From Cliona cf. orientalis (taxonomy: Eukaryota > Porifera > Demospongiae > Clionaida > Clionaidae): a DNA stretch of 64,000 nt. The stretch spans positions 4,957,000 to 5,020,999 of the forward strand of contig OZ005691.1 of assembly GCA_963930775.1 (NCBI GenBank), given 5' to 3'. Below, in pieces: positions 1-64,000 of the stretch; within the stretch, counting starts at the first letter, position 1; every line of letters begins with the position of its first letter. The position numbers were made by a program, and so were the translations under genes. Below the pieces are notes generated by a model. It made no database searches, had not been told where the DNA came from, and saw only the letters and a program-made list of their open reading frames with translations.

Positions 1-749
1 CCAATTTCTTGGTGTGTAACTGTGGGAAATTATTTCATAGTGTTGGAATAATATTATATTATCACTTGGAGTATATGTGATAAATATTGGAAACTTTTTC
101 TAAGTGGTCTATAAAAGTATAGTAATTTTTGATGTGTTGTTATTATATTGGAAATTTTTCATACACAATTCTAAAGTATTTGTAAAACATCGAAATAAAT
201 GTGCAATAGTTTTCCAACGTCTACAAATAGTATTGTAATCTACAGATGGTGCCAGGTTTGAAAGGTGTGTTAATTTTTTGTACAAAATTCCAAAGCTATG
301 TAAAGTATCTGAATAAATTCATGATTTTCAGATGTATATGAATAATGTCAGATTTTAAGCTTATGTTGGAATTATAATTATGTATTAAATCCAGACTATC
401 AGAAACTTGAATATCTGATATTACTATGGTCACATGACTTACATGTGATAAAACCAAATTCAAGCATGCAAGTTTGTATAGCTGATCTCAAAGGAAAGGA
501 CCAAAAGGATGGTGCTCATGACAACCTAATAATGACTTTTAGAAGTAAATTTGGCATGCCTGCATGCTTTTCAAGTTGCTGATCTAAATTTTGTGTCTCT
601 ACAGCTGGCACAGCCATTCTGATGTTTACTCCATCTCTTAATTCTGACTCAGGTCACTGGTTAATCAAAAGATTGCACCAGCCTGAATTCTGGTAAGCAA
701 TTTAAGATAGCTAGTTACGTACAAGCCAAAGAATATTTAATAGAGTATA
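1..749. other. AT-rich intergenic sequence, no gene seen
   Basis: No convincing open frame on either strand. The first 300 bases contain recurrent 'tggaaa' and 'gtgttggaata' words. Similar words in the opposite sense occur near 3980-4060 (tattccaacact, tgtgggaaatt), so positions 1 to about 4090 could be one larger, degraded inverted-repeat element with younger elements nested in it. That is a weak inference. Confidence 0.4.
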
Positions 750-933
750 CAGGGGCTGATCCAGGGGGGTGGATAGGGTGGCTAGCCACCCCGCTTCTCT
801 AGTTCTTTTATGTAATGTAGTATAGGAGATATTCACCATTATTAACCAGCCACCCCCCTTGCACCAGTATAGTTTACTATGGGTAGCCACCCCGTCAGCC
901 ACCTTCCATGCAAATTTTCTGGATCAGCGCCTG
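750..933. mobile_element. MITE with CAGGGGCTGATCCAG termini
   Basis: A 184-bp element with 15-bp terminal inverted repeats: CAGGGGCTGATCCAG at 750-764 and its complement, with one mismatch, at 919-933. GTATA flanks both ends (745-749 and 934-938) and is the probable target duplication. The interior is C/G-rich with 'gccacccc' words and no coding potential. The type of ends suggests a hAT-like or related non-autonomous element, but a 5-bp duplication is unusual for hAT. Confidence 0.75.
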
Positions 934-1220
934 GTATATATATAGCCACACGCCTATAGCTATTCTGATCCCCTACATGCATATCAAGGACACGAGGGCA
1001 TCATTGAGGTATTACTGACAAAACACATTAGATACCTTTTAAGCCCTTGATATAGCTATTAAATATATTATAGCTGCTTGCCAACCATGAACCATGACCA
1101 TGACACTAAAATTAATATGCTGGAGTTTTTGATAGTGGCTATATTAATTTAAGGTTTGGTAGCACTTGTTGGTTCTCTAACTACCAAATTCACTCGAACA
1201 GATGCCTCTCTCGATTAGTC

Positions 1221-1693
1221 GCCGCATCTTCGGAACTATTGAACGAAAATTTTAATACTTGTCAAAATTAATAGTAGTAGTAGGTGGTGTGGTACGGCTA
1301 CTAGAGTAAGCGATCAAATATCGGCCACAACGTATATTCGAACGATCATACCTCAAAAACAAGAAGAGGTGTGATCATCGCTCTTGCGCCAGAATGTAGC
1401 CCAGACCAAGTGCTAGTTGTGCACCAATCGCGAACTAACCACGCCCAAAACTGTTGGAGCTACAGCAGGAAATGTATCCGCGTCCGATTATAGCAAAACA
1501 CGGACGAGAGTGTCGAATTTCGGACGATCGCTCCACAAGCATGTACAAAAGCGCGGCAAGCCGCCACAACTGGGGTGCAGTACCACCTAACCTCCCTCTA
1601 TCAGACTGGCAAATCTTGGACACGAGCGGTATTGTGGGGTCACGCGACCATACACGGTTGTGTATACACTCTATGATCAGTAATCGGACAGGT
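1221..1693 (+). repeat. Left arm of long terminal inverted repeat
   Basis: This arm pairs with 2766-3210. Corresponding words include the stretch around 1441-1640 (gggcgtggtt in complement, 'ggacgatcgctcc', 'cacgagcggtattgtgggg') and the same words reversed at 2820-3015. Scattered substitutions show the arms have begun to diverge. Confidence 0.8.
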
Positions 1694-1904
1694 CAAAATT
1701 CAGGCGGGGGACTAAAACATCCGCTCTATGCTACTCCGGAGAATATTAGCCACTCTTACCATCAAAAGTCAGCAAGAGCTGCCTTGTTCCCCCTCAACAC
1801 TGTTTGTATCAATGGTTTATTGAAAGGGAAAAGAGAAAAAAAAAATCACAACATTTTGTACAACATTATGCAACACACGCTAGCTAGGTAGCTCGACGCC
1901 TGTT

Positions 1905-2080
1905 AATGCATCTTCTGCATTTCCATGGATAATCTGGATCACTCCATGCTCTTGCAACAACCACTTCACTGCTCACACTCCTCATGAAACCAAACCTCAT
2001 AATTTGTGCACTGAATCATTCTCCTGTTAGGATCCTCTGGGAGACGACAGGAGCAGTGTACTGTGACTACTAGCTTTGTC
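1905..2080 (-). pseudogene. Degenerate PHD-finger-like fragment
   Basis: Downstream of the Ulp1 stop on the minus strand a second reading gives VHCSCRLPEDP, then MIQC, WFHEEC, and, after a frame change, WKCRRC. The order C-x-C, C, W-F-H-x-x-C, W-x-C-x-x-C is that of a PHD zinc finger. At least one indel and in-frame stops show it is broken. Ulp1 and PHD segments next to each other suggest one ancestral transposon protein; that link is inference. Confidence 0.45.
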
Positions 2081-2139
2081 TTCTTAATGTAATCATGGTC
2101 CCAGTCCTGATTCTCTGAAGGAAACACAGATGGATGTGA

Positions 2140-2403
2140 CTATTTCAAGCATTGAATAAGGTGAGGCCGCATTTCTTTTTGTATATATTGCTTGGATTGA
2201 GGAAGCTCCCCATCACATAATGTAGTAGCCATTGCTAGTGCAAACAGTCCACAATTGCAATCATCTTTGACTCCACCTTGCTTACAAACGTCCGCAATGT
2301 CAATTTTTACTCCACTTCGTTTAGAACGTACAATGCTGCATATTTGATTTATGGTGTCCCCACTTATGTCGTCATGTACTGAATCAAATACATGTATGTG
2401 ACC
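2140..2403 (-). pseudogene. Ulp1-like cysteine protease (C48), C-terminal exon
   Basis: The minus strand is open from about 2403 to a stop at 2140-2142 and encodes about 87 residues without an ATG. They resemble the C-terminal half of Ulp1/SENP proteases: a VFDS segment carrying the catalytic Asp, then QICSIV, then a Gln-containing KQGG followed by CNCGLFALA, which holds the catalytic Cys, and a tail matching the usual MRPHLIQCL ending. A possible acceptor (ttccgacag) precedes the frame, so this looks like a last exon. The catalytic His region and any transposase are absent. The family deconjugates SUMO, but in mobile elements its role is unclear. Confidence 0.65.
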
Positions 2404-2765
2404 TGTCGGAAGAGATAATTAGGTGCAAGTAATACTTCTGATGGTTTATAGACATATAACTACTAACCCGTCTAAAGCTAAAGCAGGCCAAACTCCTTGA
2501 AAAAGTGGGACTTTTGGTATATAAAAGTGGAACATCTTACACACTGTGATAGCTGAAATTGTCATTGCTGACAAGTTTAGAGGCAAAATAGTGCACTAAT
2601 AAGGCGAGGAGTAAGGAAAATTTTGAACAAAAAATCAGGACTGGCCTGCTAAAAGCAACAAATTTCACACTAGCTAAGTAGAAAAAAAAACTTTAAATAA
2701 TCTAATGATTGGAGCCGTGGAAAGCATTCAATCCGATATTTTATGAGCATGCAGAATGGAATGAC

Positions 2766-3210
2766 CTGTCCGATTATTGATCACGGAGTGCATATGCAAC
2801 CGTGTATGGTCACGTGACCCCACAATACCGCTCGTGTCCAAGATTTGCCAGTCTGATAGAGGGAGGTTAGGTGGTACTGCACCCCAGTTGTGGCGGCTTG
2901 CCGCGCTTTTGTACATACTTGTGGAGCGATCGTCCGAAATTCGACACTCTCGTCCGTGTTTTGCTATAATCGGATGCGGATACATTTCCTGCTGTAGCTC
3001 CAACAGTTTTGGGCGTGGTTAGTTCGTGATTGGTACGCAACTAGCATTTGGCCTGGGCTACATTCTGGCGCAAGAGTGATGATCATAGCTCTTCTTGTTT
3101 TTGAGGTATGATCGTCCGAATATATGTTGTGGCCGATATTCGATCGCTTACTCTATTCAAGAGCAGCAGCTATTAATTTTCGTTCAATACTTCCGGAGAT
3201 GTGGTATCGC
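2766..3210 (-). repeat. Right arm of long terminal inverted repeat
   Basis: Reverse-complement partner of 1221-1693. Similarity ends just outside 'ggagatgtggtatcgc' near 3208. No obvious target duplication is seen. Confidence 0.8.
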
Positions 3211-4503
3211 ATACGTACACGTACGCACAATCGCGCTTGCGATGCGCATGTGCACACAGAATGTAGCCACACTCACAATGATACTAAATTTTCGTGATAA
3301 ATCACGAAATTCACGAAAATATTGTGCCACGAAAATTTGAAGTATATATACGAGAGGGTCAAGTGAATACTGTATCTGGCTGTGTGCCATACACCCAGCC
3401 CAGATAGCCGGCCACTACATAAACCCCTTGGGCTGTCTGAACATGTCATCAACCCACTGATGCCCTTACCTTCTATGATAAGCACTCTTATCCCGACTAT
3501 AGATTATTATTATGATTCAGTATATCCCCTCCCTGTCTTACATTTCGTAACTACAATAGTGTCGTACTCTGCCCATCCTGGCGTGTTTTTCAACATGCAA
3601 TATTGAATAACATGAGATGTCCCTGGTACAAGCTCAAGGCTACGCTAAAGCATGATATAACAATAATATGCATTATTTTTTGGTGTACAGGTTCTGATGA
3701 CCCACGGCTCTAAAAGATGATATTGTGACTTATGTACTAATTGGTATAAGTCTCAAGTACTAAAATTAATGTATTGTCGAAATTTTGTATTCATAATAAT
3801 TACTACTCATCATCTAAGTTTGATTGTGTTCTATTGTCATTAATTTTTATCATTTTTTATCATTAGTTTCACTCTTATTATCATGTTGATTGGTTTTATT
3901 AATCAATTTTTCTAATATTATTATGATATTCACAATTGAATAGTTTTACCATACTAAACGTACATTCAATACTATTCCAACACTATTTATGCTGACACTT
4001 TCCCACCTATAAGATTGGAATAGTGTGGGAAATTCCAATACTTTTCCTAAACACTTTTGAGCAATTTCCCACAAAACGGGGTCAAATTCTCAGATACATT
4101 ACCAGTACTTCTTTGATGATATGAAATGGATCATACGCACACATGCTTTCCAATATTCTTCACATCGTTTTCTTATACCTACTTTCCAGTAGTGATTGCA
4201 GTCTATGGCAAACGCGTTTCAATTAAAGTCTGTGACTGACCTCCTCTGGGTACGATTAAAATGGTAATAGAATTGTGTGTCTAGTTTACGCCACATCCAC
4301 ATGGCATGGCAAAGTCATGTACCATTGAATGAATCTTTATGTCGGTAGGCTGCACAATGTCAACGAAAATACATGCAGGCCTAGCTTAGTACATTGGGGG
4401 GCCAGGTCCTCTATTGAATCATTGGGGGGGGGGGGGGGGGGTAGGGGAGGAAGGGAAGTGCCCCCTGGGTTGCAAATAGTATATAATCCAATGTATCTTA
4501 CAC
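3211..4503. other. Intergenic AT-rich stretch with small inverted repeats and a poly-G run
   Basis: No gene is recognised. Short palindromic words occur at 3285-3335 (cgtgataaatcacg and repeated cacgaaaat). A run of about 18 G lies at 4423-4441. Short ORFs here have no recognisable similarity. Confidence 0.4.
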
Positions 4504-7500
4504 CTCAGTAGTGACTGATGGGACTACAGTTAATGTGACGGTGGAGACTAGTGGGACTGTAGATATGTAGTGACTGTAGTTACTGATGTGACAATAGTGA
4601 CTGATGGGACTGTAGGTACTGATGTGACAGTAGTGATTATTAAGACTCTAGTTACTACTAATGTCACAGTAGTGACTGGTGGGACTGCAGTGCAGTTACT
4701 AATGTGACAGTAGTGACTGATGGGACTGTAGTTACTGATGTGACAGCTAGTGGAGACTAGTGGGACTGTAGTTACTGACATGACAATAGTGACTCATGGT
4801 ACTGTAGTTACTGATGGTACAATAGTGACTTTTGGGACTATAGTTACTGATGTGATAGTAGTGACTGATGGAACTGTAGTTACTGATGTGACAGTAGTGA
4901 CTGATGGGACTGTAGTTACTGAAGTAACAAGAGTGACTGCTGGGACTATAGTTACTGATGTTATAGTAGTGACCAATGGGACTACAGTTGCTGATGTGAT
5001 AATAGTGACTGATGGAACTGTAGTTACTGATGTGACAATAGCGACTGATAGGACTGTAGTTACTAATGTGACAATAGTGACTATTGAGACTGTAGTTACT
5101 GATGTGACAGTAGTGACCATTGAAATTGTGGTTACTGATGTGACAGTAGTGACTGGTGGGACTGTAGTTACTGATGTGATAATGGTGACTGATGGGACTG
5201 TAGTTACTAATGTGACAGTAGTGACCAACGGGACTGTAGTTACTGATGTGACAGTGGAGACTTGTGGGACTGTAGTTGACAGTAGTGACTATTGAGATTG
5301 TAGTTACTAATGTGACAGTAGTGACCAATTGGACTGCAGTTACTAATGTGACAGTGGAGACTGGTGGGACTGTAGTTGACAGTAGTGACTATTGAGACTG
5401 TAGTTACTGATGTGACAGTAATGACCAATGGGACTGTAGTTACTAATGTGACAGTGGAGACTGGTGGGATCAAAGTTGACAGTAGTGACTATTGAGACTA
5501 TAATTATTGATGTGACAGTGGAGACTGGTGGGACCATAGTTGACAGTTGTGACTATTGAGACTGTAGTTATTAATGTGAAAGTAGTGACCAATGGGACTG
5601 TAGTTACTGATGTGACAGAGAAGACTTGTGGGACCGTAGTTGACAGTAGTGACTATTGAGACTGTAGTTACTAATGTGACAGTAGTGACCAATGGGACTG
5701 TAGTTACTGATGTGACAGTGAAGACCTGTGGGACCGTAGTTGACAGTAGTGACTATTGAGACTGTAGTTACTGATGTGACAGTGGAGACTAGTGGGACTG
5801 TAGTTGACAGTAGTGACTATTGAGACTGTAGTTACTGATGTGACAGTGAAGACTTGTGGGAACGTAGTTGACAGTAGTGACTATTGAGACTGTAGTTACT
5901 GATGTGACAGTGGAGACTGGTGGGACCATAGTTGACAGTTGTGACTATTGAGACTGTAGTTACTAATGTGACAGTAGTGACCAATGGGACTGTAGTTACT
6001 GATGTGACAGTGGAGACTGGTGGGACTGTAGTTGACAGTAGTGACTATTGAGACTCTAGTTACTGATGTGACAATAGTGATCAATGGGACTGTAGTTACT
6101 GATGTAACAGTGGAGACTGGTGGGACCGTAGTTGACAGTAGTGACTATTGAGACTCTAGTTACTAATGTGAAAGTAGTGACCAATGGGACTGTAGTTACT
6201 GATGTGGCAGTGGAGACTGGTGGGACCATAGTTGACAGTTGTGACTATTGAGACTGTAGTTACTAATGTGAAAGTAGTGACCAATGGGACTGTAGTTACT
6301 GATGTGACAGTGAAGACTTGTGGGACCGTAGTTGACAGTATTGACTATTGAGACTGTAGTTACTAATGTGACAGTAGTGACCAATGGGACTGTAGTTACT
6401 GATGTGACGGTGGACTTGTGGGACCGTAGTTGACAGTAGTGACTATTGAGACTGTAGTTACTGATATGACAGTGGAGACTGGTGGGATTGTAGTTGACAG
6501 TAGTGACTATTGAGACAGTAGTTACTGATGTGACAGTGAAGACTTGTGGGACCGTAGTTGACAGTAGTGACTATTGAGACTGTAGTTACTGATGTGACAG
6601 TGGAGACTGGTGGGACCATAGTTGACAGTTGTGACTATTGAGACTGTAGTTACTAATGTGAAAGTAGTGACCAATGGGACTGTAGTTACTGATGTGACAG
6701 AGAAGACTTGTGGGACCGTAGTTGACAGTAATGACTATTGAGACTGTAGTTACTAATGTGACAGTAGTGACCAATGGGACTGTAGTTACTGATGTGACAG
6801 TGAAGACCTGTGGGACCGTAGTTGACAGTAGTGACTATTGAGACTGTAGTTACTGATGTGACAGTGGAGACTGGTGGGACCATAGTTGACAGTTGTGACT
6901 ATTGAGACTGTAGTTACTAATGTGACAGTAGTGACCAATGGGACTGTAGTTACTGTCTTACTGATGTGACAGTGGAGACTGGTGGGACTGTAGTTGACAG
7001 TAGTGACTATTGAGACTCTAGTTACTGATGTGACAATAGTGATCAATGGGACTGTAGTTACTGATGTAACAGTGGAGACTGGTGGGACCGAAGTTGACAG
7101 TAGTGACTATTGAGACTCTAGTTACTAATGTGACAGTAGTGACCAATGGGACTGTAGTTACTGTCTTACTGATGTGACAGTGGAGACTGGTGGGACTGTA
7201 GTTGACAGTAGTGACTATTGAGACTCTAGTTACTGATGTGACAATAGTGATCAATGGGACTGTAGTTACTGATGTAACAGTGGAGACTGGTGGGACCGAA
7301 GTTGACAGTAGTGACTATTGAGACTCTAGTTACTAATGTGAAAGTAGTAACCAATGGGACTGTAGTTACTGATGTGGCAGTGGAGACTGGTGGGACCATA
7401 GTTGACAGTTGTGACTATTGAGACTGTAGTTACTAATGTGAAAGTAGTGACCAATGGGACTGTAGTTACTGATGTGACAGTGGAGACTGGTGGGACCGTA

Positions 7501-8650
7501 GTTGACAGTAGTGACTATTGAGACTGTAGTTACTGATGTGACAGTAGTGACCAATGGGACTGTAGTTACTGATGTGACAGTGGAGACTGGTGGGACCGTA
7601 GTTGACAGTAGTGACTATTGAGACTGTAGTTACTGATGTGATAGTGGAGACTGGTGGGACCGTAGTTGACAGTAGTGACTATTGAGACTGTAGTTACTGA
7701 TGTGACAGTGGAGACTGGTGGGACCGTAGTTGACAGTAGTGACTATTGAGACTCTAAATACTGATGTGACAGTAGTGACCAATGGGACTGTAGTTACTGA
7801 TATGACAGTGGAGACTGGTGGGACCGTAGTTGACAGTAGTGACTATTGAGACTGTAGTTACTGATGTGACAGTAGTGACCAATGGGACTGTAGTTACTGA
7901 TGTGACAGTGGAGACTGGTGGGACCGTAGTTGACAGTAGTGACTATTGAGACTGTAGTTACTGATGTGACAGTAGTGACCAATGGGACTGTAGTTACTGA
8001 TGTGACAGTGGAGACTGGTGGGACCGTAGTTGACAGTAGTGACTATTGAGACTGTAGTTACTGATGTGACAGTGGAGACTGGTGGGACCGTAGTTGACAG
8101 TAGTGACTATTGAGACTGTAGTTACTGATGTGATAGTGGAGACTGGTGGGACCGTAGTTGACAGTAGTGACTATTGAGACTCTAAATACTGATGTGACAG
8201 TAGTGACCAATGGGACTGTAGTTACTGATGTGACAGTGGAGACTGGTGGGACCGTAGTTGACAGTAGTGACTATTGAGACTGTAGTTACTGATGTGACAG
8301 TAGTGACCAATGGGACTGTAGTTACTGATGTGACAGTGGAGACTGGTGGGACCGTAGTTGACAGTAGTGACTATTGAGACTGTAGTTACTGATGTGACAG
8401 TGGAGACTGGTGGGACCGTAGTTGACAGTAGTGACTATTGAGACTGTAGTTACTGATGTGACAGTAGTGACCAATAGGACTGTAGTTACTGATGTGACAG
8501 TGGAGACTGGTGGGACCGTAGTTGACAGTAGTGACTATTGAGACTGTAGTTACTGATATGACAGTGGAGACTGGTGGGACTGTAGTTGACAGTAGTGACT
8601 ATGGAGACTGTAGTTACTGATGGGACTGTAGTTATTGATGTAAAATAATT
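4504..8650. repeat. Large minisatellite of 36-bp and 64-bp units
   Basis: About 4.1 kb of tandem repeats. The left part (4504 to about 5290) is built on a 36-bp unit of the form 'gtgactgatgggactgtag' plus 'ttactgatgtgacagta'. From about 5290 a second unit of about 64 bp, containing 'ggagactggtgggaccgtag' and 'ttgacagtagtgactattga', alternates with the 36-bp unit. This gives a higher-order period near 100 bp. Because 36 is a multiple of 3, open frames appear on both strands with a 12-residue period; these are by-products. The array ends at about 8640, near the 3' break of GPCR copy 1. Confidence 0.95.
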
Positions 8651-8754
8651 GCAATATTATTAACATAATTATGCAGTAGTAGGAGATGAGTATTACAATA
8701 TATAAGAAAAAGTTAATGATATTCATTAATTGTGACTCTTACATGAAGTATCAC

Positions 8755-9941
8755 CCTAAAAAACTGTTTGATGATCATTTCTATCAAGGAATTGTTTGCA
8801 TAAACAAATTCAGTATTGGGGTAAGCCTCTGTCAGATTGTGAAGTACACTCACCCATGCATACAGAGCATCATAAAAACTGTAAAATAGGCATGACCCAG
8901 CTTTCTCAGTATTGTTGTTCCATCTTACTTCTTTATGCAAACTCGTTTGATTGTCAGTAAAATAACAGAAGCTAATAAGAAACATTTTCTCAACAGCTTC
9001 AATAATGTTTCCACTAGTGCATGTATAAGCTTGGTTATTGTAGCTGAAAGTGAAGCTGTATTCTGATGATTCAGAAGTCATAATGTCAGACAGTGTGTGG
9101 GTGAGAATGACCCACTGATAGGCTGGATACACAAGTCCCATGTGACTAGTATGCGAGGCATAACATTCTCCTTGTCAATGAGTGCTCAAGAGAGGAAAGA
9201 AGAAACACTATTCGAACTCTACTGCTTCTTATTTCATTAAATGGATAGGAGAAGCTGTACAGCGGAGATACTACAGCGGCAGTCACTCCATTCTGTGTTA
9301 ATCTGTTCAAAAAGGAGCTCTTTATCTCACGATAGTATTGGTGACTGCTCTCGTACAAAACGTGAACATTATGCCAATCATTCTTTTTGATAAGAGCTAG
9401 TGAAAGGTCAATCAATGATATAGGTGAGCCCAAAATTCCAATGGAATTATCATAATTCTCAAGCATCTGATTCCCCCCATTATGAACGACGACTAGCCGC
9501 ACTTTAGGCCTATATACTGGCTAACTTCACAGCTTCAATAGCAGAAGCAGAGCATCCTGTACCTAATATACCTACCACTTTGCTTCTGTCTTGAGGAAAC
9601 AGCCCGCTGACTAAGCTCTCCAGGAATCTTTCATCACAGCCTCCTTTCCTGTATACCAGCTCCAATTCATAGCATGGCAACAGATGTGGATCTTCATTGA
9701 TTCTCTCAACAAGGAGGTCAAGTGTTGATGACAGAAGGTCCACCATATCTTGGTTCCAGCTTGGACCTAGCAATGGAGACGAGAGTATGTCACTATGTGG
9801 CAGTACTGTTAGTAATTTGAGGGTTTTCTTCGTTGCATTTTCAGTGTGGCAGCTGCTGTTGATGATTGCTGATGCAGAGAGGTGTTGAGGTAGATGCACA
9901 CAAAAACAGAGCAATGCGAGCAGTACGGAATAACCACGCAT
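8755..9941 (-). pseudogene. Class C GPCR-like gene, copy 1, truncated and frameshifted
   Basis: The minus-strand ATG at 9941 opens a signal peptide and ligand-binding domain like the intact copies. A 4-bp insertion near 9511 ('tata' within aggcctatatactgg) shifts frame after EAVKLAS. Further insertions near 9140-9180 shift it again. Similarity to the family stops at about 8755, after the EMIIKQFF segment, so the whole 7-TM half is missing and the minisatellite begins shortly beyond. Encoded fragments: 9510-9941, 9146-9502, 8713-9141. The sequence (MRGYSV start, GNIIEAVEK) is closest to copy 6. It is expected to be non-functional. Confidence 0.85.
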
Positions 9942-9990
9942 TATTCATTTAGCTACCAGTGTATAGCTACGTACGTGCATTATTCTATAG

Positions 9991-9998
9991 TTTTTATA
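9991..9998 (-). promoter_or_regulatory. TATA-box-like element of GPCR copy 1
   Basis: The complement reads TATAAAAA, about 50 bp upstream of the minus-strand ATG, in the same place as in copies 2, 3, 5 and 6. A TA-target MITE abuts it on the upstream side. Confidence 0.5.
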
Positions 9999-10000
9999 TA

Positions 10001-10203
10001 CCGTATAGCCGGAAATGTTGGCGGGCATTAAATTTGGCGGTTGAGCCCCAAATCGTTATTGCAAGAATATTGGCGGATTTAAATTTTGCGGTTCGGTACG
10101 GGATCGCCATACGTATATATGCGAGTAGGAAATTTTTAGCGGTTGCAATATAGACCGCCAAACCGCCAAATTTAATTCCCCGCCAAATTTTCCGGCTATA
10201 CTG
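10001..10203. mobile_element. MITE, CCGTATAGCCGG family
   Basis: About 203 bp with inverted ends CCGTATAGCCGGAAA...TTTCCGGCTATACTG, each flanked by TA (9999-10000 and 10204-10205). The interior has repeated 'ttggcgg' and 'accgcc' words. A copy in the opposite orientation is at 42210-42430. Copy 6 of the GPCR family shows the corresponding unoccupied site near 56291-56310. Confidence 0.85.
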
Positions 10204-10205
10204 TA

Positions 10206-10363
10206 ATGGTGGGCCAGTAAATTGTTTTTAACGCATGCAAGCATGTGTCGGACGAGCATGCGCATTAAAATTTACGCGGACAATAACGATCCTTTACCAT
10301 TAATTTTTGCGTATTGGCACAAGTTTGTCGTCGACTCTTTGACCACTATTGGACCCTGCCTAT
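10206..10363 (-). repeat. Conserved upstream module of GPCR copy 1
   Basis: Sequence shared upstream of every GPCR copy: 'gggccagtaaatt', 'acgcatgcaagcatg', 'gagcatgcgcatta', 'acgcggacaataacgatcc', then 'ctttgaccac' and 'attggaccctgcc'. It is either part of the duplicated gene unit (promoter or 5' flank) or an old repeat duplicated with it. Confidence 0.7.
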
Positions 10364-10830
10364 GGTCCTACATATTTTAGTGTAAAATAGAGTTTTATCC
10401 CTAGAGTAACTCATGGGACGATTTTACACCAATAGCTACAACCTAGAGTAATTCATGGGACGATTTTACACCAGCAAAATTAGTGTAAAATCCTGAGTAT
10501 TTATTGTATGCCAAGCATATTAGCTATAAGGGAGGATTTTACACCACATCAAAATTAAGGGGCTTACTCATGTAAAATTCTCCCATATAACTTACCTCTG
10601 CTATAATATAAGGGATGATTTTACACCAGTTGCCACCACAGGTACTGAAGTGGTGTAAAATCATGCCATATAATACTGATGGCTAACAGTAACTGGAGCA
10701 AAGATTTACATGTGACCTTTGACCTCACTTAAAATTCTCCCATAATAATAAGAATGTACATCCATACTCTTCTAAAACTTTAAGTGTGAACTTTGACCTT
10801 GTGTAAAATGCTCCCTTGTATATAGCCACT
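10364..10830. repeat. Dispersed repeat rich in 'gattttacacc' and 'gtgtaaaat' words
   Basis: About 470 bp in which 'gattttacaccag' and 'gtgtaaaat' recur in both senses, starting at 'ggtcctacatattttag'. Other copies start at 45550 and 62356, each interrupted by the same TIR element, and a reversed piece lies near 48166-48250. This copy has the empty site ('cccatataacttacctctgc', about 10587-10606). No coding potential. Confidence 0.75.
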
Positions 10831-11394
10831 GAATTCAGACTCAGGCGGGTTTTTAAGTGTGTTCCGAATGCTCGCTTGCTGTGGGTGTGGCTGTAGTGCA
10901 CGCACTTGGTGGGTGGGGCTATCCTGCAACCGCGACAGCTACTTTAGAATTGTGCTAATAGAATGGTAGGTCGGGGGCTCACTGTGTGCACGAATTAGAG
11001 TTCATTGTAAAGCATGTCAGGGTAACTTCTGCAGTACAATCTTGTGTTCAGAGTGATAAGGATAGAAATGATAATATGATCACAATTGACTTATAGCCTC
11101 AGGGCTCAGTAGAACCCTCGCTTCGCTCGGGATTCTACACAGAGCCCTTCAGTCTTCTAAATCACGTAGAAACCTCCTAAACAGTGTCTAACTATTATAT
11201 AGATACCGGTACATTCTAGATCTCTCACTCGGATGCTATTGTAGCTAATTTATGCTAATCTTTCTATGTCTTCATCATCAAAAGATGCCTCTTCAGCTTG
11301 TCCGTAGCTAGATACCATATACATGGGAGTGAACTCACTCAATTGCACCCTATAATTTTATTTGGTAGTATTTTACTCTGCTTAACGAATACAT
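10831..11394. other. Intergenic, no gene seen
   Basis: Contains short repeat-like segments, for example around 11262-11350, where 'catcatcaaaagatg' and 'gagtgaactcactcaattgcaccc' recur at 47206-47305 and 63847-63945. No convincing coding frame. Confidence 0.4.
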
Positions 11395-11975
11395 AGATAA
11401 CTAGAGCTCTGTAGAGCACATACCCCGTGCGCACATTATGCAATCTGTAGATCTACTTTCGTGTGCATGGTTATAATTTTGTAGAACTAGGCTAGTAGAA
11501 ATGGCTTGGTTGTGATGTCAGCCAAAAAAATACTGATTCTTTCTCTGCACCAGATCTAGACTATGAACTGCTATTACACATTGTACATTTTGTTGTATTA
11601 TCTTACAGGTCAGATTGGGTTCCATAGGCGAGCTCGCATAGCTCGAGCAGAACATGTCGACGATCCTTACCAGTTTATGTACTAGGCCAGCGCATGAGCA
11701 GAAGGCTATGCATTATGCATTGAGAGTAGGCACTGTCCATAGGCGTGGCTACGATGGCTAACAACAAGGCACTATTTGTGACGCTCGTGGATCGTATCCC
11801 TCGATTCGAAGCATACTGAAGCGAGTTTTTCGCCAAATTCGACTGATTCGTTGTGCTAACGAGTCGCTCAGGTTCCTAGGTCTCGAGATATGGCGATTTT
11901 TGTGCTCACAACAACGACAAAACCGATTACTTTACTCCCTTGCGCATGCGCACGGGTAATTATTATAGCTAAATC
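11395..11975. mobile_element. Non-autonomous element of the 'agagctctgtagagcacataccccg' family
   Basis: Starts with 'ctagagctctgtagagcaca' and 'taccccgtgcgc', and ends near 11970 with 'cttgcgcatgcgcacgggta'. The two ends are roughly inverted (taccccgcgcgc against gcgcgcggggta in better copies). Related copies: 16062-16508, 17478-17815 and 48804-49608. The interior shares 'gcgatttttgtgctca...aaccgatta'. No protein is seen. Confidence 0.55.
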
Positions 11976-12195
11976 ACATTTCACTCAAAGAGAATTAGCT
12001 ATCACGTTAAAAAAAAGGCCCATGAACCCTGTTGACTGGACCCACTGTAGGAAATTTTGCTTTCTATTCATGCTTACAGCAGCTGGTCTAGATCGAGTAA
12101 CATTATGTACATAATAATATATGCTGCCACTGCTCTCATTGCTGTGCAACTATTATTATCTCCCCAGTAGCAATTTACTTTTCTGTGGTTATGTA

Positions 12196-12446
12196 AGGCC
12201 ACACAAACTTGATTGTTAGTTTCTCGTCACCGCCCGCGTCTGTTTCAACCTACCGCTTCTGCCTTCATTATTGCCTTGAAACACCAGCCACACCTCTTTT
12301 TGGCTAATTATTTGGGCGGTTCCAGGAAACCACACCCTCAAAATGCCATAATATTGAACAATGAATAATGAATAATGACCGCCCGCCCGCATAGAAATAT
12401 AAAAACGGGTGGACGAGAAACTAACAATGTAGTTTGATTGGCCTAA
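12196..12446. mobile_element. MITE with 'ggccacacaaacttgattg' termini
   Basis: About 250 bp. The left end 'ggccacacaaacttgattg' plus 'ttagtttctcgtc' is mirrored by 'gacgagaaactaac' and 'gtttgattggccta' at the right. GC-rich inner words 'accgcccgc' occur near both ends. A related element with the same design is at 17054-17284. Confidence 0.7.
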
Positions 12447-12644
12447 TAGATGCATGCAGGATGCAGATGCAGCGTGCACTTGGTGTTCTAAAAGAGCTCT
12501 AGTTTCAACTGTAATGCTGCAGTCATTATCAGGGAAGGGATAGAGCTAGCTACAGTGTCTTCTGAATCAGCCAATTGCAACTTAGTTAATAGTTAATATT
12601 ACTCAGTCAGTTAGTGGATGAGACCAGTGCTCTTTTGACACTCA

Positions 12645-12781
12645 TCAGAGTCTCCTGATTGCTGGTGGAGCTGGATCACTGTTGGATGTGGTATGCTTGA
12701 TCCGAGGGATCCCAACTGACACCGATGCACTCTTGGTGGCGGTCACTTGAGGCTTGGTCTCAGAGTTTGGGGAGATTGATA
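12645..12781 (-). other. Possible terminal exon of an unrecognised minus-strand gene
   Basis: The minus strand is open for about 43 codons ending in TGA near 12645 (ISPNSETKPQV...PAIRRL), with a Ser/Thr/Pro composition like a protein tail. The plus strand is also open here. No partner exon is found, so the call is weak. Confidence 0.2.
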
Positions 12782-12953
12782 CTTAATAATGACAACAGCA
12801 TCGCAGCTAGGAAAAATTTGGCCTTAATGTGTACCATGATCTAGCTAGCTAGTGATGATTATGATGCAGTAAAGTGAGATACCACTCTTACTGTAATTAT
12901 AAGTATAGTGCAGCTACACAATTATATCAGCATTTAAATGTGATTATATCCTC

Positions 12954-15900
12954 TTGATTGATGGCAAATATTATGTGAATGCATGTTTATGTATATTATA
13001 TTATGCTTGTTTAATCCTCTCTTTCTGCTCAACTCTCTCTGCATCTCCGCATGGGTCTTCTCTTGATCCTTCCCTTCAAATTCACCATGATCACAAAGCT
13101 CCAGCGAATATCAGGTATGTAAAGGACTGTAAATAGCTAGCTGCATTCTACTTAAATGCATCCAGCTTAGCTTAAATAATAATTATTGTTACTGTAATGT
13201 TATTAACATCACTCATGTATGTATGCAACAGAGGCAAAATTTTTTACTCTTTTTTTTCAGTTATGGCCGTTATTTTTCCTATATTCCAAATGAATGTGGT
13301 GAAGTCCTAGATGATGACCTTCTTGTATTTGTTGATCTTCCCTATGCATTCAACCACAACCGACAGCTGAATATTCAAGCCCAGAGACTCTTTAAAAAAA
13401 TTGATTGCAGAGCTAATCGGTATGTATCAACATAATATGCAGTGACTATGAAAGATTGGCCCACATAATATTATAATAGCATAATATTAAGCCAATTATT
13501 TGAAAGTATAACATAATATTATTGTACTATGACTAATGGTAACCTCTGTGATTTTAGTACTATTCCCTTTTAATACTTAATTAGAGTGATTGCAGATTGG
13601 TATGACAGCTGAAATGGCTATAATTAGTACCTTTAAATGCACATAGATGCATGTGGTTTACTGTTCTGCAGCAGTTGTAAAATGCTACAAAACCTGTTTC
13701 ACAGGAGTGAGTTAAGTAGTCTCGATCCTGCCCTCAAGAACAGGTGCCAGAGACTGGCCCAGTCCATAGCTTGTCACAGTGTCTACCCGTACTATGACCC
13801 CAGTCACGATGTTCCCACTCCTCGGCTCATCTGCAAAACGTCATGCGATGCTTTTTCAGCCGGAGGCATATGCATCTGTGAAAGATTCATCAGTGAAGCA
13901 GAGACACCTGAACTGTACTCACGACTAGCTGCCAAGTGTGATACTCGGGAGCACCCTGCTGGCTCCAGTCCAGAGTGCATACCTATTGACGTGGAAAAAG
14001 CACAGGTAGGTAGACTATAATATGATTATCTTTATGAGGTGGTCGTAAATATTGAGCTTAATTAGCCTTGAATAGTATGAACCGTTTTATTCATAATGAT
14101 ATGTAGTGGATCTAACACTCTGACACTACACTCTAACACATACGCACACATAATATGCACTGTGATACATACACAGGCCACAACAGCTCTGTTGAACAAT
14201 CACATTCTTGGTGCACTCGTGGAAATGAACGCAGCTACCCTGGAAACATACATAGAACACGGAGTGGGTTGGACTGCCAACCATGGGCCTCACAAGTTCC
14301 ACATAAACACCCCTTCCAGCCATCCAAGTACTCTTCTGAGCTGAGCACTGAGACACACATAGGAACCTGTCGTAACCCAGGAGGAGTGGGCAAAGGGCCA
14401 TGGTGCTATACAAATGATTCCAATATCAGGTGGGAGTACTGCGAAGTACCTCAGTGTGGTAAGTTACCAATTAATATACCTCTCTATCCCTCACATGATG
14501 TCATAATTATGCCTATAATACCTCAGTAGCTAGTAGTTTGTCAGCGCTATGAAGGGTATGAATTTTGTCATGATGTCACACATGTTTAATTTAAAGTTGT
14601 ACCTTGATGAAACTAGCCCTTTGCTTTTAACTCTATAGAGATCTGTCAACGGTATGAAAGCTATGGCTTTTGTCATGATATTGAAGGATATGTTAATAGA
14701 AACTGGACGGTCTTTGTGGATAGAAGCCCCTCCACATGGGGACCACTTGGGCTTGACTCTATCAACCAATATCTGAGTGAGCTGCTGTTGCAGCTAACTA
14801 TGGACATTGAAAATGACACATGGAGTCCTGGTTGTGAGCATTAACCAGGCAGCTACTCTGCCATGCGATACTGCCATTCTGCAAGAAATAAGGTGGGGGG
14901 GGGGGGGGGGGGGGGGGAGAGAGAGAGAGAAAAATTATTTCCTTATTTGCATGCAATTGCAGAAACAGCTGCTCCTATGAGGGCTTGCAGTGGATATCAA
15001 CTGCTGGACACCATTCAGTTCTGCTCAACAGTCGTGTACAGTCGTCTGGTCACTGAGATGCGGAGACAGTTATTGAAGTTCCTCTTTCAGCCTGACAACT
15101 GCCTTGATGACACAGGTACCGGCCACAGCCTTTATCCTATTGGTCCTGACTATATGCCCCATCCTCGAGGACTACCCAGTGAAACTGGTGAGATTATACC
15201 ATCACAGCTATTTTATTGCAAAATGAGAGCATTATTTTAATTATTGACGAGGAAACGCGGAAACTAGGGATAATAACAAACGAGGAATCCCTACATCTGA
15301 TTTCTAAGTATGAATAGATCACACTAGAGTTTCTGTGGAAAAACGTGTTGGGATGCCTCACACCATTCCACACACCTGTAATATACGAACCTGGCAACCA
15401 GATTGCCTTTCAGATAGTACTACAAACCACTATTGTATTACAGAGTATAGTACCGTAGGTCGGGTTTTAATTATGAGTATCTATTAATTGCGAATTACAA
15501 GTTTTTCTACGTTTCGCAATTAATAATAGATTCGCGAACATAAACGTGCACGTATACTACAGTACAGTACGGGGTCGTCCATCGCAATTATTGGATTCGT
15601 AATTTGGCCCGACTTGACTAGAACGCAATTGTACTGTTAAACTACACAATTAAAACCTGTTCTACGGTATGCCTATAGCCTATGATAAAATTAACTTTTG
15701 ACACACACCATGCACATAATTATAACCTACACCATACTATTAATTTTTAGTACATGTATCACTTACATATGGCCATGGTCAGAGCTACACTGGTCAGCTG
15801 GCAATCACCCAGAGAGGAGAGCACTGCCAGTCATGGAATGAACCACACCTTCTCTTTCATCCTGGTTTCTATCCTGAGTTGGACGGTGCTGCTAACCTTT

Positions 15901-18856
15901 GCAGGAATCCTGGACAACTTAAGGACAGGATCTGGTGTTTCACATCAGAGATATCCTGGGACTACTGCCCAATACCAACAAATTGTAGTGAGTAATCAGC
16001 AACCAATTATTAATGCATTCATGATCATTGTTCTATGCATGGTCTACTCACCATTTAGTGGTCTGTAGAGCACTAGCTTCATCCCCAGGCCTTCTGATTT
16101 GGGGGGAATGCACAATAATAACAAGAGTTCCGTAAGCACATACCCCGCGCGCTCTGCCACTGTATATAGTTGAATACTGCAACACTCTGTGGCAGTTTTA
16201 TGATTTGATGACCCTTTCCAACATTGAGGTTGAGCATGCGCAATCACATCAGCATACTAAAAAAGTGGGTGTGGTCGATAAACCACAAGCATGCTGAACA
16301 GAAAATGCACGATTTGTAGCACTAGTAAGCCGTTTTGAGCAATTCGAAGCACATACAAACCAGTTTTTCACCAATATCTACCGATTGGTTGTGCTTATAG
16401 CTCGCACAAATGCCTAGAACGTGAGATCTGGCGATTTTCGTACCAATGACAACGACAACAGACAGACAAACTGATTGCTTTACCCCTTGCGCATGTGAGT
16501 GGGGTAATTATAGTTTACTGTAAAAGTGTCTGTAGACACACCAATCCTTACCACGTGCTGACAAGTGAAACAATCTATATGTCTATAGCCTGGCCTCCTG
16601 ACCTTCTGCACTAGCACTCACACTAAACGTGTGCCCACACTGTTTGGAAGCCTCATACATGGACATGGCAACGTCTCTCAAACTATCTTGAAATCTCGCT
16701 TGAAACTCGAAATGTCCAACCTGTCATTTCTAGGTACGTTGAGTGTGAGGAAATAATGGCGCATGTGCATGCAGTGGATACCAGGCATTCTCTCCCCCTC
16801 CACCCAATCAGAAAGCCTGGAGACAAGGCTAGTAAAGCACTCTGGCACTAGTCTCGTGAACCAGACCACTCCCTCTGCAGCGCTGGATGTATTGCATCAC
16901 CAGCACGCGGAGGGCCAGGGACGGGAGGGTCTGGCCAACTCTGGCACAGTTTTTGTGACACTGTAGAATGCACCTGGCTGGGATATGGGCATAACAGCTT
17001 GTAGTGTGGTCACCACTGTCTGCAGATAGTGCATTGATGTCACTCCATACAGATAAGGCCCCTCCAAATCAATTAGTAGTTTCTCATCCCTCTTAATTTC
17101 CGCCCGCATGCATTTTGTGATTAGAAGCATAATGCAAAAGTATACCGCCTCCTTTTTTGCAAGCGATTTTGACGACCATTTCCATCAAAAAATTACACAT
17201 ATTGACGACCATTACCACCGCCCGCACGCATCAGTTTTGAGCTCAGAGGGGATGAGAAACTACTAATTGATTTGGAGGGGCCTAACCACACTTTGATCTC
17301 TACTCCAGGTGCATTTAAAATTTCTAATCACTGTTCTAGCTTGAATCTGATTGGTCGTGTTCACATTCCAATATGGGTCACAAAAACTGTGCCAGAGTGG
17401 CCAGACCCTCCCTCCGCGTGCTGGTGATGCAATACATCCAGCGCTGTGGAGGGAGTGGTCTGGTTCATGAGACTAAGTAAAGCACATGCCTTATGCACAT
17501 GCACAACACAACGGTTGCAGTGCTAGTACATGACTTGATGATACACTGAGTTTGAGCATGCGCATCAGCACATGCCAATAGAGTGGGTGTGGTCAATGAC
17601 CACAGGCATACTGAACGGAAAATCCTCGATTTATAGTGCTAGTAAGGCATTTTCAGTAGTTTGAAGCATGTAGAAACCAATTTTTCATCAATATCTACCG
17701 GTATGTTGTACGTACAACCCACACAGATGCCTAGAACTTGTGATTTGGCAATTTTTGTGCTGACGACAACAGATGGACAAACTGATTACTTTACCCCTTG
17801 CGCGTGCGTGTGGGATAAAATATTAAATTTTCTGTGGTGATTAGGTAATTAATTATTATGATGTAGTCTACACGTATGATGAAATCTATGATGAAACCTA
17901 TGATGTAATCTATGAGGTAATTATGAGACAATCCAGGGCCTCGATGTCTTTTTGAGACTTGAAAATCCGCTGAGTAAATAATATTATGTAGAATATCTGA
18001 TGCTTGTATCCAGTGAATACCGTACAAGCTGTGGGTTACTTTCTCTGATAAGTATGGCAGTCGAAGTTCACATGTTCCCTTGGCTTACGTAATCTTGTGT
18101 ATAATTAAAGCTACCGTATTCATTTGATCAGACACTACTCTTGATTAATTGCCACACTTCTGGAAGTGATGAAAGAAAATTAATAATTGTAACAGTTAGC
18201 ATACTGCCTTAATAAATTAATGAGTAGATGTCCAGCTATCAGGTTTATCAATCATCATCAGCTCTAGTGTCAGGGTGCAATCAAACTTCTGTTTCCGTAG
18301 TTGCCACTCTCTGCGATAATGTAGAAGCCTCTAACAGCTGCATGTATTGAAGCCTAACTCTGATATGTCCACTGACCATTAACTGACCAATGAACCATCG
18401 ACCATAGATCAAATGGGCCACCGTAGATCAAAGTTTTTCACACAACTTACATCATTGGATTCAGTACACATGGAACTATCAATCCATGCTAAAAATTCAA
18501 TTTTTATAAAAATTTACAAAATAATTACTGTTCTCATAACAGGTTACAGAATAGCATAGTGATCTACTGTCTGCATAATAATAATGTATAATAATTATAT
18601 TTATACAACCGTACACACACTCACACTCATGCACACGCACACACACCCATTCACACATAAATTAGCCATGACCCCAGTATCCTTCCAGACTGACAATCAT
18701 TGGACGTCGACGGTCCCAACTGTCCTTGCCATCCTCGTTGTAACATGCACATTAGTTGTGGGGATCACATCTTGCTCAGTTTTGGTCGACATTGGAAGGA
18801 AATATTTCAAGAAACAAACGAGCAGTAAATCAACCTCTACATCTCAGACTGTATAA
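12954..18856 (+). CDS. ROR-like membrane protein: signal, Fz, kringle, Fz-like, kringle, TM; no kinase
   Basis: Spliced gene read through GT-AG introns with consistent phase. Exons: about 12954-13114 (hydrophobic leader), 13261-13419 and 13672-14009 (Frizzled-type CRD, with ACHSVYPYYDP and RLICKTSC matching ROR/Frizzled CRDs), 14175-14458 (kringle: DCQPW, CRNPGG, GPWCYT, EYCEVPQC), 14639-14830 and 14963-15187 (CQRY...GFC...NWTVFVD, probably a second CRD), 15751-15987 (second kringle: HCQSWNEP, LCRNPGQ, RIWCFT, DYCPIPTNC), and 18666-18856 (one TM helix, about 25 cytoplasmic residues, stop). The ectodomain resembles ROR receptors but lacks Ig and tyrosine kinase, and the Fz-kringle pair is doubled. 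It could bind Wnt-type ligands; that is inference. No in-frame ATG precedes the leader, so the first exon is unidentified. Alternative donors exist at 14006 and 15116. Confidence 0.8.
14893..14930. repeat. Poly-G and GA microsatellite in an intron
   Basis: About 24 G followed by (GA)n, within the intron between the two exons of the second CRD-like domain. It creates spurious glycine-rich ORFs. Confidence 0.9.
15453..15667. mobile_element. MITE, CCGTAGGTCGGG family, in an intron
   Basis: Inverted ends CCGTAGGTCGGGTTTTAATT at the left and 'aattaaaacctgttctacgg' at the right, flanked by TA (15451-52, 15668-69). It lies in the intron before the second kringle exon. No coding potential. Confidence 0.75.
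16062..16508. mobile_element. Non-autonomous element, 'cataccccgcgcgc' family
   Basis: Begins 'gtctgtagagcac', contains 'cataccccgcgcgctctgcc' and ends 'ttaccccttgcgcatgtgag' plus 'tggggta'. It lies in the large intron between kringle 2 and the TM exon. A small insertion ('tagcttcatccccaggcc' region) interrupts the left end. It is related to 11395-11975 and 48804-49608. Confidence 0.6.
16852..17477. mobile_element. TIR element with about 110-bp arms, interrupted by a MITE
   Basis: The left arm (16852-16970: 'agtctcgtgaaccagaccac', 'gcgctggatgtattgcatca', 'ccaactctggcacag') is the reverse complement of the right arm (about 17365-17477). The centre holds the independent MITE at 17054-17284. 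The words 'ggatgtattgcatcaccag' and 'ctggtgatg..atacatccag' recur at 26505, 47512 and 52907, so the family is dispersed. Confidence 0.7.
17054..17284. mobile_element. MITE 'aaggcccctccaaatc', nested
   Basis: The inverted ends are 'taaggcccctccaaatcaat' and its complement 'attgatttggaggggccta'. The match continues inward over 'tagtagtttctcatcc' and 'ggatgagaaactacta', giving TIRs of about 36 bp. Internal 'ccgcccgc' words resemble the element at 12196-12446. It is inserted in the centre of the 16852-17477 element. Confidence 0.8.
17478..17815. mobile_element. Degraded 'ccccgcgcg' family element
   Basis: Contains 'gtaaagcacatgccttatgc', 'gtgggtgtggtcaatgaccac' and 'ttaccccttgcgcgtgcgtg', matching the order of words in the copies at 16062-16508 and 48804-49608 with many substitutions. 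Confidence 0.5.
17816..18665. other. Rest of the last intron of the Fz/kringle gene
   Basis: AT-rich intron sequence. 17850-17935 has repeated 'atgatgaaatctatgatg' and 'aggtaattatgag' words that recur in complement near 25217-25285. A CA-rich microsatellite lies at 18607-18656. The acceptor 'aattag' ends at 18665. Confidence 0.5.
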
Positions 18857-18944
18857 TAACTTTATTGACATCTGTTTGTACCAGTGCACCCCTTTTAATC
18901 AGCTGATCACATAATGTTTTCTTGATCTATTATAATGATTATTA

Positions 18945-20063
18945 TGCTATACAGTGTACATGCAGTAAGTTAAACTTGTACATGTACACACATTGAAGTG
19001 GGCACTAAATGTTGTTTATACCGACACAAGAATCTGACAATGCTATACAATAATTGAAAGTAAGCAGGAAGCACTATAATTTATCAGCCACAAAGCGGTA
19101 GCTAGCTAGCGTATACATAGTGTATGTATGCATCCATGTGCACGTGTGCTATGTATAGGACACCGTTTCATGTTCAGAATCTGAAACATATAAGTTAATC
19201 TCAAGACAGCACAAGGTCATGACATTGTGTATGCTGTATTATGACACCATTTTGTAGAGTTGTGTGTCCAAGTGCATGTCCGTTACCACACAAGCTTGTA
19301 TTATCAACCTAGTGATCTCCAACCAAAATTAGCTATATAATAAGTATCACGCTTCGTTATGGTCCCAATGCAAATGTAGTACAGCCATGGAATACAGCCG
19401 GACAGTATACATAATACGAGACTAGACAGACCATCGCTGCGTACATGCATATATGCATATATGCATGTACGCAGCGATGGTCTGTCTAGTCTCGTATGAT
19501 ATGTGCCAGACTCTGATCTCCTATCCACAGAGGGAGAAAGAACCTGGCAAAAGGTGTACTGTAATAATAATTATTATGTATACTGTCCGGCTGTATTCCA
19601 TGGCTGTACTACATTTGCATTGGGACCATAACGAAGCGTGATACTTATTATAATATATAGCTAATTTTGGTTGGAGATCACTAGCTAAGGTTGATAATAC
19701 AAGCTTGTGTGGTAACGGACATGCACTTGGACACACAACTCTACAAAATGGTGTCATAATACAGCATACACAATGTCATGACCTTGTGCTGTCTTGAGAT
19801 TAACTTATATGTTTCAGATTCTGAACATGAAACGGTGTCCTATACATAGCACACGTGCACATGGATGCATACATACACTATGTATACGCTAGCTAGCTAC
19901 CGCTTTGTGGCTGATAAATTATAGTGCTTCCTGCTTACTTTCAATTATTGTATAGCATTGTCAGATTCTTGTGTCGGTATAAACAACATTTAGTGCCCAC
20001 TTCAAGTTCAATGTGTGTACATGTACATGCAAGTTTAACTTACTGCATGTACACTGTATAGCA
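18945..20063. repeat. Long zero-spacer palindrome, about 1.1 kb
   Basis: The left arm 18945-19455 and right arm 19456-20063 are near-perfect reverse complements, with outer words 'tgctatacagtgtacatgc' and 'gcatgtacactgtatagca'. The axis is at 19455/19456 inside a perfectly self-complementary stretch, 19441-19470. The right arm carries an extra segment of about 80 bp (19497-19577: 'gtgccagactctgatctcc' to 'aataataattattatg') that the left lacks. No coding potential. Related sequence forms another fold-back at 57146-58310. Confidence 0.9.
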
Positions 20064-20545
20064 GCATAATTTATACTATTATTATATCTGCATAATTATG
20101 AGCATACACGTTTGGAATAATATTATATTATATTATATTATTATACAGTGATGCATTTCATGAGACTAGACCAAAACTAACATTTTCTTGTGTCATGCTT
20201 TACAAAATGATTAGCTATGACCTTTACTACATTTGTTTATCAGAGGATAGAGCATGCAGAAGTTTTGTTAAAATGAATGATATGTGTAGAAAATTTTACC
20301 CTTATCCTACACATTTTTAATCTAGTGTGAGTTCCCTGGCCTGCAGCTGTGCGCGAAGTATACTAAGTGGGATATAATGATGATATGCAGTGTAAATATT
20401 GATGAGTTCTCTCAGCTTAGAAACACATACGTATACCTCTGTAGCTGCCTGAACTTGAGAAGCATACATCTAGCTACATGCATGGTTTCAGATTCAATTT
20501 GGCTCACTTGAATAGGTTTGTAGTCAACTTATCACAATGGTATCG
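20064..20545. repeat. Continuation of the fold-back repeat family
   Basis: This stretch ('gagcatacacgtttggaata', 'gttaaaatgaatgatatgtg', 'gcgcgaagtatactaagtgg') matches 57310-57610, and, reversed, 57840-58230. It is therefore part of a longer repeat that includes the palindrome arm. No ORF of note. Confidence 0.7.
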
Positions 20546-20810
20546 ATACAAATGAATAGCATGTGCCCTAGAGTATAATAATATTATAGAGCTTATTATA
20601 ATATTTGTACTATGACTATAGAAAGGCACCGCCTGTAGCATATACAATGTAAACCACTGTCTGCCCACTGTGCAAACTGTGGAGTAACCACAGCCATAAC
20701 TGCCATAGACCATAGCTGGCAGATAACGCGTGTATTTACTATAATATTATGCGCATAGAGCCGTGGTATAACTTCCATATACTACGGTTGGCGGTCATAG
20801 TACAAGCCAC

Positions 20811-20936
20811 TTAGACTATAGCCTTATTTGAATTGTACGCTCGAGGCGTGCATTTAAACCACTCGGCTTCCCCTCGTGGTTTAAATGCCCGCCTCTCGCG
20901 TACAATTCAAATAAACCACTCAAGGCTATAGTCTAA
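20811..20936. mobile_element. Palindromic MITE, about 125 bp
   Basis: The left half 'ttagactatagcc', 'ttatttgaattgtacgc', 'gcatttaaaccac' is mirrored by the right half, which carries 9 extra bases (aaccactca). The loop is 'tcggcttcccctcg'. The structure is that of a hairpin-forming short element. Confidence 0.75.
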
Positions 20937-21592
20937 CTATAACATAGACAGCTATAAATAAATGGGCCCTTAGCTAGACTAGCTATAAACGTATTATAAT
21001 AATAGCAGGTGAATAGGAGGGGAACAGACATGTCATCTATAGCTAGCTACTTCGCCTACTAATTAAGCTATAATATCAGAACACACAGAATCAGAATCTG
21101 GAATCTGATAAGACCATCTAATCAGCACAAACTATGAGAATCACAAACAGGTAGCTAAGAGACAGAGTACAGCGTATATTAATTATAATTATGACTTTCA
21201 GGAAAGACTATACAGCAGAATCAACAATGTCACATATTGATACAATTCGTTAGCTTGATGATGATGGTATTAATTTTGCACTTTCTGTGTGAATACATAT
21301 AAATCTAACATGACGAAGGTTTGTGATATTATTATAAACTAACAAGGTTTGAGTAGGTAGCTAAAGAGCTTGAAGCTGAGAATGCGTGATTGATTATTCA
21401 ATCATTTTTGAGTGGGTTTATGTGTGCATGCATGACAACGTATGCTGAGAAGACTTCCTACATTATTAACTCATATAGTTTACAAACTTTAGGTACATTA
21501 AAGTGATTCACAGCTCTGTGTATATATAGGAAAGTGATTCATAGTCCTTTTAGCAACTACATGACTGTTATATCACTGCATGCAGGTGGTGT
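20937..21592. other. 3' flank of GPCR copy 2, no gene
   Basis: AT-rich. 21345-21590 ('aggtttgagtaggtagctaa', 'gcatgcatgacaa', 'gctgagaagacttcctacat') is shared with the 3' flanks of copies 3 (28770-29040) and 5 (48750-49805), so it belongs to the duplicated gene unit. Confidence 0.6.
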
Positions 21593-23800
21593 TCACTGAA
21601 TAGGAAACATCTTCATTTCCTTAAATTTCTTCAGTAATACTGGAGCAATGGGTGGGGCGAGGATAAATATGATGAATAATACCAAGAGTACATTTAGCAG
21701 CGAAAAGATGGTGAAGAACTCAGCATGTGGATCGGGATGCTGAATTACAAACACAAGTAGGTAATAGATTCCAAATCCTATTACCAAAACCACAGAGATG
21801 GCATAAGTGAAAATTCTTTGTGAATTGGTGGTGAATGTAGCAATTGGTATCTTCCTGGTGAGCACTGTAAGCACAATCAGTGCCACTAGCAAGGCCGCCT
21901 TGAACAGAAACACCAGTACAAGCCACACCAGATTGTAGGTGCAATCTTGATCGAGAAATATTTCATAGTGTGAATCTATCTTCAACATGACCTCCATATA
22001 TATGGATTTCATAGGGTCAACAGCTGTCCAGATAACAGCTATTGCAATGTCAATGGAAGTGAGCAACAAAACAGCTAAAATCAAGGCTGGATTAGACAAG
22101 AACTTTCCAGGATCTAGATAATGCATGAATATGCGATAGAGGCGCCATGTTCTCACGGTGACAAGTCCCACCGTTAGGGTGAAGCTGAGGGGCAGCCCCC
22201 AAGCCCATATTGTCTGACAGATTGGTGCGTCAATTTCTGGCCCAAAGTCAGTTACCCAATCAATGCTCATTAACATGATTGTAGCAATGAAGATATAACT
22301 CCCAATGAATGCCATGTTGATCAGTTTGGGACTTGTAGCTTTTACGCTTTGAGTATTTCTGTATACAATGGTCATGGAGTGCAGAAAAATGATTACAAAA
22401 AGCTCTATAAGCTGTACAACTACAACAAAGGCTACAACCCCTCTGTGAGGTGATGCAATGTTTTGAATTTGATCTGAAATAATCTGATTGAAAGATGGGT
22501 GTATAAATTTAATTGAGGATGAATTCAAGGAACCAACATTTATTTCTCTTCCACTGCTTATCTGATAGAGGTAGACCGGGCGGTTAGCAAACCCAGTGCT
22601 TGAATTAAAGCTGATTTGACCAGTTACACCTTTGAGTGAAAGTTTAAAAAATTGTTTGATGATCATTTCTACCAAGGAATTATTTGCATACATAAATTCA
22701 GTATCGGGATAGGCCTCTGTCAGACTGTGAAGTACACTCACCCATGCATACAGAGCATCATAAAAACTATAAAATAGGTATGACCCAGCTCTCTCAGTCC
22801 TTATTACTTCTTCATACAAACTCGTTTGATTGTCAGTAAAATAACGAAAGCTAATAAGAAACATATTCTCAACAGTTTCAATAAGGTTTCCACCAGTGCA
22901 TGTATAAGGTTGGTTATTGTAGCTAAAAATGAAGCTGTGTTCTGATGAAATCATAATGTCAGACAGTATGTGGGTGAGAATGACCCACTGATAGGCTGGA
23001 TACACAAGTCCCACGTGATAAGCGAGGCATAACATTCTCTTTGTGTGCTCAAGAGAGGAAAGAATAAACACGATTCGAACTCTGCTGCTTTTTATTTCAT
23101 TAAATGGATAGAAGTAGCTGTACAGTGGAGATACTACAGCGGCAGTCACTCCATTCTGTGTTAATCTGTTCAAAAAGGAGCTCTTTATCTCACGATAGTA
23201 TTGGTGACTGCTCTCATACAAAACGTGAACATTATGCCAACCATTCTTTTTTATGAGAGCTAGTGAAAGGTCAATCAGTGATATAGGTGAGCCCAAAATT
23301 CCTATGGAATTATCATAATTCTCAAGCATCTGATTCCCCCCATTATGAACGACGACTAGCCGCACTTCAGGCCTACTGGCTAACTTCACAGCTTCAATTG
23401 CAGAAACAGAGCATCCTGTACCTAATATACCTACCACTTTGCTTCTGTCTTGAGGAAACAGCCCGCTGACTAAGCTCTCCAGGAATCTTTCATCACAGCC
23501 TCCTTTCCTGTATACCAGCTCCAGTTCATAGCATGGCAACAGATGTGGATCTTCATTGATTCTCTCAAGAAGGAGGTCAAGTGTTGATGACAGAAGGTCC
23601 ACCATATCTTGGTCCCAGCTTGGACCTAGCAATGGAGACGAGAGTATGTCACCATGTGGCAGTACTGTTAGTAATTTGAGGGTTTTCTTCGTTGCATTCT
23701 CAGTGTGGCAGCTGTTGTTGATGATTGCTGATGCAGAGAGGTGTTGAGGTGGATGCACACAAAAACAGAGCAATGCGAGCAGTACGGAATAACCATACAT
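21593..23800 (-). CDS. Class C (GABA-B-like) GPCR, copy 2, intact
   Basis: An intronless 735-residue frame. A signal peptide (about 1-24) precedes a bilobed ANF/periplasmic-binding-type ligand domain (about 37-400; the GTGCSVSAIEAVKLAS element parallels GPGCS of GABA-B and ANF receptors). There is no class C cysteine-rich domain, which fits GABA-B-type receptors. Seven helices lie at about 453-475, 492-512, 527-550, 569-592, 621-643, 659-682 and 694-718. The conserved extracellular Cys pair is present (PICQ before TM3, QDCTYN before TM5). The first intracellular loop has SVKATSPKLIN, like GABA-B2 KMSSP-type loops. The tail is only about 17 residues with no coiled coil, so GABA-B-style heterodimerisation through the tail is not expected. 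The ligand is unknown. A TATAAAAG box lies about 45 bp upstream of the ATG. Confidence 0.9.
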   Translation of the reverse strand: MYGYSVLLALLCFCVHPPQHLSASAIINNSCHTENATKKTLKLLTVLPHGDILSSPLLGPSWDQDMVDLLSSTLDLLLERINEDPHLLPCYELELVYRKGGCDERFLESLVSGLFPQDRSKVVGILGTGCSVSAIEAVKLASRPEVRLVVVHNGGNQMLENYDNSIGILGSPISLIDLSLALIKKNGWHNVHVLYESSHQYYREIKSSFLNRLTQNGVTAAVVSPLYSYFYPFNEIKSSRVRIVFILSSLEHTKRMLCLAYHVGLVYPAYQWVILTHILSDIMISSEHSFIFSYNNQPYTCTGGNLIETVENMFLISFRYFTDNQTSLYEEVIRTERAGSYLFYSFYDALYAWVSVLHSLTEAYPDTEFMYANNSLVEMIIKQFFKLSLKGVTGQISFNSSTGFANRPVYLYQISSGREINVGSLNSSSIKFIHPSFNQIISDQIQNIASPHRGVVAFVVVVQLIELFVIIFLHSMTIVYRNTQSVKATSPKLINMAFIGSYIFIATIMLMSIDWVTDFGPEIDAPICQTIWAWGLPLSFTLTVGLVTVRTWRLYRIFMHYLDPGKFLSNPALILAVLLLTSIDIAIAVIWTAVDPMKSIYMEVMLKIDSHYEIFLDQDCTYNLVWLVLVFLFKAALLVALIVLTVLTRKIPIATFTTNSQRIFTYAISVVLVIGFGIYYLLVFVIQHPDPHAEFFTIFSLLNVLLVLFIIFILAPPIAPVLLKKFKEMKMFPIQ

Positions 23801-23844
23801 TATTCATTACCTACCAGTGTGTACGTACGTGCTTTATTCTATAG

Positions 23845-23852
23845 CTTTTATA
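23845..23852 (-). promoter_or_regulatory. TATA box of GPCR copy 2
   Basis: The complement reads TATAAAAG, about 45-52 bp before the minus-strand ATG at 23800. The 2.16-kb element begins 4 bp upstream of it. The position is conserved in copies 1, 3, 5 and 6. Confidence 0.6.
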
Positions 23853-24305
23853 TTACCGTACCCTCGCGAGCGGTGCATCATACATTGGGCCAAGATTGGG
23901 GGATGGGCCCATATTCGAGGTATCAGTATCGCGTTTATACACGAAAGAGCGCCCAGGTATATAAGTCACCCACGCTATCTTGAATAGCAGCAGCGTCTAT
24001 TATTGATTTCAGCCTTATTCAAGCACGGTTACCAATCCAGAGCAAGGGCGTCCGCGATACTTCACTGTGTATCGTTGACTGCAGCCGTATTAAGTGGGCG
24101 TGGCTACGATCGCTAGCCGTTTATTTGTGCTGAAACGTGGCATAAAGCTAGCTAGACTTAGTTTTACGGCTGTTTAGCACGTTACTTATCAATATCTTAC
24201 ATAGACTATTCGAAGTTCAGTCCTCATATTATTATTATTCACTGTGTCTACCGTACCGGCACCGGTACCCAAGATTTAGTGCTTGGAGTACCGGCAACTA
24301 TATTA

Positions 24306-24354
24306 TATAGCTATAGATCCCAGCCCCCGAAGGGGGCTGGGATCTATAGCTATA
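24306..24354. other. Perfect 23-bp stem-loop
   Basis: The stem 24306-24328 (tatagctatagatcccag, then ccccc) pairs perfectly with 24332-24354 around a GAA loop. It could fold as DNA or RNA. Its regular form inside a repeat suggests a relic of a tiny palindromic insertion. Confidence 0.7.
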
Positions 24355-24537
24355 CTAATAGCCACTATTAAATACTGAGCGCTAGACGGCTAGTGAGGCT
24401 AGTAGCGCGTGGTTGGGTTTCGGTAATCGGTAGGAGACGAGGGGGGTTTGGTTTTAGGGTATGGTTGTTGACCAAGGGTTAGTATTATAGTGACAAGGTG
24501 TATAAAGGTGGCAAAAAACGGTATCCAGCAGCGGCGA

Positions 24538-24610
24538 GCCGGGTTGGTACAGTGGGCTAGGGCTGGGACTGGTGGAGCGGTGGTCGTGGGTTCGAATCCC
24601 GCTTGGATCT
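24538..24610 (+). ncRNA. tRNA-like sequence / SINE head with A and B boxes
   Basis: TGGTACAGTGGG (24545-24556) fits the pol III A box, and GGTTCGAATCC (24589-24599) is a perfect B box. The T-arm can form (GTGGG/CCCGC around TTCGAAT, 24586-24602). The acceptor stem does not pair well, so this is more likely a tRNA-derived SINE than a working tRNA. It lies inside the 24244-24721 element. Confidence 0.5.
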
Positions 24611-24722
24611 TTGGATTTCTTTTTTCTTCCACTTTCGAAAATTTTCTAAGTTTTTTGGCGGGCTATTATGCCGGTACTCGAAGCGCTAAATTATCAGTAC
24701 CGGTGCCGGTACGGTAGACACA

Positions 24723-24755
24723 TCCATTATTATTATTATTATTATTATTATTATG
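24723..24755. repeat. (ATT)n microsatellite
   Basis: Ten or so tandem ATT units directly next to the right end of the nested TIR element. Confidence 0.9.
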
Positions 24756-25734
24756 AACCCTTGACCATCTCCCCAGTAGCTGCACAATGTAATGGTGCAT
24801 GTGGTAAAAGGTCGTCAATAGAATGCGTACACATCGATCGATGCTGGCCCCAGAAATCATGGAGTTGGCGTCTAAGATCGACTCTCAACCTTGATAGCGA
24901 CAAGTTTCGATGCTTCAATCACAGAGACGAACTCGACAACACAGTATTCCTTCCGAAGTTCAGGTTGGTCACACTGCTGCAGTCGCGCGCGGGCCAGCCC
25001 CTTGTGGCAGTGATGTGTGCTATATATAGCGCAAGGCTAGCTTTATTTATCCATGGCATTACGTAAGCCAAGAAAACACGTGAAGTTCAACCAACAGTAC
25101 TTCTCAGAGAAACTAGCGCTCAGCTTGTAATCTATTCGCTGGATACACGCGTAAGATACTCTACATATTTACTGATTTTCAAGTCTCAGAAAGGCTCCAG
25201 CGAGGCCCTGAATTTTCTCATAATTACCTCATAGATTACACTATAGGTTTCATCATAATTACACTATAATTACCTCATAACCACAGAAAAGTAAATTGCT
25301 ACTGGGGAGATAATGAAAAACTTAATACTCACCTCGCCCCCGTCAGTGTTCCTCGCCACTAAAAACTCAATGCTGTAGCCATTCAAAATGACCGCTCTTA
25401 GAGTTGTAAGGCGCCTGCGCATATATGCGCGCATCCACGTGTTGGAGAACGGTGAGGGAAATCCCCCTTTTCTCTGACCTTCGCGGGCGAAGTCGACAAC
25501 CAACGTGAGGCGGGAGACGCCAAGAATTTCGATGGATAGTCCGTCGTGTCTCTAAGCGCTAGGCTAGATGTTCGTGCTTCGAGAACGTTTCTTGAACGCT
25601 GTGAATTTTGAAGAGAATTACCTCATAGGTTTCATCATCATTACTCATAATTACCTCATAACCGCAAAGTTGAGAGTTTGTAATTGGGACTCGGTGAGTA
25701 ATAATGAGTAATGAGTAATAATAATAATTACAGG

Positions 25735-25876
25735 GCCGTCGGAGGCGGGGCGGGGCGGCTTAAGCGTGGAACGGTGCGATTTTTGACGCGGTTTAATAAA
25801 TTGTGGGCGTGGCTTCAAATTTTAATTGTCACAATGATAGGGCCTCCCCAATTGTAAAACCTTTCCTACGGCCCTA
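25735..25876. mobile_element. Short MITE with 'cagggccgtcgga' termini
   Basis: The left end 'acagggccgtcggagg' is mirrored by 'cctacggccctaca'. The interior is G-rich at the left ('ggcggggcggggcgg'). About 140 bp, non-coding. Confidence 0.55.
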
Positions 25877-26020
25877 CATAAACCAGCCATTTGAGCTGCG
25901 TTTTCAAGGGCAGCTACACATGGGCCCATATTCGAGTAAACACTAGAGAAATTGAGCCCAAAGTGGGGGGTGGGCCGACATTCCGTAGTGGGCCCTCTTT
26001 CGCGAGGGTACGGTAATATG

Positions 26021-26220
26021 ACAACCTGAGCATGCGCATTAAATTTTACGCGGACAATAACGATCCTTTACCATTTGCGTATTGGCACAAGTTTAGCGTC
26101 GATTCTTTGACCACCATTGGACCCTGCCTGTAGGAGGAGGAGAGCCTAGGCATGAGAGAAAAAGATTAAGGGAGAAATTACTAAATTAACTAGATCATGA
26201 CTCAAGTGCTTTCGTGTGCA
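26021..26220 (-). repeat. Conserved upstream module of GPCR copy 2
   Basis: Contains 'gagcatgcgcatta', 'acgcggacaataacgatcc', 'ttgaccaccattggaccctg', 'aggaggagagcctaggc' and 'gatcatgactcaagtgcttt', as upstream of the other copies, but lies 2.2 kb from its gene because of the insertion. Confidence 0.75.
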
Positions 26221-26814
26221 TCATACTATCATCTCATCTCAGCAGTGTCCCAATAGTTGTGACCATATTATATAAATGGTTTATGTGACAAAGCTACCCT
26301 CATCTCCAACGGTAGCTCTGTACTGAGCTAATTATTGTAATGGTATTCATTAGATAACGTTTAGCTAGTTGGAGAATTGTAGCAAGCACCGTGTCTGTGT
26401 GGCAAACACACACACACATGCTACAGATGTTTGTGTAAAAGTAGAAAAATATTATTGCCATGATTCTATCATTAGCTAATCATGGGGAGATTTTATGTGA
26501 CTTCTGGTGATGAAATACATCCAGTGCTGCGGAAAATTAAAGGGGAGGGGTCTGGGTATGAGACTAAATTCTGCCAGGATCTAGTCATGGCAGGATTTTA
26601 CGTCAAGTATTCCCAGTGTTTACATATTATATAGGCCTATAGCTATATGGAGGATTTTACGTAAGGTCAAAGTTCTTACGTAAAATTTTCCATTAAAATA
26701 CTGACTTAGCTACCAACACAATAATCAGGGGGCGATATAATACAATATATAGGTACGTGGGCTGATAGATAATACTGCAACAACACACTGCTCACTTTAA
26801 TATAATATTCCTGC
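26221..26814. other. Intergenic with repeat fragments
   Basis: No gene. Includes a CA microsatellite (26405-26420), a fragment 'ttctggtgatgaaatacatc' of the 16852-type element, and words like 'gattttacgt'. The block 26340-26520 is similar to 52740-52920 upstream of copy 5. Confidence 0.45.
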
Positions 26815-27770
26815 TTAATGCAGTAGATACATGAGTAGCCACATACAGCCTAGTACGAGCATGCATGTACCTAGCGATACAAAATAAATACAACGTAAAG
26901 GACAAAATAAAATGAGGCATGAAAGTAAGCTAATGCAAAATGGCATGTTTAAAAGAGGGAAGTGAGGCACAGTCGGCCAACAACTCTTCAGGGAGGGAAT
27001 TCCACATAGAGATTGCTCTAGGAAAGAATGAGTTTTGATAGTAAGCAGTACGACTGTATACGGCTGCTTTAACTGATGGCTATTGCTATGTCTTGTGAAT
27101 CGGGTGATTGGTCTTGAAGTAACTGGAGCACTTTCAAAATCCATGTTCTGGTGCACAATATTGTATAAGAAACATAAGGTTGCATATGGTTTCTTCGTAT
27201 TTCCAGAGAAGGCAGCTATGATAGTTCCATCGCCTCATCATAACCAAGTGACCAATCCTTTAGGCAGACTCTTTAAGTGAAATGTTGCACTTTCTCAATG
27301 GTAGCTTTGTCCCTAAGTAGATGTGGTGACCAAACGACTGAGGCATTCTCCATGTGGGGGCAAATAAACTTAAAAGGAAGAGAGACCAAGAGTTTGAAAA
27401 ATTGAAAAATTTCCTATAGAATAGTCCATGCAATTAGTCTTCTTGTTTTATTACAGATGGAGTTAAAGTGCTCCGACCAAGTAAGATTTGGACAAATAAT
27501 CAGTCCAAGATATTTATACTGATCAACAAACTTCAGCTGGTTCCTTTTAAGCATGCATCAGTGGTTGATGAGAAGGAGTATAATATTATGCTTTCTGCTA
27601 AACAGCATGACACAGCATTTCCCTGAGTGCAGAGAAAGACAACTTTCCTCAACCCAATCAGCTATAGAATCAATATCAGATTGCAGCTGTGCATAGTTGT
27701 TGGATGAAGTGATGACTCGATACAGAGCTATATCATCAGCAAACATGTATACAGAACTGTATTGCTGCCA
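26815..27770 (-). pseudogene. 5'-truncated non-LTR retrotransposon (reverse transcriptase C-terminus)
   Basis: On the minus strand, 27558-27746 encodes the RT catalytic FADDIALYR motif followed by LQSDIDSIADWVEESCLSL and the KCCVMLFSRK segment. In another frame, about 27420-27540, KFVDQYKYLGLIICPNLTWS is a typical RT thumb. Further on, 26933-27040 gives NSFFPRAISMWNSLPEEL, the usual C-terminal signature of CR1/Jockey-type LINEs. Several frame changes and stops separate these, and everything upstream of the FADD motif is missing. It is a dead copy; 5' truncation is typical of LINE integration. Confidence 0.85.
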
Positions 27771-28214
27771 TCAGATAGCTACTTGATTTGTCACTTCAAC
27801 ACACTTTGACTTCACGTAAAACCTTCCCAGATATATTATAAACAAGCAATGTATTGTGGGAAGACATTAATTAATGCATGCCATCGAAAGATATGCTGTA
27901 AGTGATCCATAATATGCAGGATGACCTTTGATCCCAGGCTTCCCTCTAAGAAGACATTCATCGCAGGCACGTTTGCAAACGCAACAATGACCCAACTTGT
28001 GCAGCCAAATAAATTCATGATTATATGTGACGATCAGATTTTTAAATTATTTGTCACTCGGTGTTAGAGAGAAGGGATTTGTATGTGTTCTAGCCTTGTT
28101 CCATTGTGTGAATACATAAATCTAATATGACGAAGGTTCTGAGTGGTTAAGCATTTCTGTATGGATCTGAAAATCTATAGCTAGCTATTATCTACATTGA
28201 TCAAGATAAAAGTA
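27771..28214. other. Intergenic, duplicated with the flank of copy 5
   Basis: No gene. The block from about 27805 ('cgtaaaaccttcccagatat') to 28210 recurs at 48312-48640 downstream of GPCR copy 5, with a deletion there. It belongs to the copy 3/copy 5 duplicated segment. Confidence 0.6.
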
Positions 28215-28216
28215 TA

Positions 28217-28676
28217 CCGTAGGATTGGTATGTTATGCGGTATTTTTAGTTATGCGATTATGCGAATTTTAGCGAAATCGCACAATTAAAAATCGCAAAA
28301 TAAACATGCGCATTACATACATTGCGCAATACGGCGGCCGGCCGAGGCGCGCGCCGCGTACACGTGGTCATATTGCACGCGCAATCGATCTGCTAGTAAG
28401 CGCTCAGTCTGTTTGGCCGAACGGTACAACAGTTTGAGTTTGGAAAGAGCCAGAGAGAAGTACGCTTCCGATATTTACGGACTACTGGTGAGTATTTTCA
28501 GCGTTAATCAACTCTACTAAGGGCTGATAGCTCTTTCCTCTACTAGAGTGGATAGTCTCGTTCTCCCTCGAGGGTGGAGTCTGGCTCATGGTACTATCGC
28601 ATAAATAAAAATCGCACAATACTTTTTACTAGGAAATCGCATAAATTTAACCCCGCATAACATACCAATCCTACGG
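28217..28676. mobile_element. TIR element, CCGTAGGATTGG family, TA target
   Basis: The inverted ends are CCGTAGGATTGGTATGTTAT at the left and 'ataacataccaatcctacgg' at the right. TA lies on each side. The paralogous flank of copy 5 near 48636 reads 'aaaagtatattatatagc', which is the empty site with one TA. The interior has repeated 'aaatcgcataa' words and a GC-rich core but no coding frame. Confidence 0.9.
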
Positions 28677-29041
28677 TATTATATATCTAAACTCTTGATT
28701 GTGTTTTCTAAACTATCATAGTTAATAATATAATATTCTATGGCCATCAATATGCATGGTTATTCATAACTTACAATGTTTGAGTAGGTAGCTAAAGAGT
28801 TTGAAGCTGAGAATGCATGATTAACTATTCAATCATTTTTAGAGTGGATTTATGTATGCATGCATGACAATGTATGCTGAGAAGACTTCCTACATTATTA
28901 ATCCATATAGTTTACAAACGTTAGGTACATTGAAGTGCTTCACGGCGCTGTGTATAGGAATTTCAAAGTGATTCATAGTCCTTTGTGATAGCTACATGTT
29001 TAAAACAATAACATTATACATATCACTGCAGGTGGCGTTCA

Positions 29042-31209
29042 CTAAATATGTAATACTGGAGCAATGGGTGGGGCGAGGATAAGTATGACGAATAATACCA
29101 ACAGTACATTTAGCAGTGAAAAGATGGTGAAGAACTCAGAATGTGGATCGGGATGCTGAATTACAAACACAAATAGGTAATAGATTCCAAATCCTATCAC
29201 CGAAACCACAGAGAAAGCATAAGTGAAAATTCTTTGTGAATTGGTGGTGAATGTCTTCCTGGTGAGCACTGTAAGCACAATCAGTGCTACTAGCAAGGCC
29301 GCCTTGAACAGAAACACCAGCACAAGCCACACCAGATTGTAGGCACAATCTGGATCAAGAAATATTTCATAGTGTGAATCAATCTTCAACATGACCTCCA
29401 TGTATGTGAATTTCATAGGGTCAACAGTTGTCCAGATAACAGCTATTGCAATGTCAATGGAAGTAAAGCAACAAAACAGCTAAAATCAAGGCTGGATTAG
29501 ATAAGAATTTTCCAGGATCTAGATAATGCATGAATATGCGTTAGAGGCCCCATGTTCTCACGGTGACAAGTCCCACTGTTAGCGTGAAGCTAAGAGGCAG
29601 TCCCCAGGCCCATATTATCTGACAGATTGGTGCGTCAATTTCTGGTCCAAAGTCAGTTGACCAACCAATATTCAATAACATGATTTTAGCAATAAAGACA
29701 TAACTCCCAATGAACGACATGGTGATCAGTTTAGGACTTGTAGCCTTCACACTTTGAGTATTTCTGTATACAGCGGTCATGATGTGTAGAAATATGACTA
29801 TAAAAAGTTCTATCAGCTGTATAACTACAACAAAGGCTACAATCCCTCTGTGAGGTAGTGCAGGCTTTAGAATTTGATCTGAGATATGATCGAAAGATGG
29901 GTATGTAAATGTAATTGAGGATAAATTCAAGGAACCAGCATTAACTTATCTTCCACTGCTTATCTGATAGAGGTAGACCGGACGGTTAGCAAACCTAGTG
30001 CTTGAATTAAAGCTGATTCGACCAGTTATACCTTTGAGTGAAAGTTTATAAAATTGTTTGATGATCATTTCTACCAAGAAATTGTTTGCATACATGAATT
30101 CATTATTGGGATAGACCTCTGTCAGACTGTGAAGTACACTCACCCATGCATAAAGAGCATCATAAAAACTATAAAATAGGTATGACCCAGCTTTCTCAGT
30201 ATTGTTGTTCCATCTTATTTCTTCATACAAACTCGTTGATTGATAGCAAAGGAATGGAAGCTAATAATTAAGAAACGTTTTCTCAACAGCTTCAATAAGG
30301 TTTCCACCAGTGCATGAATAAGAGTGGTTATTGTGGCTGAAAGTGAAGCTGTGTTCTGATGATTCAGAAGTCATAATATCAGACAGTGTGTGGGTGAGAA
30401 TGACCCACTGATAGGCTGGATACACGAGTCCCACGTGATAAGCGAGGCATAACATTCTCATTGTGTGCTCAAGAGAGGAAAGAAGAAACACTTTTCGAAC
30501 TCTAGTGCTTCTTATTTCACTTAATGGATAGACTACGTACAGCGGCAGTCACTCCATTCTGTGTTATAGTCTGTTCAAAAAGGAGCTCTTCATCTCACGA
30601 TAGTATTGATGACCGCTCTCATACAAAACATGCACATTATGCCAGTCATTCTTTTTTATAAGAGCTAGTGAAAGGTCAATCAATGATATAGGTGAGCCCA
30701 AAATTCCTATGGAATTATCATGATTCTCAAGCATCTGACTCCCCCATTATGAACGACGACTAGCCGCACTTCAGGCCTACTGGCTAACTTCACAGCTTCA
30801 ATAGCAGAAACAGAACATCCTGTACCTAATATACCTACCACTTTGCTTCTGTCTTGAGGAAACAGCCCGCTGACTAAGCTCTCCAGAAAGGCTTTCATCA
30901 CAGCCTCCTTTCCTGTATACCAGCTCCAGTTCATAGCATGGCAACAGATGTGGATCTTCATTGATTCTCTCAACAAGTAGATCTAGTGTTGATGACAGAA
31001 GGTCCACCATATATATCTTGGTCCCAGCTTGGACCTAGCAATGGAGACGAGAATATGTTACCATGTGGCAGTATTGTTAGTAATTTGAGGGTTTTCTTCG
31101 TTGCCTTCTCAGTGCAGCTGCTGTTGATGAATGCTGATGCTGCAGAGAGGTGGTGAGGTAGATGCACACAAAAATAGAGCAATGCGAGCAGTACTGAATA
31201 ACCACACAT
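29042..31209 (-). pseudogene. Class C GPCR-like gene, copy 3, frameshifted
   Basis: All family segments are present from the ATG at 31209 to the TM7 region, but split over at least six frames: 30970-31209 (signal), 30798-31010, 30707-30976, 30261-30491, 29946-30230, 29541-29930 (TM1-3) and 29042-29416 (TM5-7). There is a deletion near 30530 and another around 29235, and the C-terminal tail is cut (ends APVLHI). It is closest to intact copy 5 (CGYSV start, YPNNEF, HRG). Its promoter is separated from the conserved upstream module by the 10-kb transposon. Confidence 0.9.
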
Positions 31210-31254
31210 TATTCATTTAGCTACCGGTATGTACATACGTGCATTATTTTATAG

Positions 31255-31262
31255 TTTTTATA
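31255..31262 (-). promoter_or_regulatory. TATA box of GPCR copy 3, at the transposon edge
   Basis: The complement reads TATAAAAA; the 10.14-kb transposon starts at 31264, one base beyond it. Same spacing to the ATG as in copies 2 and 5. Confidence 0.5.
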
Positions 31263-31263
31263 T

Positions 31264-31309
31264 TGGGCTATTCCAGTTAATAAGGATACACCCCCATGGA
31301 AGAACACTA
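31264..31309 (+). repeat. Left 46-bp TIR of the 10-kb transposon
   Basis: Starts TGGGCTATTCCAGTTAATA, continues with 'aggatacacccccatggaag' and ends 'aacacta'. It matches the complement of 41358-41403 with a single G/A difference. Confidence 0.95.
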
Positions 31310-31480
31310 ATTAGTCTTCAGGGGTTTTTTTGGGAGAATCTAATTACTGTCTTCATGTGCTAAAATAATATTAATAAACTGTCTTCGTGGGGTAAAATCG
31401 GAGATTAATAAGCTGTCTTCATGGGCTAAAATCAGATTAATATTGTTTTATGTGTATCTTAAATTTTTAATTATTCGTCT
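31310..31480 (+). repeat. Left subterminal repeats
   Basis: Three to four diverged units around 'ctgtcttcatgggctaaaat', each followed by 'attaataa'-type sequence, about 45 bp apart. Similar units occur inside the right end. Subterminal repeats are often transposase-binding sites. Confidence 0.7.
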
Positions 31481-32218
31481 GATGGGTAAAAATCTAACCA
31501 TGGCCAAAAGGAGAGAGCGGGGATCAAATCTCCCAATTATATTATTCTGAAAGTTGATCGACATACTCATCATTTTTGACCAAACCCTAAATTAATACAT
31601 TATTAGCTAACTCTGATGCTATAATATCATAGTACTGCCACTGTGACACGTCCACTAAAATTAATTAAATCGGGCATGGTCCCATCTATGTTAAAATAAA
31701 AAAGGATTTAATCTGCAGCTGTCCCAAGGGTGACACCATCCGGAAATCAGAGTCTACTACTATTGAATAGAGGCATCCCACTCATCAATATTCTTGCCAC
31801 CCATAGCTCATTAACCACACTGTACCAGGACTTGGAAGTTGCACTCTTCCATTGTCATTCTATAGGCTCATAAATTAATATTAATTATCCTTTGTTTGTG
31901 ACTTTGGCAAGCCTTTTGTAACTACGACTAGGTTTAGGCACTGGACTGGAGCTGTGAAGAATATAGCCACCAGCGAACAAAAAGCAAGAAATGAAGATTC
32001 AAAGAAACGACAAAAGAAACAAAATTGTACCATAATAATATCCTCTAGCTCTGCTTGCTCTGTGGTGACGCAAGATTAATAGTTATTACAGCAGATAAAT
32101 TATTGTCAATATCATTATAATTAAGCAGGGGAATCAACAGTGAAGTTCAATCATAACCAATGTAACTACAGTATAAGCCTCTGTCTGAGTCTTTCTCAAA
32201 AGAACTGATAGTTAGTAG

Positions 32219-32953
32219 CTAGTTTGCTAACTGTGCTTCTTCTCTCATAATACTCACCAACTGCTGCATCTCTGTATCAGAGAGCTGAATGGGGGACTCT
32301 GCTCGCATTATCTCATGAATCTCCCTGTTTGACAGATCAAGATCTGACCTACGCCTCTGTATAGCTTTGTTGAGGGCATCTTGGGCTTTTCTCAACTCAG
32401 TAAGTTCCTTATCAAGATCATCTTCAAGTTTACATATGTCTACTGTGTCGCTACCACCCATTTCTGAATACAACCTTGTGACTGCAGCAGAGGCTATAAG
32501 CATTCGATCGGTGTTTCTGGTGATCGGTGTAAGCATATGCTTTTGAGTAGCTTCATCGGAATAAATTAATTTCATGTCTTCACCCATTTCTTCTGCTTGT
32601 AACTTGAGCAGGTCTGTTTTATGCAGGGTCCAAGAAAGGTGAATGGCTCCCTGAATGGCTGCTTTGTTCTTAAGTTTGCACCTGGTGACAGAATCAGAGC
32701 AAAGCTCAAGTGCCTTTTCATTCCAGAACTTTCTAAATGATTGTTGAAGACCCTGAGCACTGCTTACTTCGGTTGAAGTATACATGTGAATACCATAACT
32801 TTCAGGAGTAGTAACTGCTGTATAACTGTGCTTGTGTACTTCATCAGAAGAAGAAGATGGCTTAAAGAATTTAAATATGGTTGTCTGTGCACCACAAGCC
32901 CTTTTGTTGCCAACTTTGTCCTCCACATTCTTGCAGGCTTTTCTTTTGGACAT
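32219..32953 (-). CDS. Transposon-borne 244-aa protein with PIP box and coiled coil
   Basis: Single-exon minus-strand frame with ATG at 32953. The N-terminus is basic (MSKRKAC..NKRAC, a likely nuclear signal). Residues 23-30 read QTTIFKFF, a perfect PCNA-interacting peptide (Q-x-x-I-x-x-F-F) followed by KP. The middle (about 70-170) is not recognised. Residues 173-240 are rich in heptad-like Leu/Glu/Lys and likely form a coiled coil (KLEDDLDKELTELRKAQDAL). It lies inside the 10-kb transposon, divergent from the OTU gene with 169 bp between start codons, suggesting co-expression. A role in steering the element to replication or repair foci through PCNA is inference. No enzymatic motif is seen. 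Confidence 0.8.
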   Translation of the reverse strand: MSKRKACKNVEDKVGNKRACGAQTTIFKFFKPSSSSDEVHKHSYTAVTTPESYGIHMYTSTEVSSAQGLQQSFRKFWNEKALELCSDSVTRCKLKNKAAIQGAIHLSWTLHKTDLLKLQAEEMGEDMKLIYSDEATQKHMLTPITRNTDRMLIASAAVTRLYSEMGGSDTVDICKLEDDLDKELTELRKAQDALNKAIQRRRSDLDLSNREIHEIMRAESPIQLSDTEMQQLVSIMREEAQLAN

Positions 32954-33122
32954 CTTGCAATTGGCCCAAGATTTTTTATCAAAAATTAATCAGCTATCCC
33001 CAAGTCTAATTCATGCACGCCTGTGAAAATTTAATTTCAGTGCCACCATGTGATTTAGCACATGATCACTTGGCAGTTGCTGATATAGCTATACAGTGTA
33101 ACTCCATGCTTCCTAATTCAAC
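32954..33122. promoter_or_regulatory. Divergent promoter region of the transposon genes
   Basis: 169 bp between the ATG of the minus PIP-box gene (32953) and the first ATG of the plus OTU gene (33123). It contains 'ttttttatcaaaaattaatc' and 'tgatatagctatacagtg' but no certain TATA box. Assignment rests on gene layout only. Confidence 0.45.
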
Positions 33123-36100
33123 ATGGCTTGTGGTGCAGGTATGCATATCTAGTTAAGCTAGTATTGATCTGTATGCATGCATGTGTATCTATTCAATGAC
33201 ATTATGATTGTATTATGTTCATTGTGTAGCTATAGAAAGTGATCGAATCAATTTTTTTGAATCCACTCTAAAATCTCTTCGTGAAGCAGCTACTAAAGAT
33301 TATGAAACTCTTAACGCTTCCTGTGTCAGCGTATACGATGATATGCGTCAAGTGTATCCTGATATCCCCTTCTTGAGTAATGCAAATGGACTGGTGAATA
33401 TGCAATTTCATGCTTATTCTAAGTCACTACTACCATGTGATTTCAAGCACCTCATCCCACTTTTCTGCAATGCAGATGGAAACTGCTTATATAGGTACGT
33501 ATGAGTGCAACACATTGTAAGAGTGTGGAGGCACAATTGTTGACTGAGATGTGTGATGGAGAGATTGCTGGTGTGTTTCTTTAGAAATGTTAGTAGCTAT
33601 CAGAGCTACATACAACATTGTGATACTGGTATACGGTTTAAATACATGTGTATTATACTAGACTGTTATGCTTCACATGGTATTATTACAGTGACCACAA
33701 GAATAATTATTGTGACAGTTTTATTATTTTCCAAAAGCCTGTCCTTGTGGTACATGATAGTCAATCTATGGTAGGGTGCATCCCTTCCCCCTCCCCTGTT
33801 TCCATGGACCAAAATTTTGACAATGTTTAAAAAATTTCTGTCTCTTATTCTTTAGAGTCCATGCACCTACATAATTAGCTGGGGCTGTGTGTGTTTAAGA
33901 TATCTTCTTTTTTCAGCATAACGAAGGCCCAAGGCAAACTCACATGTCAAAGTCATGCTATAAATCTCATGGTCCCCACCCAGCCTACCCCCCACAGTTA
34001 TAAAGTGTCCTGCTACCGTTTATTATTCTCATGAAATGTGGCTAGCTGATTTAATATCCTTCTGAGGTGCATGCAGAGGAAAGAGGCCCGGTTTGGGGGG
34101 GGGGGGGGGGGGGGGGCCCTTCTTGATAGTGCACACCATACATCATATGTTATATCTATTTGTGTAGGCCTACCAATACAATTTTAGATGACTGCATGGT
34201 TGTAGTCCTTGAAATCGTTGACCAATACACACCAAATAATATGCTGACCACCTGACTCCTCAGTTTCCATATCAGAGTAGGCTACATGACTTGCATACAT
34301 GTATCTGAGCCAGAAAGTGTGTAGTGCAGCTGACTGATATTATAGTGTTCCTGTTAAAACCACCAACGCCTCCAACACATAAACCCGTACTCAGAGGTCA
34401 CACTACACTAGTTAGTGTAGTGTGATTACAACCTGTTAACCACTGCACATGCACACCATACACAAATAATAGTTATCTGTCAGACTCTACTGTACTTGGT
34501 TGCTTAGTAACTTACAACAAATAATTATACAGAGTGTCTTGTGTCTGCACAACAATGATTGTATGCATGTGTGTATATATGAGTTGTGTGTACATGTTCT
34601 GTTCAGCTGCATGTTGTGTGTGCGTGTGAGTGTGTGTATGGTGTAGAATATGAATGTATCAGTGTGAGAGTATGTGTGTGTGGTGTATGTGTGTACATAA
34701 TAGTTATCTGACAATAATAACTTGGAGTGCATGAGATGCATGGTCAAATGCACCCCAATCATTCATTGTCAGATAACTATTAATTCTTGTTAGTAGTTGA
34801 CCTCTGTTCATCATTGGCCTACTTTATGATGACCCATCCCCTTCCCATAGCCAGCAAATTGCCTATAAATTTTTTTTGCTAGGCAACTACCAGCAAATAA
34901 TAATGTGTGTGTATGGTGTGTGTGTATTTGCTTGTGTGTGCTTTTTATTGGATACCACCGTTATAGCCTAATATTTATGGCATGCTAAGCTGCATGTATA
35001 TAGTTGCATGCAAGCCAGGAGCTGTTGTGATCATAATATCTATAACATCGGAAGTATTAAATTTTTGATTGTGACAATCCTTCCTGAATATAGGGCTGTG
35101 TCAATACTATGTTGTGGACAGGAAGAAATGCACGTAGAATTCCGTGTCAGAACTTTATGCGAATTAGTCCTAAATGAAAACTCTTACCTGCACCCTTCTA
35201 TTGTGTCACATCTTTGTCCGGATGGAATTGAAACTAGCAAAAATGCTTTAGTTGCTACTTCAGCTAACTTTAGTAGAGCTGTAGGCAAGTTTGCTACAGA
35301 TGTAGCTCAAACCGTTCTTCGATATGACTGCATAGACACAACCAAGCTTGGTCAGTATTCAAACATGTGGCATATTCACGGGTTGGCATCAGCACTTGGC
35401 CGGCCTATATTATCACTATATCCTGAAACTAATGATAGGATTAGACCCTTGCTACACAAGCAAATTAATCCCAGAATTCCAATGGATGCTGAACATCAAC
35501 TGCCATTGATAATTTTTTGGACTAGAACTCAACCCATGGTACAAGGAAGTAAATCATGGAGTCCAAATCACTTTGTACCCTGTTATGATCCGATAGAGGT
35601 CAAGGTGTCAGATGCCAATAGCATTCCCTTATACCATAAAGGTCACTTTCGACGCTATTCCAAATATGTAAATAAACCTCCTCATCCTGGCAATGTAGAA
35701 CATAACTTGAATGCAGATCCTGCAGATGTTTGTATGCCTACCACATGCACAGTGGTAAGCTCTCCAGCCTCAGACTCTACTGTAACAACACTTTCATGTA
35801 CCCCTGTCAGTGATCCATGCTTGTTTTCTACACAAAAAGCAGAAACAAACTTAGCCTCTGGGAGGAGCAGCCCTATGTGCAAATTGTTGACAGAACATCA
35901 TGTTACGACACCCGAGTCACAAAACAATCAGTTTTACTATCAAATGTCAAGGGCAGATGCAAATCCAAGTCACAGCACAAGCATGGTGATAAGCTCTCCA
36001 GCCTCAGAGTCTATAACACTTCCATATACCCCTATCAATGATTCAAATACATCTTCCAATGAGTCTTTGGAGTCACCGAAAGCAGACAAAAACCCAATCT

Positions 36101-37413
36101 CTACTAGTACCATATTTAATATTTTAAATAAAGTACAGGATACCCAACTTCCTATAGGAAAACGAAAGCCAAAGCGACCTTCCACGTCAGAATCATGCAC
36201 ACTTTTGAAGTATGCTAACATATCCAATGTCCAATCCAATCCTAGAGTGTCCGAAAAGATTGTCACACCAGCGAGTACACAAAATTCCAAGAAAAAAGCG
36301 AAAAAAAGGAAAAAAAGGCAAGCCTGCTTCAACCCAGGATCAAGTATACGAACATATGTAACATCTATGCCTTCCAGTGCTCTCTCAGTCGTTTCCATAG
36401 CTAATGCTAATGCAAATTTGCTTGGTTCCACGCTCAAGAAAGGTATCACATCAGAAGATGTGGTCACTCAAGGATCAATAAAATCCAATTCTGTTTCTCA
36501 TAGTGCCAGTACATGTACAGTGTTGCCAGATCCTGTTGCTATTTCTTGTGAGCATGGTTACCGTATTGAATCACAAGTGTCTTCAGTTATGGTAACAGAC
36601 CATTCTAGTGAGCACACACGTCATGATACTGGTGCTTTTCAGTCAGAGGTGTCTTCAGTGGACCTTTCATGCATGGATACACAGTTCTCAACATCAATAG
36701 CATCACCTAAGGATGAGACTTCCAAAGATGTCACTTCTGTAAAAGCACTATTTAATTTATTGGATAGTGGATTAATTACAGCCTCCAAACAAAAAAGGAG
36801 GCACGTGCTTGGCAAAGCAGCATCACAAGCATCTATCACTGATTGGTTAGATAAGTCATGTAATGATACTTTGAATAATGACCTTTCAAATACTCAGGAA
36901 CTTATTTCACCAAGTGAAGATATACTGAAACGAGACACGTCGATTTATGATTTTCCTGATGCAGATTTATCTCAAGTATCACATACCACCCTAGCACCAG
37001 ATTTCTGTCCCAGCAATTGTGAGTTTCCAGTCTTTCATGATACTCCTTCATATAACTACAGTTTGACAGTGGATATTCCAAGCACCAGTGATGATGACTA
37101 TTTCTCAGAAACTGACTTGAGTGGATTATCACCAGAGGATGATCATTTCTGTCTCAAGATAGAGACAGATTCAAGTGGTGATGACATGGATTATGATCAA
37201 TGTGATGATGTGTACACACATGACATTGTGGAACTTGTAAATGAAAAATCAAGTCCATTGCCTTTTCCCAATTTATCATCTCAATGGTATGAACGACAGA
37301 ATAAGCTGGCTACGAAAAATATCACTAGAAGAAAGGGAAGAGAGTCAACTTCCTTCAATAGTACACAAACAATTTCAACTTCATTAATCGTAGTCAAGTT
37401 CAGGGAACTCTGA
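33123..37413 (+). CDS. Transposon protein with vertnin-like OTU cysteine-protease domain and NLS
   Basis: Three exons with matching phases: 33123-33138, 33230-33494, 35094-37413, giving 866 residues. About 35-260 form an OTU-type domain: D88-G-N-C91-LYR is the canonical nucleophile motif, WHIHGLASALGRPI and YPETNDRIRP follow, and H253 in NHFVPC is the candidate catalytic His. This order matches the N-terminal domain of vertebrate vertnin, which from memory has lost the DGNC Cys. The rest is Ser/Thr-rich and disordered with an internal repeat (SSPAS..S..T...TP) and a basic NLS near 492-503 (KKKAKKRKKRQ). Residues 672-679 read QASITDWL, which resembles a PIP degron imperfectly. OTU domains cleave ubiquitin-like conjugates; its role in transposition is unknown. 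The long second intron (33495-35093) holds poly-G and GT repeats. It may continue into the next ORF. Confidence 0.8.
33495..35093 (+). other. Second intron of the OTU gene
   Basis: Donor 'ag|gtacgt' at 33495 and acceptor 'gaatatag' ending 35093. Splicing restores LYR-AVSILCCG across the OTU motif. It contains a poly-G run (34097-34116), a GTGT-rich stretch (34560-34700) and 'atagttatctgacaataata' words in both orientations near 34467, 34699 and 34766 (a likely small MITE). Confidence 0.75.
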
Positions 37414-37445
37414 AAAAGAATCTAGAATCTCTGAATTCCAGGGCA

Positions 37446-40400
37446 ATGTCTCAAGAAAAAGAAAAGCAGCATTTAGAAGCAATCATTGAAGTAGGGAATT
37501 TTATTCTATCAAATGGTCCAGTTGTCAAAACACAGGAAGCAGGTAATTTGTATATACAACAAAAGGGTCTTGTAGCAAAGAAACCATCAATGGAGTACTA
37601 TGAACTATTCTGTAAATATCTCAATCTAGTCCAGCTATACATGTTTGGAACAGCATACCTAATGGAAAATTTGGAACATATTGAGTCAATTGTAAACTCT
37701 CTGAGTAGTGTCATCGATGAAGAAACAGTTGCAAAACAACTAGTGCAGGATCGTCTACAGAGTATTTTCTCCCCGTCACTGAAATACATGGACACGCACA
37801 GAGATAGACAGGTTGTCAAGGGATTGATGGTAGAGCTAACAAACATATCGTTTGTTGCAAAACTCCAGAATATACAAAGCAGGAAAGGTACAAGAAATGC
37901 AAATAACACTCTTCTTCCTAATCTTGAACATTATGATGGTATAAGAAAAACTTCCCAGATTGTCAGAAATGACCTGACTAATGTACAGCAATATAAATTG
38001 ATGGAAAGAATCATCTCGTCAAGAAAGCTGAAGGAAATTAGAACTATCAGTGAAGGAAGAGGAAGAAAATTAAAATCCCAAGAATATCCAGAACTAGCTG
38101 CAGTACTCTCTTATGCTTTTGGTGAGCACGATACAAAAGAATATAGCGGTGGAGGACTTGAAGCTCATCCTCGTCTCACCACGGGAACCCTATACAGAGC
38201 TTCAGACAATGCAACAACAATGAAGAAAGCTAGGGAATTTTTACTTTCTCTTGCACCAGATGGGTTTTCCATTTCTCTTAGTTCTTGTTTTAATTATACT
38301 CAGAATTTTCGACAAAACAGTAGACAGGCCAAACAGCATCATTCCGGGAGGGGGATTAATGCTCCCCTATCATTGAAGAAGCCACCTCGAACTGGTGTAC
38401 AGCAACTGGTTATCAATCTGCACTGGTCTACAGCCAATGTTAATCTATTAATTGATAATGCACATGATAAACCAGAGTGTGTTACAATTTCCAAAGATGC
38501 CAAGGCGATTGTATCCTGTGATATAGCACCCGTGCAGAGGCCAGGACCTTCTTGGAAAAAGCGTTTGGTACTGCCTGATCACACGTGGGATCAATCCCGG
38601 ATCAATGCGATTACTCCAATGACATTTTTGTTCCTACAGACAGAAGTTAGACAGACACCAGCAAGCACGGTGGAGCATTTAGATCTCCAAATGTCCAATA
38701 CAACTACACTCCATCTGACTCGTACAGGGCAGGGTGTGACATTATTGAACTTATCCTTCTATGAACCTGAGACAACCTTCAGATCTCTCAATGAAGTCCT
38801 ATTTCTTTTAACATTTTCAGCTTTAGATGCTTTTTTTCGGGATAAGACCACAGGGCGCCTTCGACAACAGTTTATATTTGTAGTAGACAACGGTCCAGCT
38901 GAGCAGCCAAGCTGCTCCCTAGTGCAAATGTGTTTGTGTAGACTGATGAAGCTCTTAAATTTAACTAAAATTATTCAGACATCATTCGCTGAATATCATT
39001 CAAAAAGAAACTTTGTTGAGCGTGTTCACTCAGAGGAAAACCGTGTACTCTCAAGCCATGGACCATTTAATAGTAAGTCCATTCACCAACATGCAAAACC
39101 AGGGACAGATGAGCATATGGAGAATATGGAAGCTGTGGCTGAAGACGTTAGAAAGTGTCTAGTTCAAGCTTCATTTGGAGGTAGACACTTAATGTGTTAC
39201 AGAGGTGTAAAGCCTGACGATTATGTCTTCAGTGATGAAGAGCAGTTGCAAAGCTTTCTATCGCTATCAGAAGATGGCAAGCAACACTACTCCCCAGCAG
39301 CATACTCTGTAAACAAAGGAGAGGTATTGCACTCTCTGCACATGTTTTGGGATGTAAATGAGGACTTCAGCTCTGAGTACATTAAGGATCACCAAACCAT
39401 ACAAAATGAATTGCTTGATGGAATTAGAACCTCATGGTTGGATAAGTACACGACTTGTCTGTACACAACAGAGATGGAAAGGGAGTGCAGGAGGTTTGAG
39501 CTTCAACCTCTGCCTGATTATCTAAGATGGTTTAAAACCGGCGAACTCCATTACCTTCCATTAGAGGAAAGAGCGCTAGTTCTTGGACCATGGGATGAAA
39601 TCCCAGGTGCATTCCTGCCCACTAAAGTTCTAGACTTATGTCTTTCAGTCATTCAAGAACCTCCAGAGAGTATCATAAAGCAAATGGCCCTTTTATCATG
39701 GGTAACACAGACTGAAGTCACTAATTACATCAAGAAAGTTCAAGCCCAAATAGAAGCTCAATTAGAAGCTGAGTTGGAGAAAATGAGATGGAGAACACAC
39801 CCTTTATATAAAAGTAAAACCAAAGCACAGCTAGAGGCTGAATGCAAACAGCTGAAGATTCCTGTCACATCAAACCTTGCGAAACATCAATTGACAACAT
39901 TGATTGTGAAGAAGAAAGGTGAGCTGCCACCACCAGAACTTTCACATAAAGAGCTATACAGCGGAGCTCTGCCTGATATACCAACCAGTATTGCAGCCAT
40001 TAATCGCCTCACTATCCCAGTGTTGAGAGCCATACTTAAACATCACAAGATACCAAATATTGGTATAAAAGAAAATTTAGTCATGAGAGTATTCCTCTTG
40101 CGACACAACAGAACTGTTGGTATCACATCAAGAGAAGAGAAGCAAATTAAAGATTTAATCAATTTAGTGTACAAAGTGATACTAGAGCAGCGGAAACTTC
40201 ATGTAACATCCCATGTTTATAGGAAGAGAACCTATACATTGCAATCCAATAATTCCAAGTTTATCGCAATACCAAGCAATGTAGTTGTAGAAGATGATTT
40301 ACATAAATCTCTATTTGAACCGCTGCTCACTTGGTTGGAGTCTTTAAGTAGGGCTCGTAAGCAGCAAGATGATACAGCTGTGTTCAGACCACGTTCTTGT

Positions 40401-40673
40401 GCAGTTAGGAAGCTTGATACATCAGCAGAGGAAGATACCTTAGCTGAAAGTGTCAAACAAACTGGTTCAAAAATCAAACTCTTATGGTCAGCAGAAGAAG
40501 TTGGTGATTCTGGATGGAGACCAGGATGGTATCCAGCTACGGTGCAGAAGTACTGTGAGGAAACAGATATCCTAACTGTCGTTTACTTACTAGAGCCTGG
40601 AATCTGTTATGAGGAGGAACTGTCTCCATTGATCACTAATAAGAAGATAAAACTGGAGTGGGCTGCTCTTTAA
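37446..40673 (+). CDS. Integrase-like DDE transposase with SAP motifs and Tudor-like C-terminus
   Basis: 1075 residues from the ATG at 37446; the frame is open back to 37362. A conserved region at about 210-360 (GGGLEAHPRLTTGTLYRASD, then SLAPDGFSISLSS) precedes an RNase H-like core: D359 (IVSCDIAP), D481 (FVVDNGP) and E525 (KRNFVERVH), the D/D/E order of transposases and integrases. Residues 792-824 (TKAQLEAECKQLKIPV) and 855-889 (LTIPVLRAILKHHKIP) resemble SAP DNA-binding motifs. Residues 1008-1063 (SGWRPGWYPATVQKYCEE) look like a Tudor/chromo-type barrel. No zinc finger is obvious. It is the best candidate for the enzyme that moves the 10-kb element. The family recurs as uncharacterised proteins in sponges and cnidarians as far as I recall. 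The frame appears intact, so the element may be recent. Confidence 0.8.
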   Translation: MSQEKEKQHLEAIIEVGNFILSNGPVVKTQEAGNLYIQQKGLVAKKPSMEYYELFCKYLNLVQLYMFGTAYLMENLEHIESIVNSLSSVIDEETVAKQLVQDRLQSIFSPSLKYMDTHRDRQVVKGLMVELTNISFVAKLQNIQSRKGTRNANNTLLPNLEHYDGIRKTSQIVRNDLTNVQQYKLMERIISSRKLKEIRTISEGRGRKLKSQEYPELAAVLSYAFGEHDTKEYSGGGLEAHPRLTTGTLYRASDNATTMKKAREFLLSLAPDGFSISLSSCFNYTQNFRQNSRQAKQHHSGRGINAPLSLKKPPRTGVQQLVINLHWSTANVNLLIDNAHDKPECVTISKDAKAIVSCDIAPVQRPGPSWKKRLVLPDHTWDQSRINAITPMTFLFLQTEVRQTPASTVEHLDLQMSNTTTLHLTRTGQGVTLLNLSFYEPETTFRSLNEVLFLLTFSALDAFFRDKTTGRLRQQFIFVVDNGPAEQPSCSLVQMCLCRLMKLLNLTKIIQTSFAEYHSKRNFVERVHSEENRVLSSHGPFNSKSIHQHAKPGTDEHMENMEAVAEDVRKCLVQASFGGRHLMCYRGVKPDDYVFSDEEQLQSFLSLSEDGKQHYSPAAYSVNKGEVLHSLHMFWDVNEDFSSEYIKDHQTIQNELLDGIRTSWLDKYTTCLYTTEMERECRRFELQPLPDYLRWFKTGELHYLPLEERALVLGPWDEIPGAFLPTKVLDLCLSVIQEPPESIIKQMALLSWVTQTEVTNYIKKVQAQIEAQLEAELEKMRWRTHPLYKSKTKAQLEAECKQLKIPVTSNLAKHQLTTLIVKKKGELPPPELSHKELYSGALPDIPTSIAAINRLTIPVLRAILKHHKIPNIGIKENLVMRVFLLRHNRTVGITSREEKQIKDLINLVYKVILEQRKLHVTSHVYRKRTYTLQSNNSKFIAIPSNVVVEDDLHKSLFEPLLTWLESLSRARKQQDDTAVFRPRSCAVRKLDTSAEEDTLAESVKQTGSKIKLLWSAEEVGDSGWRPGWYPATVQKYCEETDILTVVYLLEPGICYEEELSPLITNKKIKLEWAAL

Positions 40674-41069
40674 TCAGAATGGCAGCATGCATGCTAATCA
40701 CTGTATTTTTATTTGTATGTATATAAATTCACAGTGACAGTGTGTCTAGTCACAGTAGGACATTAATATTACAAGCAAAACCTGATTATACACAGATTGT
40801 GAACTATAATACATGATTATGATTACATTTGATGTGTTTTTTTTTTAATTATAAAATACCCCTTTGATCTTTACTGCTCTTAAATTGTTTAGTTTGCTTG
40901 AGTATAATAATAAGGTATACCTATCAAAATTTATCTCAAATTTCCACCTTAAGTTTACCATTTAATTTGAAAGAGTACATTAGTCCGGTACCAGTGTATA
41001 TTTATAATATTGTGTTTTGGGGGGCTGGGGGGGGGAGGAGGGGGGATGGGGGTGGGGGGGGGGGGCAGC
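40674..41069. other. 3' untranslated part of the transposon, with G-rich run
   Basis: AT-rich non-coding sequence after the DDE gene, ending in a 45-bp G-rich stretch (41019-41066). No further gene. Confidence 0.6.
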
Positions 41070-41347
41070 GTGAAGTGATTTTAATTAAGTTGTCATCAGG
41101 GTAAATGTATACCCATAATTAGTCCAGAGGGTGCCCGGTGTACTCATAATGATGTCTTGGGGGTTGAATAACTTCAATCAAATTGTCATCAGGGTAAATG
41201 CACTCATTATTAGTCCGGAAGGTACTCGGTATATTCATAATGATGTCTTGGGGGGGTGAAGTGACTTTAATTAGGATGTCATGAGGGTAAATGTATCCGT
41301 AAATTAGTCTTGAGGGTATTTTGGTAGTTTTAATTATTGTCATGGGG
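41070..41347 (+). repeat. Right subterminal repeats, about 105-bp period
   Basis: About 2.5 tandem units with 'ttgtcatcagggtaaatg', 'taattagtccagagggt' and 'cataatgatgtcttgggg'. The core GTC(A/T)TCAxGGG(C)TAAA resembles the left subterminal unit in the same orientation. Confidence 0.75.
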
Positions 41348-41357
41348 GGAAACGTGA

Positions 41358-41403
41358 TAGTGTTCTTCCATGGGGGTGTATCTTTATTAACTGGAATAGC
41401 CCA
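41358..41403 (-). repeat. Right 46-bp TIR of the 10-kb transposon
   Basis: Ends 'ttattaactggaatagccca'. The base after it (41404) begins the GPCR upstream module. Confidence 0.95.
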
Positions 41404-41640
41404 TTATGAAGGGCCAGTAAGATACTAACGCGTGCAAGCATGCGCTAATGGAAGTGTCAGATGAGCATGCGCATTAAGTTTTACGCGGATGGTAACGATC
41501 CTGTACCATTTTGCGTTGGTTACTTTTGACCGCCATTGGACCCTGCTTGTAGGAGAAGGAGGAGAGCCTAGGCCTGAGAGAGAAGATTAAGCGGAGAGAA
41601 ATTGAAGAGATCAGTGAGAAAATGTGATAAGCGTCAATTA
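41404..41640 (-). repeat. Conserved upstream module of GPCR copy 3, displaced by the transposon
   Basis: Reads 'gggccagtaagatactaacg', 'gagcatgcgcattaag', 'acgcggatggtaacgatcc', 'ccattggaccctgcttg', 'gaggagagcctaggcctgag', as in the other copies. It is now 10.2 kb from the copy 3 start codon. Confidence 0.8.
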
Positions 41641-41862
41641 CCGGTACACTATTACTTGAAAAAAACGCCTTTGAATATAAAGGTCAAAGGGCAACTATGA
41701 CGCGGACTGCGCATATTCCAATTAAAGCGCACCTCACGGTTCGCGAAGTGATATCGGAAATCGAGATCCTTATTGTGTGAAGCAATCACACGCGAATAAT
41801 GCATAATATTATTATACGCGGTATGGATGGGAGAGGCTGGGAGGTTTGGGGATGGGTTGCCA

Positions 41863-41918
41863 TAGCCTCGAACCCAGGCTCACTCGAAAACTTGACGGTG
41901 AGCCTGGGTTCGAGGCTA
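41863..41918. mobile_element. 56-bp mini-MITE with 9-bp target duplication
   Basis: A perfect 21-bp inverted repeat (41863-41883 and 41898-41918; tagcctcgaacccaggct plus cac) around a 14-base loop. GGGTTGCCA is present on both sides (41854-41862 and 41919-41927). A 9-bp duplication suggests mobilisation by a Mutator-like transposase. Confidence 0.85.
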
Positions 41919-42209
41919 GGGTTGCCACTAATGGTAGCTAGCAGGGTTAGGGCTTGTCTATGAAAGGGGTGATTGGCAGCAGCGCCATTCTGTAGTAATA
42001 GTATCAGCAACCCCACAAGATTGGGGCCCTTGATCATAAAGAAAGTCGCGGCATGATTGTGTTGTATGTGTATGTATGTGCGACACACGGTCACCTGTGC
42101 ATCACAATTGCTAACCCGGGCTTCAGAGTTCTCAGCTCAGTGGAGTCACCTAGTCTGGGTGCCAGCCCAAGTGTGTTTTTCTGGTAAAGGTCGTCAATCG
42201 TGCCACATA

Positions 42210-42430
42210 CCGTATAGCTGGAAAATTTGGCGATTTGGCGGTCTATAATATTATTAGCTACTACCGCCAAATTAAAATGCGCCAAAATTTCCTACTCGCA
42301 TAAAATATTATACGTATGGCAATCCCGTACCGAACCACCAAATTAAATTTAAATCCGCCAATATTCTTGCAATAGCGATTTTTGGCTCAACCGCCAAATT
42401 TAATTCCCGCCAATATTTCCGGCTATACGG
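42210..42430. mobile_element. MITE, CCGTATAGCCGG family, second copy
   Basis: Same family as 10001-10203 in reverse orientation: ends CCGTATAGCTGGAAAATTTGG and 'ccaatatttccggctatacg', flanked by TA at 42208-09 and 42431-32. The interior order of words matches the complement of the first copy. Confidence 0.85.
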
Positions 42431-42535
42431 TATACAAGTTATGAGAATTCCTAAAAATTAATGCAAAGTTTTACGTTAAACAATGTATTCGATTAAGTAC
42501 GGTAATAAAATTTTGTGACAGCACTATGCACATTT

Positions 42536-43090
42536 ATTTACCCTTTGGCCACCATTTGATCCTGGCTGAAGGAGGAGGAGAACCTTGGTTTGAGAGAGAA
42601 AGAGTGAGAGAGAAATTTGTATATGATTAGATCAAGAATGCTTTCATACAAACTATCATCTATAATTATTGCCTTTGTATGTATACTATTATTCATAATA
42701 ATTATTATGTGACCCACTGTGAGAAAAGGAACCATTTGAGGAAGATGGTAGAATAGAACAAACTGTCTTTTTATCATGAGAATTTGAATGACCAATTTGC
42801 TTTCTACAAATGTCATAGTGAGTATGCTTGTATCACATTATTATGATATAATATGGGCACAAACACAGAATGAATTGCATCGCTGTACCAGTACATTATA
42901 ATAATATTATAGTACAACAAGGTGTGCAAACAAAAATTCCTATCTCATAGCTGGTCACATACATACATCAAGTTATGGCTCAAACAAGTCGGCCATGTAG
43001 CTACCTGCTTTGCGGCAGTCATGATACCGGAAATTGTTCTGCTAGGTAAGCATGGTATAGCTACGACAATAACAACTTTTCTCTTCTAAA
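42536..43090 (-). repeat. Shared 3' flank of GPCR copy 4 (matches copy 7)
   Basis: 'ccatttgatcctggctgaag', 'gaggaggagaaccttgg', 'gaaaaggaaccatttgagga', 'tacatacatcaagttatggc' and 'gcagtcatgataccggaaat' recur in the same order at 58366-58895, downstream of copy 7. No gene. Confidence 0.75.
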
Positions 43091-43097
43091 CATGAAT

Positions 43098-45299
43098 TCA
43101 CTGACTCAGAGTAGGTAAAATTTTAACTTTGATTTTCTTCAGTAACGTTGGAGCAATGGGTGGGGCGACGATAAATACGATGAACAATACTACTAGTACA
43201 TTTAATAGCAATGTAAAGAGGGTGAAGAACTCAGCATGTGGATCGGGATGCTGAATTGTAAACAAAAGTAGGTAATAGATTCCAAATCCTATCACCAAAA
43301 CCACAGAGAAAGTATACGTAAAAAATTCTTAGCAAATTGGTGGTGAATGTAGCAATTGGTATCTTCCTGGTGAGCACTATAAGCACAATCAGTGCCACTA
43401 GCAAGGCCGCCTTGAACAGAAACACCAGCACAAGCCACACCAGATTGTAGGTGCAATCTGGATCAAGAAATATTTCATAGTGTGAATCAATCTTCAACAT
43501 GACCTCCTTGTACATGAATTCCATAGGGTCAACAGCTGTCCAGATAATAGCTATTGCAATGTCAATAGAAGCAAGCAATAAAACAGCTAAAATCAAGGCT
43601 GGATTAGATAAGAACTTGCCGGGATCTAGATAGTGCAGGAATATGCGATAGAGGCGCCATGTTCTCACGGTAACAATTCCCACTATTAGGGTGAAGCTGA
43701 GAGGCAGTCCCCAGGCCCATATTATCTGACAGATTGGTGCGTCAATTTCTGGCCCAAAGTCAGTTGCCCAACCAATGTTCAATAACATGATTGTAGCAAT
43801 GAAGACATAACCTCCAAGGAATGCCATGTGGATCAATTTGGGACTTGTAGCTTTTACACTTTGAGTATTTCTGTATACAATGGTCATGGTGTGCAGAAAA
43901 ATGATTACAAAAAGCTCTACAAGCTGTACAACTACAAAAAAGATTATGACCCCTCCATGAGGTAATGCAATGTTTTGAATTTGATCTGAGATATTATGAT
44001 TGAAAGATGGGTGTGTAAATTTAATTGAGGATAAATTCAAGGAACCAGCATTAACTTCTCTTCCACTGCTTATCTGATAGAGGTAGACCGGACGGTTAGC
44101 ACTGAATTAAAGCTGATTTGACCCGTTACACCTTTAAATGAGAGTTTAAAAAATTGTTCAATGATCATTTCTACCAAGGAATTGTTTGCATACATGAATT
44201 CAGTATCGGGGTAGGCCTCTGTCAGACTGTGAAGTACACTCACCCATGCATATAGAGCATCATAAAAACTATAAAATAGGTATGATTCAGCTTTCTCAGT
44301 ATTGTTGTTCCATCTTACTTCCTTATGCAAACTCGTTTGATTGTCAGTAAAATAAATAAGAAACATTTTCTCAACAGCTTCAATAAGGTTTCCACCAGTA
44401 CATGTATAAGGTTGGTTATTGTAGCTGAAAGTGAAGCTGTGTTCTGATGAAATCATAATGTCAGACAGTGTGTGGGTGAGAATGACCCACTGATAGGCTG
44501 GATACACTAGTCCCATTTGATAAGCAAGGCATAACATTCTCTTTGTGTGCTCAAGAGAGGAAAGCACAAACACTATTCGAACTCTACTGCTTCTTATTTG
44601 ACTAAATGGATAGAAGAAGCTGTACAGTGGAGATACTACAGCGGCAGTCACTCCATTCTGTGTTAATCTGTTCAAAAAGGAGCTCTTCATCTCACGATAG
44701 TATTGGTGACCGCTCTCGTACAAAACATGCACATTATGCCAGTCATTCTTTTTGATAAGAGCTAGTGAAAGGTCAATCAATGATATAGGTGAGCCCAAAA
44801 TTCCTATGGAATTATCATGATTCTCAAGCATCTGACTCCCCCCATTATGAACGACGACCAGCCGCACTTCAGGCCTACTGGCTAACTTCACAGCTTCAAT
44901 AGCAGAAACAGAGCATCCTGTACCTAATATACCTACCACTTTGCTTCTGTCTTGAGGAAACAGCCCGCTGACTAAGCTCTCCAGGAATCTTTCATCACAG
45001 CCTCCTTTCCTGTATACCAGCTCCAGTTCATAGCATGGCAACAGATGTGGATCTTCATTGATTCTCTCAACAAGTAGGTCAAGTATTGATGACAGATGGT
45101 CCACCATATCTTGGTCCCAGCTTGGACCTAGCAATGGAGACGAGAGTATGTCACTATGTGGCAGTATTGTTAGCAATTTGAGGGTTTTCTTCATTGCATT
45201 CTCAGTGCAGCTGCTGTTGATGATTGCTGATGCAGAGAGATAGTGAGGTAGATGCACACAAAAACAGAGCAATGCGAGCAGTACGGAATAACGATACAT
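43098..45299 (-). pseudogene. Class C GPCR-like gene, copy 4, two frameshifts
   Basis: ATG at 45299. The ligand domain is open for 409 codons (44070-45299) until a 10-bp deletion near 44100 within the 'ggttagcaaacccagtgctt' region. The 7-TM part continues in another frame at 43231-44040. A 1-bp insertion near 43325 ('gtaaaaaattctt') shifts frame in TM6, and 43098-43304 encodes the rest of TM6-7 and the tail (KVKILPTLSQ). It lacks the TATAAAA box: the stretch between 'ctatag' and 'taacgcatg' (45345-45352) is deleted, as in copy 7. With only two lesions it is the least decayed broken copy, so sequencing error or allelic state should be excluded. Confidence 0.85.
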
Positions 45300-45349
45300 G
45301 ATTCATTTAGCTACCAGTGTGTATGTACGTACGTGCTTTACTCTATAGA

Positions 45350-45549
45350 TTAACGCATGCAGCCTGAGCATGCGCATTAACTTTTACGCGGACAACCTTT
45401 ACCATTTGCGTATTGGCACAAGTTTTAATATCGTCGACTCTTTCACCACCATTGGACCCTGCCTGTATATAGGAGGAGGAGAGCCTAGGCCTGAGAGAGA
45501 AGGATTAAGGGAGAAATTATTAAATTAACTAGATCATGACTCAAGTGCT
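45350..45549 (-). repeat. Conserved upstream module of GPCR copy 4
   Basis: 'acgcatgcagcctgagcatg', 'acgcggac', 'gtattggcacaagttttaat' (empty TTAA site at 45425-45428), 'ccattggaccctgcctg', then 'gatcatgactcaagtgct'. It matches copy 7 most closely. Confidence 0.8.
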
Positions 45550-45774
45550 GGTCCTACATATTTTAGTGTAAAATAGAGTTTTGTAACTCATGGGACGATT
45601 TTACACCAGCAAAACCTAGAGTAACTCATGGGACGATTTTACACCTGCAAAATTGGTGTAAAATCCTGAGTATTTTATTGTATGCCAAGCATATTATTAA
45701 GGGAGGATTTTATACCACATCAAAATTAAGGGGCTTAGCTACTCATTTAAAATTCTCCCATATACCGTATTGCG

Positions 45775-46591
45775 GGAAAATTTCGTTGGTGCTAATTTTC
45801 GTACATAGGCGTAGGAAGATGGTAATGGTTGGGGGGGGGGCATTGTAAGATTTGCGCGCGAAGCGCGCGCGAAATGTTTGCGACTACGCCCACTTTGGGT
45901 ATAAATCATGCCCTTTTCGTGTTAATGACAGTGTCAGGCCAGTTGTAGCAATGAAGAAACGAACAATAAATTGATCAGAACAGACTGTAGCTACTTGTTC
46001 TTATAATTCAATATGATATTTCATAGTCAGGCCTATTACAGCATGTACAGGCATTGCTGTGGCTGTTGTAGCACTGGTCCCCTTCCTTGCTGGTTGGGGG
46101 GGGGGGGGGGGGGGGGGCACGTGCCCCCGGTGCCCCCCTGGTTCCTACGCCTATGTCGTATGATTGACCAAAACACCCTTAGAATAAATTTTCGTATTTT
46201 TTTAATTTCGTATGCTAGCTGCAGGAGATTGCACGCATACGCAACTGGTAGTATGTGCGGTATACGGTAACGCTAGCATCACTGGCTTCCTTGATCGTAG
46301 CGGGGCTAATCGATGCTGATAGCAGTCTACTGGGATCAGAAAGGTCACTCCACTTCGACGCCTTGGCAAAGAATCGATAAAAAGGCACCGTTCAGTAAGC
46401 TAGGCTTGCATTTACATGATTTAGCACCTGCTACTAGCGACAGCGTGTGGCGCGTATAGGTCAAAGGTCACGCGCGAAAGGGAACATTTTCACACGTTCA
46501 AATTTTCGCAGTTTTTATTTTCGTATAAAGGATGGAGCATACGAAATATACGAAAATTGGCACCATACGAAAATTTCCCGCTATATTATGG
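45775..46591. mobile_element. TIR element, CCGTATTGCGGGAAAA family, with nested MITE
   Basis: The left end CCGTATTGCGGGAAAATTTC is mirrored at the right by 'gaaaatttcccgctata'. TA lies at both borders. The first repeat copy near 10590 is the empty site. Inside the minus strand is a short conserved coding-like stretch (about 46262-46397: FFAKAS..SDLSDPS..SASI..IKEAS). A second element is nested at 45804-46155. Confidence 0.85.
45804..46155. mobile_element. Nested MITE, CATAGGCGTAGGAA termini, 5-bp TSD
   Basis: Ends CATAGGCGTAGGAA and TTCCTACGCCTATG, flanked by TCGTA (45799-45803 and 46156-46160). The sister element at 46831 reads 'ttttcgtatgatt' without it. It contains a GCGC-rich hairpin (45856-45880) and a poly-G run (46097-46117). 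Confidence 0.85.
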
Positions 46592-46830
46592 TAATTTGCC
46601 TCTGCTATATATAAGGGACGATTTTACACCAGTTGCTACCACAGGTACTGACGTGGTGTAAAATCATGCCATGTAGCTAATACTGATGGCCAATAGTAAC
46701 TGGAGCAAAGATTTATATGTGACCTTTTACCTCACTTATAATTCTCCCATAATAATAATGCATACCCATACTCTGCTAAACTTTAAGTGTGAACCTTGAC
46801 CTGGTGTAAAATGCTCCCTTGTATAATATA

Positions 46831-47215
46831 CCGTATAGCGGGAAATTTTCGTTGGTGCTAATTTTCGTATGATTAACCAAAACACCCTTAGAATAAATCT
46901 TCGTATTTATATGTTTGCTGCGGGAGATTGCGCGCAAGCGCAACTGGTAGCGCTCGCACTTCGTGCGGTATACGGGAACGCTAGTATCACTGGCTTCCTT
47001 GATCGTAATGGATGCTGATAGCTGTCCACTGGGATCAGAAAGGTCACTCCGTATCGACGCCTTGGCAAAGAACCGATAAAGAGACATAGTTCAGTGAGCT
47101 AGCCTTGATGGCACCTGCCGCAGGCGACCGCGTGTGGCACGTATAGGTCAAAGGTCATTCGCGAAAGGGAAAAAAATTTCGTACGTTCAAATTTTCGCAG
47201 TGTTCATCATCAAAA
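46831..47215. mobile_element. Truncated CCGTATAGCGGGAAA element
   Basis: The left end CCGTATAGCGGGAAATTTTC follows a TA. The interior matches 45775-46591 without the nested MITE, and the right TIR is missing (sequence ends 'ttcgcagtgttcatcatc'). The minus strand keeps a 103-codon open frame (46776-47087, starting MSLYRFFAKAS). A copy is at 63473-63845. Confidence 0.75.
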
Positions 47216-48165
47216 GATGTCCTTTCAGTTTGTCCGTATGGAGGAAAGTAGATGCCATATGCATACATGGGAGTGAACTCACTCAATTGCACCCTTGGTA
47301 GTATTTTACATAGGTATTATACAGCTAGCTAAATCACATTTGACTCAGAGAAAATTAATTTTAGCCTTGCGTTATGCGCCAAGCCTGGCCTGAGGCTAAA
47401 GAGAATTACTGAGTTATCACATTAAAAAGAGGTGTAGCTAAATCACTAGTAGCTGCTGCCAGGAATCACTCATGGCTAGTCTTAAACCCAGACCCCTCTT
47501 ATTTCCACAGCACTGGATGTATTGCATCACCAGTACAACTCACTCATATAGCTAATAGTGTTTGGTATAGAATATAATTATGTAGGTATTGTGAAACAAT
47601 TGATATAGTACGTTATGGGACATCCATACTAACAAAGATGGAAGTTTCCAGTTTGGGGGTCATTAAATTTTTATTATACATAAGAATTATTGCCTTATTT
47701 TGATATGGATTTTTGCTTTCATTGCTGTAAAACACGATTTTCAGTTTTTGGTATAATTATCAACTTTGTAAATTTGCTTATTTTGCACATCGAACTACAT
47801 ATTTTTTGACATTAACACTTAAGAATGCTAATTTGGCTAAGATATCAATAATTTTAAGTTAAAAAGCTACCTCATGATAATTTCCTTTATCAGTGGGAAG
47901 GTGGTGTCTAGCTACCTACAGAGGGATTGAACTATAATATAGCTATTTCACAATGCCAGTATTTTTGAACAAAAAAACATTTACATGAAGTAGAGATTGC
48001 TCTGGAGACTACGAGAGTATTTTCATTTGAAATTCTGGTATTGTATGGGTATAGCCTGAGCGCAGTAGCTATCACAGGCTGAAGGATAGCCCCACCCACC
48101 AAGTGCATGACTTCAGCCACACCCACAGCAAGCGAGGATTCGGAACGCACTTAAAACCCTACCTG
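47216..48165. other. Intergenic, no gene seen
   Basis: 47216-47310 repeats a block also at 11268-11370 and 63847-63960. 47460-47535 has the 'ggatgtattgcatcaccag' repeat. 47590-47930 is AT-rich and unique in this window. 48055-48140 resembles the complement of 10845-10935 ('cacccaccaagtgca'). Confidence 0.45.
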
Positions 48166-48803
48166 GGAGCATTTTACACCAGGTCAAAGTTCACACTTAA
48201 AGTTTTAACAGAGTATGGGTATGCATTCTTATTATTATGGGAGAATATTGCTTATATCAATGTATAGGTATGTGGGCTGATAGATAATACTGCAACAACA
48301 CACTGCTCACTTTAACCTCACGTAAAACCTTCCCAGATATATTATAAACAAGCAATGTATTGTGGGATGACATTAATTAATGAAGACATTCATCGCAGGC
48401 ACGTTTGCAAATGCAACAATGACCCAACTTGTGCAGCCAAGTAAATTCATGATTAGCTATATGTGACGGTCAGAATTTATTTGTCACTCGGTGTTAGAGA
48501 GAAGGGATTTGTATGTGTTCTAGCCTTGTTCCATTGTGTGAATACATGTAACATGACGAAGGTTCTGAGTGGTTAAGCATTTCTGTATGGGTCTAAAAAT
48601 CTATAGCTAGCTATTATCTACATTGATCAAGATAAAAGTATATTATATAGCTAAACTCTTGATTGTGTTTTCTAAACTATCATAGTTAATAATATAATAT
48701 TCTATGGCCATCAATATGCATGGTTATTCATGATATTATTAACTTAGCTACAATGTTTGAGTAGGTAGCTAAAGAGTTTGAAGCTGAGAATACATGATTA
48801 ACT

Positions 48804-49608
48804 AGAGCTCTGTAGAGCACATACCCCGCGCGCCCTGTAGCCACTACAGCGTAGTATTGCAATAACATGAGGCACACATGTAGCGGTTTCATGACGTGAC
48901 GACCCTTTCCAACACAGTGCTTGAGCATGCGCAGTCGCATCCGCATACTAAAAGAGTGGGTGTGGTCGATAAACCACAGGCATGCTAAACAGAAAATGCA
49001 CGATTTGTAGCACTAGTAAGCCTTTGTGAGAAATTCAAAGCGCGTACAAACCATTTTTTCACCGATATCTACTGATTGGTTGTGCTTATAGCACGCACAG
49101 ACGCCTAGAACTCGAGATCTGGCGATTTTCGTGCCGACGACGACAAACGACAACAACAACTAGAGCTCTATAGAGCACATACCCCGCGCGCTGCAGCGTC
49201 GATCTCGAACTCTCTAGCTATGCATCCCACCTATATAGTACCTGTAGGCTGTTGCCGACCTTTACCTACATAATATTGTGCCAGGTTATGCGCATGAGCA
49301 GAAAGCATATGGTGGGTAGTGTTAATAGGCGTGGCCAACAAAATGCAGTATTTGCGACGCTCATGGACCTTGCCAAACGATTCGAAGCATAATGAAGCCA
49401 GTTTTTCGACGATATCGACGGGTAAGTTGTATTTACGATTCGCTCAGATGCCTAGATCTCCAGATCTGGCGATTTTTGTGCTAACGATAGACGACAGACG
49501 ACAGACGACAGACAAAACCGATCACATTACCCCTTGCGCATGCGCGCGGGGTAACAACAGACGTACAAACCGATTGCTTTACCCCTTGCGCATGCGCGCG
49601 GGGTAACT
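48804..49608. mobile_element. Composite insertion of two 'agagctctgtagagcacata' units
   Basis: Two tandem, diverged units: 48804 to about 49158 and 49159-49608, each starting 'agagctctgtagagcacata' with 'ccccgcgcgc'. The second ends with a duplicated 'ttaccccttgcgcatgcgcg' tail. It interrupts the 3' flank of copy 5. The copy 3 flank (28818-28835, 'gattaactattcaatc') is the empty site, giving a probable ACT target duplication. No transposase. Confidence 0.75.
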
Positions 49609-49805
49609 ACTATTCAATCATTTTTAGAGTGGATTTATGTATGCATGCATGACAATATATGCTGAGAAGACTTCCTACATTATTAATCCATAGTTTACAA
49701 ACTTTAGGTACATTGAAGTGCTTCACGGCTCTGTGTATAGGAATTTCAAAGTGATTCATAGTCCTTTGTGATAGTTACATGTTTAAAACAATAACATTAT
49801 ACATA

Positions 49806-52028
49806 TCACTGCAGGTGGCGTTCACAATTTATCTTTATTCCTTTAAATTTCTTTAGTAATACTGGAGCAATGGGTGGGGCGAGGATAAGTATGACGAATA
49901 ATACCAACAGTACATTTAGCAGTGAAAAGATGGTGAAGAACTCAGCATGTGGATCGGGATGCTGAATTACAAACACAAGTAGGTAATAGATTCCAAATCC
50001 TATCACCGAAACCACGGAGAAAGCATAAGTGAAAATTCTTTGTGAATTGGTGGTGAATGTTGTAATAGGTATCTTCCTGGTGAGCACTGTAAGCACAATC
50101 AGTGCTACTAGCAAGGCCGCCTTGAACAGAAACACCAGCACAAGCCACACCAGATTGTAGGCGCAATCTGGATCAAGAAATATTTCATAGTGTGAATCAA
50201 TCTTCAACATGACCTCCATGTATATGAATTTCATAGGGTCAACAGCTGTCCAGATAACAGCTATTACAATGTCCATGGAAGTAAGCAACAAAACAGCTAA
50301 AATCAAGGCTGGATTAGATAAGAATTTTCCAGGATCTAGATAATGCATGAATATGCGATAGAGGCGCCATGTTCTCACAGTGACAAGTCCCACTGTTAGG
50401 GTGAAGCTGAGAGGCAGTCCCCAGGCCCATATTATCTGACAGATTGGTGCTTCAATTTCTGGTCCAAAGTCAGTTGACCAACCAATATTCAATAACATGA
50501 TTGTAGCAATGAAGACATAACTCCCAGTGAACGCCATGTTGATCAGTTTAGGACTTGTAGCCTTCACACTTTGAGTATTTCTGTATACAATGGTCATGAC
50601 GTGTAGAAAAATGACTATAAAAAGTTCTATCAGCTGTACAACTACAACAAAGGCTACAACCCCTCTGTGAGGTAGTGCAGGCTTTAGAATTTGATCTGAA
50701 ATATGATCGAAAGATGGGTATGTAAACGTAATTGAGGATAAATTCAAGGAACCAGCATTAACTTCTCTTCCACTGCTTATCTGATAGAGGTAGACCGGGC
50801 GGTTAGCAAACCCAGTGCTTGAATTAAAGCTGATTTGACCAGTTACACCTTTGAGTGAAAGTTTAAAAAATTGTTTGATGATCATTTCTACCAAGGAATT
50901 GTTTGCATACATGAATTCGTTATTGGGATAGACCTCTGTCAGACTGTGAAGTACACTCACCCATGCATAAAGAGCATCATAAAAACTATAAAATAGGAAT
51001 GACCCAGCTTTCTCAGTATTGTTGTTCCATCTTATTTCTTCATACAAACTCGTTTGATTGATAGCAAAGGAATGAAAGCTAATAAGAAACGTTTTCTCAA
51101 CAGCTTCAATAAGGTTTCCACCAGTGCATGTATAAGGTAATTGGTTATTGTAGCTGAAAATGAAGCTGTGTTCTGATGAAATCATAATATCAGACAGTGT
51201 GTGGGTGAGAATGACCCACTGATAGGCTGGATACACAAATCCCATGTGATAAGCGAGGCATAACATTCTCTTTGTGTGCTCAAGAGAGGAAAGAAGAAAC
51301 ACTATTCGAACTCTACTGCTTCTTATTTCTCTTAATGGATAGAAGAAGCTGTACAGTGGAGATACTACAGCGGTAGTCACTCCATTCTGTGTTAGTCTGT
51401 TCAGAAACAAGCTCTTCATCTCACGATAGTATTGGTGACCGCTCTCATACAAAACATGCACATTATGCCAGTCATTCTTTTTTATAAGAGCTAGTGAAAT
51501 GTCAATCAATGATATAGGTGAGCCCAAAATTCCTATGGAATTATCATGATTCTCAAGCATCTGACTCCCCCCATTATGAACGACGACTAACCGCACTTCA
51601 GGCCTACTGGCTAACTTCACAGCTTCAATAGCAGAAACAGAGCATCCTGTACCTAATATACCTACCACTTTGCTTCTGTCTTGAGGAAACAGCCCGCTGA
51701 CTAAGCTCTCCAGGAATCTTTCATCACAGCCTCCTTTCCTGTATACCAGCTCCAGTTCATAGCATGGCAACAGATATGGATCTTCATTGATTCTCTCAAC
51801 AAGGAGGTCAAGTGTTGATGACAGAAGGTCCACCATATCTTGGTCCCAGCTTGGACCTAGCAATGGAGACGAGAATATGTCACCATGTGGCAGTATTGTT
51901 AGTAATTTGAGGATTTTCTTCGTCGCATTCTCAGTGCAGCTGCTGTTGGTGATTGCTGATGCAGAGAGATAGTGAGGTTGATGCACACAAAAACAGAGCA
52001 ATGCGAGCAGTACTGAATAATCACACAT
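49806..52028 (-). CDS. Class C (GABA-B-like) GPCR, copy 5, intact
   Basis: An intronless 740-residue frame from the ATG at 52028. It has the same design as the intact gene at 21593-23800: signal peptide (CDYSVLLALLCFCV), ligand-binding domain with GTGCSVSAIEAVKLAS and RLVVVHNGGSQ, no cysteine-rich linker, seven helices, and Cys residues in PICQ and PDCAYN. The tail (KKFKGIKINCERHLQ) differs from copy 2. It differs from that gene by substitutions spread over the ligand domain (YLLPC, HSFAINQ, YPNNEF), so ligand preference may differ; this is inference. It is closest to broken copy 3, with which it shares 3' flanks. A TATAAAA box lies about 46-52 bp upstream. Confidence 0.9.
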   Translation of the reverse strand: MCDYSVLLALLCFCVHQPHYLSASAITNSSCTENATKKILKLLTILPHGDIFSSPLLGPSWDQDMVDLLSSTLDLLVERINEDPYLLPCYELELVYRKGGCDERFLESLVSGLFPQDRSKVVGILGTGCSVSAIEAVKLASRPEVRLVVVHNGGSQMLENHDNSIGILGSPISLIDISLALIKKNDWHNVHVLYESGHQYYREMKSLFLNRLTQNGVTTAVVSPLYSFFYPLREIRSSRVRIVFLLSSLEHTKRMLCLAYHMGFVYPAYQWVILTHTLSDIMISSEHSFIFSYNNQLPYTCTGGNLIEAVEKTFLISFHSFAINQTSLYEEIRWNNNTEKAGSFLFYSFYDALYAWVSVLHSLTEVYPNNEFMYANNSLVEMIIKQFFKLSLKGVTGQISFNSSTGFANRPVYLYQISSGREVNAGSLNLSSITFTYPSFDHISDQILKPALPHRGVVAFVVVVQLIELFIVIFLHVMTIVYRNTQSVKATSPKLINMAFTGSYVFIATIMLLNIGWSTDFGPEIEAPICQIIWAWGLPLSFTLTVGLVTVRTWRLYRIFMHYLDPGKFLSNPALILAVLLLTSMDIVIAVIWTAVDPMKFIYMEVMLKIDSHYEIFLDPDCAYNLVWLVLVFLFKAALLVALIVLTVLTRKIPITTFTTNSQRIFTYAFSVVSVIGFGIYYLLVFVIQHPDPHAEFFTIFSLLNVLLVLFVILILAPPIAPVLLKKFKGIKINCERHLQ

Positions 52029-52073
52029 TGTTCATTTAGCCACCAGTGTGTATGTACGTGCTCTATTCTATAG

Positions 52074-52080
52074 TTTTATA
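52074..52080 (-). promoter_or_regulatory. TATA box of GPCR copy 5
   Basis: The complement reads TATAAAA, followed by 'ctatagaatagagcacgtac' toward the gene. Here the site is uninterrupted and continues directly into the upstream module ('ttatgatgggccagtaagtt'). Confidence 0.6.
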
Positions 52081-52083
52081 TTA

Positions 52084-52620
52084 TGATGGGCCAGTAAGTT
52101 ATTAAAGCATGCAAGCAAATTTTACGCGGACAATAACGATCCTTTACCATTTGCGTATTGGCACAAGGTTTATCGTCGACTCTTTGACCACCATTGGACC
52201 CTGCCTAAGGGCGGCACAGACGGTGGGGCTGGTGGGGCTATGGGGGCATAGCCCCACCACTCCGCACCACTCGCAGTTTTTTAATCAATCTGGTACGGGA
52301 TCGTCAAGCGCTATAAGTTTTGCAGTCAGTGATCGCCACATATTAAAATTGCAGTTTGCTTGAAATTTTATATGCATAGCTGTATTAAAATATTGTGTGA
52401 ATATTGAAAGTGGGCGTGGGCAAATCCAAAAATTTCGCTGCGCGATTTATACACGCGCGAACTTCTTACTATACCTAAGCCCAACCACTTGAAATATACT
52501 TCTTCCGCCTCTGCTGCCTATAGGAGGAGGAGAGCCTAGGCCTGAGAGAGAAAGATTAGCTAAGGGAGAAATTATAGCTAGCTATTGACTGACTAGATCA
52601 AGACTCAAGTGCTTTCCAGC
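52084..52620 (-). repeat. Upstream module of GPCR copy 5 with a 0.3-kb insertion
   Basis: The module is 52084-52205 and 52523-52620. Between them, 52206 to about 52522 is foreign ('agggcggcacagacggtggg' to 'ttcttccgcctctgctgcct'). Its ends are roughly inverted and CTGCCTA occurs on both sides, so it is probably another MITE. Confidence 0.65.
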
Positions 52621-53330
52621 GTATGAACTATCATCTCAGCAGTGTCGGGTCAGTGGTTGAGATCGTATCTTTTATGAGATAAATCTCAAGATATTATAGC
52701 TACTATCATCTCCAACGGTGGCTCTATAGTTAATTATTGTAATGGTAGTTATTTCATGCCATTAGATGGAGAATTGTAGCAAGCACCGTGTCTGTGTGGC
52801 AAACACACACGCACACACACATCCCTACAGATGTTTACATAAAAGTAGGAAAATATAATTGCCATGATTCTATCATTATAATCATGGGGAGATTTTACGT
52901 GACTTCTGGTGATGCAATACATCCAGTGCCGCAGTGACAGTATAAACAAGCAGTGCATGGCTCTCATGACAAGTGCATAATTCAGTAGTCACAGAGGCTT
53001 TCTGTGACATAGACAGGTGCCTTCCCCCTACGCCTAGCTATATCATGCACTGACTCTGAAGAAAACAGGAGTACCTCAGGTGCAGGGTATGTATCTAGTT
53101 CAATACTCCTGATATTGAGCAGGCATATATTATACACATTGAGACATGCTATAGATCTACATGTGCTTGAGTCATGCATGCATGTAGCGGTGAGGGTTCT
53201 GCACTCCTGTGCATTCATTATTATAGCAAACATTAGTATTAATTTTAGTGCATGCACAAGAATTAGGATACAATCATCAAAATATTATAATATATATCTG
53301 CTGTTAGTTATAATATTATAATAATAATAT
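52621..53330. other. Intergenic with no gene
   Basis: 52700-52930 is similar to 26300-26530 upstream of copy 2 ('gcaagcaccgtgtctgtgtg', CA repeat, 'cttctggtgatgcaatacat'). 52980-53330 is AT-rich and shows nothing recognisable. Confidence 0.45.
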
Positions 53331-53825
53331 TATATATCTGTTATAAACACTACATCAATACTACAGTTTCCTATATACATGATCATGTTTACCAAAACGT
53401 TGATTTTATCTGCAGCTGGCAGAGGATAGCCTAAGGGCGGAATTTAAAAAGTACATTCACCTACATCCTTAGCTATCTTATTATCTATATAGGACTGCCA
53501 TGGTACAATCATCATAATATAATATATCTGCTTTTAGTTAGTTATAAGCAGAGCCTAACTTATCAGACTCTCCTACCCAAATGCACCAGTAACAGCAACA
53601 GTGATTGCTTAGCTATAGGCCAGCAATTAAAACAGCGTGACCTTATTAGCAAAATAGCTATGGGTTACATTGATTTACATTTAGCTGTTATAGATATATA
53701 ATAAGGGAATCTAGATAGCTAGATTCCACCCTATCCTCTGCCAGCTGCAGATAAAATCGATGTTTTGGTAAATATGCTCATGTAGGAAATTGTAGTTTTG
53801 ATGTAGTGTTTATGACAGATATATA
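53331..53825. mobile_element. TIR element with about 97-bp TIRs
   Basis: The left arm 53331-53429 ('tataaacactacatcaatac', 'gattttatctgcagctggca') is the reverse complement of the right arm 53731-53825 with about 10 differences. The 300-bp interior is AT-rich and non-coding. The flanks are AT-rich repeats so no target duplication can be read. Confidence 0.8.
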
Positions 53826-54031
53826 CTGCATGAATTAGCTTTCAAAAACAATAGTTCACAATATTAAATAATATTATATGTATCAAAAACATATCTGCAC
53901 TCATCTGCTCCGGTTCTGCTTAATTTATACACTGATACAAATTATTAAACTCATGTACTACTACAGTTGTAGAAAATTAACAGCAAATCGGACATAGCAG
54001 GTCACATTTAAATGTGGTTATGACCATGCAT
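53826..54031. other. 3' flank of GPCR copy 6
   Basis: Short AT-rich spacer between the TIR element and the copy 6 stop codon. Nothing recognised. Confidence 0.4.
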
Positions 54032-56245
54032 TCACTGAGTAGGTAAAATCTTAACTTTGATTATCTTCAGTAACGTTGGAGCAATGGGTGGGGCGACGAT
54101 AAATACGATGAACAATACTACTAGTACATTTAGCAATGAAAAGATGGTAACGAACTCAGCATGTGGATCCGGATGTTGAACTACAAACACAAGTACGTAA
54201 TAGATTCCAAATCCTATCACCGAAACCACAGAGAAAGCATAAGTGAAAATTCTTTGTGAATTGGTGGTGAATGTAGCAATTGGTATCTTCCTGGTGAGCA
54301 CTGTAAGCACAATCAGCGCCACTAGCAAGGCTTCCTTGAACAGAAACACCAGCACAAGCCACACCAGATTGTAGGTGCATTCTGGTTCAAGAAATACTTC
54401 ATAGTGTGAATCAATCTTCAGCATGAACTCTATGTATAGGAATTCCATAGGGTCAACAGCTGTCCAGATAGTAGCTATTGCAATATCAATGGAGGCAAGT
54501 AACAAAACAGCTAAAGTCAAGGCCGAATTAGATAAGAACTTTCCAGGATCTAGATAGTGCACAAATATGCGATAGAGGCGCCATGTTCTCATGGTGACAA
54601 TTCCTATGGTCAGGGTGAAGCTGAGAGGCAGTCCCCAGGCCCATATTGTCTGACAGATTGCTGCATCAATTTCAGGTCCAAAATCGATTGCCCAACTTAT
54701 GTTCAGCAACATGATTGTAGCAATGAAGATGTAACCTCCAAAGAATACCATGTTGATCAGTTTGGGACTTGTAGCCTTTATGCTTTGAGTATTTCTATTC
54801 ACAACGGTCATGATGTGTAGAAAAATGACTACAAAAAGCTCTATAAGTTGTGCAACTATAAAGAAGGCTATGACGCCTTCATGAGGTAGTTCAACCTTTT
54901 GTTTTCGATCTGAAATGTGATTGAATGATGGGTGTATTGTGGATAAATTCAAGGAACCAATGTTTGTCTCCATTTCACTGCTTATCTGATAGAGGTAGAC
55001 CGGACGGTTAGCAAACCCAGTGCTTGAATTAAACCTGATTCGACTAGTTACACCATTAAATGATAGTTTAAAAAACTGTTTGATGATCATTTCTACCAAG
55101 GAATTGTTTGCATACACGAATTCAGTATTGGGGTAAGCCTCTGTCAGATTGTGAAGTACACTCACCCATGCATACAGAGCATCATAAAAACTGTAAAACA
55201 GGCATGACCCAGCTTTTTCAGTATTGTTGTTCCATCTTACTTCTTAACTTTATGCAAACTCGTTTGATTGTCAGTAAAATAACAGAAGCTAATAAGAAAC
55301 GTTTTCTCAACAGCTTCAATAATGTTTCCATCAGTGCATGTATAAGCTTGGTTATTGTAGCTGAAAGTGAAGCTGTATTCCGATGATTCAGAAGTCATAA
55401 TGTCAGACAGTGTGTGGGTGAGAATGACCCACTGATAGGCTGGATACACAAGTCCCATGTGATAAGCGAGGCATAACATTTTCCTTGAGTGCTCAAGAGA
55501 GGAAAGAAGAAACACTATTCGAACTCTACTGCTTCTTATTTCATTAAATGGATAGAAGAAGCTGTACAGTGGAGATACTACAGCGGCAGTCACTCCATTC
55601 TGTGTTAATCTGTTCAAAAAGGAGCTCTTTATCTCACGATAGTATTGGTGACTGCTCTCATACAAAATATGAACATTATGCCAGTCATTCTTTTTTATAA
55701 GAGCTAATTAGTGAAAGGTCAATCAATGATATAGGTGAGCCCAAAATTCCTATGGAATTATCATGATTCTCAAGCATCTGACTCCCCCCATTATGAACGA
55801 CAACTAACCGCACTTCAGGCCTACTGGCTAACTTCACAGCTTCAATAGCAGAAACAGAGCATCCTGTACCTAATATACCTACCACTTTGCTTCTGTCTTG
55901 AGGAAACAGCCCGCTGACTAAGCTCTCCAGGAATCTTTCATCACAGCCTCCTTTCCTGTATACCAGCTCCAGTTCATAGCATGGCAACAGATGTGGATCT
56001 TCATTGGTTCTCTCAACAAGTAGATCAAGTGTTGATGACAGAAGGTCCACCATATCTTGGTCCCAGCTTGGACCTAGCAATGGAGACGAGAGTATGTCAC
56101 CATGTGGCAGTATTGTTAGTAATTTGAGGGTTTTCTTCGTTGCATTCTCAGTGCAGCTGCTGTTAATGATTGCTGATGCAGAGAGACGATGAGGTAGATG
56201 CACACAAAAACAGAGCAATGCAAGCAGTACGGAATAACCACGCAT
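54032..56245 (-). pseudogene. Class C GPCR-like gene, copy 6, two or more frameshifts
   Basis: ATG at 56245 with a full signal peptide and early ligand domain (55685-56245). A 4-bp insertion near 55707 ('gagctaattagtg' against 'gagctagtg') shifts frame. The next part is 55237-55665. A further lesion near 55240 ('cttcttaactttatgc') shifts into 54032-55165, which is open through all seven helices to the tail (KIIKVKILPTQ). The 7-TM half is the most divergent in the window (QLIELFVVIFLHIMTVVNRN, PEIDAAIC), which suggests it was under separate selection before inactivation. It is closest to copy 1 in the N-terminal half. The TATA box is at 56291-56298. Confidence 0.85.
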
Positions 56246-56290
56246 TATTCAGTTAGCTACCAGTGTATACGTACGTGCATTATTCTATAG

Positions 56291-56298
56291 TTTTTATA
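56291..56298 (-). promoter_or_regulatory. TATA box of GPCR copy 6
   Basis: The complement reads TATAAAAA, about 46-53 bp before the ATG at 56245, uninterrupted and followed upstream by 'ttgtaatgggccagtaaatt'. Confidence 0.5.
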
Positions 56299-56299
56299 T

Positions 56300-56590
56300 T
56301 GTAATGGGCCAGTAAATTATTAACGCATGCAAGCGTGCGCTCAACTTGACAAGGAAGTGTCGGATGAGCATGCGCATTAAAATTAAATTTACGCGGACAA
56401 AAACGATCCTTTACCATTTTGCGTACTGGCACACGTTTATCGTCGACTCTTTGGCCACCATTGGACCCTGCCTGTAGGAAGAGGAGAGCCTAGGCCTGAG
56501 AGAGAAAGATTAAGAGAGAAATTATTAAATTAATTAGATCAAGACTTAAGTGCTTTCGTATGAATTATCATCTCAGCAGTGTCTCAATAG
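56300..56590 (-). repeat. Conserved upstream module of GPCR copy 6
   Basis: The most complete module: 'aatgggccagtaaattatta', 'acgcatgcaagcgtgcgc', 'gagcatgcgcatta', 'ttggccaccattggaccctg', 'gaggagagcctaggcctgag', ending 'ctcagcagtgtctcaatag'. It serves as the uninterrupted reference for copies 1, 2 and 3. Confidence 0.8.
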
Positions 56591-57145
56591 TTGAGACATA
56601 CATTACGGTGGCTACAGAGCACACTGGCAGTGCATCCAAGCTGCTCTCCTGTCTTTCAGTATAAATATTTTCATTTTTCAGTATTTTACATGCATTTTTA
56701 GTATTTTTCAGTATTTTACAAAGAGCTCCATATATGATGTATGTATTAAATTCCCTCAGTTTTCAGTATTTTTGAAATTTTATCAGTAGCTATTTATGGT
56801 CAGAATTCAGTAAAAAAAATACTGAAAAATCCGTACGCTTGGAGGCACTGCACTGGGTATGTGCTCTACAGAGCTCTGTTAGCTAATAATAATATTATAC
56901 GTTACCATGAATCCCTCAGTAGTCAGCTATGCTAATAGCATAATATTACTATCATAACTGTTCTTAGGTCCTCATTGCGACATGCACGGCTAATACATAT
57001 TAATTATTAGCAGTAACTGTACAATGATTATTATGTGTAATATGTAGCTACAGTATTCATAGCAACGGAAAATCACAAGAAGTCCTTGGGTTAGCTATAG
57101 GTCACTGGGCTGGCTATAGTGCTACGCTACAATGTCATAGCTAGC
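56591..57145. other. Intergenic, no gene
   Basis: Contains repeated 'tttttcagtattttaca' words (56660-56715, 56757-56785) and a reversed fragment 'gtatgtgctctacagagctc' (56856-56878) of the 48804-type element. Confidence 0.45.
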
Positions 57146-58310
57146 TACCATTTTGTGCCGATATAAAAATTACAGTGCTTCCTGCTTAGTTGTAATTATT
57201 GTACAACATTATCAGGTTCTTGTGTCCATGTAAACAACATCTATAGTGCCCCTGCACTTTCAATCTGTGTACATGTACAAGTTACTGTATGTACACTGTA
57301 GTAGCATACTATTATTATGTCTGCATATGAGCATACACTTTTGGAATATAATATAGCTGATATACAGTAATGCATGCAACTTGAAGGGACAAATTTATAG
57401 CCATGATCATGACACTAGACGATTTCCTTGTGTCGTGCTTTACAAAACATGACCATTACCTACACTTGTATGTCAGAGGATACGGCAGAATTTTTGTTAA
57501 AATGAATGAAATGTGTAGAAAATTTTTCCCTTAATATTCTATACATTTTCCATATACATTTTTGTCTAGTGTGAGTTCACTGGCCTGTGCGCGAAGTATA
57601 CTAAGTGGGATAATAATATTATTACAATATTATGTCTTTTTATGCACTACTAGGGCTCATTAGCTGTCTATACTAATAACTGTTATAAGTTATTGTGCTA
57701 TTCATTTTGTACTATGTGCATTACCACGATAAATTGACTACAACAAACCTATTCACGTGAGCCAATCTGAAACCATGCATAGTGCATGCAGCACAGCCAG
57801 CATGTAGCCAGATGTATGCTTCTCAAGTTCAGGCAGCTGCAGAAGTTTATGTGCTTCAAAGCTGAGAGAACTCATCAATATTTACACTGCATAATATTAT
57901 TATTATTATAATATTATCCCACTTAGTATACTTCATGCACAGGCCAGTGAACTCACACTAGACAAAAATGCATATGGAAATATGTAGGATAATCAAGGGA
58001 AAAATTTTCTACACCTTTCATTCATTTTAACAAAAATTCTGCCGTATCCTCTGACAAACAAGTGTAGGTAAAGGTCATGTTTTGTAAAGCACGACACAAG
58101 GAAATCTTAGTTTTGGTCTAGTGTCATGATTATGGCTATAAATTTGTCCCTTCAAGCTGCATGCATCACTGTATAATATTATTATATTCCAAAAGTGTAA
58201 TATGCTCATATGCAGACATAATAATAGTATGCTACTACAGTGTACAGTAACTTGTACATGTACACACACTGAAAGTGGGCACTATGTTGTTTACATCGAT
58301 ACAAGAATCT
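57146..58310. repeat. Second fold-back repeat, arms of about 430-490 bp
   Basis: The left arm (57146-57620) and right arm (57900-58310) are diverged reverse complements ('gcgaagtatactaagtggga', 'gcatatgagcatacactttt', 'gtacaagttactgtatg...' and complements). They are separated by a spacer of about 280 bp. Both arms match the family at 19960-20545. Arm divergence is clearly higher than in the 18945-20063 palindrome. Confidence 0.8.
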
Positions 58311-58365
58311 AATAATGTTGCACAATAAGCACGGCAAATCCATATTATATTTATTTACTCTTTGG

Positions 58366-58895
58366 CCACCACTGGATCCTGGCTGAACGAGGAGGAGAAC
58401 CTTGGGAGAGAAATTTGTATGATTAGATCAAGAAATCTTCATATAAACTATCATCAGTAATTTTGATTGTCTTTGCATGTACTATGTATACTATTTAATA
58501 ATATACATAATAATTATTATGTGACCATTGTGAGAAAAGGAACCATTTGAGGAAGATGGTAGAATAGAACAAACTGTTTTTATCAATGAGAATTTGAATG
58601 TCCAATTTGCTTTCTACAAATGTCATAGTGTATCATAATATTATGGGCACCTTGAAACACAGAATGAATTGCACCACTGTACCAGCACATTAAAGATTGA
58701 TAAAATACAACAACTTAAAGTTGTGCAAACAAAAAATCCTATCTGATAGCTGGTCACATACATACATCAAGTTATGGCTCAAACAAGTCAGCCATGCATG
58801 TACCTACTCTGTGGCAGTCATGATACCGGAAATTATTCTGCTAGGTAGCTAAGCATAGTAGCTATGACAACAACAACTTTTCTCTTCTATCCATT
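58366..58895 (-). repeat. Shared 3' flank of GPCR copy 7 (matches copy 4)
   Basis: Same ordered words as 42536-43090. It starts abruptly after the fold-back element. No gene. Confidence 0.75.
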
Positions 58896-58898
58896 AAT

Positions 58899-61092
58899 TC
58901 AATGAGTAGGTAAAATGTTAACTTTGATTTTCTTCAGTAACGTTGGAGCAATGGGTGGGGCGACGATAAATACGATGAACAATACTACTAGTACATTTAG
59001 CAATGTAAAGAGAGTGATGAACTCAGCATGTGGGTCGGGATGCTGAATTGTAAACAAAACTTAGTAGGTAATAGATTCCAAATCCTATCACTGAAACCAC
59101 AGAGAAAGTATAAGTGAAGATTCTTAACGAATTGGTGGTGAATGTAGCAATTGGTATCTTCCTGGTGAGCACTGTAAGCACAATCAGTGCCACTAGCAAG
59201 GCCGCCTTGAATAGAAACACCAGTACAAGCCACACCAGATTATAGGCACAATCTGGATCAAGAAATATCTCATAGTGTGAATCAATCTTTAACATGACCT
59301 CCTTGTACATGAACTCCATAGGGTCAACAGCTGTCCAGATAACAGCTATTGCAACATCAACAGAAGCAATCAATAAAACAGCTAAAGTCAAGGCTGGATT
59401 AGATAAGAACTTGCCAGGATCTAGATAGTGCAAGAATATGCGATAGAGGCGCCATGTTCTCACAGTGACAATTCCCACTGTTGAGAGGCAGTCCCCAGGC
59501 CCATATTATCTGACAGATTGGTGCATCAATTTCTGGCCCAAAGTCAGTTGCCCAAGCAATATTCAATAACATGATTGTAGCAATGAAGACATAACCTCCA
59601 AGGAATACCATGTGGATCAGTTTGGGACTTGTAGCTTTTACGCTTTGAGTATTTCTGTATACAATGGTCATGATGTGCAGAAAAATGATTACTAAAAGCT
59701 CTATAAGCTGTACAACTACAAAAAAGGTGATGACCCCTCCATGAAGTGGTGCAATGTTTTGAATTCGATCTGAGATATGAATGAATGATGTGTGTGTAAA
59801 TTTAATTGAGGATAAATTCAAGGAACCAACATTTATTTCTCTTCCACTGCTTATCTGATAGAGGTAGACTGGACGGTTAGCAAACCCAGTGCTTGAATTA
59901 AAGCTGATTTGACCAGTTACACCTTTAAATGAGAGTTTAAAAAACTGTTCAATGATCATTTCTACCAAGGAATTGTTTGCATACATGAATTCAGTATCGG
60001 GGTAGGCCTCTGTCAGACTGTGAAGTACACTCACCCATGCATACAGAGCATCATAAAAACTATAAAAATTAATAGGTATGACCCAGCTTTCTCAGTATTG
60101 TTGTTCCATCTTACTTCCTTATGCAAACTCGTTTGATTGTCAGTAAAATAAATAAAAAACATTTTCTCAACAGCTTCAATAAGGTTTCCACCAGTACATG
60201 TATAAGGTTGGTTATTGTAGCTGAAAGTGAAGCTGTGTTCCGATGAAATCATATAATGTCAGACAGTGTGTGGGTGAGAATGACCCACTGATAGGCTGGA
60301 TACACTAGTCCCATTTGATAAGCAAGGCATAACATTCTCTTTGTGTGCTCAAGAGAGGAAAGAAGAAACACTATTCGAACTCTACTGCTTCTTATTTGAC
60401 TAAATGGATAGAAGTAGCTGTACAGTGGAAATACGTATACTACAGCGGCAGTCACTCCATTCTGTGTTAATCTGTTCAAAAAGGAGCTCTTCATCTCACG
60501 ATAGTATTGGTGACCGCTCTCGTACAAAACATGCACATTATGCCAGTCATTCTTTTTGATAAGAGCTAGTGAAAGGTCAATCAATGATATAGGTGAGCCT
60601 ATGGAATTATCATGATTCTCAAGCATCTGACTCCCCCCATTATGAACGACGACTAGCCGCACTTCAGGCCTACTGGCTAACTTCACAGCTTCAATAGCAG
60701 AAACAGAGCATCCTGTACCTAATATACCTACCACTTTGCTTCTGTCTTGAGGAAACAGCCCGCTGACTAAGCTCTCCAGGAATCTTTCATCACAGCCTCC
60801 TTTCCTGTATACCAGCTCCAGTTCATAGCATGGCAACAGATGTGGATCTTCATTGATTCTCTCAACAAGTAGGTCAAGTATTGATGACAGATGGTCCACC
60901 ATATCTTGGTCAGCTTGGACCTAGCAATGGAGACGAGAGTATGTCACTATGTGGCAGTATTGTTAGCAATTTGAGGGTTTTCTTCATTGCATTCTCAGTG
61001 CAGCTGCTGTTAATGATTGCTGATGCAGAGAGATAGTGAGGTAGATGCACACAAAAACAGAGCAATGCGAGCAGTACGGAATAACGACACAT
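58899..61092 (-). pseudogene. Class C GPCR-like gene, copy 7, many frameshifts
   Basis: ATG at 61092. Fragments in order: 60910-61092 (signal), 60249-60902 (ligand domain), 60031-60252, 59399-60034 (TM1-3), 59023-59478 (TM3-6), and the tail ending at the stop 58899 (P-T-H). Lesions include a 3-bp loss near 60910, an in-frame loss of 'ccaaaatt' type sequence near 60598, an insertion in 'aatacgtatactac' near 60431, 'aaaattaataggt' near 60067, and loss of the TM3 stretch near 59480. It shares the ISMVDHLSSILD-type variants and TATA-box loss with copy 4, so the pair arose by duplication after that loss. Confidence 0.9.
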
Positions 61093-61133
61093 GATTCATT
61101 TAGCTACCAGTGTGTATGTACGTACGTCTATAG

Positions 61134-62355
61134 ATTAACGCATGCAGCCTGAGCATGCGCATTAACTTTTACGCGGACAATAACGATCCTTTACCATTTG
61201 CGTATTGGCACAAGTTTTAAGGTACCATTAAATTGCGTGGGCGTGAGGTGGGGGATATGACACCTAAACCACATCAAAGTCATTAGTGAGGTGCATGTTG
61301 TGTAACCACGCCCTTTTAATTGCACAGGTCTCAGGGGTGTGGCTGCTAGAGCCGGAAGTGTTCATTTAATATCCTCCATGGACCGGAAGCCGAGCCGGAA
61401 GGGAGGGGCCAGGCCACGCCCAAAACAGCCCCACCCTGTTCCCCAAGGACCACCATTCTCAATCAAGTGCCTACTAACCACCGGATGTCCACCGGAAGCC
61501 CACAATCAATCCCAATTAAAACACACAGCTTCCTCAAGGCCAAAACACACACAAACACTTGGAGGCCGTTCTGCCACACCGCCCACGCAAGAGCTCACCT
61601 CATTTCCTGTGTGGGCGGAGTAACAACACGTCATCGCAACCACATCCGCTTCAAACCATCGTCAGCTTCCGTCCAGCCGTACGGTCCCCTCCATCGCACC
61701 GGCGTACAGTGCCTCATTAACAGACATGGCCTCACCTTTGACCTCCTGCCACGCCCCCAAAGCCTCCTCGCGGGGTTCAAAGGTCACCACCGCTTCCGGG
61801 ACACGCCCACCTATCGCCGAGGCCAAGTCCCAGGCGCCGATGTCCAAGCACTGGCCCGTGAAGCCACGCCCAATCGGAAGCAGTAAAACCTGCATTAACG
61901 CACACGCACGCACTCCACACAGTGCCAGGAGCACGCCCACATGCTTAATTAGGCCTAATAAGGCTTTTTTTTTTTTTTTTTTTTTTGTCGTTGCGGTTAA
62001 TAGTTAAGAAAGAATGCTTTGATCTTGCTTTGATGTGGGCAATTTAATACCGGCCTTTTCTTCGGGGGCCACTTCCGGTCGCTAATTACACGCGCATAAT
62101 CATCCCTGGCCGATTCTGGACACGCCCACCTTTGACCAAAAGCACTCGTATGGCCTCTTCGGCCACGCCCCTTCACGATTCGCTAATTGAATTAGCCAAT
62201 CCTGACGCTCACGCCCACGCACTTTAATGCTACCTTAATATCGTCGACTCTTTGACCACCATTGGACTCTGCCTGTAGGAGGAGGAGAGCCTAGGCCTGA
62301 GAGAGAAGGATTAAGGGAGAAATTATTAAATTAACTAGATCATGACTCAAGTGCT
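61134..62355 (-). repeat. Upstream module of GPCR copy 7, split by a TTAA element
   Basis: The module parts 61134-61220 and 62235-62355 are continuous in copy 4 (45350-45549). The break is exactly at TTAA. Confidence 0.8.
61221..62234. mobile_element. 1014-bp TTAA-target element, GC-rich
   Basis: Flanked by TTAA on both sides (61217-61220 and 62235-62238); copy 4 has a single TTAA at the same place (45425-45428). TIRs: GGTACCATTAAATTGCGTGG at the left and 'ccacgcactttaatgctacc' at the right (about 28 bp, 2 mismatches). Duplication of TTAA is typical of piggyBac and Kolobok transposases. The interior is much richer in GC than its surroundings, with many 'ccacgccc' and 'ccggaag' words and a T run at 61965-61986. 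Open frames inside (61339-61940, both strands) look compositional. No transposase. Confidence 0.9.
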
Positions 62356-62574
62356 GGTCCTACATATTTTAGTGTAAAATAGAGTTTTGTAACTCATGGG
62401 ACGATTGTACACCAGCAAAACCTAGAGTAACTCATGGGACGATTTTACACCTGCAAAATTGGTGTGAAATCCTGAGTATTTTATTGTATGTCAAGCATAT
62501 TATTAAGGGAGGATTTTATACCACATCAAAATTAAGGGGCTTAGCTACTCATTTAAAATTCTCCCATATAGCTA

Positions 62575-63237
62575 CCGTATTACGGGAAAATTTCGTTGGT
62601 GCTAATTTTCGTACATAGGAGTAGGAAGATGGTAATGGTTGGGGGGGGGCATTGTAAGATTTGCGCGCGAAATGTTTGCGACTACGCCCACTTTGGGTAT
62701 AAATCATGCCCTTTTCGTGTTAATGACAGTGTCAGGCCAGTTGTAGCAATGAAGAAACGAACAGTAAATCGGTGCCCCCCTGGTTCCCATGCCTATGTCG
62801 TATGATTGACCAAAACACCATTAGAATAAATTTTCGTATTTTTATAATTTCTTATGCTAGCTGCAGGAGATTGCACGCATGCGCAACTGGTAGTATGTGC
62901 GGTATACGGTAACGCTAGCATCTGATTCACTGGCTTCCTTGATCGTAGTGGGGCTAATCGATGCTGATAGCAGTCTACTGGGATCAGAAAGGTCACTCCA
63001 TTTCGACGCCTTGGCAAAGAATCGATAAAAAAGGCACCGTTCAGTAAGCTAGGCTTGCATTTACATGATTTAGCACCTGCTACTAGCGACAGCATGTGGC
63101 GCATATAGGTCAAAGGTCACGCGTGAAAGGGAACATTTTCACACGTTCAAATTTTTGCAGTTTTTGTTTTCGCATAAAGGATGGAGCATACGAAATATAC
63201 GAAAATTGGTACCATACGAAAATTTCCCGCTATACGG
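62575..63237. mobile_element. TIR element, CCGTATTGCGGG family, duplicated copy
   Basis: Duplicate of 45775-46591 but 663 bp long. The right terminus here is intact (cccgctatacgg, TA). It carries the nested CATAGG element at 62604-62797 in shortened form, lacking the poly-G part. The minus strand keeps the FFAKAS-type coding-like stretch near 62925-63060. Confidence 0.85.
62604..62797. mobile_element. Nested CATAGG MITE, short form
   Basis: Ends CATAGGAGTAGGAAG and 'ttcccatgcctatg', with TCGTA on both sides (62599-62603, 62798-62802). About 160 bp shorter than its duplicate at 45804-46155. Confidence 0.8.
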
Positions 63238-63472
63238 TAACTTGCCTCTGCTATATATAAGGGACGATTTTACACCAGTTGCCACCACAGGTACTGACGT
63301 GGTGTAAAATCATGCCATGTAATACTGATGGCCAATAGTAACTGGAGCAAAGATTTATATGTGACCTTTTACCTCACTTATAATTCTCCGATAATAATAA
63401 TGCATACCCATACTCTGCTAAACTTTAAGTGTGAACTTTGACCTGGTGTAAAATGCTCCCTTGTATAATATA

Positions 63473-63845
63473 CCGTATAGCGGGAAATTTTTGTTGGTGC
63501 TAATTTTCGTATGATTAACCAAAACACCCGGGCTTAGAATAAATCTTCGTATTTTTTTAATTTCATATGTTTGCTGCGGAAGATTGCGCGCATGCGCAAC
63601 TGGTAGCGCTCGCACTTCGTGCGGTATACGGGAACGCTAGTATCACTGGCTTCCTTGATCGTAATGGATGCTGATAGCTGTCCACTGGGATCAGAAAGGT
63701 CACTCCGTATTGACGCCTTGGCAAAGAACCGATAAAGAGACATAGTTCAGTGAGCTAGCCTTGATGGCACCTGCCGCAGGCGACCGCGTGTGGTGCGTAT
63801 AGGTCAAAGGTCATTCGCGAAAGGGAAAAAATTTCGTACGTGCAG
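63473..63845. mobile_element. Truncated CCGTATAGCGGGAAA element, duplicated copy
   Basis: Matches 46831-47215, including the lost right end and the minus-strand frame starting MSLYRFFAKAS at 63743. A small insertion ('cgggctt' near 63528) breaks the frame relative to the other copy. Confidence 0.7.
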
Positions 63846-64000
63846 TGTTCATCATCAAAAGATGTCCCTTCAGTTTGTCCGTATGGAGGAAAGTAGATGC
63901 CATATGCATACATGGGAGTGAACTCACTCAATTGCACCCTTATAATTATTTGGTAGTATTTTACATGAGCTAGCTAAATCACATTTGACTCAGAGAGAAT
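63846..64000. other. Repeat continuing beyond the window
   Basis: Matches 47206-47350 ('catcatcaaaagatgtcc', 'gtgaactcactcaattgcac', 'gctaaatcacatttgactca'), so the copy 4/copy 7 block duplication extends past the window end. Confidence 0.6.

Follow-up and report, generated by a model that had tools for sequence, protein, structure and literature searches.

A DNA transposon of Cliona cf. orientalis with inverted ends and OTU, DDE, SAP and Tudor-like domains

The locus and its question

A mobile element of about 10 kb on contig OZ005691.1 of Cliona cf. orientalis raises the question of which kind of transposon joins an OTU peptidase to a DDE transposase, and whether it belongs to any named superfamily. 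The original prediction, made from the sequence, described a DNA transposon with OTU, DDE, SAP, Tudor-like and PIP-like features carried by three intact genes. The first part of that description was upheld, while the three-gene, all-intact picture was not supported. The element is probably a DNA transposon bearing terminal inverted repeats (TIRs) and representing a distinct animal family, with the fuller mechanism of its OTU, SAP, Tudor-like and PIP parts included in that reading. The family is provisionally considered unnamed, being set apart from the named groups checked by Pfam models, target-site duplications (TSDs), ends and published descriptions. All coordinates refer to the window, the whole stretch of 64,000 nt that was analysed.

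Borders and target site

This is a real mobile element with exact borders, which are marked by the following features:

31262..31264, no strand: left TSD, ATT (comparison with empty sites and other copies)
31265..31309, + strand: left TIR, 45 bp, GGGCTATTCCAGTTAATA... (repeat search)
31346..31432, + strand: left subterminal repeats, 3 x 21 nt (repeat search)
41070..41296, + strand: right subterminal repeats, 3 x 41 nt, spacing 93 bp (repeat search)
41358..41402, - strand: right TIR, 45 bp (repeat search)
41403..41405, no strand: right TSD, ATT (TSD comparison)

The aligned inverted arms (31257-31309 and 41358-41410) are 94% complementary, and the inverted repeat proper spans 45 bp with GGGCTATTCC... 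ends and one mismatch. Inverted repeats of 46 bp with one mismatch had been described; the inverted ends are confirmed and the length is corrected, since the outer T/A is part of the target duplication. The subterminal repeats claimed at the outset are present at both ends. A 19-base end has 2 matches in the window, against 0.03 expected by chance (<=3 mismatches).

The history of the insertion is preserved in the same window. When joined, the flanks of the element align across the junction to paralogous segments at 56008-56523 and 51791-52117, and the empty sites noted earlier are confirmed. Each of these empty paralogs has one ATT and the filled site has two. The element was inserted with a 3-bp ATT target duplication.

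Copies in the host genome

A genome-wide search for the TIR, proposed with the original prediction, yielded 717 matches to the element end (349 + 368, <=2 mismatches) compared to 0 and 2 for a reversed control. Identical AAT or ATT flanks occur on both sides in 15 of the 17 two-ended copies examined, defining an AWT target, and a matching TSD is absent in the other 2; the bases adjoining the ends of these copies are partly set by the search pattern (T before, A after), which does not affect the empty sites. Non-autonomous copies seem to be numerous. All three coding parts are present in three further copies for which both ends were read.

The OTU-transposase gene

The coding features of the window copy are listed below:

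32219..32953, - strand: accessory gene, 244 aa (ORF, database matches, alignment)
32864..32887, - strand: QTTIFKFF, PCNA-interacting-protein-like (PIP-like) box, residues 23-30 of the accessory protein (alignment)
33123..33138, + strand: predicted exon 1 of the OTU-transposase gene (splice signals)
33230..33494, + strand: predicted exon 2, with the OTU Cys codon (DGNC) at 33484-33486 (splice signals, OTU profile)
35094..37413, + strand: predicted exon 3, first part, with the remaining OTU domain and a long linker; His codon of NHF at 35569-35571 (splice signals)
37362..40673, + strand: exon 3, second part, in a different frame, encoding the transposase, 1075 aa, ATG at 37446 (ORF)
38496..38498, + strand: first catalytic Asp, D351 (D in 77/77 aligned)
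38886..38888, + strand: second catalytic Asp, D481 (D in 75/77 aligned; one N, one gap)
39018..39020, + strand: catalytic Glu, E525 (E in 77/77 aligned)
39999..40088, + strand: SAP domain, residues 852-881 (profile, 26.6 bits, cut-off 23.9)
40428..40670, + strand: Tudor-like C-terminal domain, residues 995-1075 (predicted structure)

Judged from sequence, the element is predicted to have two divergent genes, one encoding an OTU–linker–DDE–SAP–Tudor-like protein and the other a small QxxIxxFF protein. This model is preferred because another copy has the OTU and transposase parts in a single frame, and several relatives have them in a single protein. In the C15 copy, the two are collinear parts of a single open frame, and the relatives concerned place the OTU at the N-terminus and the transposase at the C-terminus. 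Both OTU motifs are carried by 11 collected proteins. In the window copy the two parts sit in different frames, so that a frame change seems to have divided the long gene. The transposase part of this copy, which could start at the ATG, is unbroken and retains all three core residues between matching ends. The description of three long, apparently intact ORFs is not confirmed: the OTU part needs three exons, as predicted from splice signals with the third at 35094-37410, and belongs with the transposase.

The OTU assignment of the DGNC...H motif is retained at a marginal level, with the spliced window protein scoring 23.8 bits against PF02338 (cut-off 23.3) and containing both DGNC and NHF. 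Among 15 relatives scanned, 4 match the OTU profile and none reaches the cut-off. The domain appears to resemble a ubiquitin-removing enzyme, and its motifs suggest deubiquitination. A suspicion that the OTU–DDE linker carries a series of PIP-like motifs was dropped, such motifs not being enriched there (strict pattern 0 vs 0.13 expected, loose pattern 4 vs 1.24), based on 19 linkers from 131 sequences, the others being without an anchor or a 150-residue linker.

The transposase core has the spacing D-129-D-43-E. Its predicted D/D/E residues are conserved, and structure comparison identifies an RNase-H fold. This fold with conserved DDE, TIRs with fixed borders in many copies, and a target-site duplication with empty sites are the characters of a DDE TIR DNA transposon, all found here. 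The nearest fold is that of Mos1, but its lead over retroviral integrases is at most 1 Z unit; the comparison therefore does not choose between the mariner and integrase branches, and families missing from the fold listings are not excluded by their absence. The SAP domain, likewise foreseen, scores above its cut-off, and predicted structure supports a Tudor-like C-terminus. A PDB sequence search with the transposase alone returned nothing meaningful, and one with a profile gave weak matches only, among them the SAP protein Tho1 (E 0.27).

Relatives in other animals

Sequence searches indicate that the family is present in several animal groups, with relatives in corals, a hydrozoan and a mussel (Clytia, Paramuricea, Desmophyllum and Mytilus). 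The transposase search found 130 proteins; from the 120 listed, 76 (A1), 37 (A2) and 53 (A3) were aligned, mainly lower-coverage ones being left out. A second search found 192 proteins, of which 120 were listed. P0119, which has hAT-type domains and looks like a chimeric gene model, was kept out of the alignments. Among viral contigs and genome contigs, pattern matches gave 1, 20 and 48 stretches, none confirmed as a prokaryotic or viral relative. One relative, P0138, is named Vertnin by its source; an IS3/IS911-like helix-turn-helix is reported for vertnin (PMC3024977).

These relatives bear on whether the family is already in Repbase under a name absent from the literature searched, a possibility that is real but not favored. 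They occur in studied animals, so repeat libraries may hold the family; against this, the listings from literature searches show no such element.

The accessory protein

The QxxIxxFF motif first seen in the accessory protein is part of a box, Q-x-x-[ILMV]-x-x-[FY]-F, that is kept in 10 of 13 aligned rows, and PCNA binding is suggested by this motif. Only 10 database matches were obtained, one being the window's own, compared to 130 for the transposase, and the protein may therefore be lineage-limited. The same disparity speaks for a captured passenger outside the transposition machinery. That explanation is rather doubtful, however, as the gene and the transposase are divergently oriented both in the window copy and at a further five loci (C15 and C1:21.19, 23.52, 26.28 and 26.73 Mb), and the PIP-like box is retained among rows that are about 40% identical.

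A proposed mechanism

A mechanism can be outlined. The DDE transposase would recognize the GGGCTATTCC ends, and perhaps also the subterminal repeats, cut the element out and insert it at AWT through target cuts staggered by 3 bp; the resulting insertion is observed. In relatives, one protein carries, in order, OTU peptidase, linker, helical N-region, RNase-H core, SAP and Tudor-like domain. The helical N-region may bind DNA, while SAP and the Tudor-like domain could keep the complex on DNA and chromatin. The OTU domain might strip off ubiquitin carried by the transposase itself or, at the break, by proteins of chromatin or repair. The PIP-like box of the divergent small protein probably docks the machinery on PCNA, which would tie transposition or its repair to replication. 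Gene-less copies could be mobilized in trans because their ends are shared.

OTU and Ulp1 domains recur in unrelated transposons, where their role has been put forward as a suggestion only (PMC2836005). A bolder proposal, given a low probability, is that an unnamed animal superfamily (here with GGGCTATTCC ends, AWT and D-129-D-43-E) has a transposase that is a deubiquitinase fusion, and that its PIP-box partner brings the deubiquitinase to PCNA. The element would then edit ubiquitin marks at replication forks, for instance on PCNA, in order to set the moment of insertion or guide how its own breaks are repaired. An OTU joined to the transposase in several relatives, together with a separate gene with a likely PCNA-binding box, opens a connection of transposition with ubiquitin and replication to direct testing. 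Should the family lack a name, hundreds of ends in the host genome, and the relatives elsewhere, are now unclassified repeats.

Comparison with known systems

The element had been left outside the named superfamilies, and none of the six groups checked (Ginger1, IS3EU, KDZ, Zator, Tc1/mariner and Harbinger) fits it by sharing every tested feature. The Pfam HMM search suggested earlier gave no transposase model among the 25 listed of 32 matched families (38 family members, E<=1). Academ, Sola, Kolobok, Dada, Novosib, EnSpm, hAT, MuDR, P, Merlin, piggyBac and Transib were covered by Pfam scans only, and a Pfam model for each is not assured.

Zator/ISAzo13 shares a 3-bp TSD and an RNase-H DDE core, the best fold match of the Cliona element being in the mariner branch. 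The element could be a highly diverged IS630-Tc1-mariner member, likeliest Zator/ISAzo13, that acquired OTU, SAP and Tudor-like domains. This origin is unlikely, since PF07592 (ISAzo13) is absent from the listed families, the single locus matched by PF07592 across the whole genome lies outside the loci of the OTU-transposase family, and the fold is undecisive. Compared to Zator, the Cliona element is set apart by its OTU, SAP and Tudor-like protein and its AWT target, and possibly by its GGGCTATTCC ends. Tc1/mariner differs in its TA TSD.

A Ginger1 or IS3EU-type (integrase-like) identity is highly improbable, being contradicted by the TSD and ends (3-bp AWT and GGGC) and opposed by the N-terminal OTU and the lack of an integrase model among the Pfam matches listed. 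Ginger1 is similar in that its animal TIR elements couple a DDE enzyme with an OTU peptidase, OTU or Ulp1 being part of the transposase; however, its OTU is C-terminal, its integrase core is of Gypsy type with a zinc finger, and it has 4-bp CCGG/CCGT TSDs and TGTNR ends. IS3EU/GingerRoot elements usually have 6-bp TSDs and TA..TA ends.

PIF/Harbinger (PHIS) elements have GGG-type ends, like those of the Cliona element, and canonical Harbinger has a 3-bp TSD. Their TSD is TWA whereas that of the Cliona element is AWT, and no Harbinger DDE model is among the Pfam matches listed for the Cliona family. Zisupton, known from fish and fungi, is also a TIR-bearing DNA transposon, but Zisupton/KDZ elements have 7- or 8-bp TSDs (PMC12730594), in contrast to 3 bp here. 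Animal Helitrons with OTU domains also exist (PMC2836005), and like the Cliona element they encode this domain. They are HUH nuclease and helicase elements (PMC12730594), while the Cliona element unites its OTU domain with TIRs and a DDE transposase.

Insertion site and borders

The element is a terminal-inverted-repeat DNA transposon in a window that holds class C GPCR paralogs arranged in tandem; a 740-residue frame among them (49806-52028, minus strand) matches 7tm_3 and ANF_receptor. Six further stretches of the window are 89.7-91.7% identical to the 1 kb on the left of the element.

Features of the insertion site and element borders
31265-41402, element, flanked by ATT duplications at 31262-31264 and 41403-41405
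30264-31264, GPCR paralog stretch forming the left flank (reference)
8976-9999; 22855-23854; 44352-45351; 51083-52082; 55293-56300; 60148-61123, GPCR paralog stretches, each 90-92% identical to the reference
Left end, three subterminal repeats of 21 nt each
Right end, three subterminal repeats of 41 nt each, 93 bp apart

The element inserted precisely at AWT (AAT or ATT) with a 3-bp duplication. When its flanks are joined, they align across the junction at 56008-56523 and 51791-52117, two empty sites that, base by base, both read ...TTTTATATT and continue into the right flank; ATT occurs once at each empty site, whereas it occurs twice at the filled site. These junction alignments covered five of the six matching paralogs (all except the place near 60.1 kb), and among the three further places the paralogs near 9.99 and 23.85 kb are divergent at the junction and that near 45.35 kb carries a deletion spanning it. 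A possible start codon of the fragmented-frame paralog lies ~55 bp downstream of the insertion. The element ends are 45 bp long and differ at one position, and the aligned 53-nt arms are 94% complementary. G-rich runs are present at 34095-34117, in the OTU intron, and at 41020-41070, near the right end.

Copies in the host genome

Many copies share these ends. A 19-base end pattern, allowing up to two mismatches, is found at 349 forward and 368 reverse places (717) across the 216.8 Mb and 149 contigs of the host genome, compared with 0 and 2 when the pattern is reversed as a control. Among 100 listed of the 717 places there are 22 neighbouring end pairs within 25 kb, all but one in inverted-repeat orientation. 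These 21 elements range in length from 4.8 kb up to 22.6 kb, with a median of 5.8 kb. Identical 3-bp flanks, all AAT or ATT, border 15 of 17 copies with two ends (10 represented by their ends and seven from other loci, window copy included; the exceptions are L061/L062 and L073/L074), two of the six flank bases not being independent because the search pattern fixed the base adjoining each end. The empty-site evidence for target duplication is independent of that pattern.

Including the window copy, the transposase matches at least 48 genome pieces (the closest apart from the window copy has 62% identity), the OTU part at least 12 and the accessory protein at least six. Both ends, a matching duplication and the three coding parts in the window copy's order are found in an 11,458-bp copy on contig C15 and a 9,450-bp copy at 26.28 Mb on contig C1, which also contain stops or frame changes. 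A further copy (C1, 21.19 Mb) has matching AAT flanks, 22.6 kb between its ends and the three parts judged by position; the locus at 23.52 Mb on C1 has the three parts and a left end, while the 10 kb examined there shows no right end. Shorter copies include one of 4.8 kb (L006/L007), in which 155 bp of one end (86%) and 345 bp of the other (81%) are retained, and one of 271 bp. The excess of 717 ends over at least 48 transposase pieces makes it likely that numerous copies are gene-poor derivatives mobilised in trans.

The OTU-transposase gene

In the C15 copy, OTU and transposase are joined in one frame. This 1428-residue open frame takes in what remains of the OTU domain, the linker and an initial portion of the transposase; it aligns to residues 28-193 and 694-790 of the window OTU frame and then continues into the window transposase frame (62.9% over 461 columns). 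In the window copy a frame change falls within 37362-37413.

Predicted exons of the OTU part in the window copy (splice signals only)
33123-33138
33230-33494
35094-37410

The linker frame of the C15 copy contains a tandem repeat with a unit of ~87 bp (L048:6795-7001). Both DGNC-type and NHF-type OTU motifs are present in 11 of 155 collected proteins, a set that includes 10 accessory-protein matches; being predicted frames, many of the remaining entries may be missing their upstream exons. The OTU motifs precede the DNGP core motif in eight of the 11, and P0066, P0067 and P0134 have both motifs without the DNGP string.

OTU-like matches of 29-32% identity also occur on the small contig C117 (66072, 287545 and 322307; L039, L041 and L042), listed with long open frames of up to 2426 residues. 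No transposase match falls on C117 among the genome matches of the window transposase, and these loci perhaps represent another OTU-bearing element.

The accessory protein

Ten database proteins, the window's own among them, match the accessory protein. The pattern Q-x-x-[ILMV]-x-x-[FY]-F is the PIP box, which binds PCNA. This PIP-like box is conserved, occurring near the N-terminus in 10 of 13 rows (six genome loci and seven database proteins); in the remaining three, L032 reads QTTLFKYC, the N-terminus of L033 was not recovered and P0130 (E 5e-4) is without the box. P0130, a distant relative, is extended at the N-terminus by a stretch that resembles ubiquitin on visual inspection; its Pfam scan gave nothing over the cut-off.

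Relatives and proposed mechanism

At E<=0.001, 130 database proteins match the transposase, and a profile search of proteins gives 192 matches. Named sources include Paramuricea clavata, Desmophyllum pertusum, Clytia hemisphaerica and Mytilus galloprovincialis; searches of the bacterial/archaeal and viral collections confirmed no relative. The DDE core is conserved. In the 886-aa mussel protein (39% identity over 906 aligned columns), SKDNPAERPH is the counterpart of the window's SKRNFVERVH, with the Glu kept. One protein with OTU motifs and a transposase core, P0138, bears the source name Vertnin, raising the question of whether vertebrate VRTN descends from such an element.

In the proposed mechanism, the element would be excised, its OTU part would act on a target, and the SAP and Tudor-like domains may tether to chromatin. 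The accessory protein, judging from its sequence, could dock on PCNA, and copies would be mobilised in trans.

Comparison with named groups

Many transposase groups have Pfam models, and no transposase model is among the 25 listed of the 32 Pfam families matched by 38 family members. PF07592 (ISAzo13/Zator) finds one place in the genome, C1:21248860-21249183 (27.8 bits), which is not among the loci of the element's family. It sits in a 724-residue frame with one stop and is possibly a true Zator element. Comparison was made with the Repbase classes given in PMC4455052 and with group features described in PMC10045372, PMC2836005, PMC12730594 and PMC7386202. By these published features, none of the groups compared has a 3-bp AWT duplication together with GGGC ends and the element's protein. 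Since no compared group fits, no Pfam transposase model is listed and the PF07592 match lies outside the family, the element is treated as a distinct family by described features and Pfam models, with a Zator/ITm affinity being possible; the family may itself constitute a superfamily.
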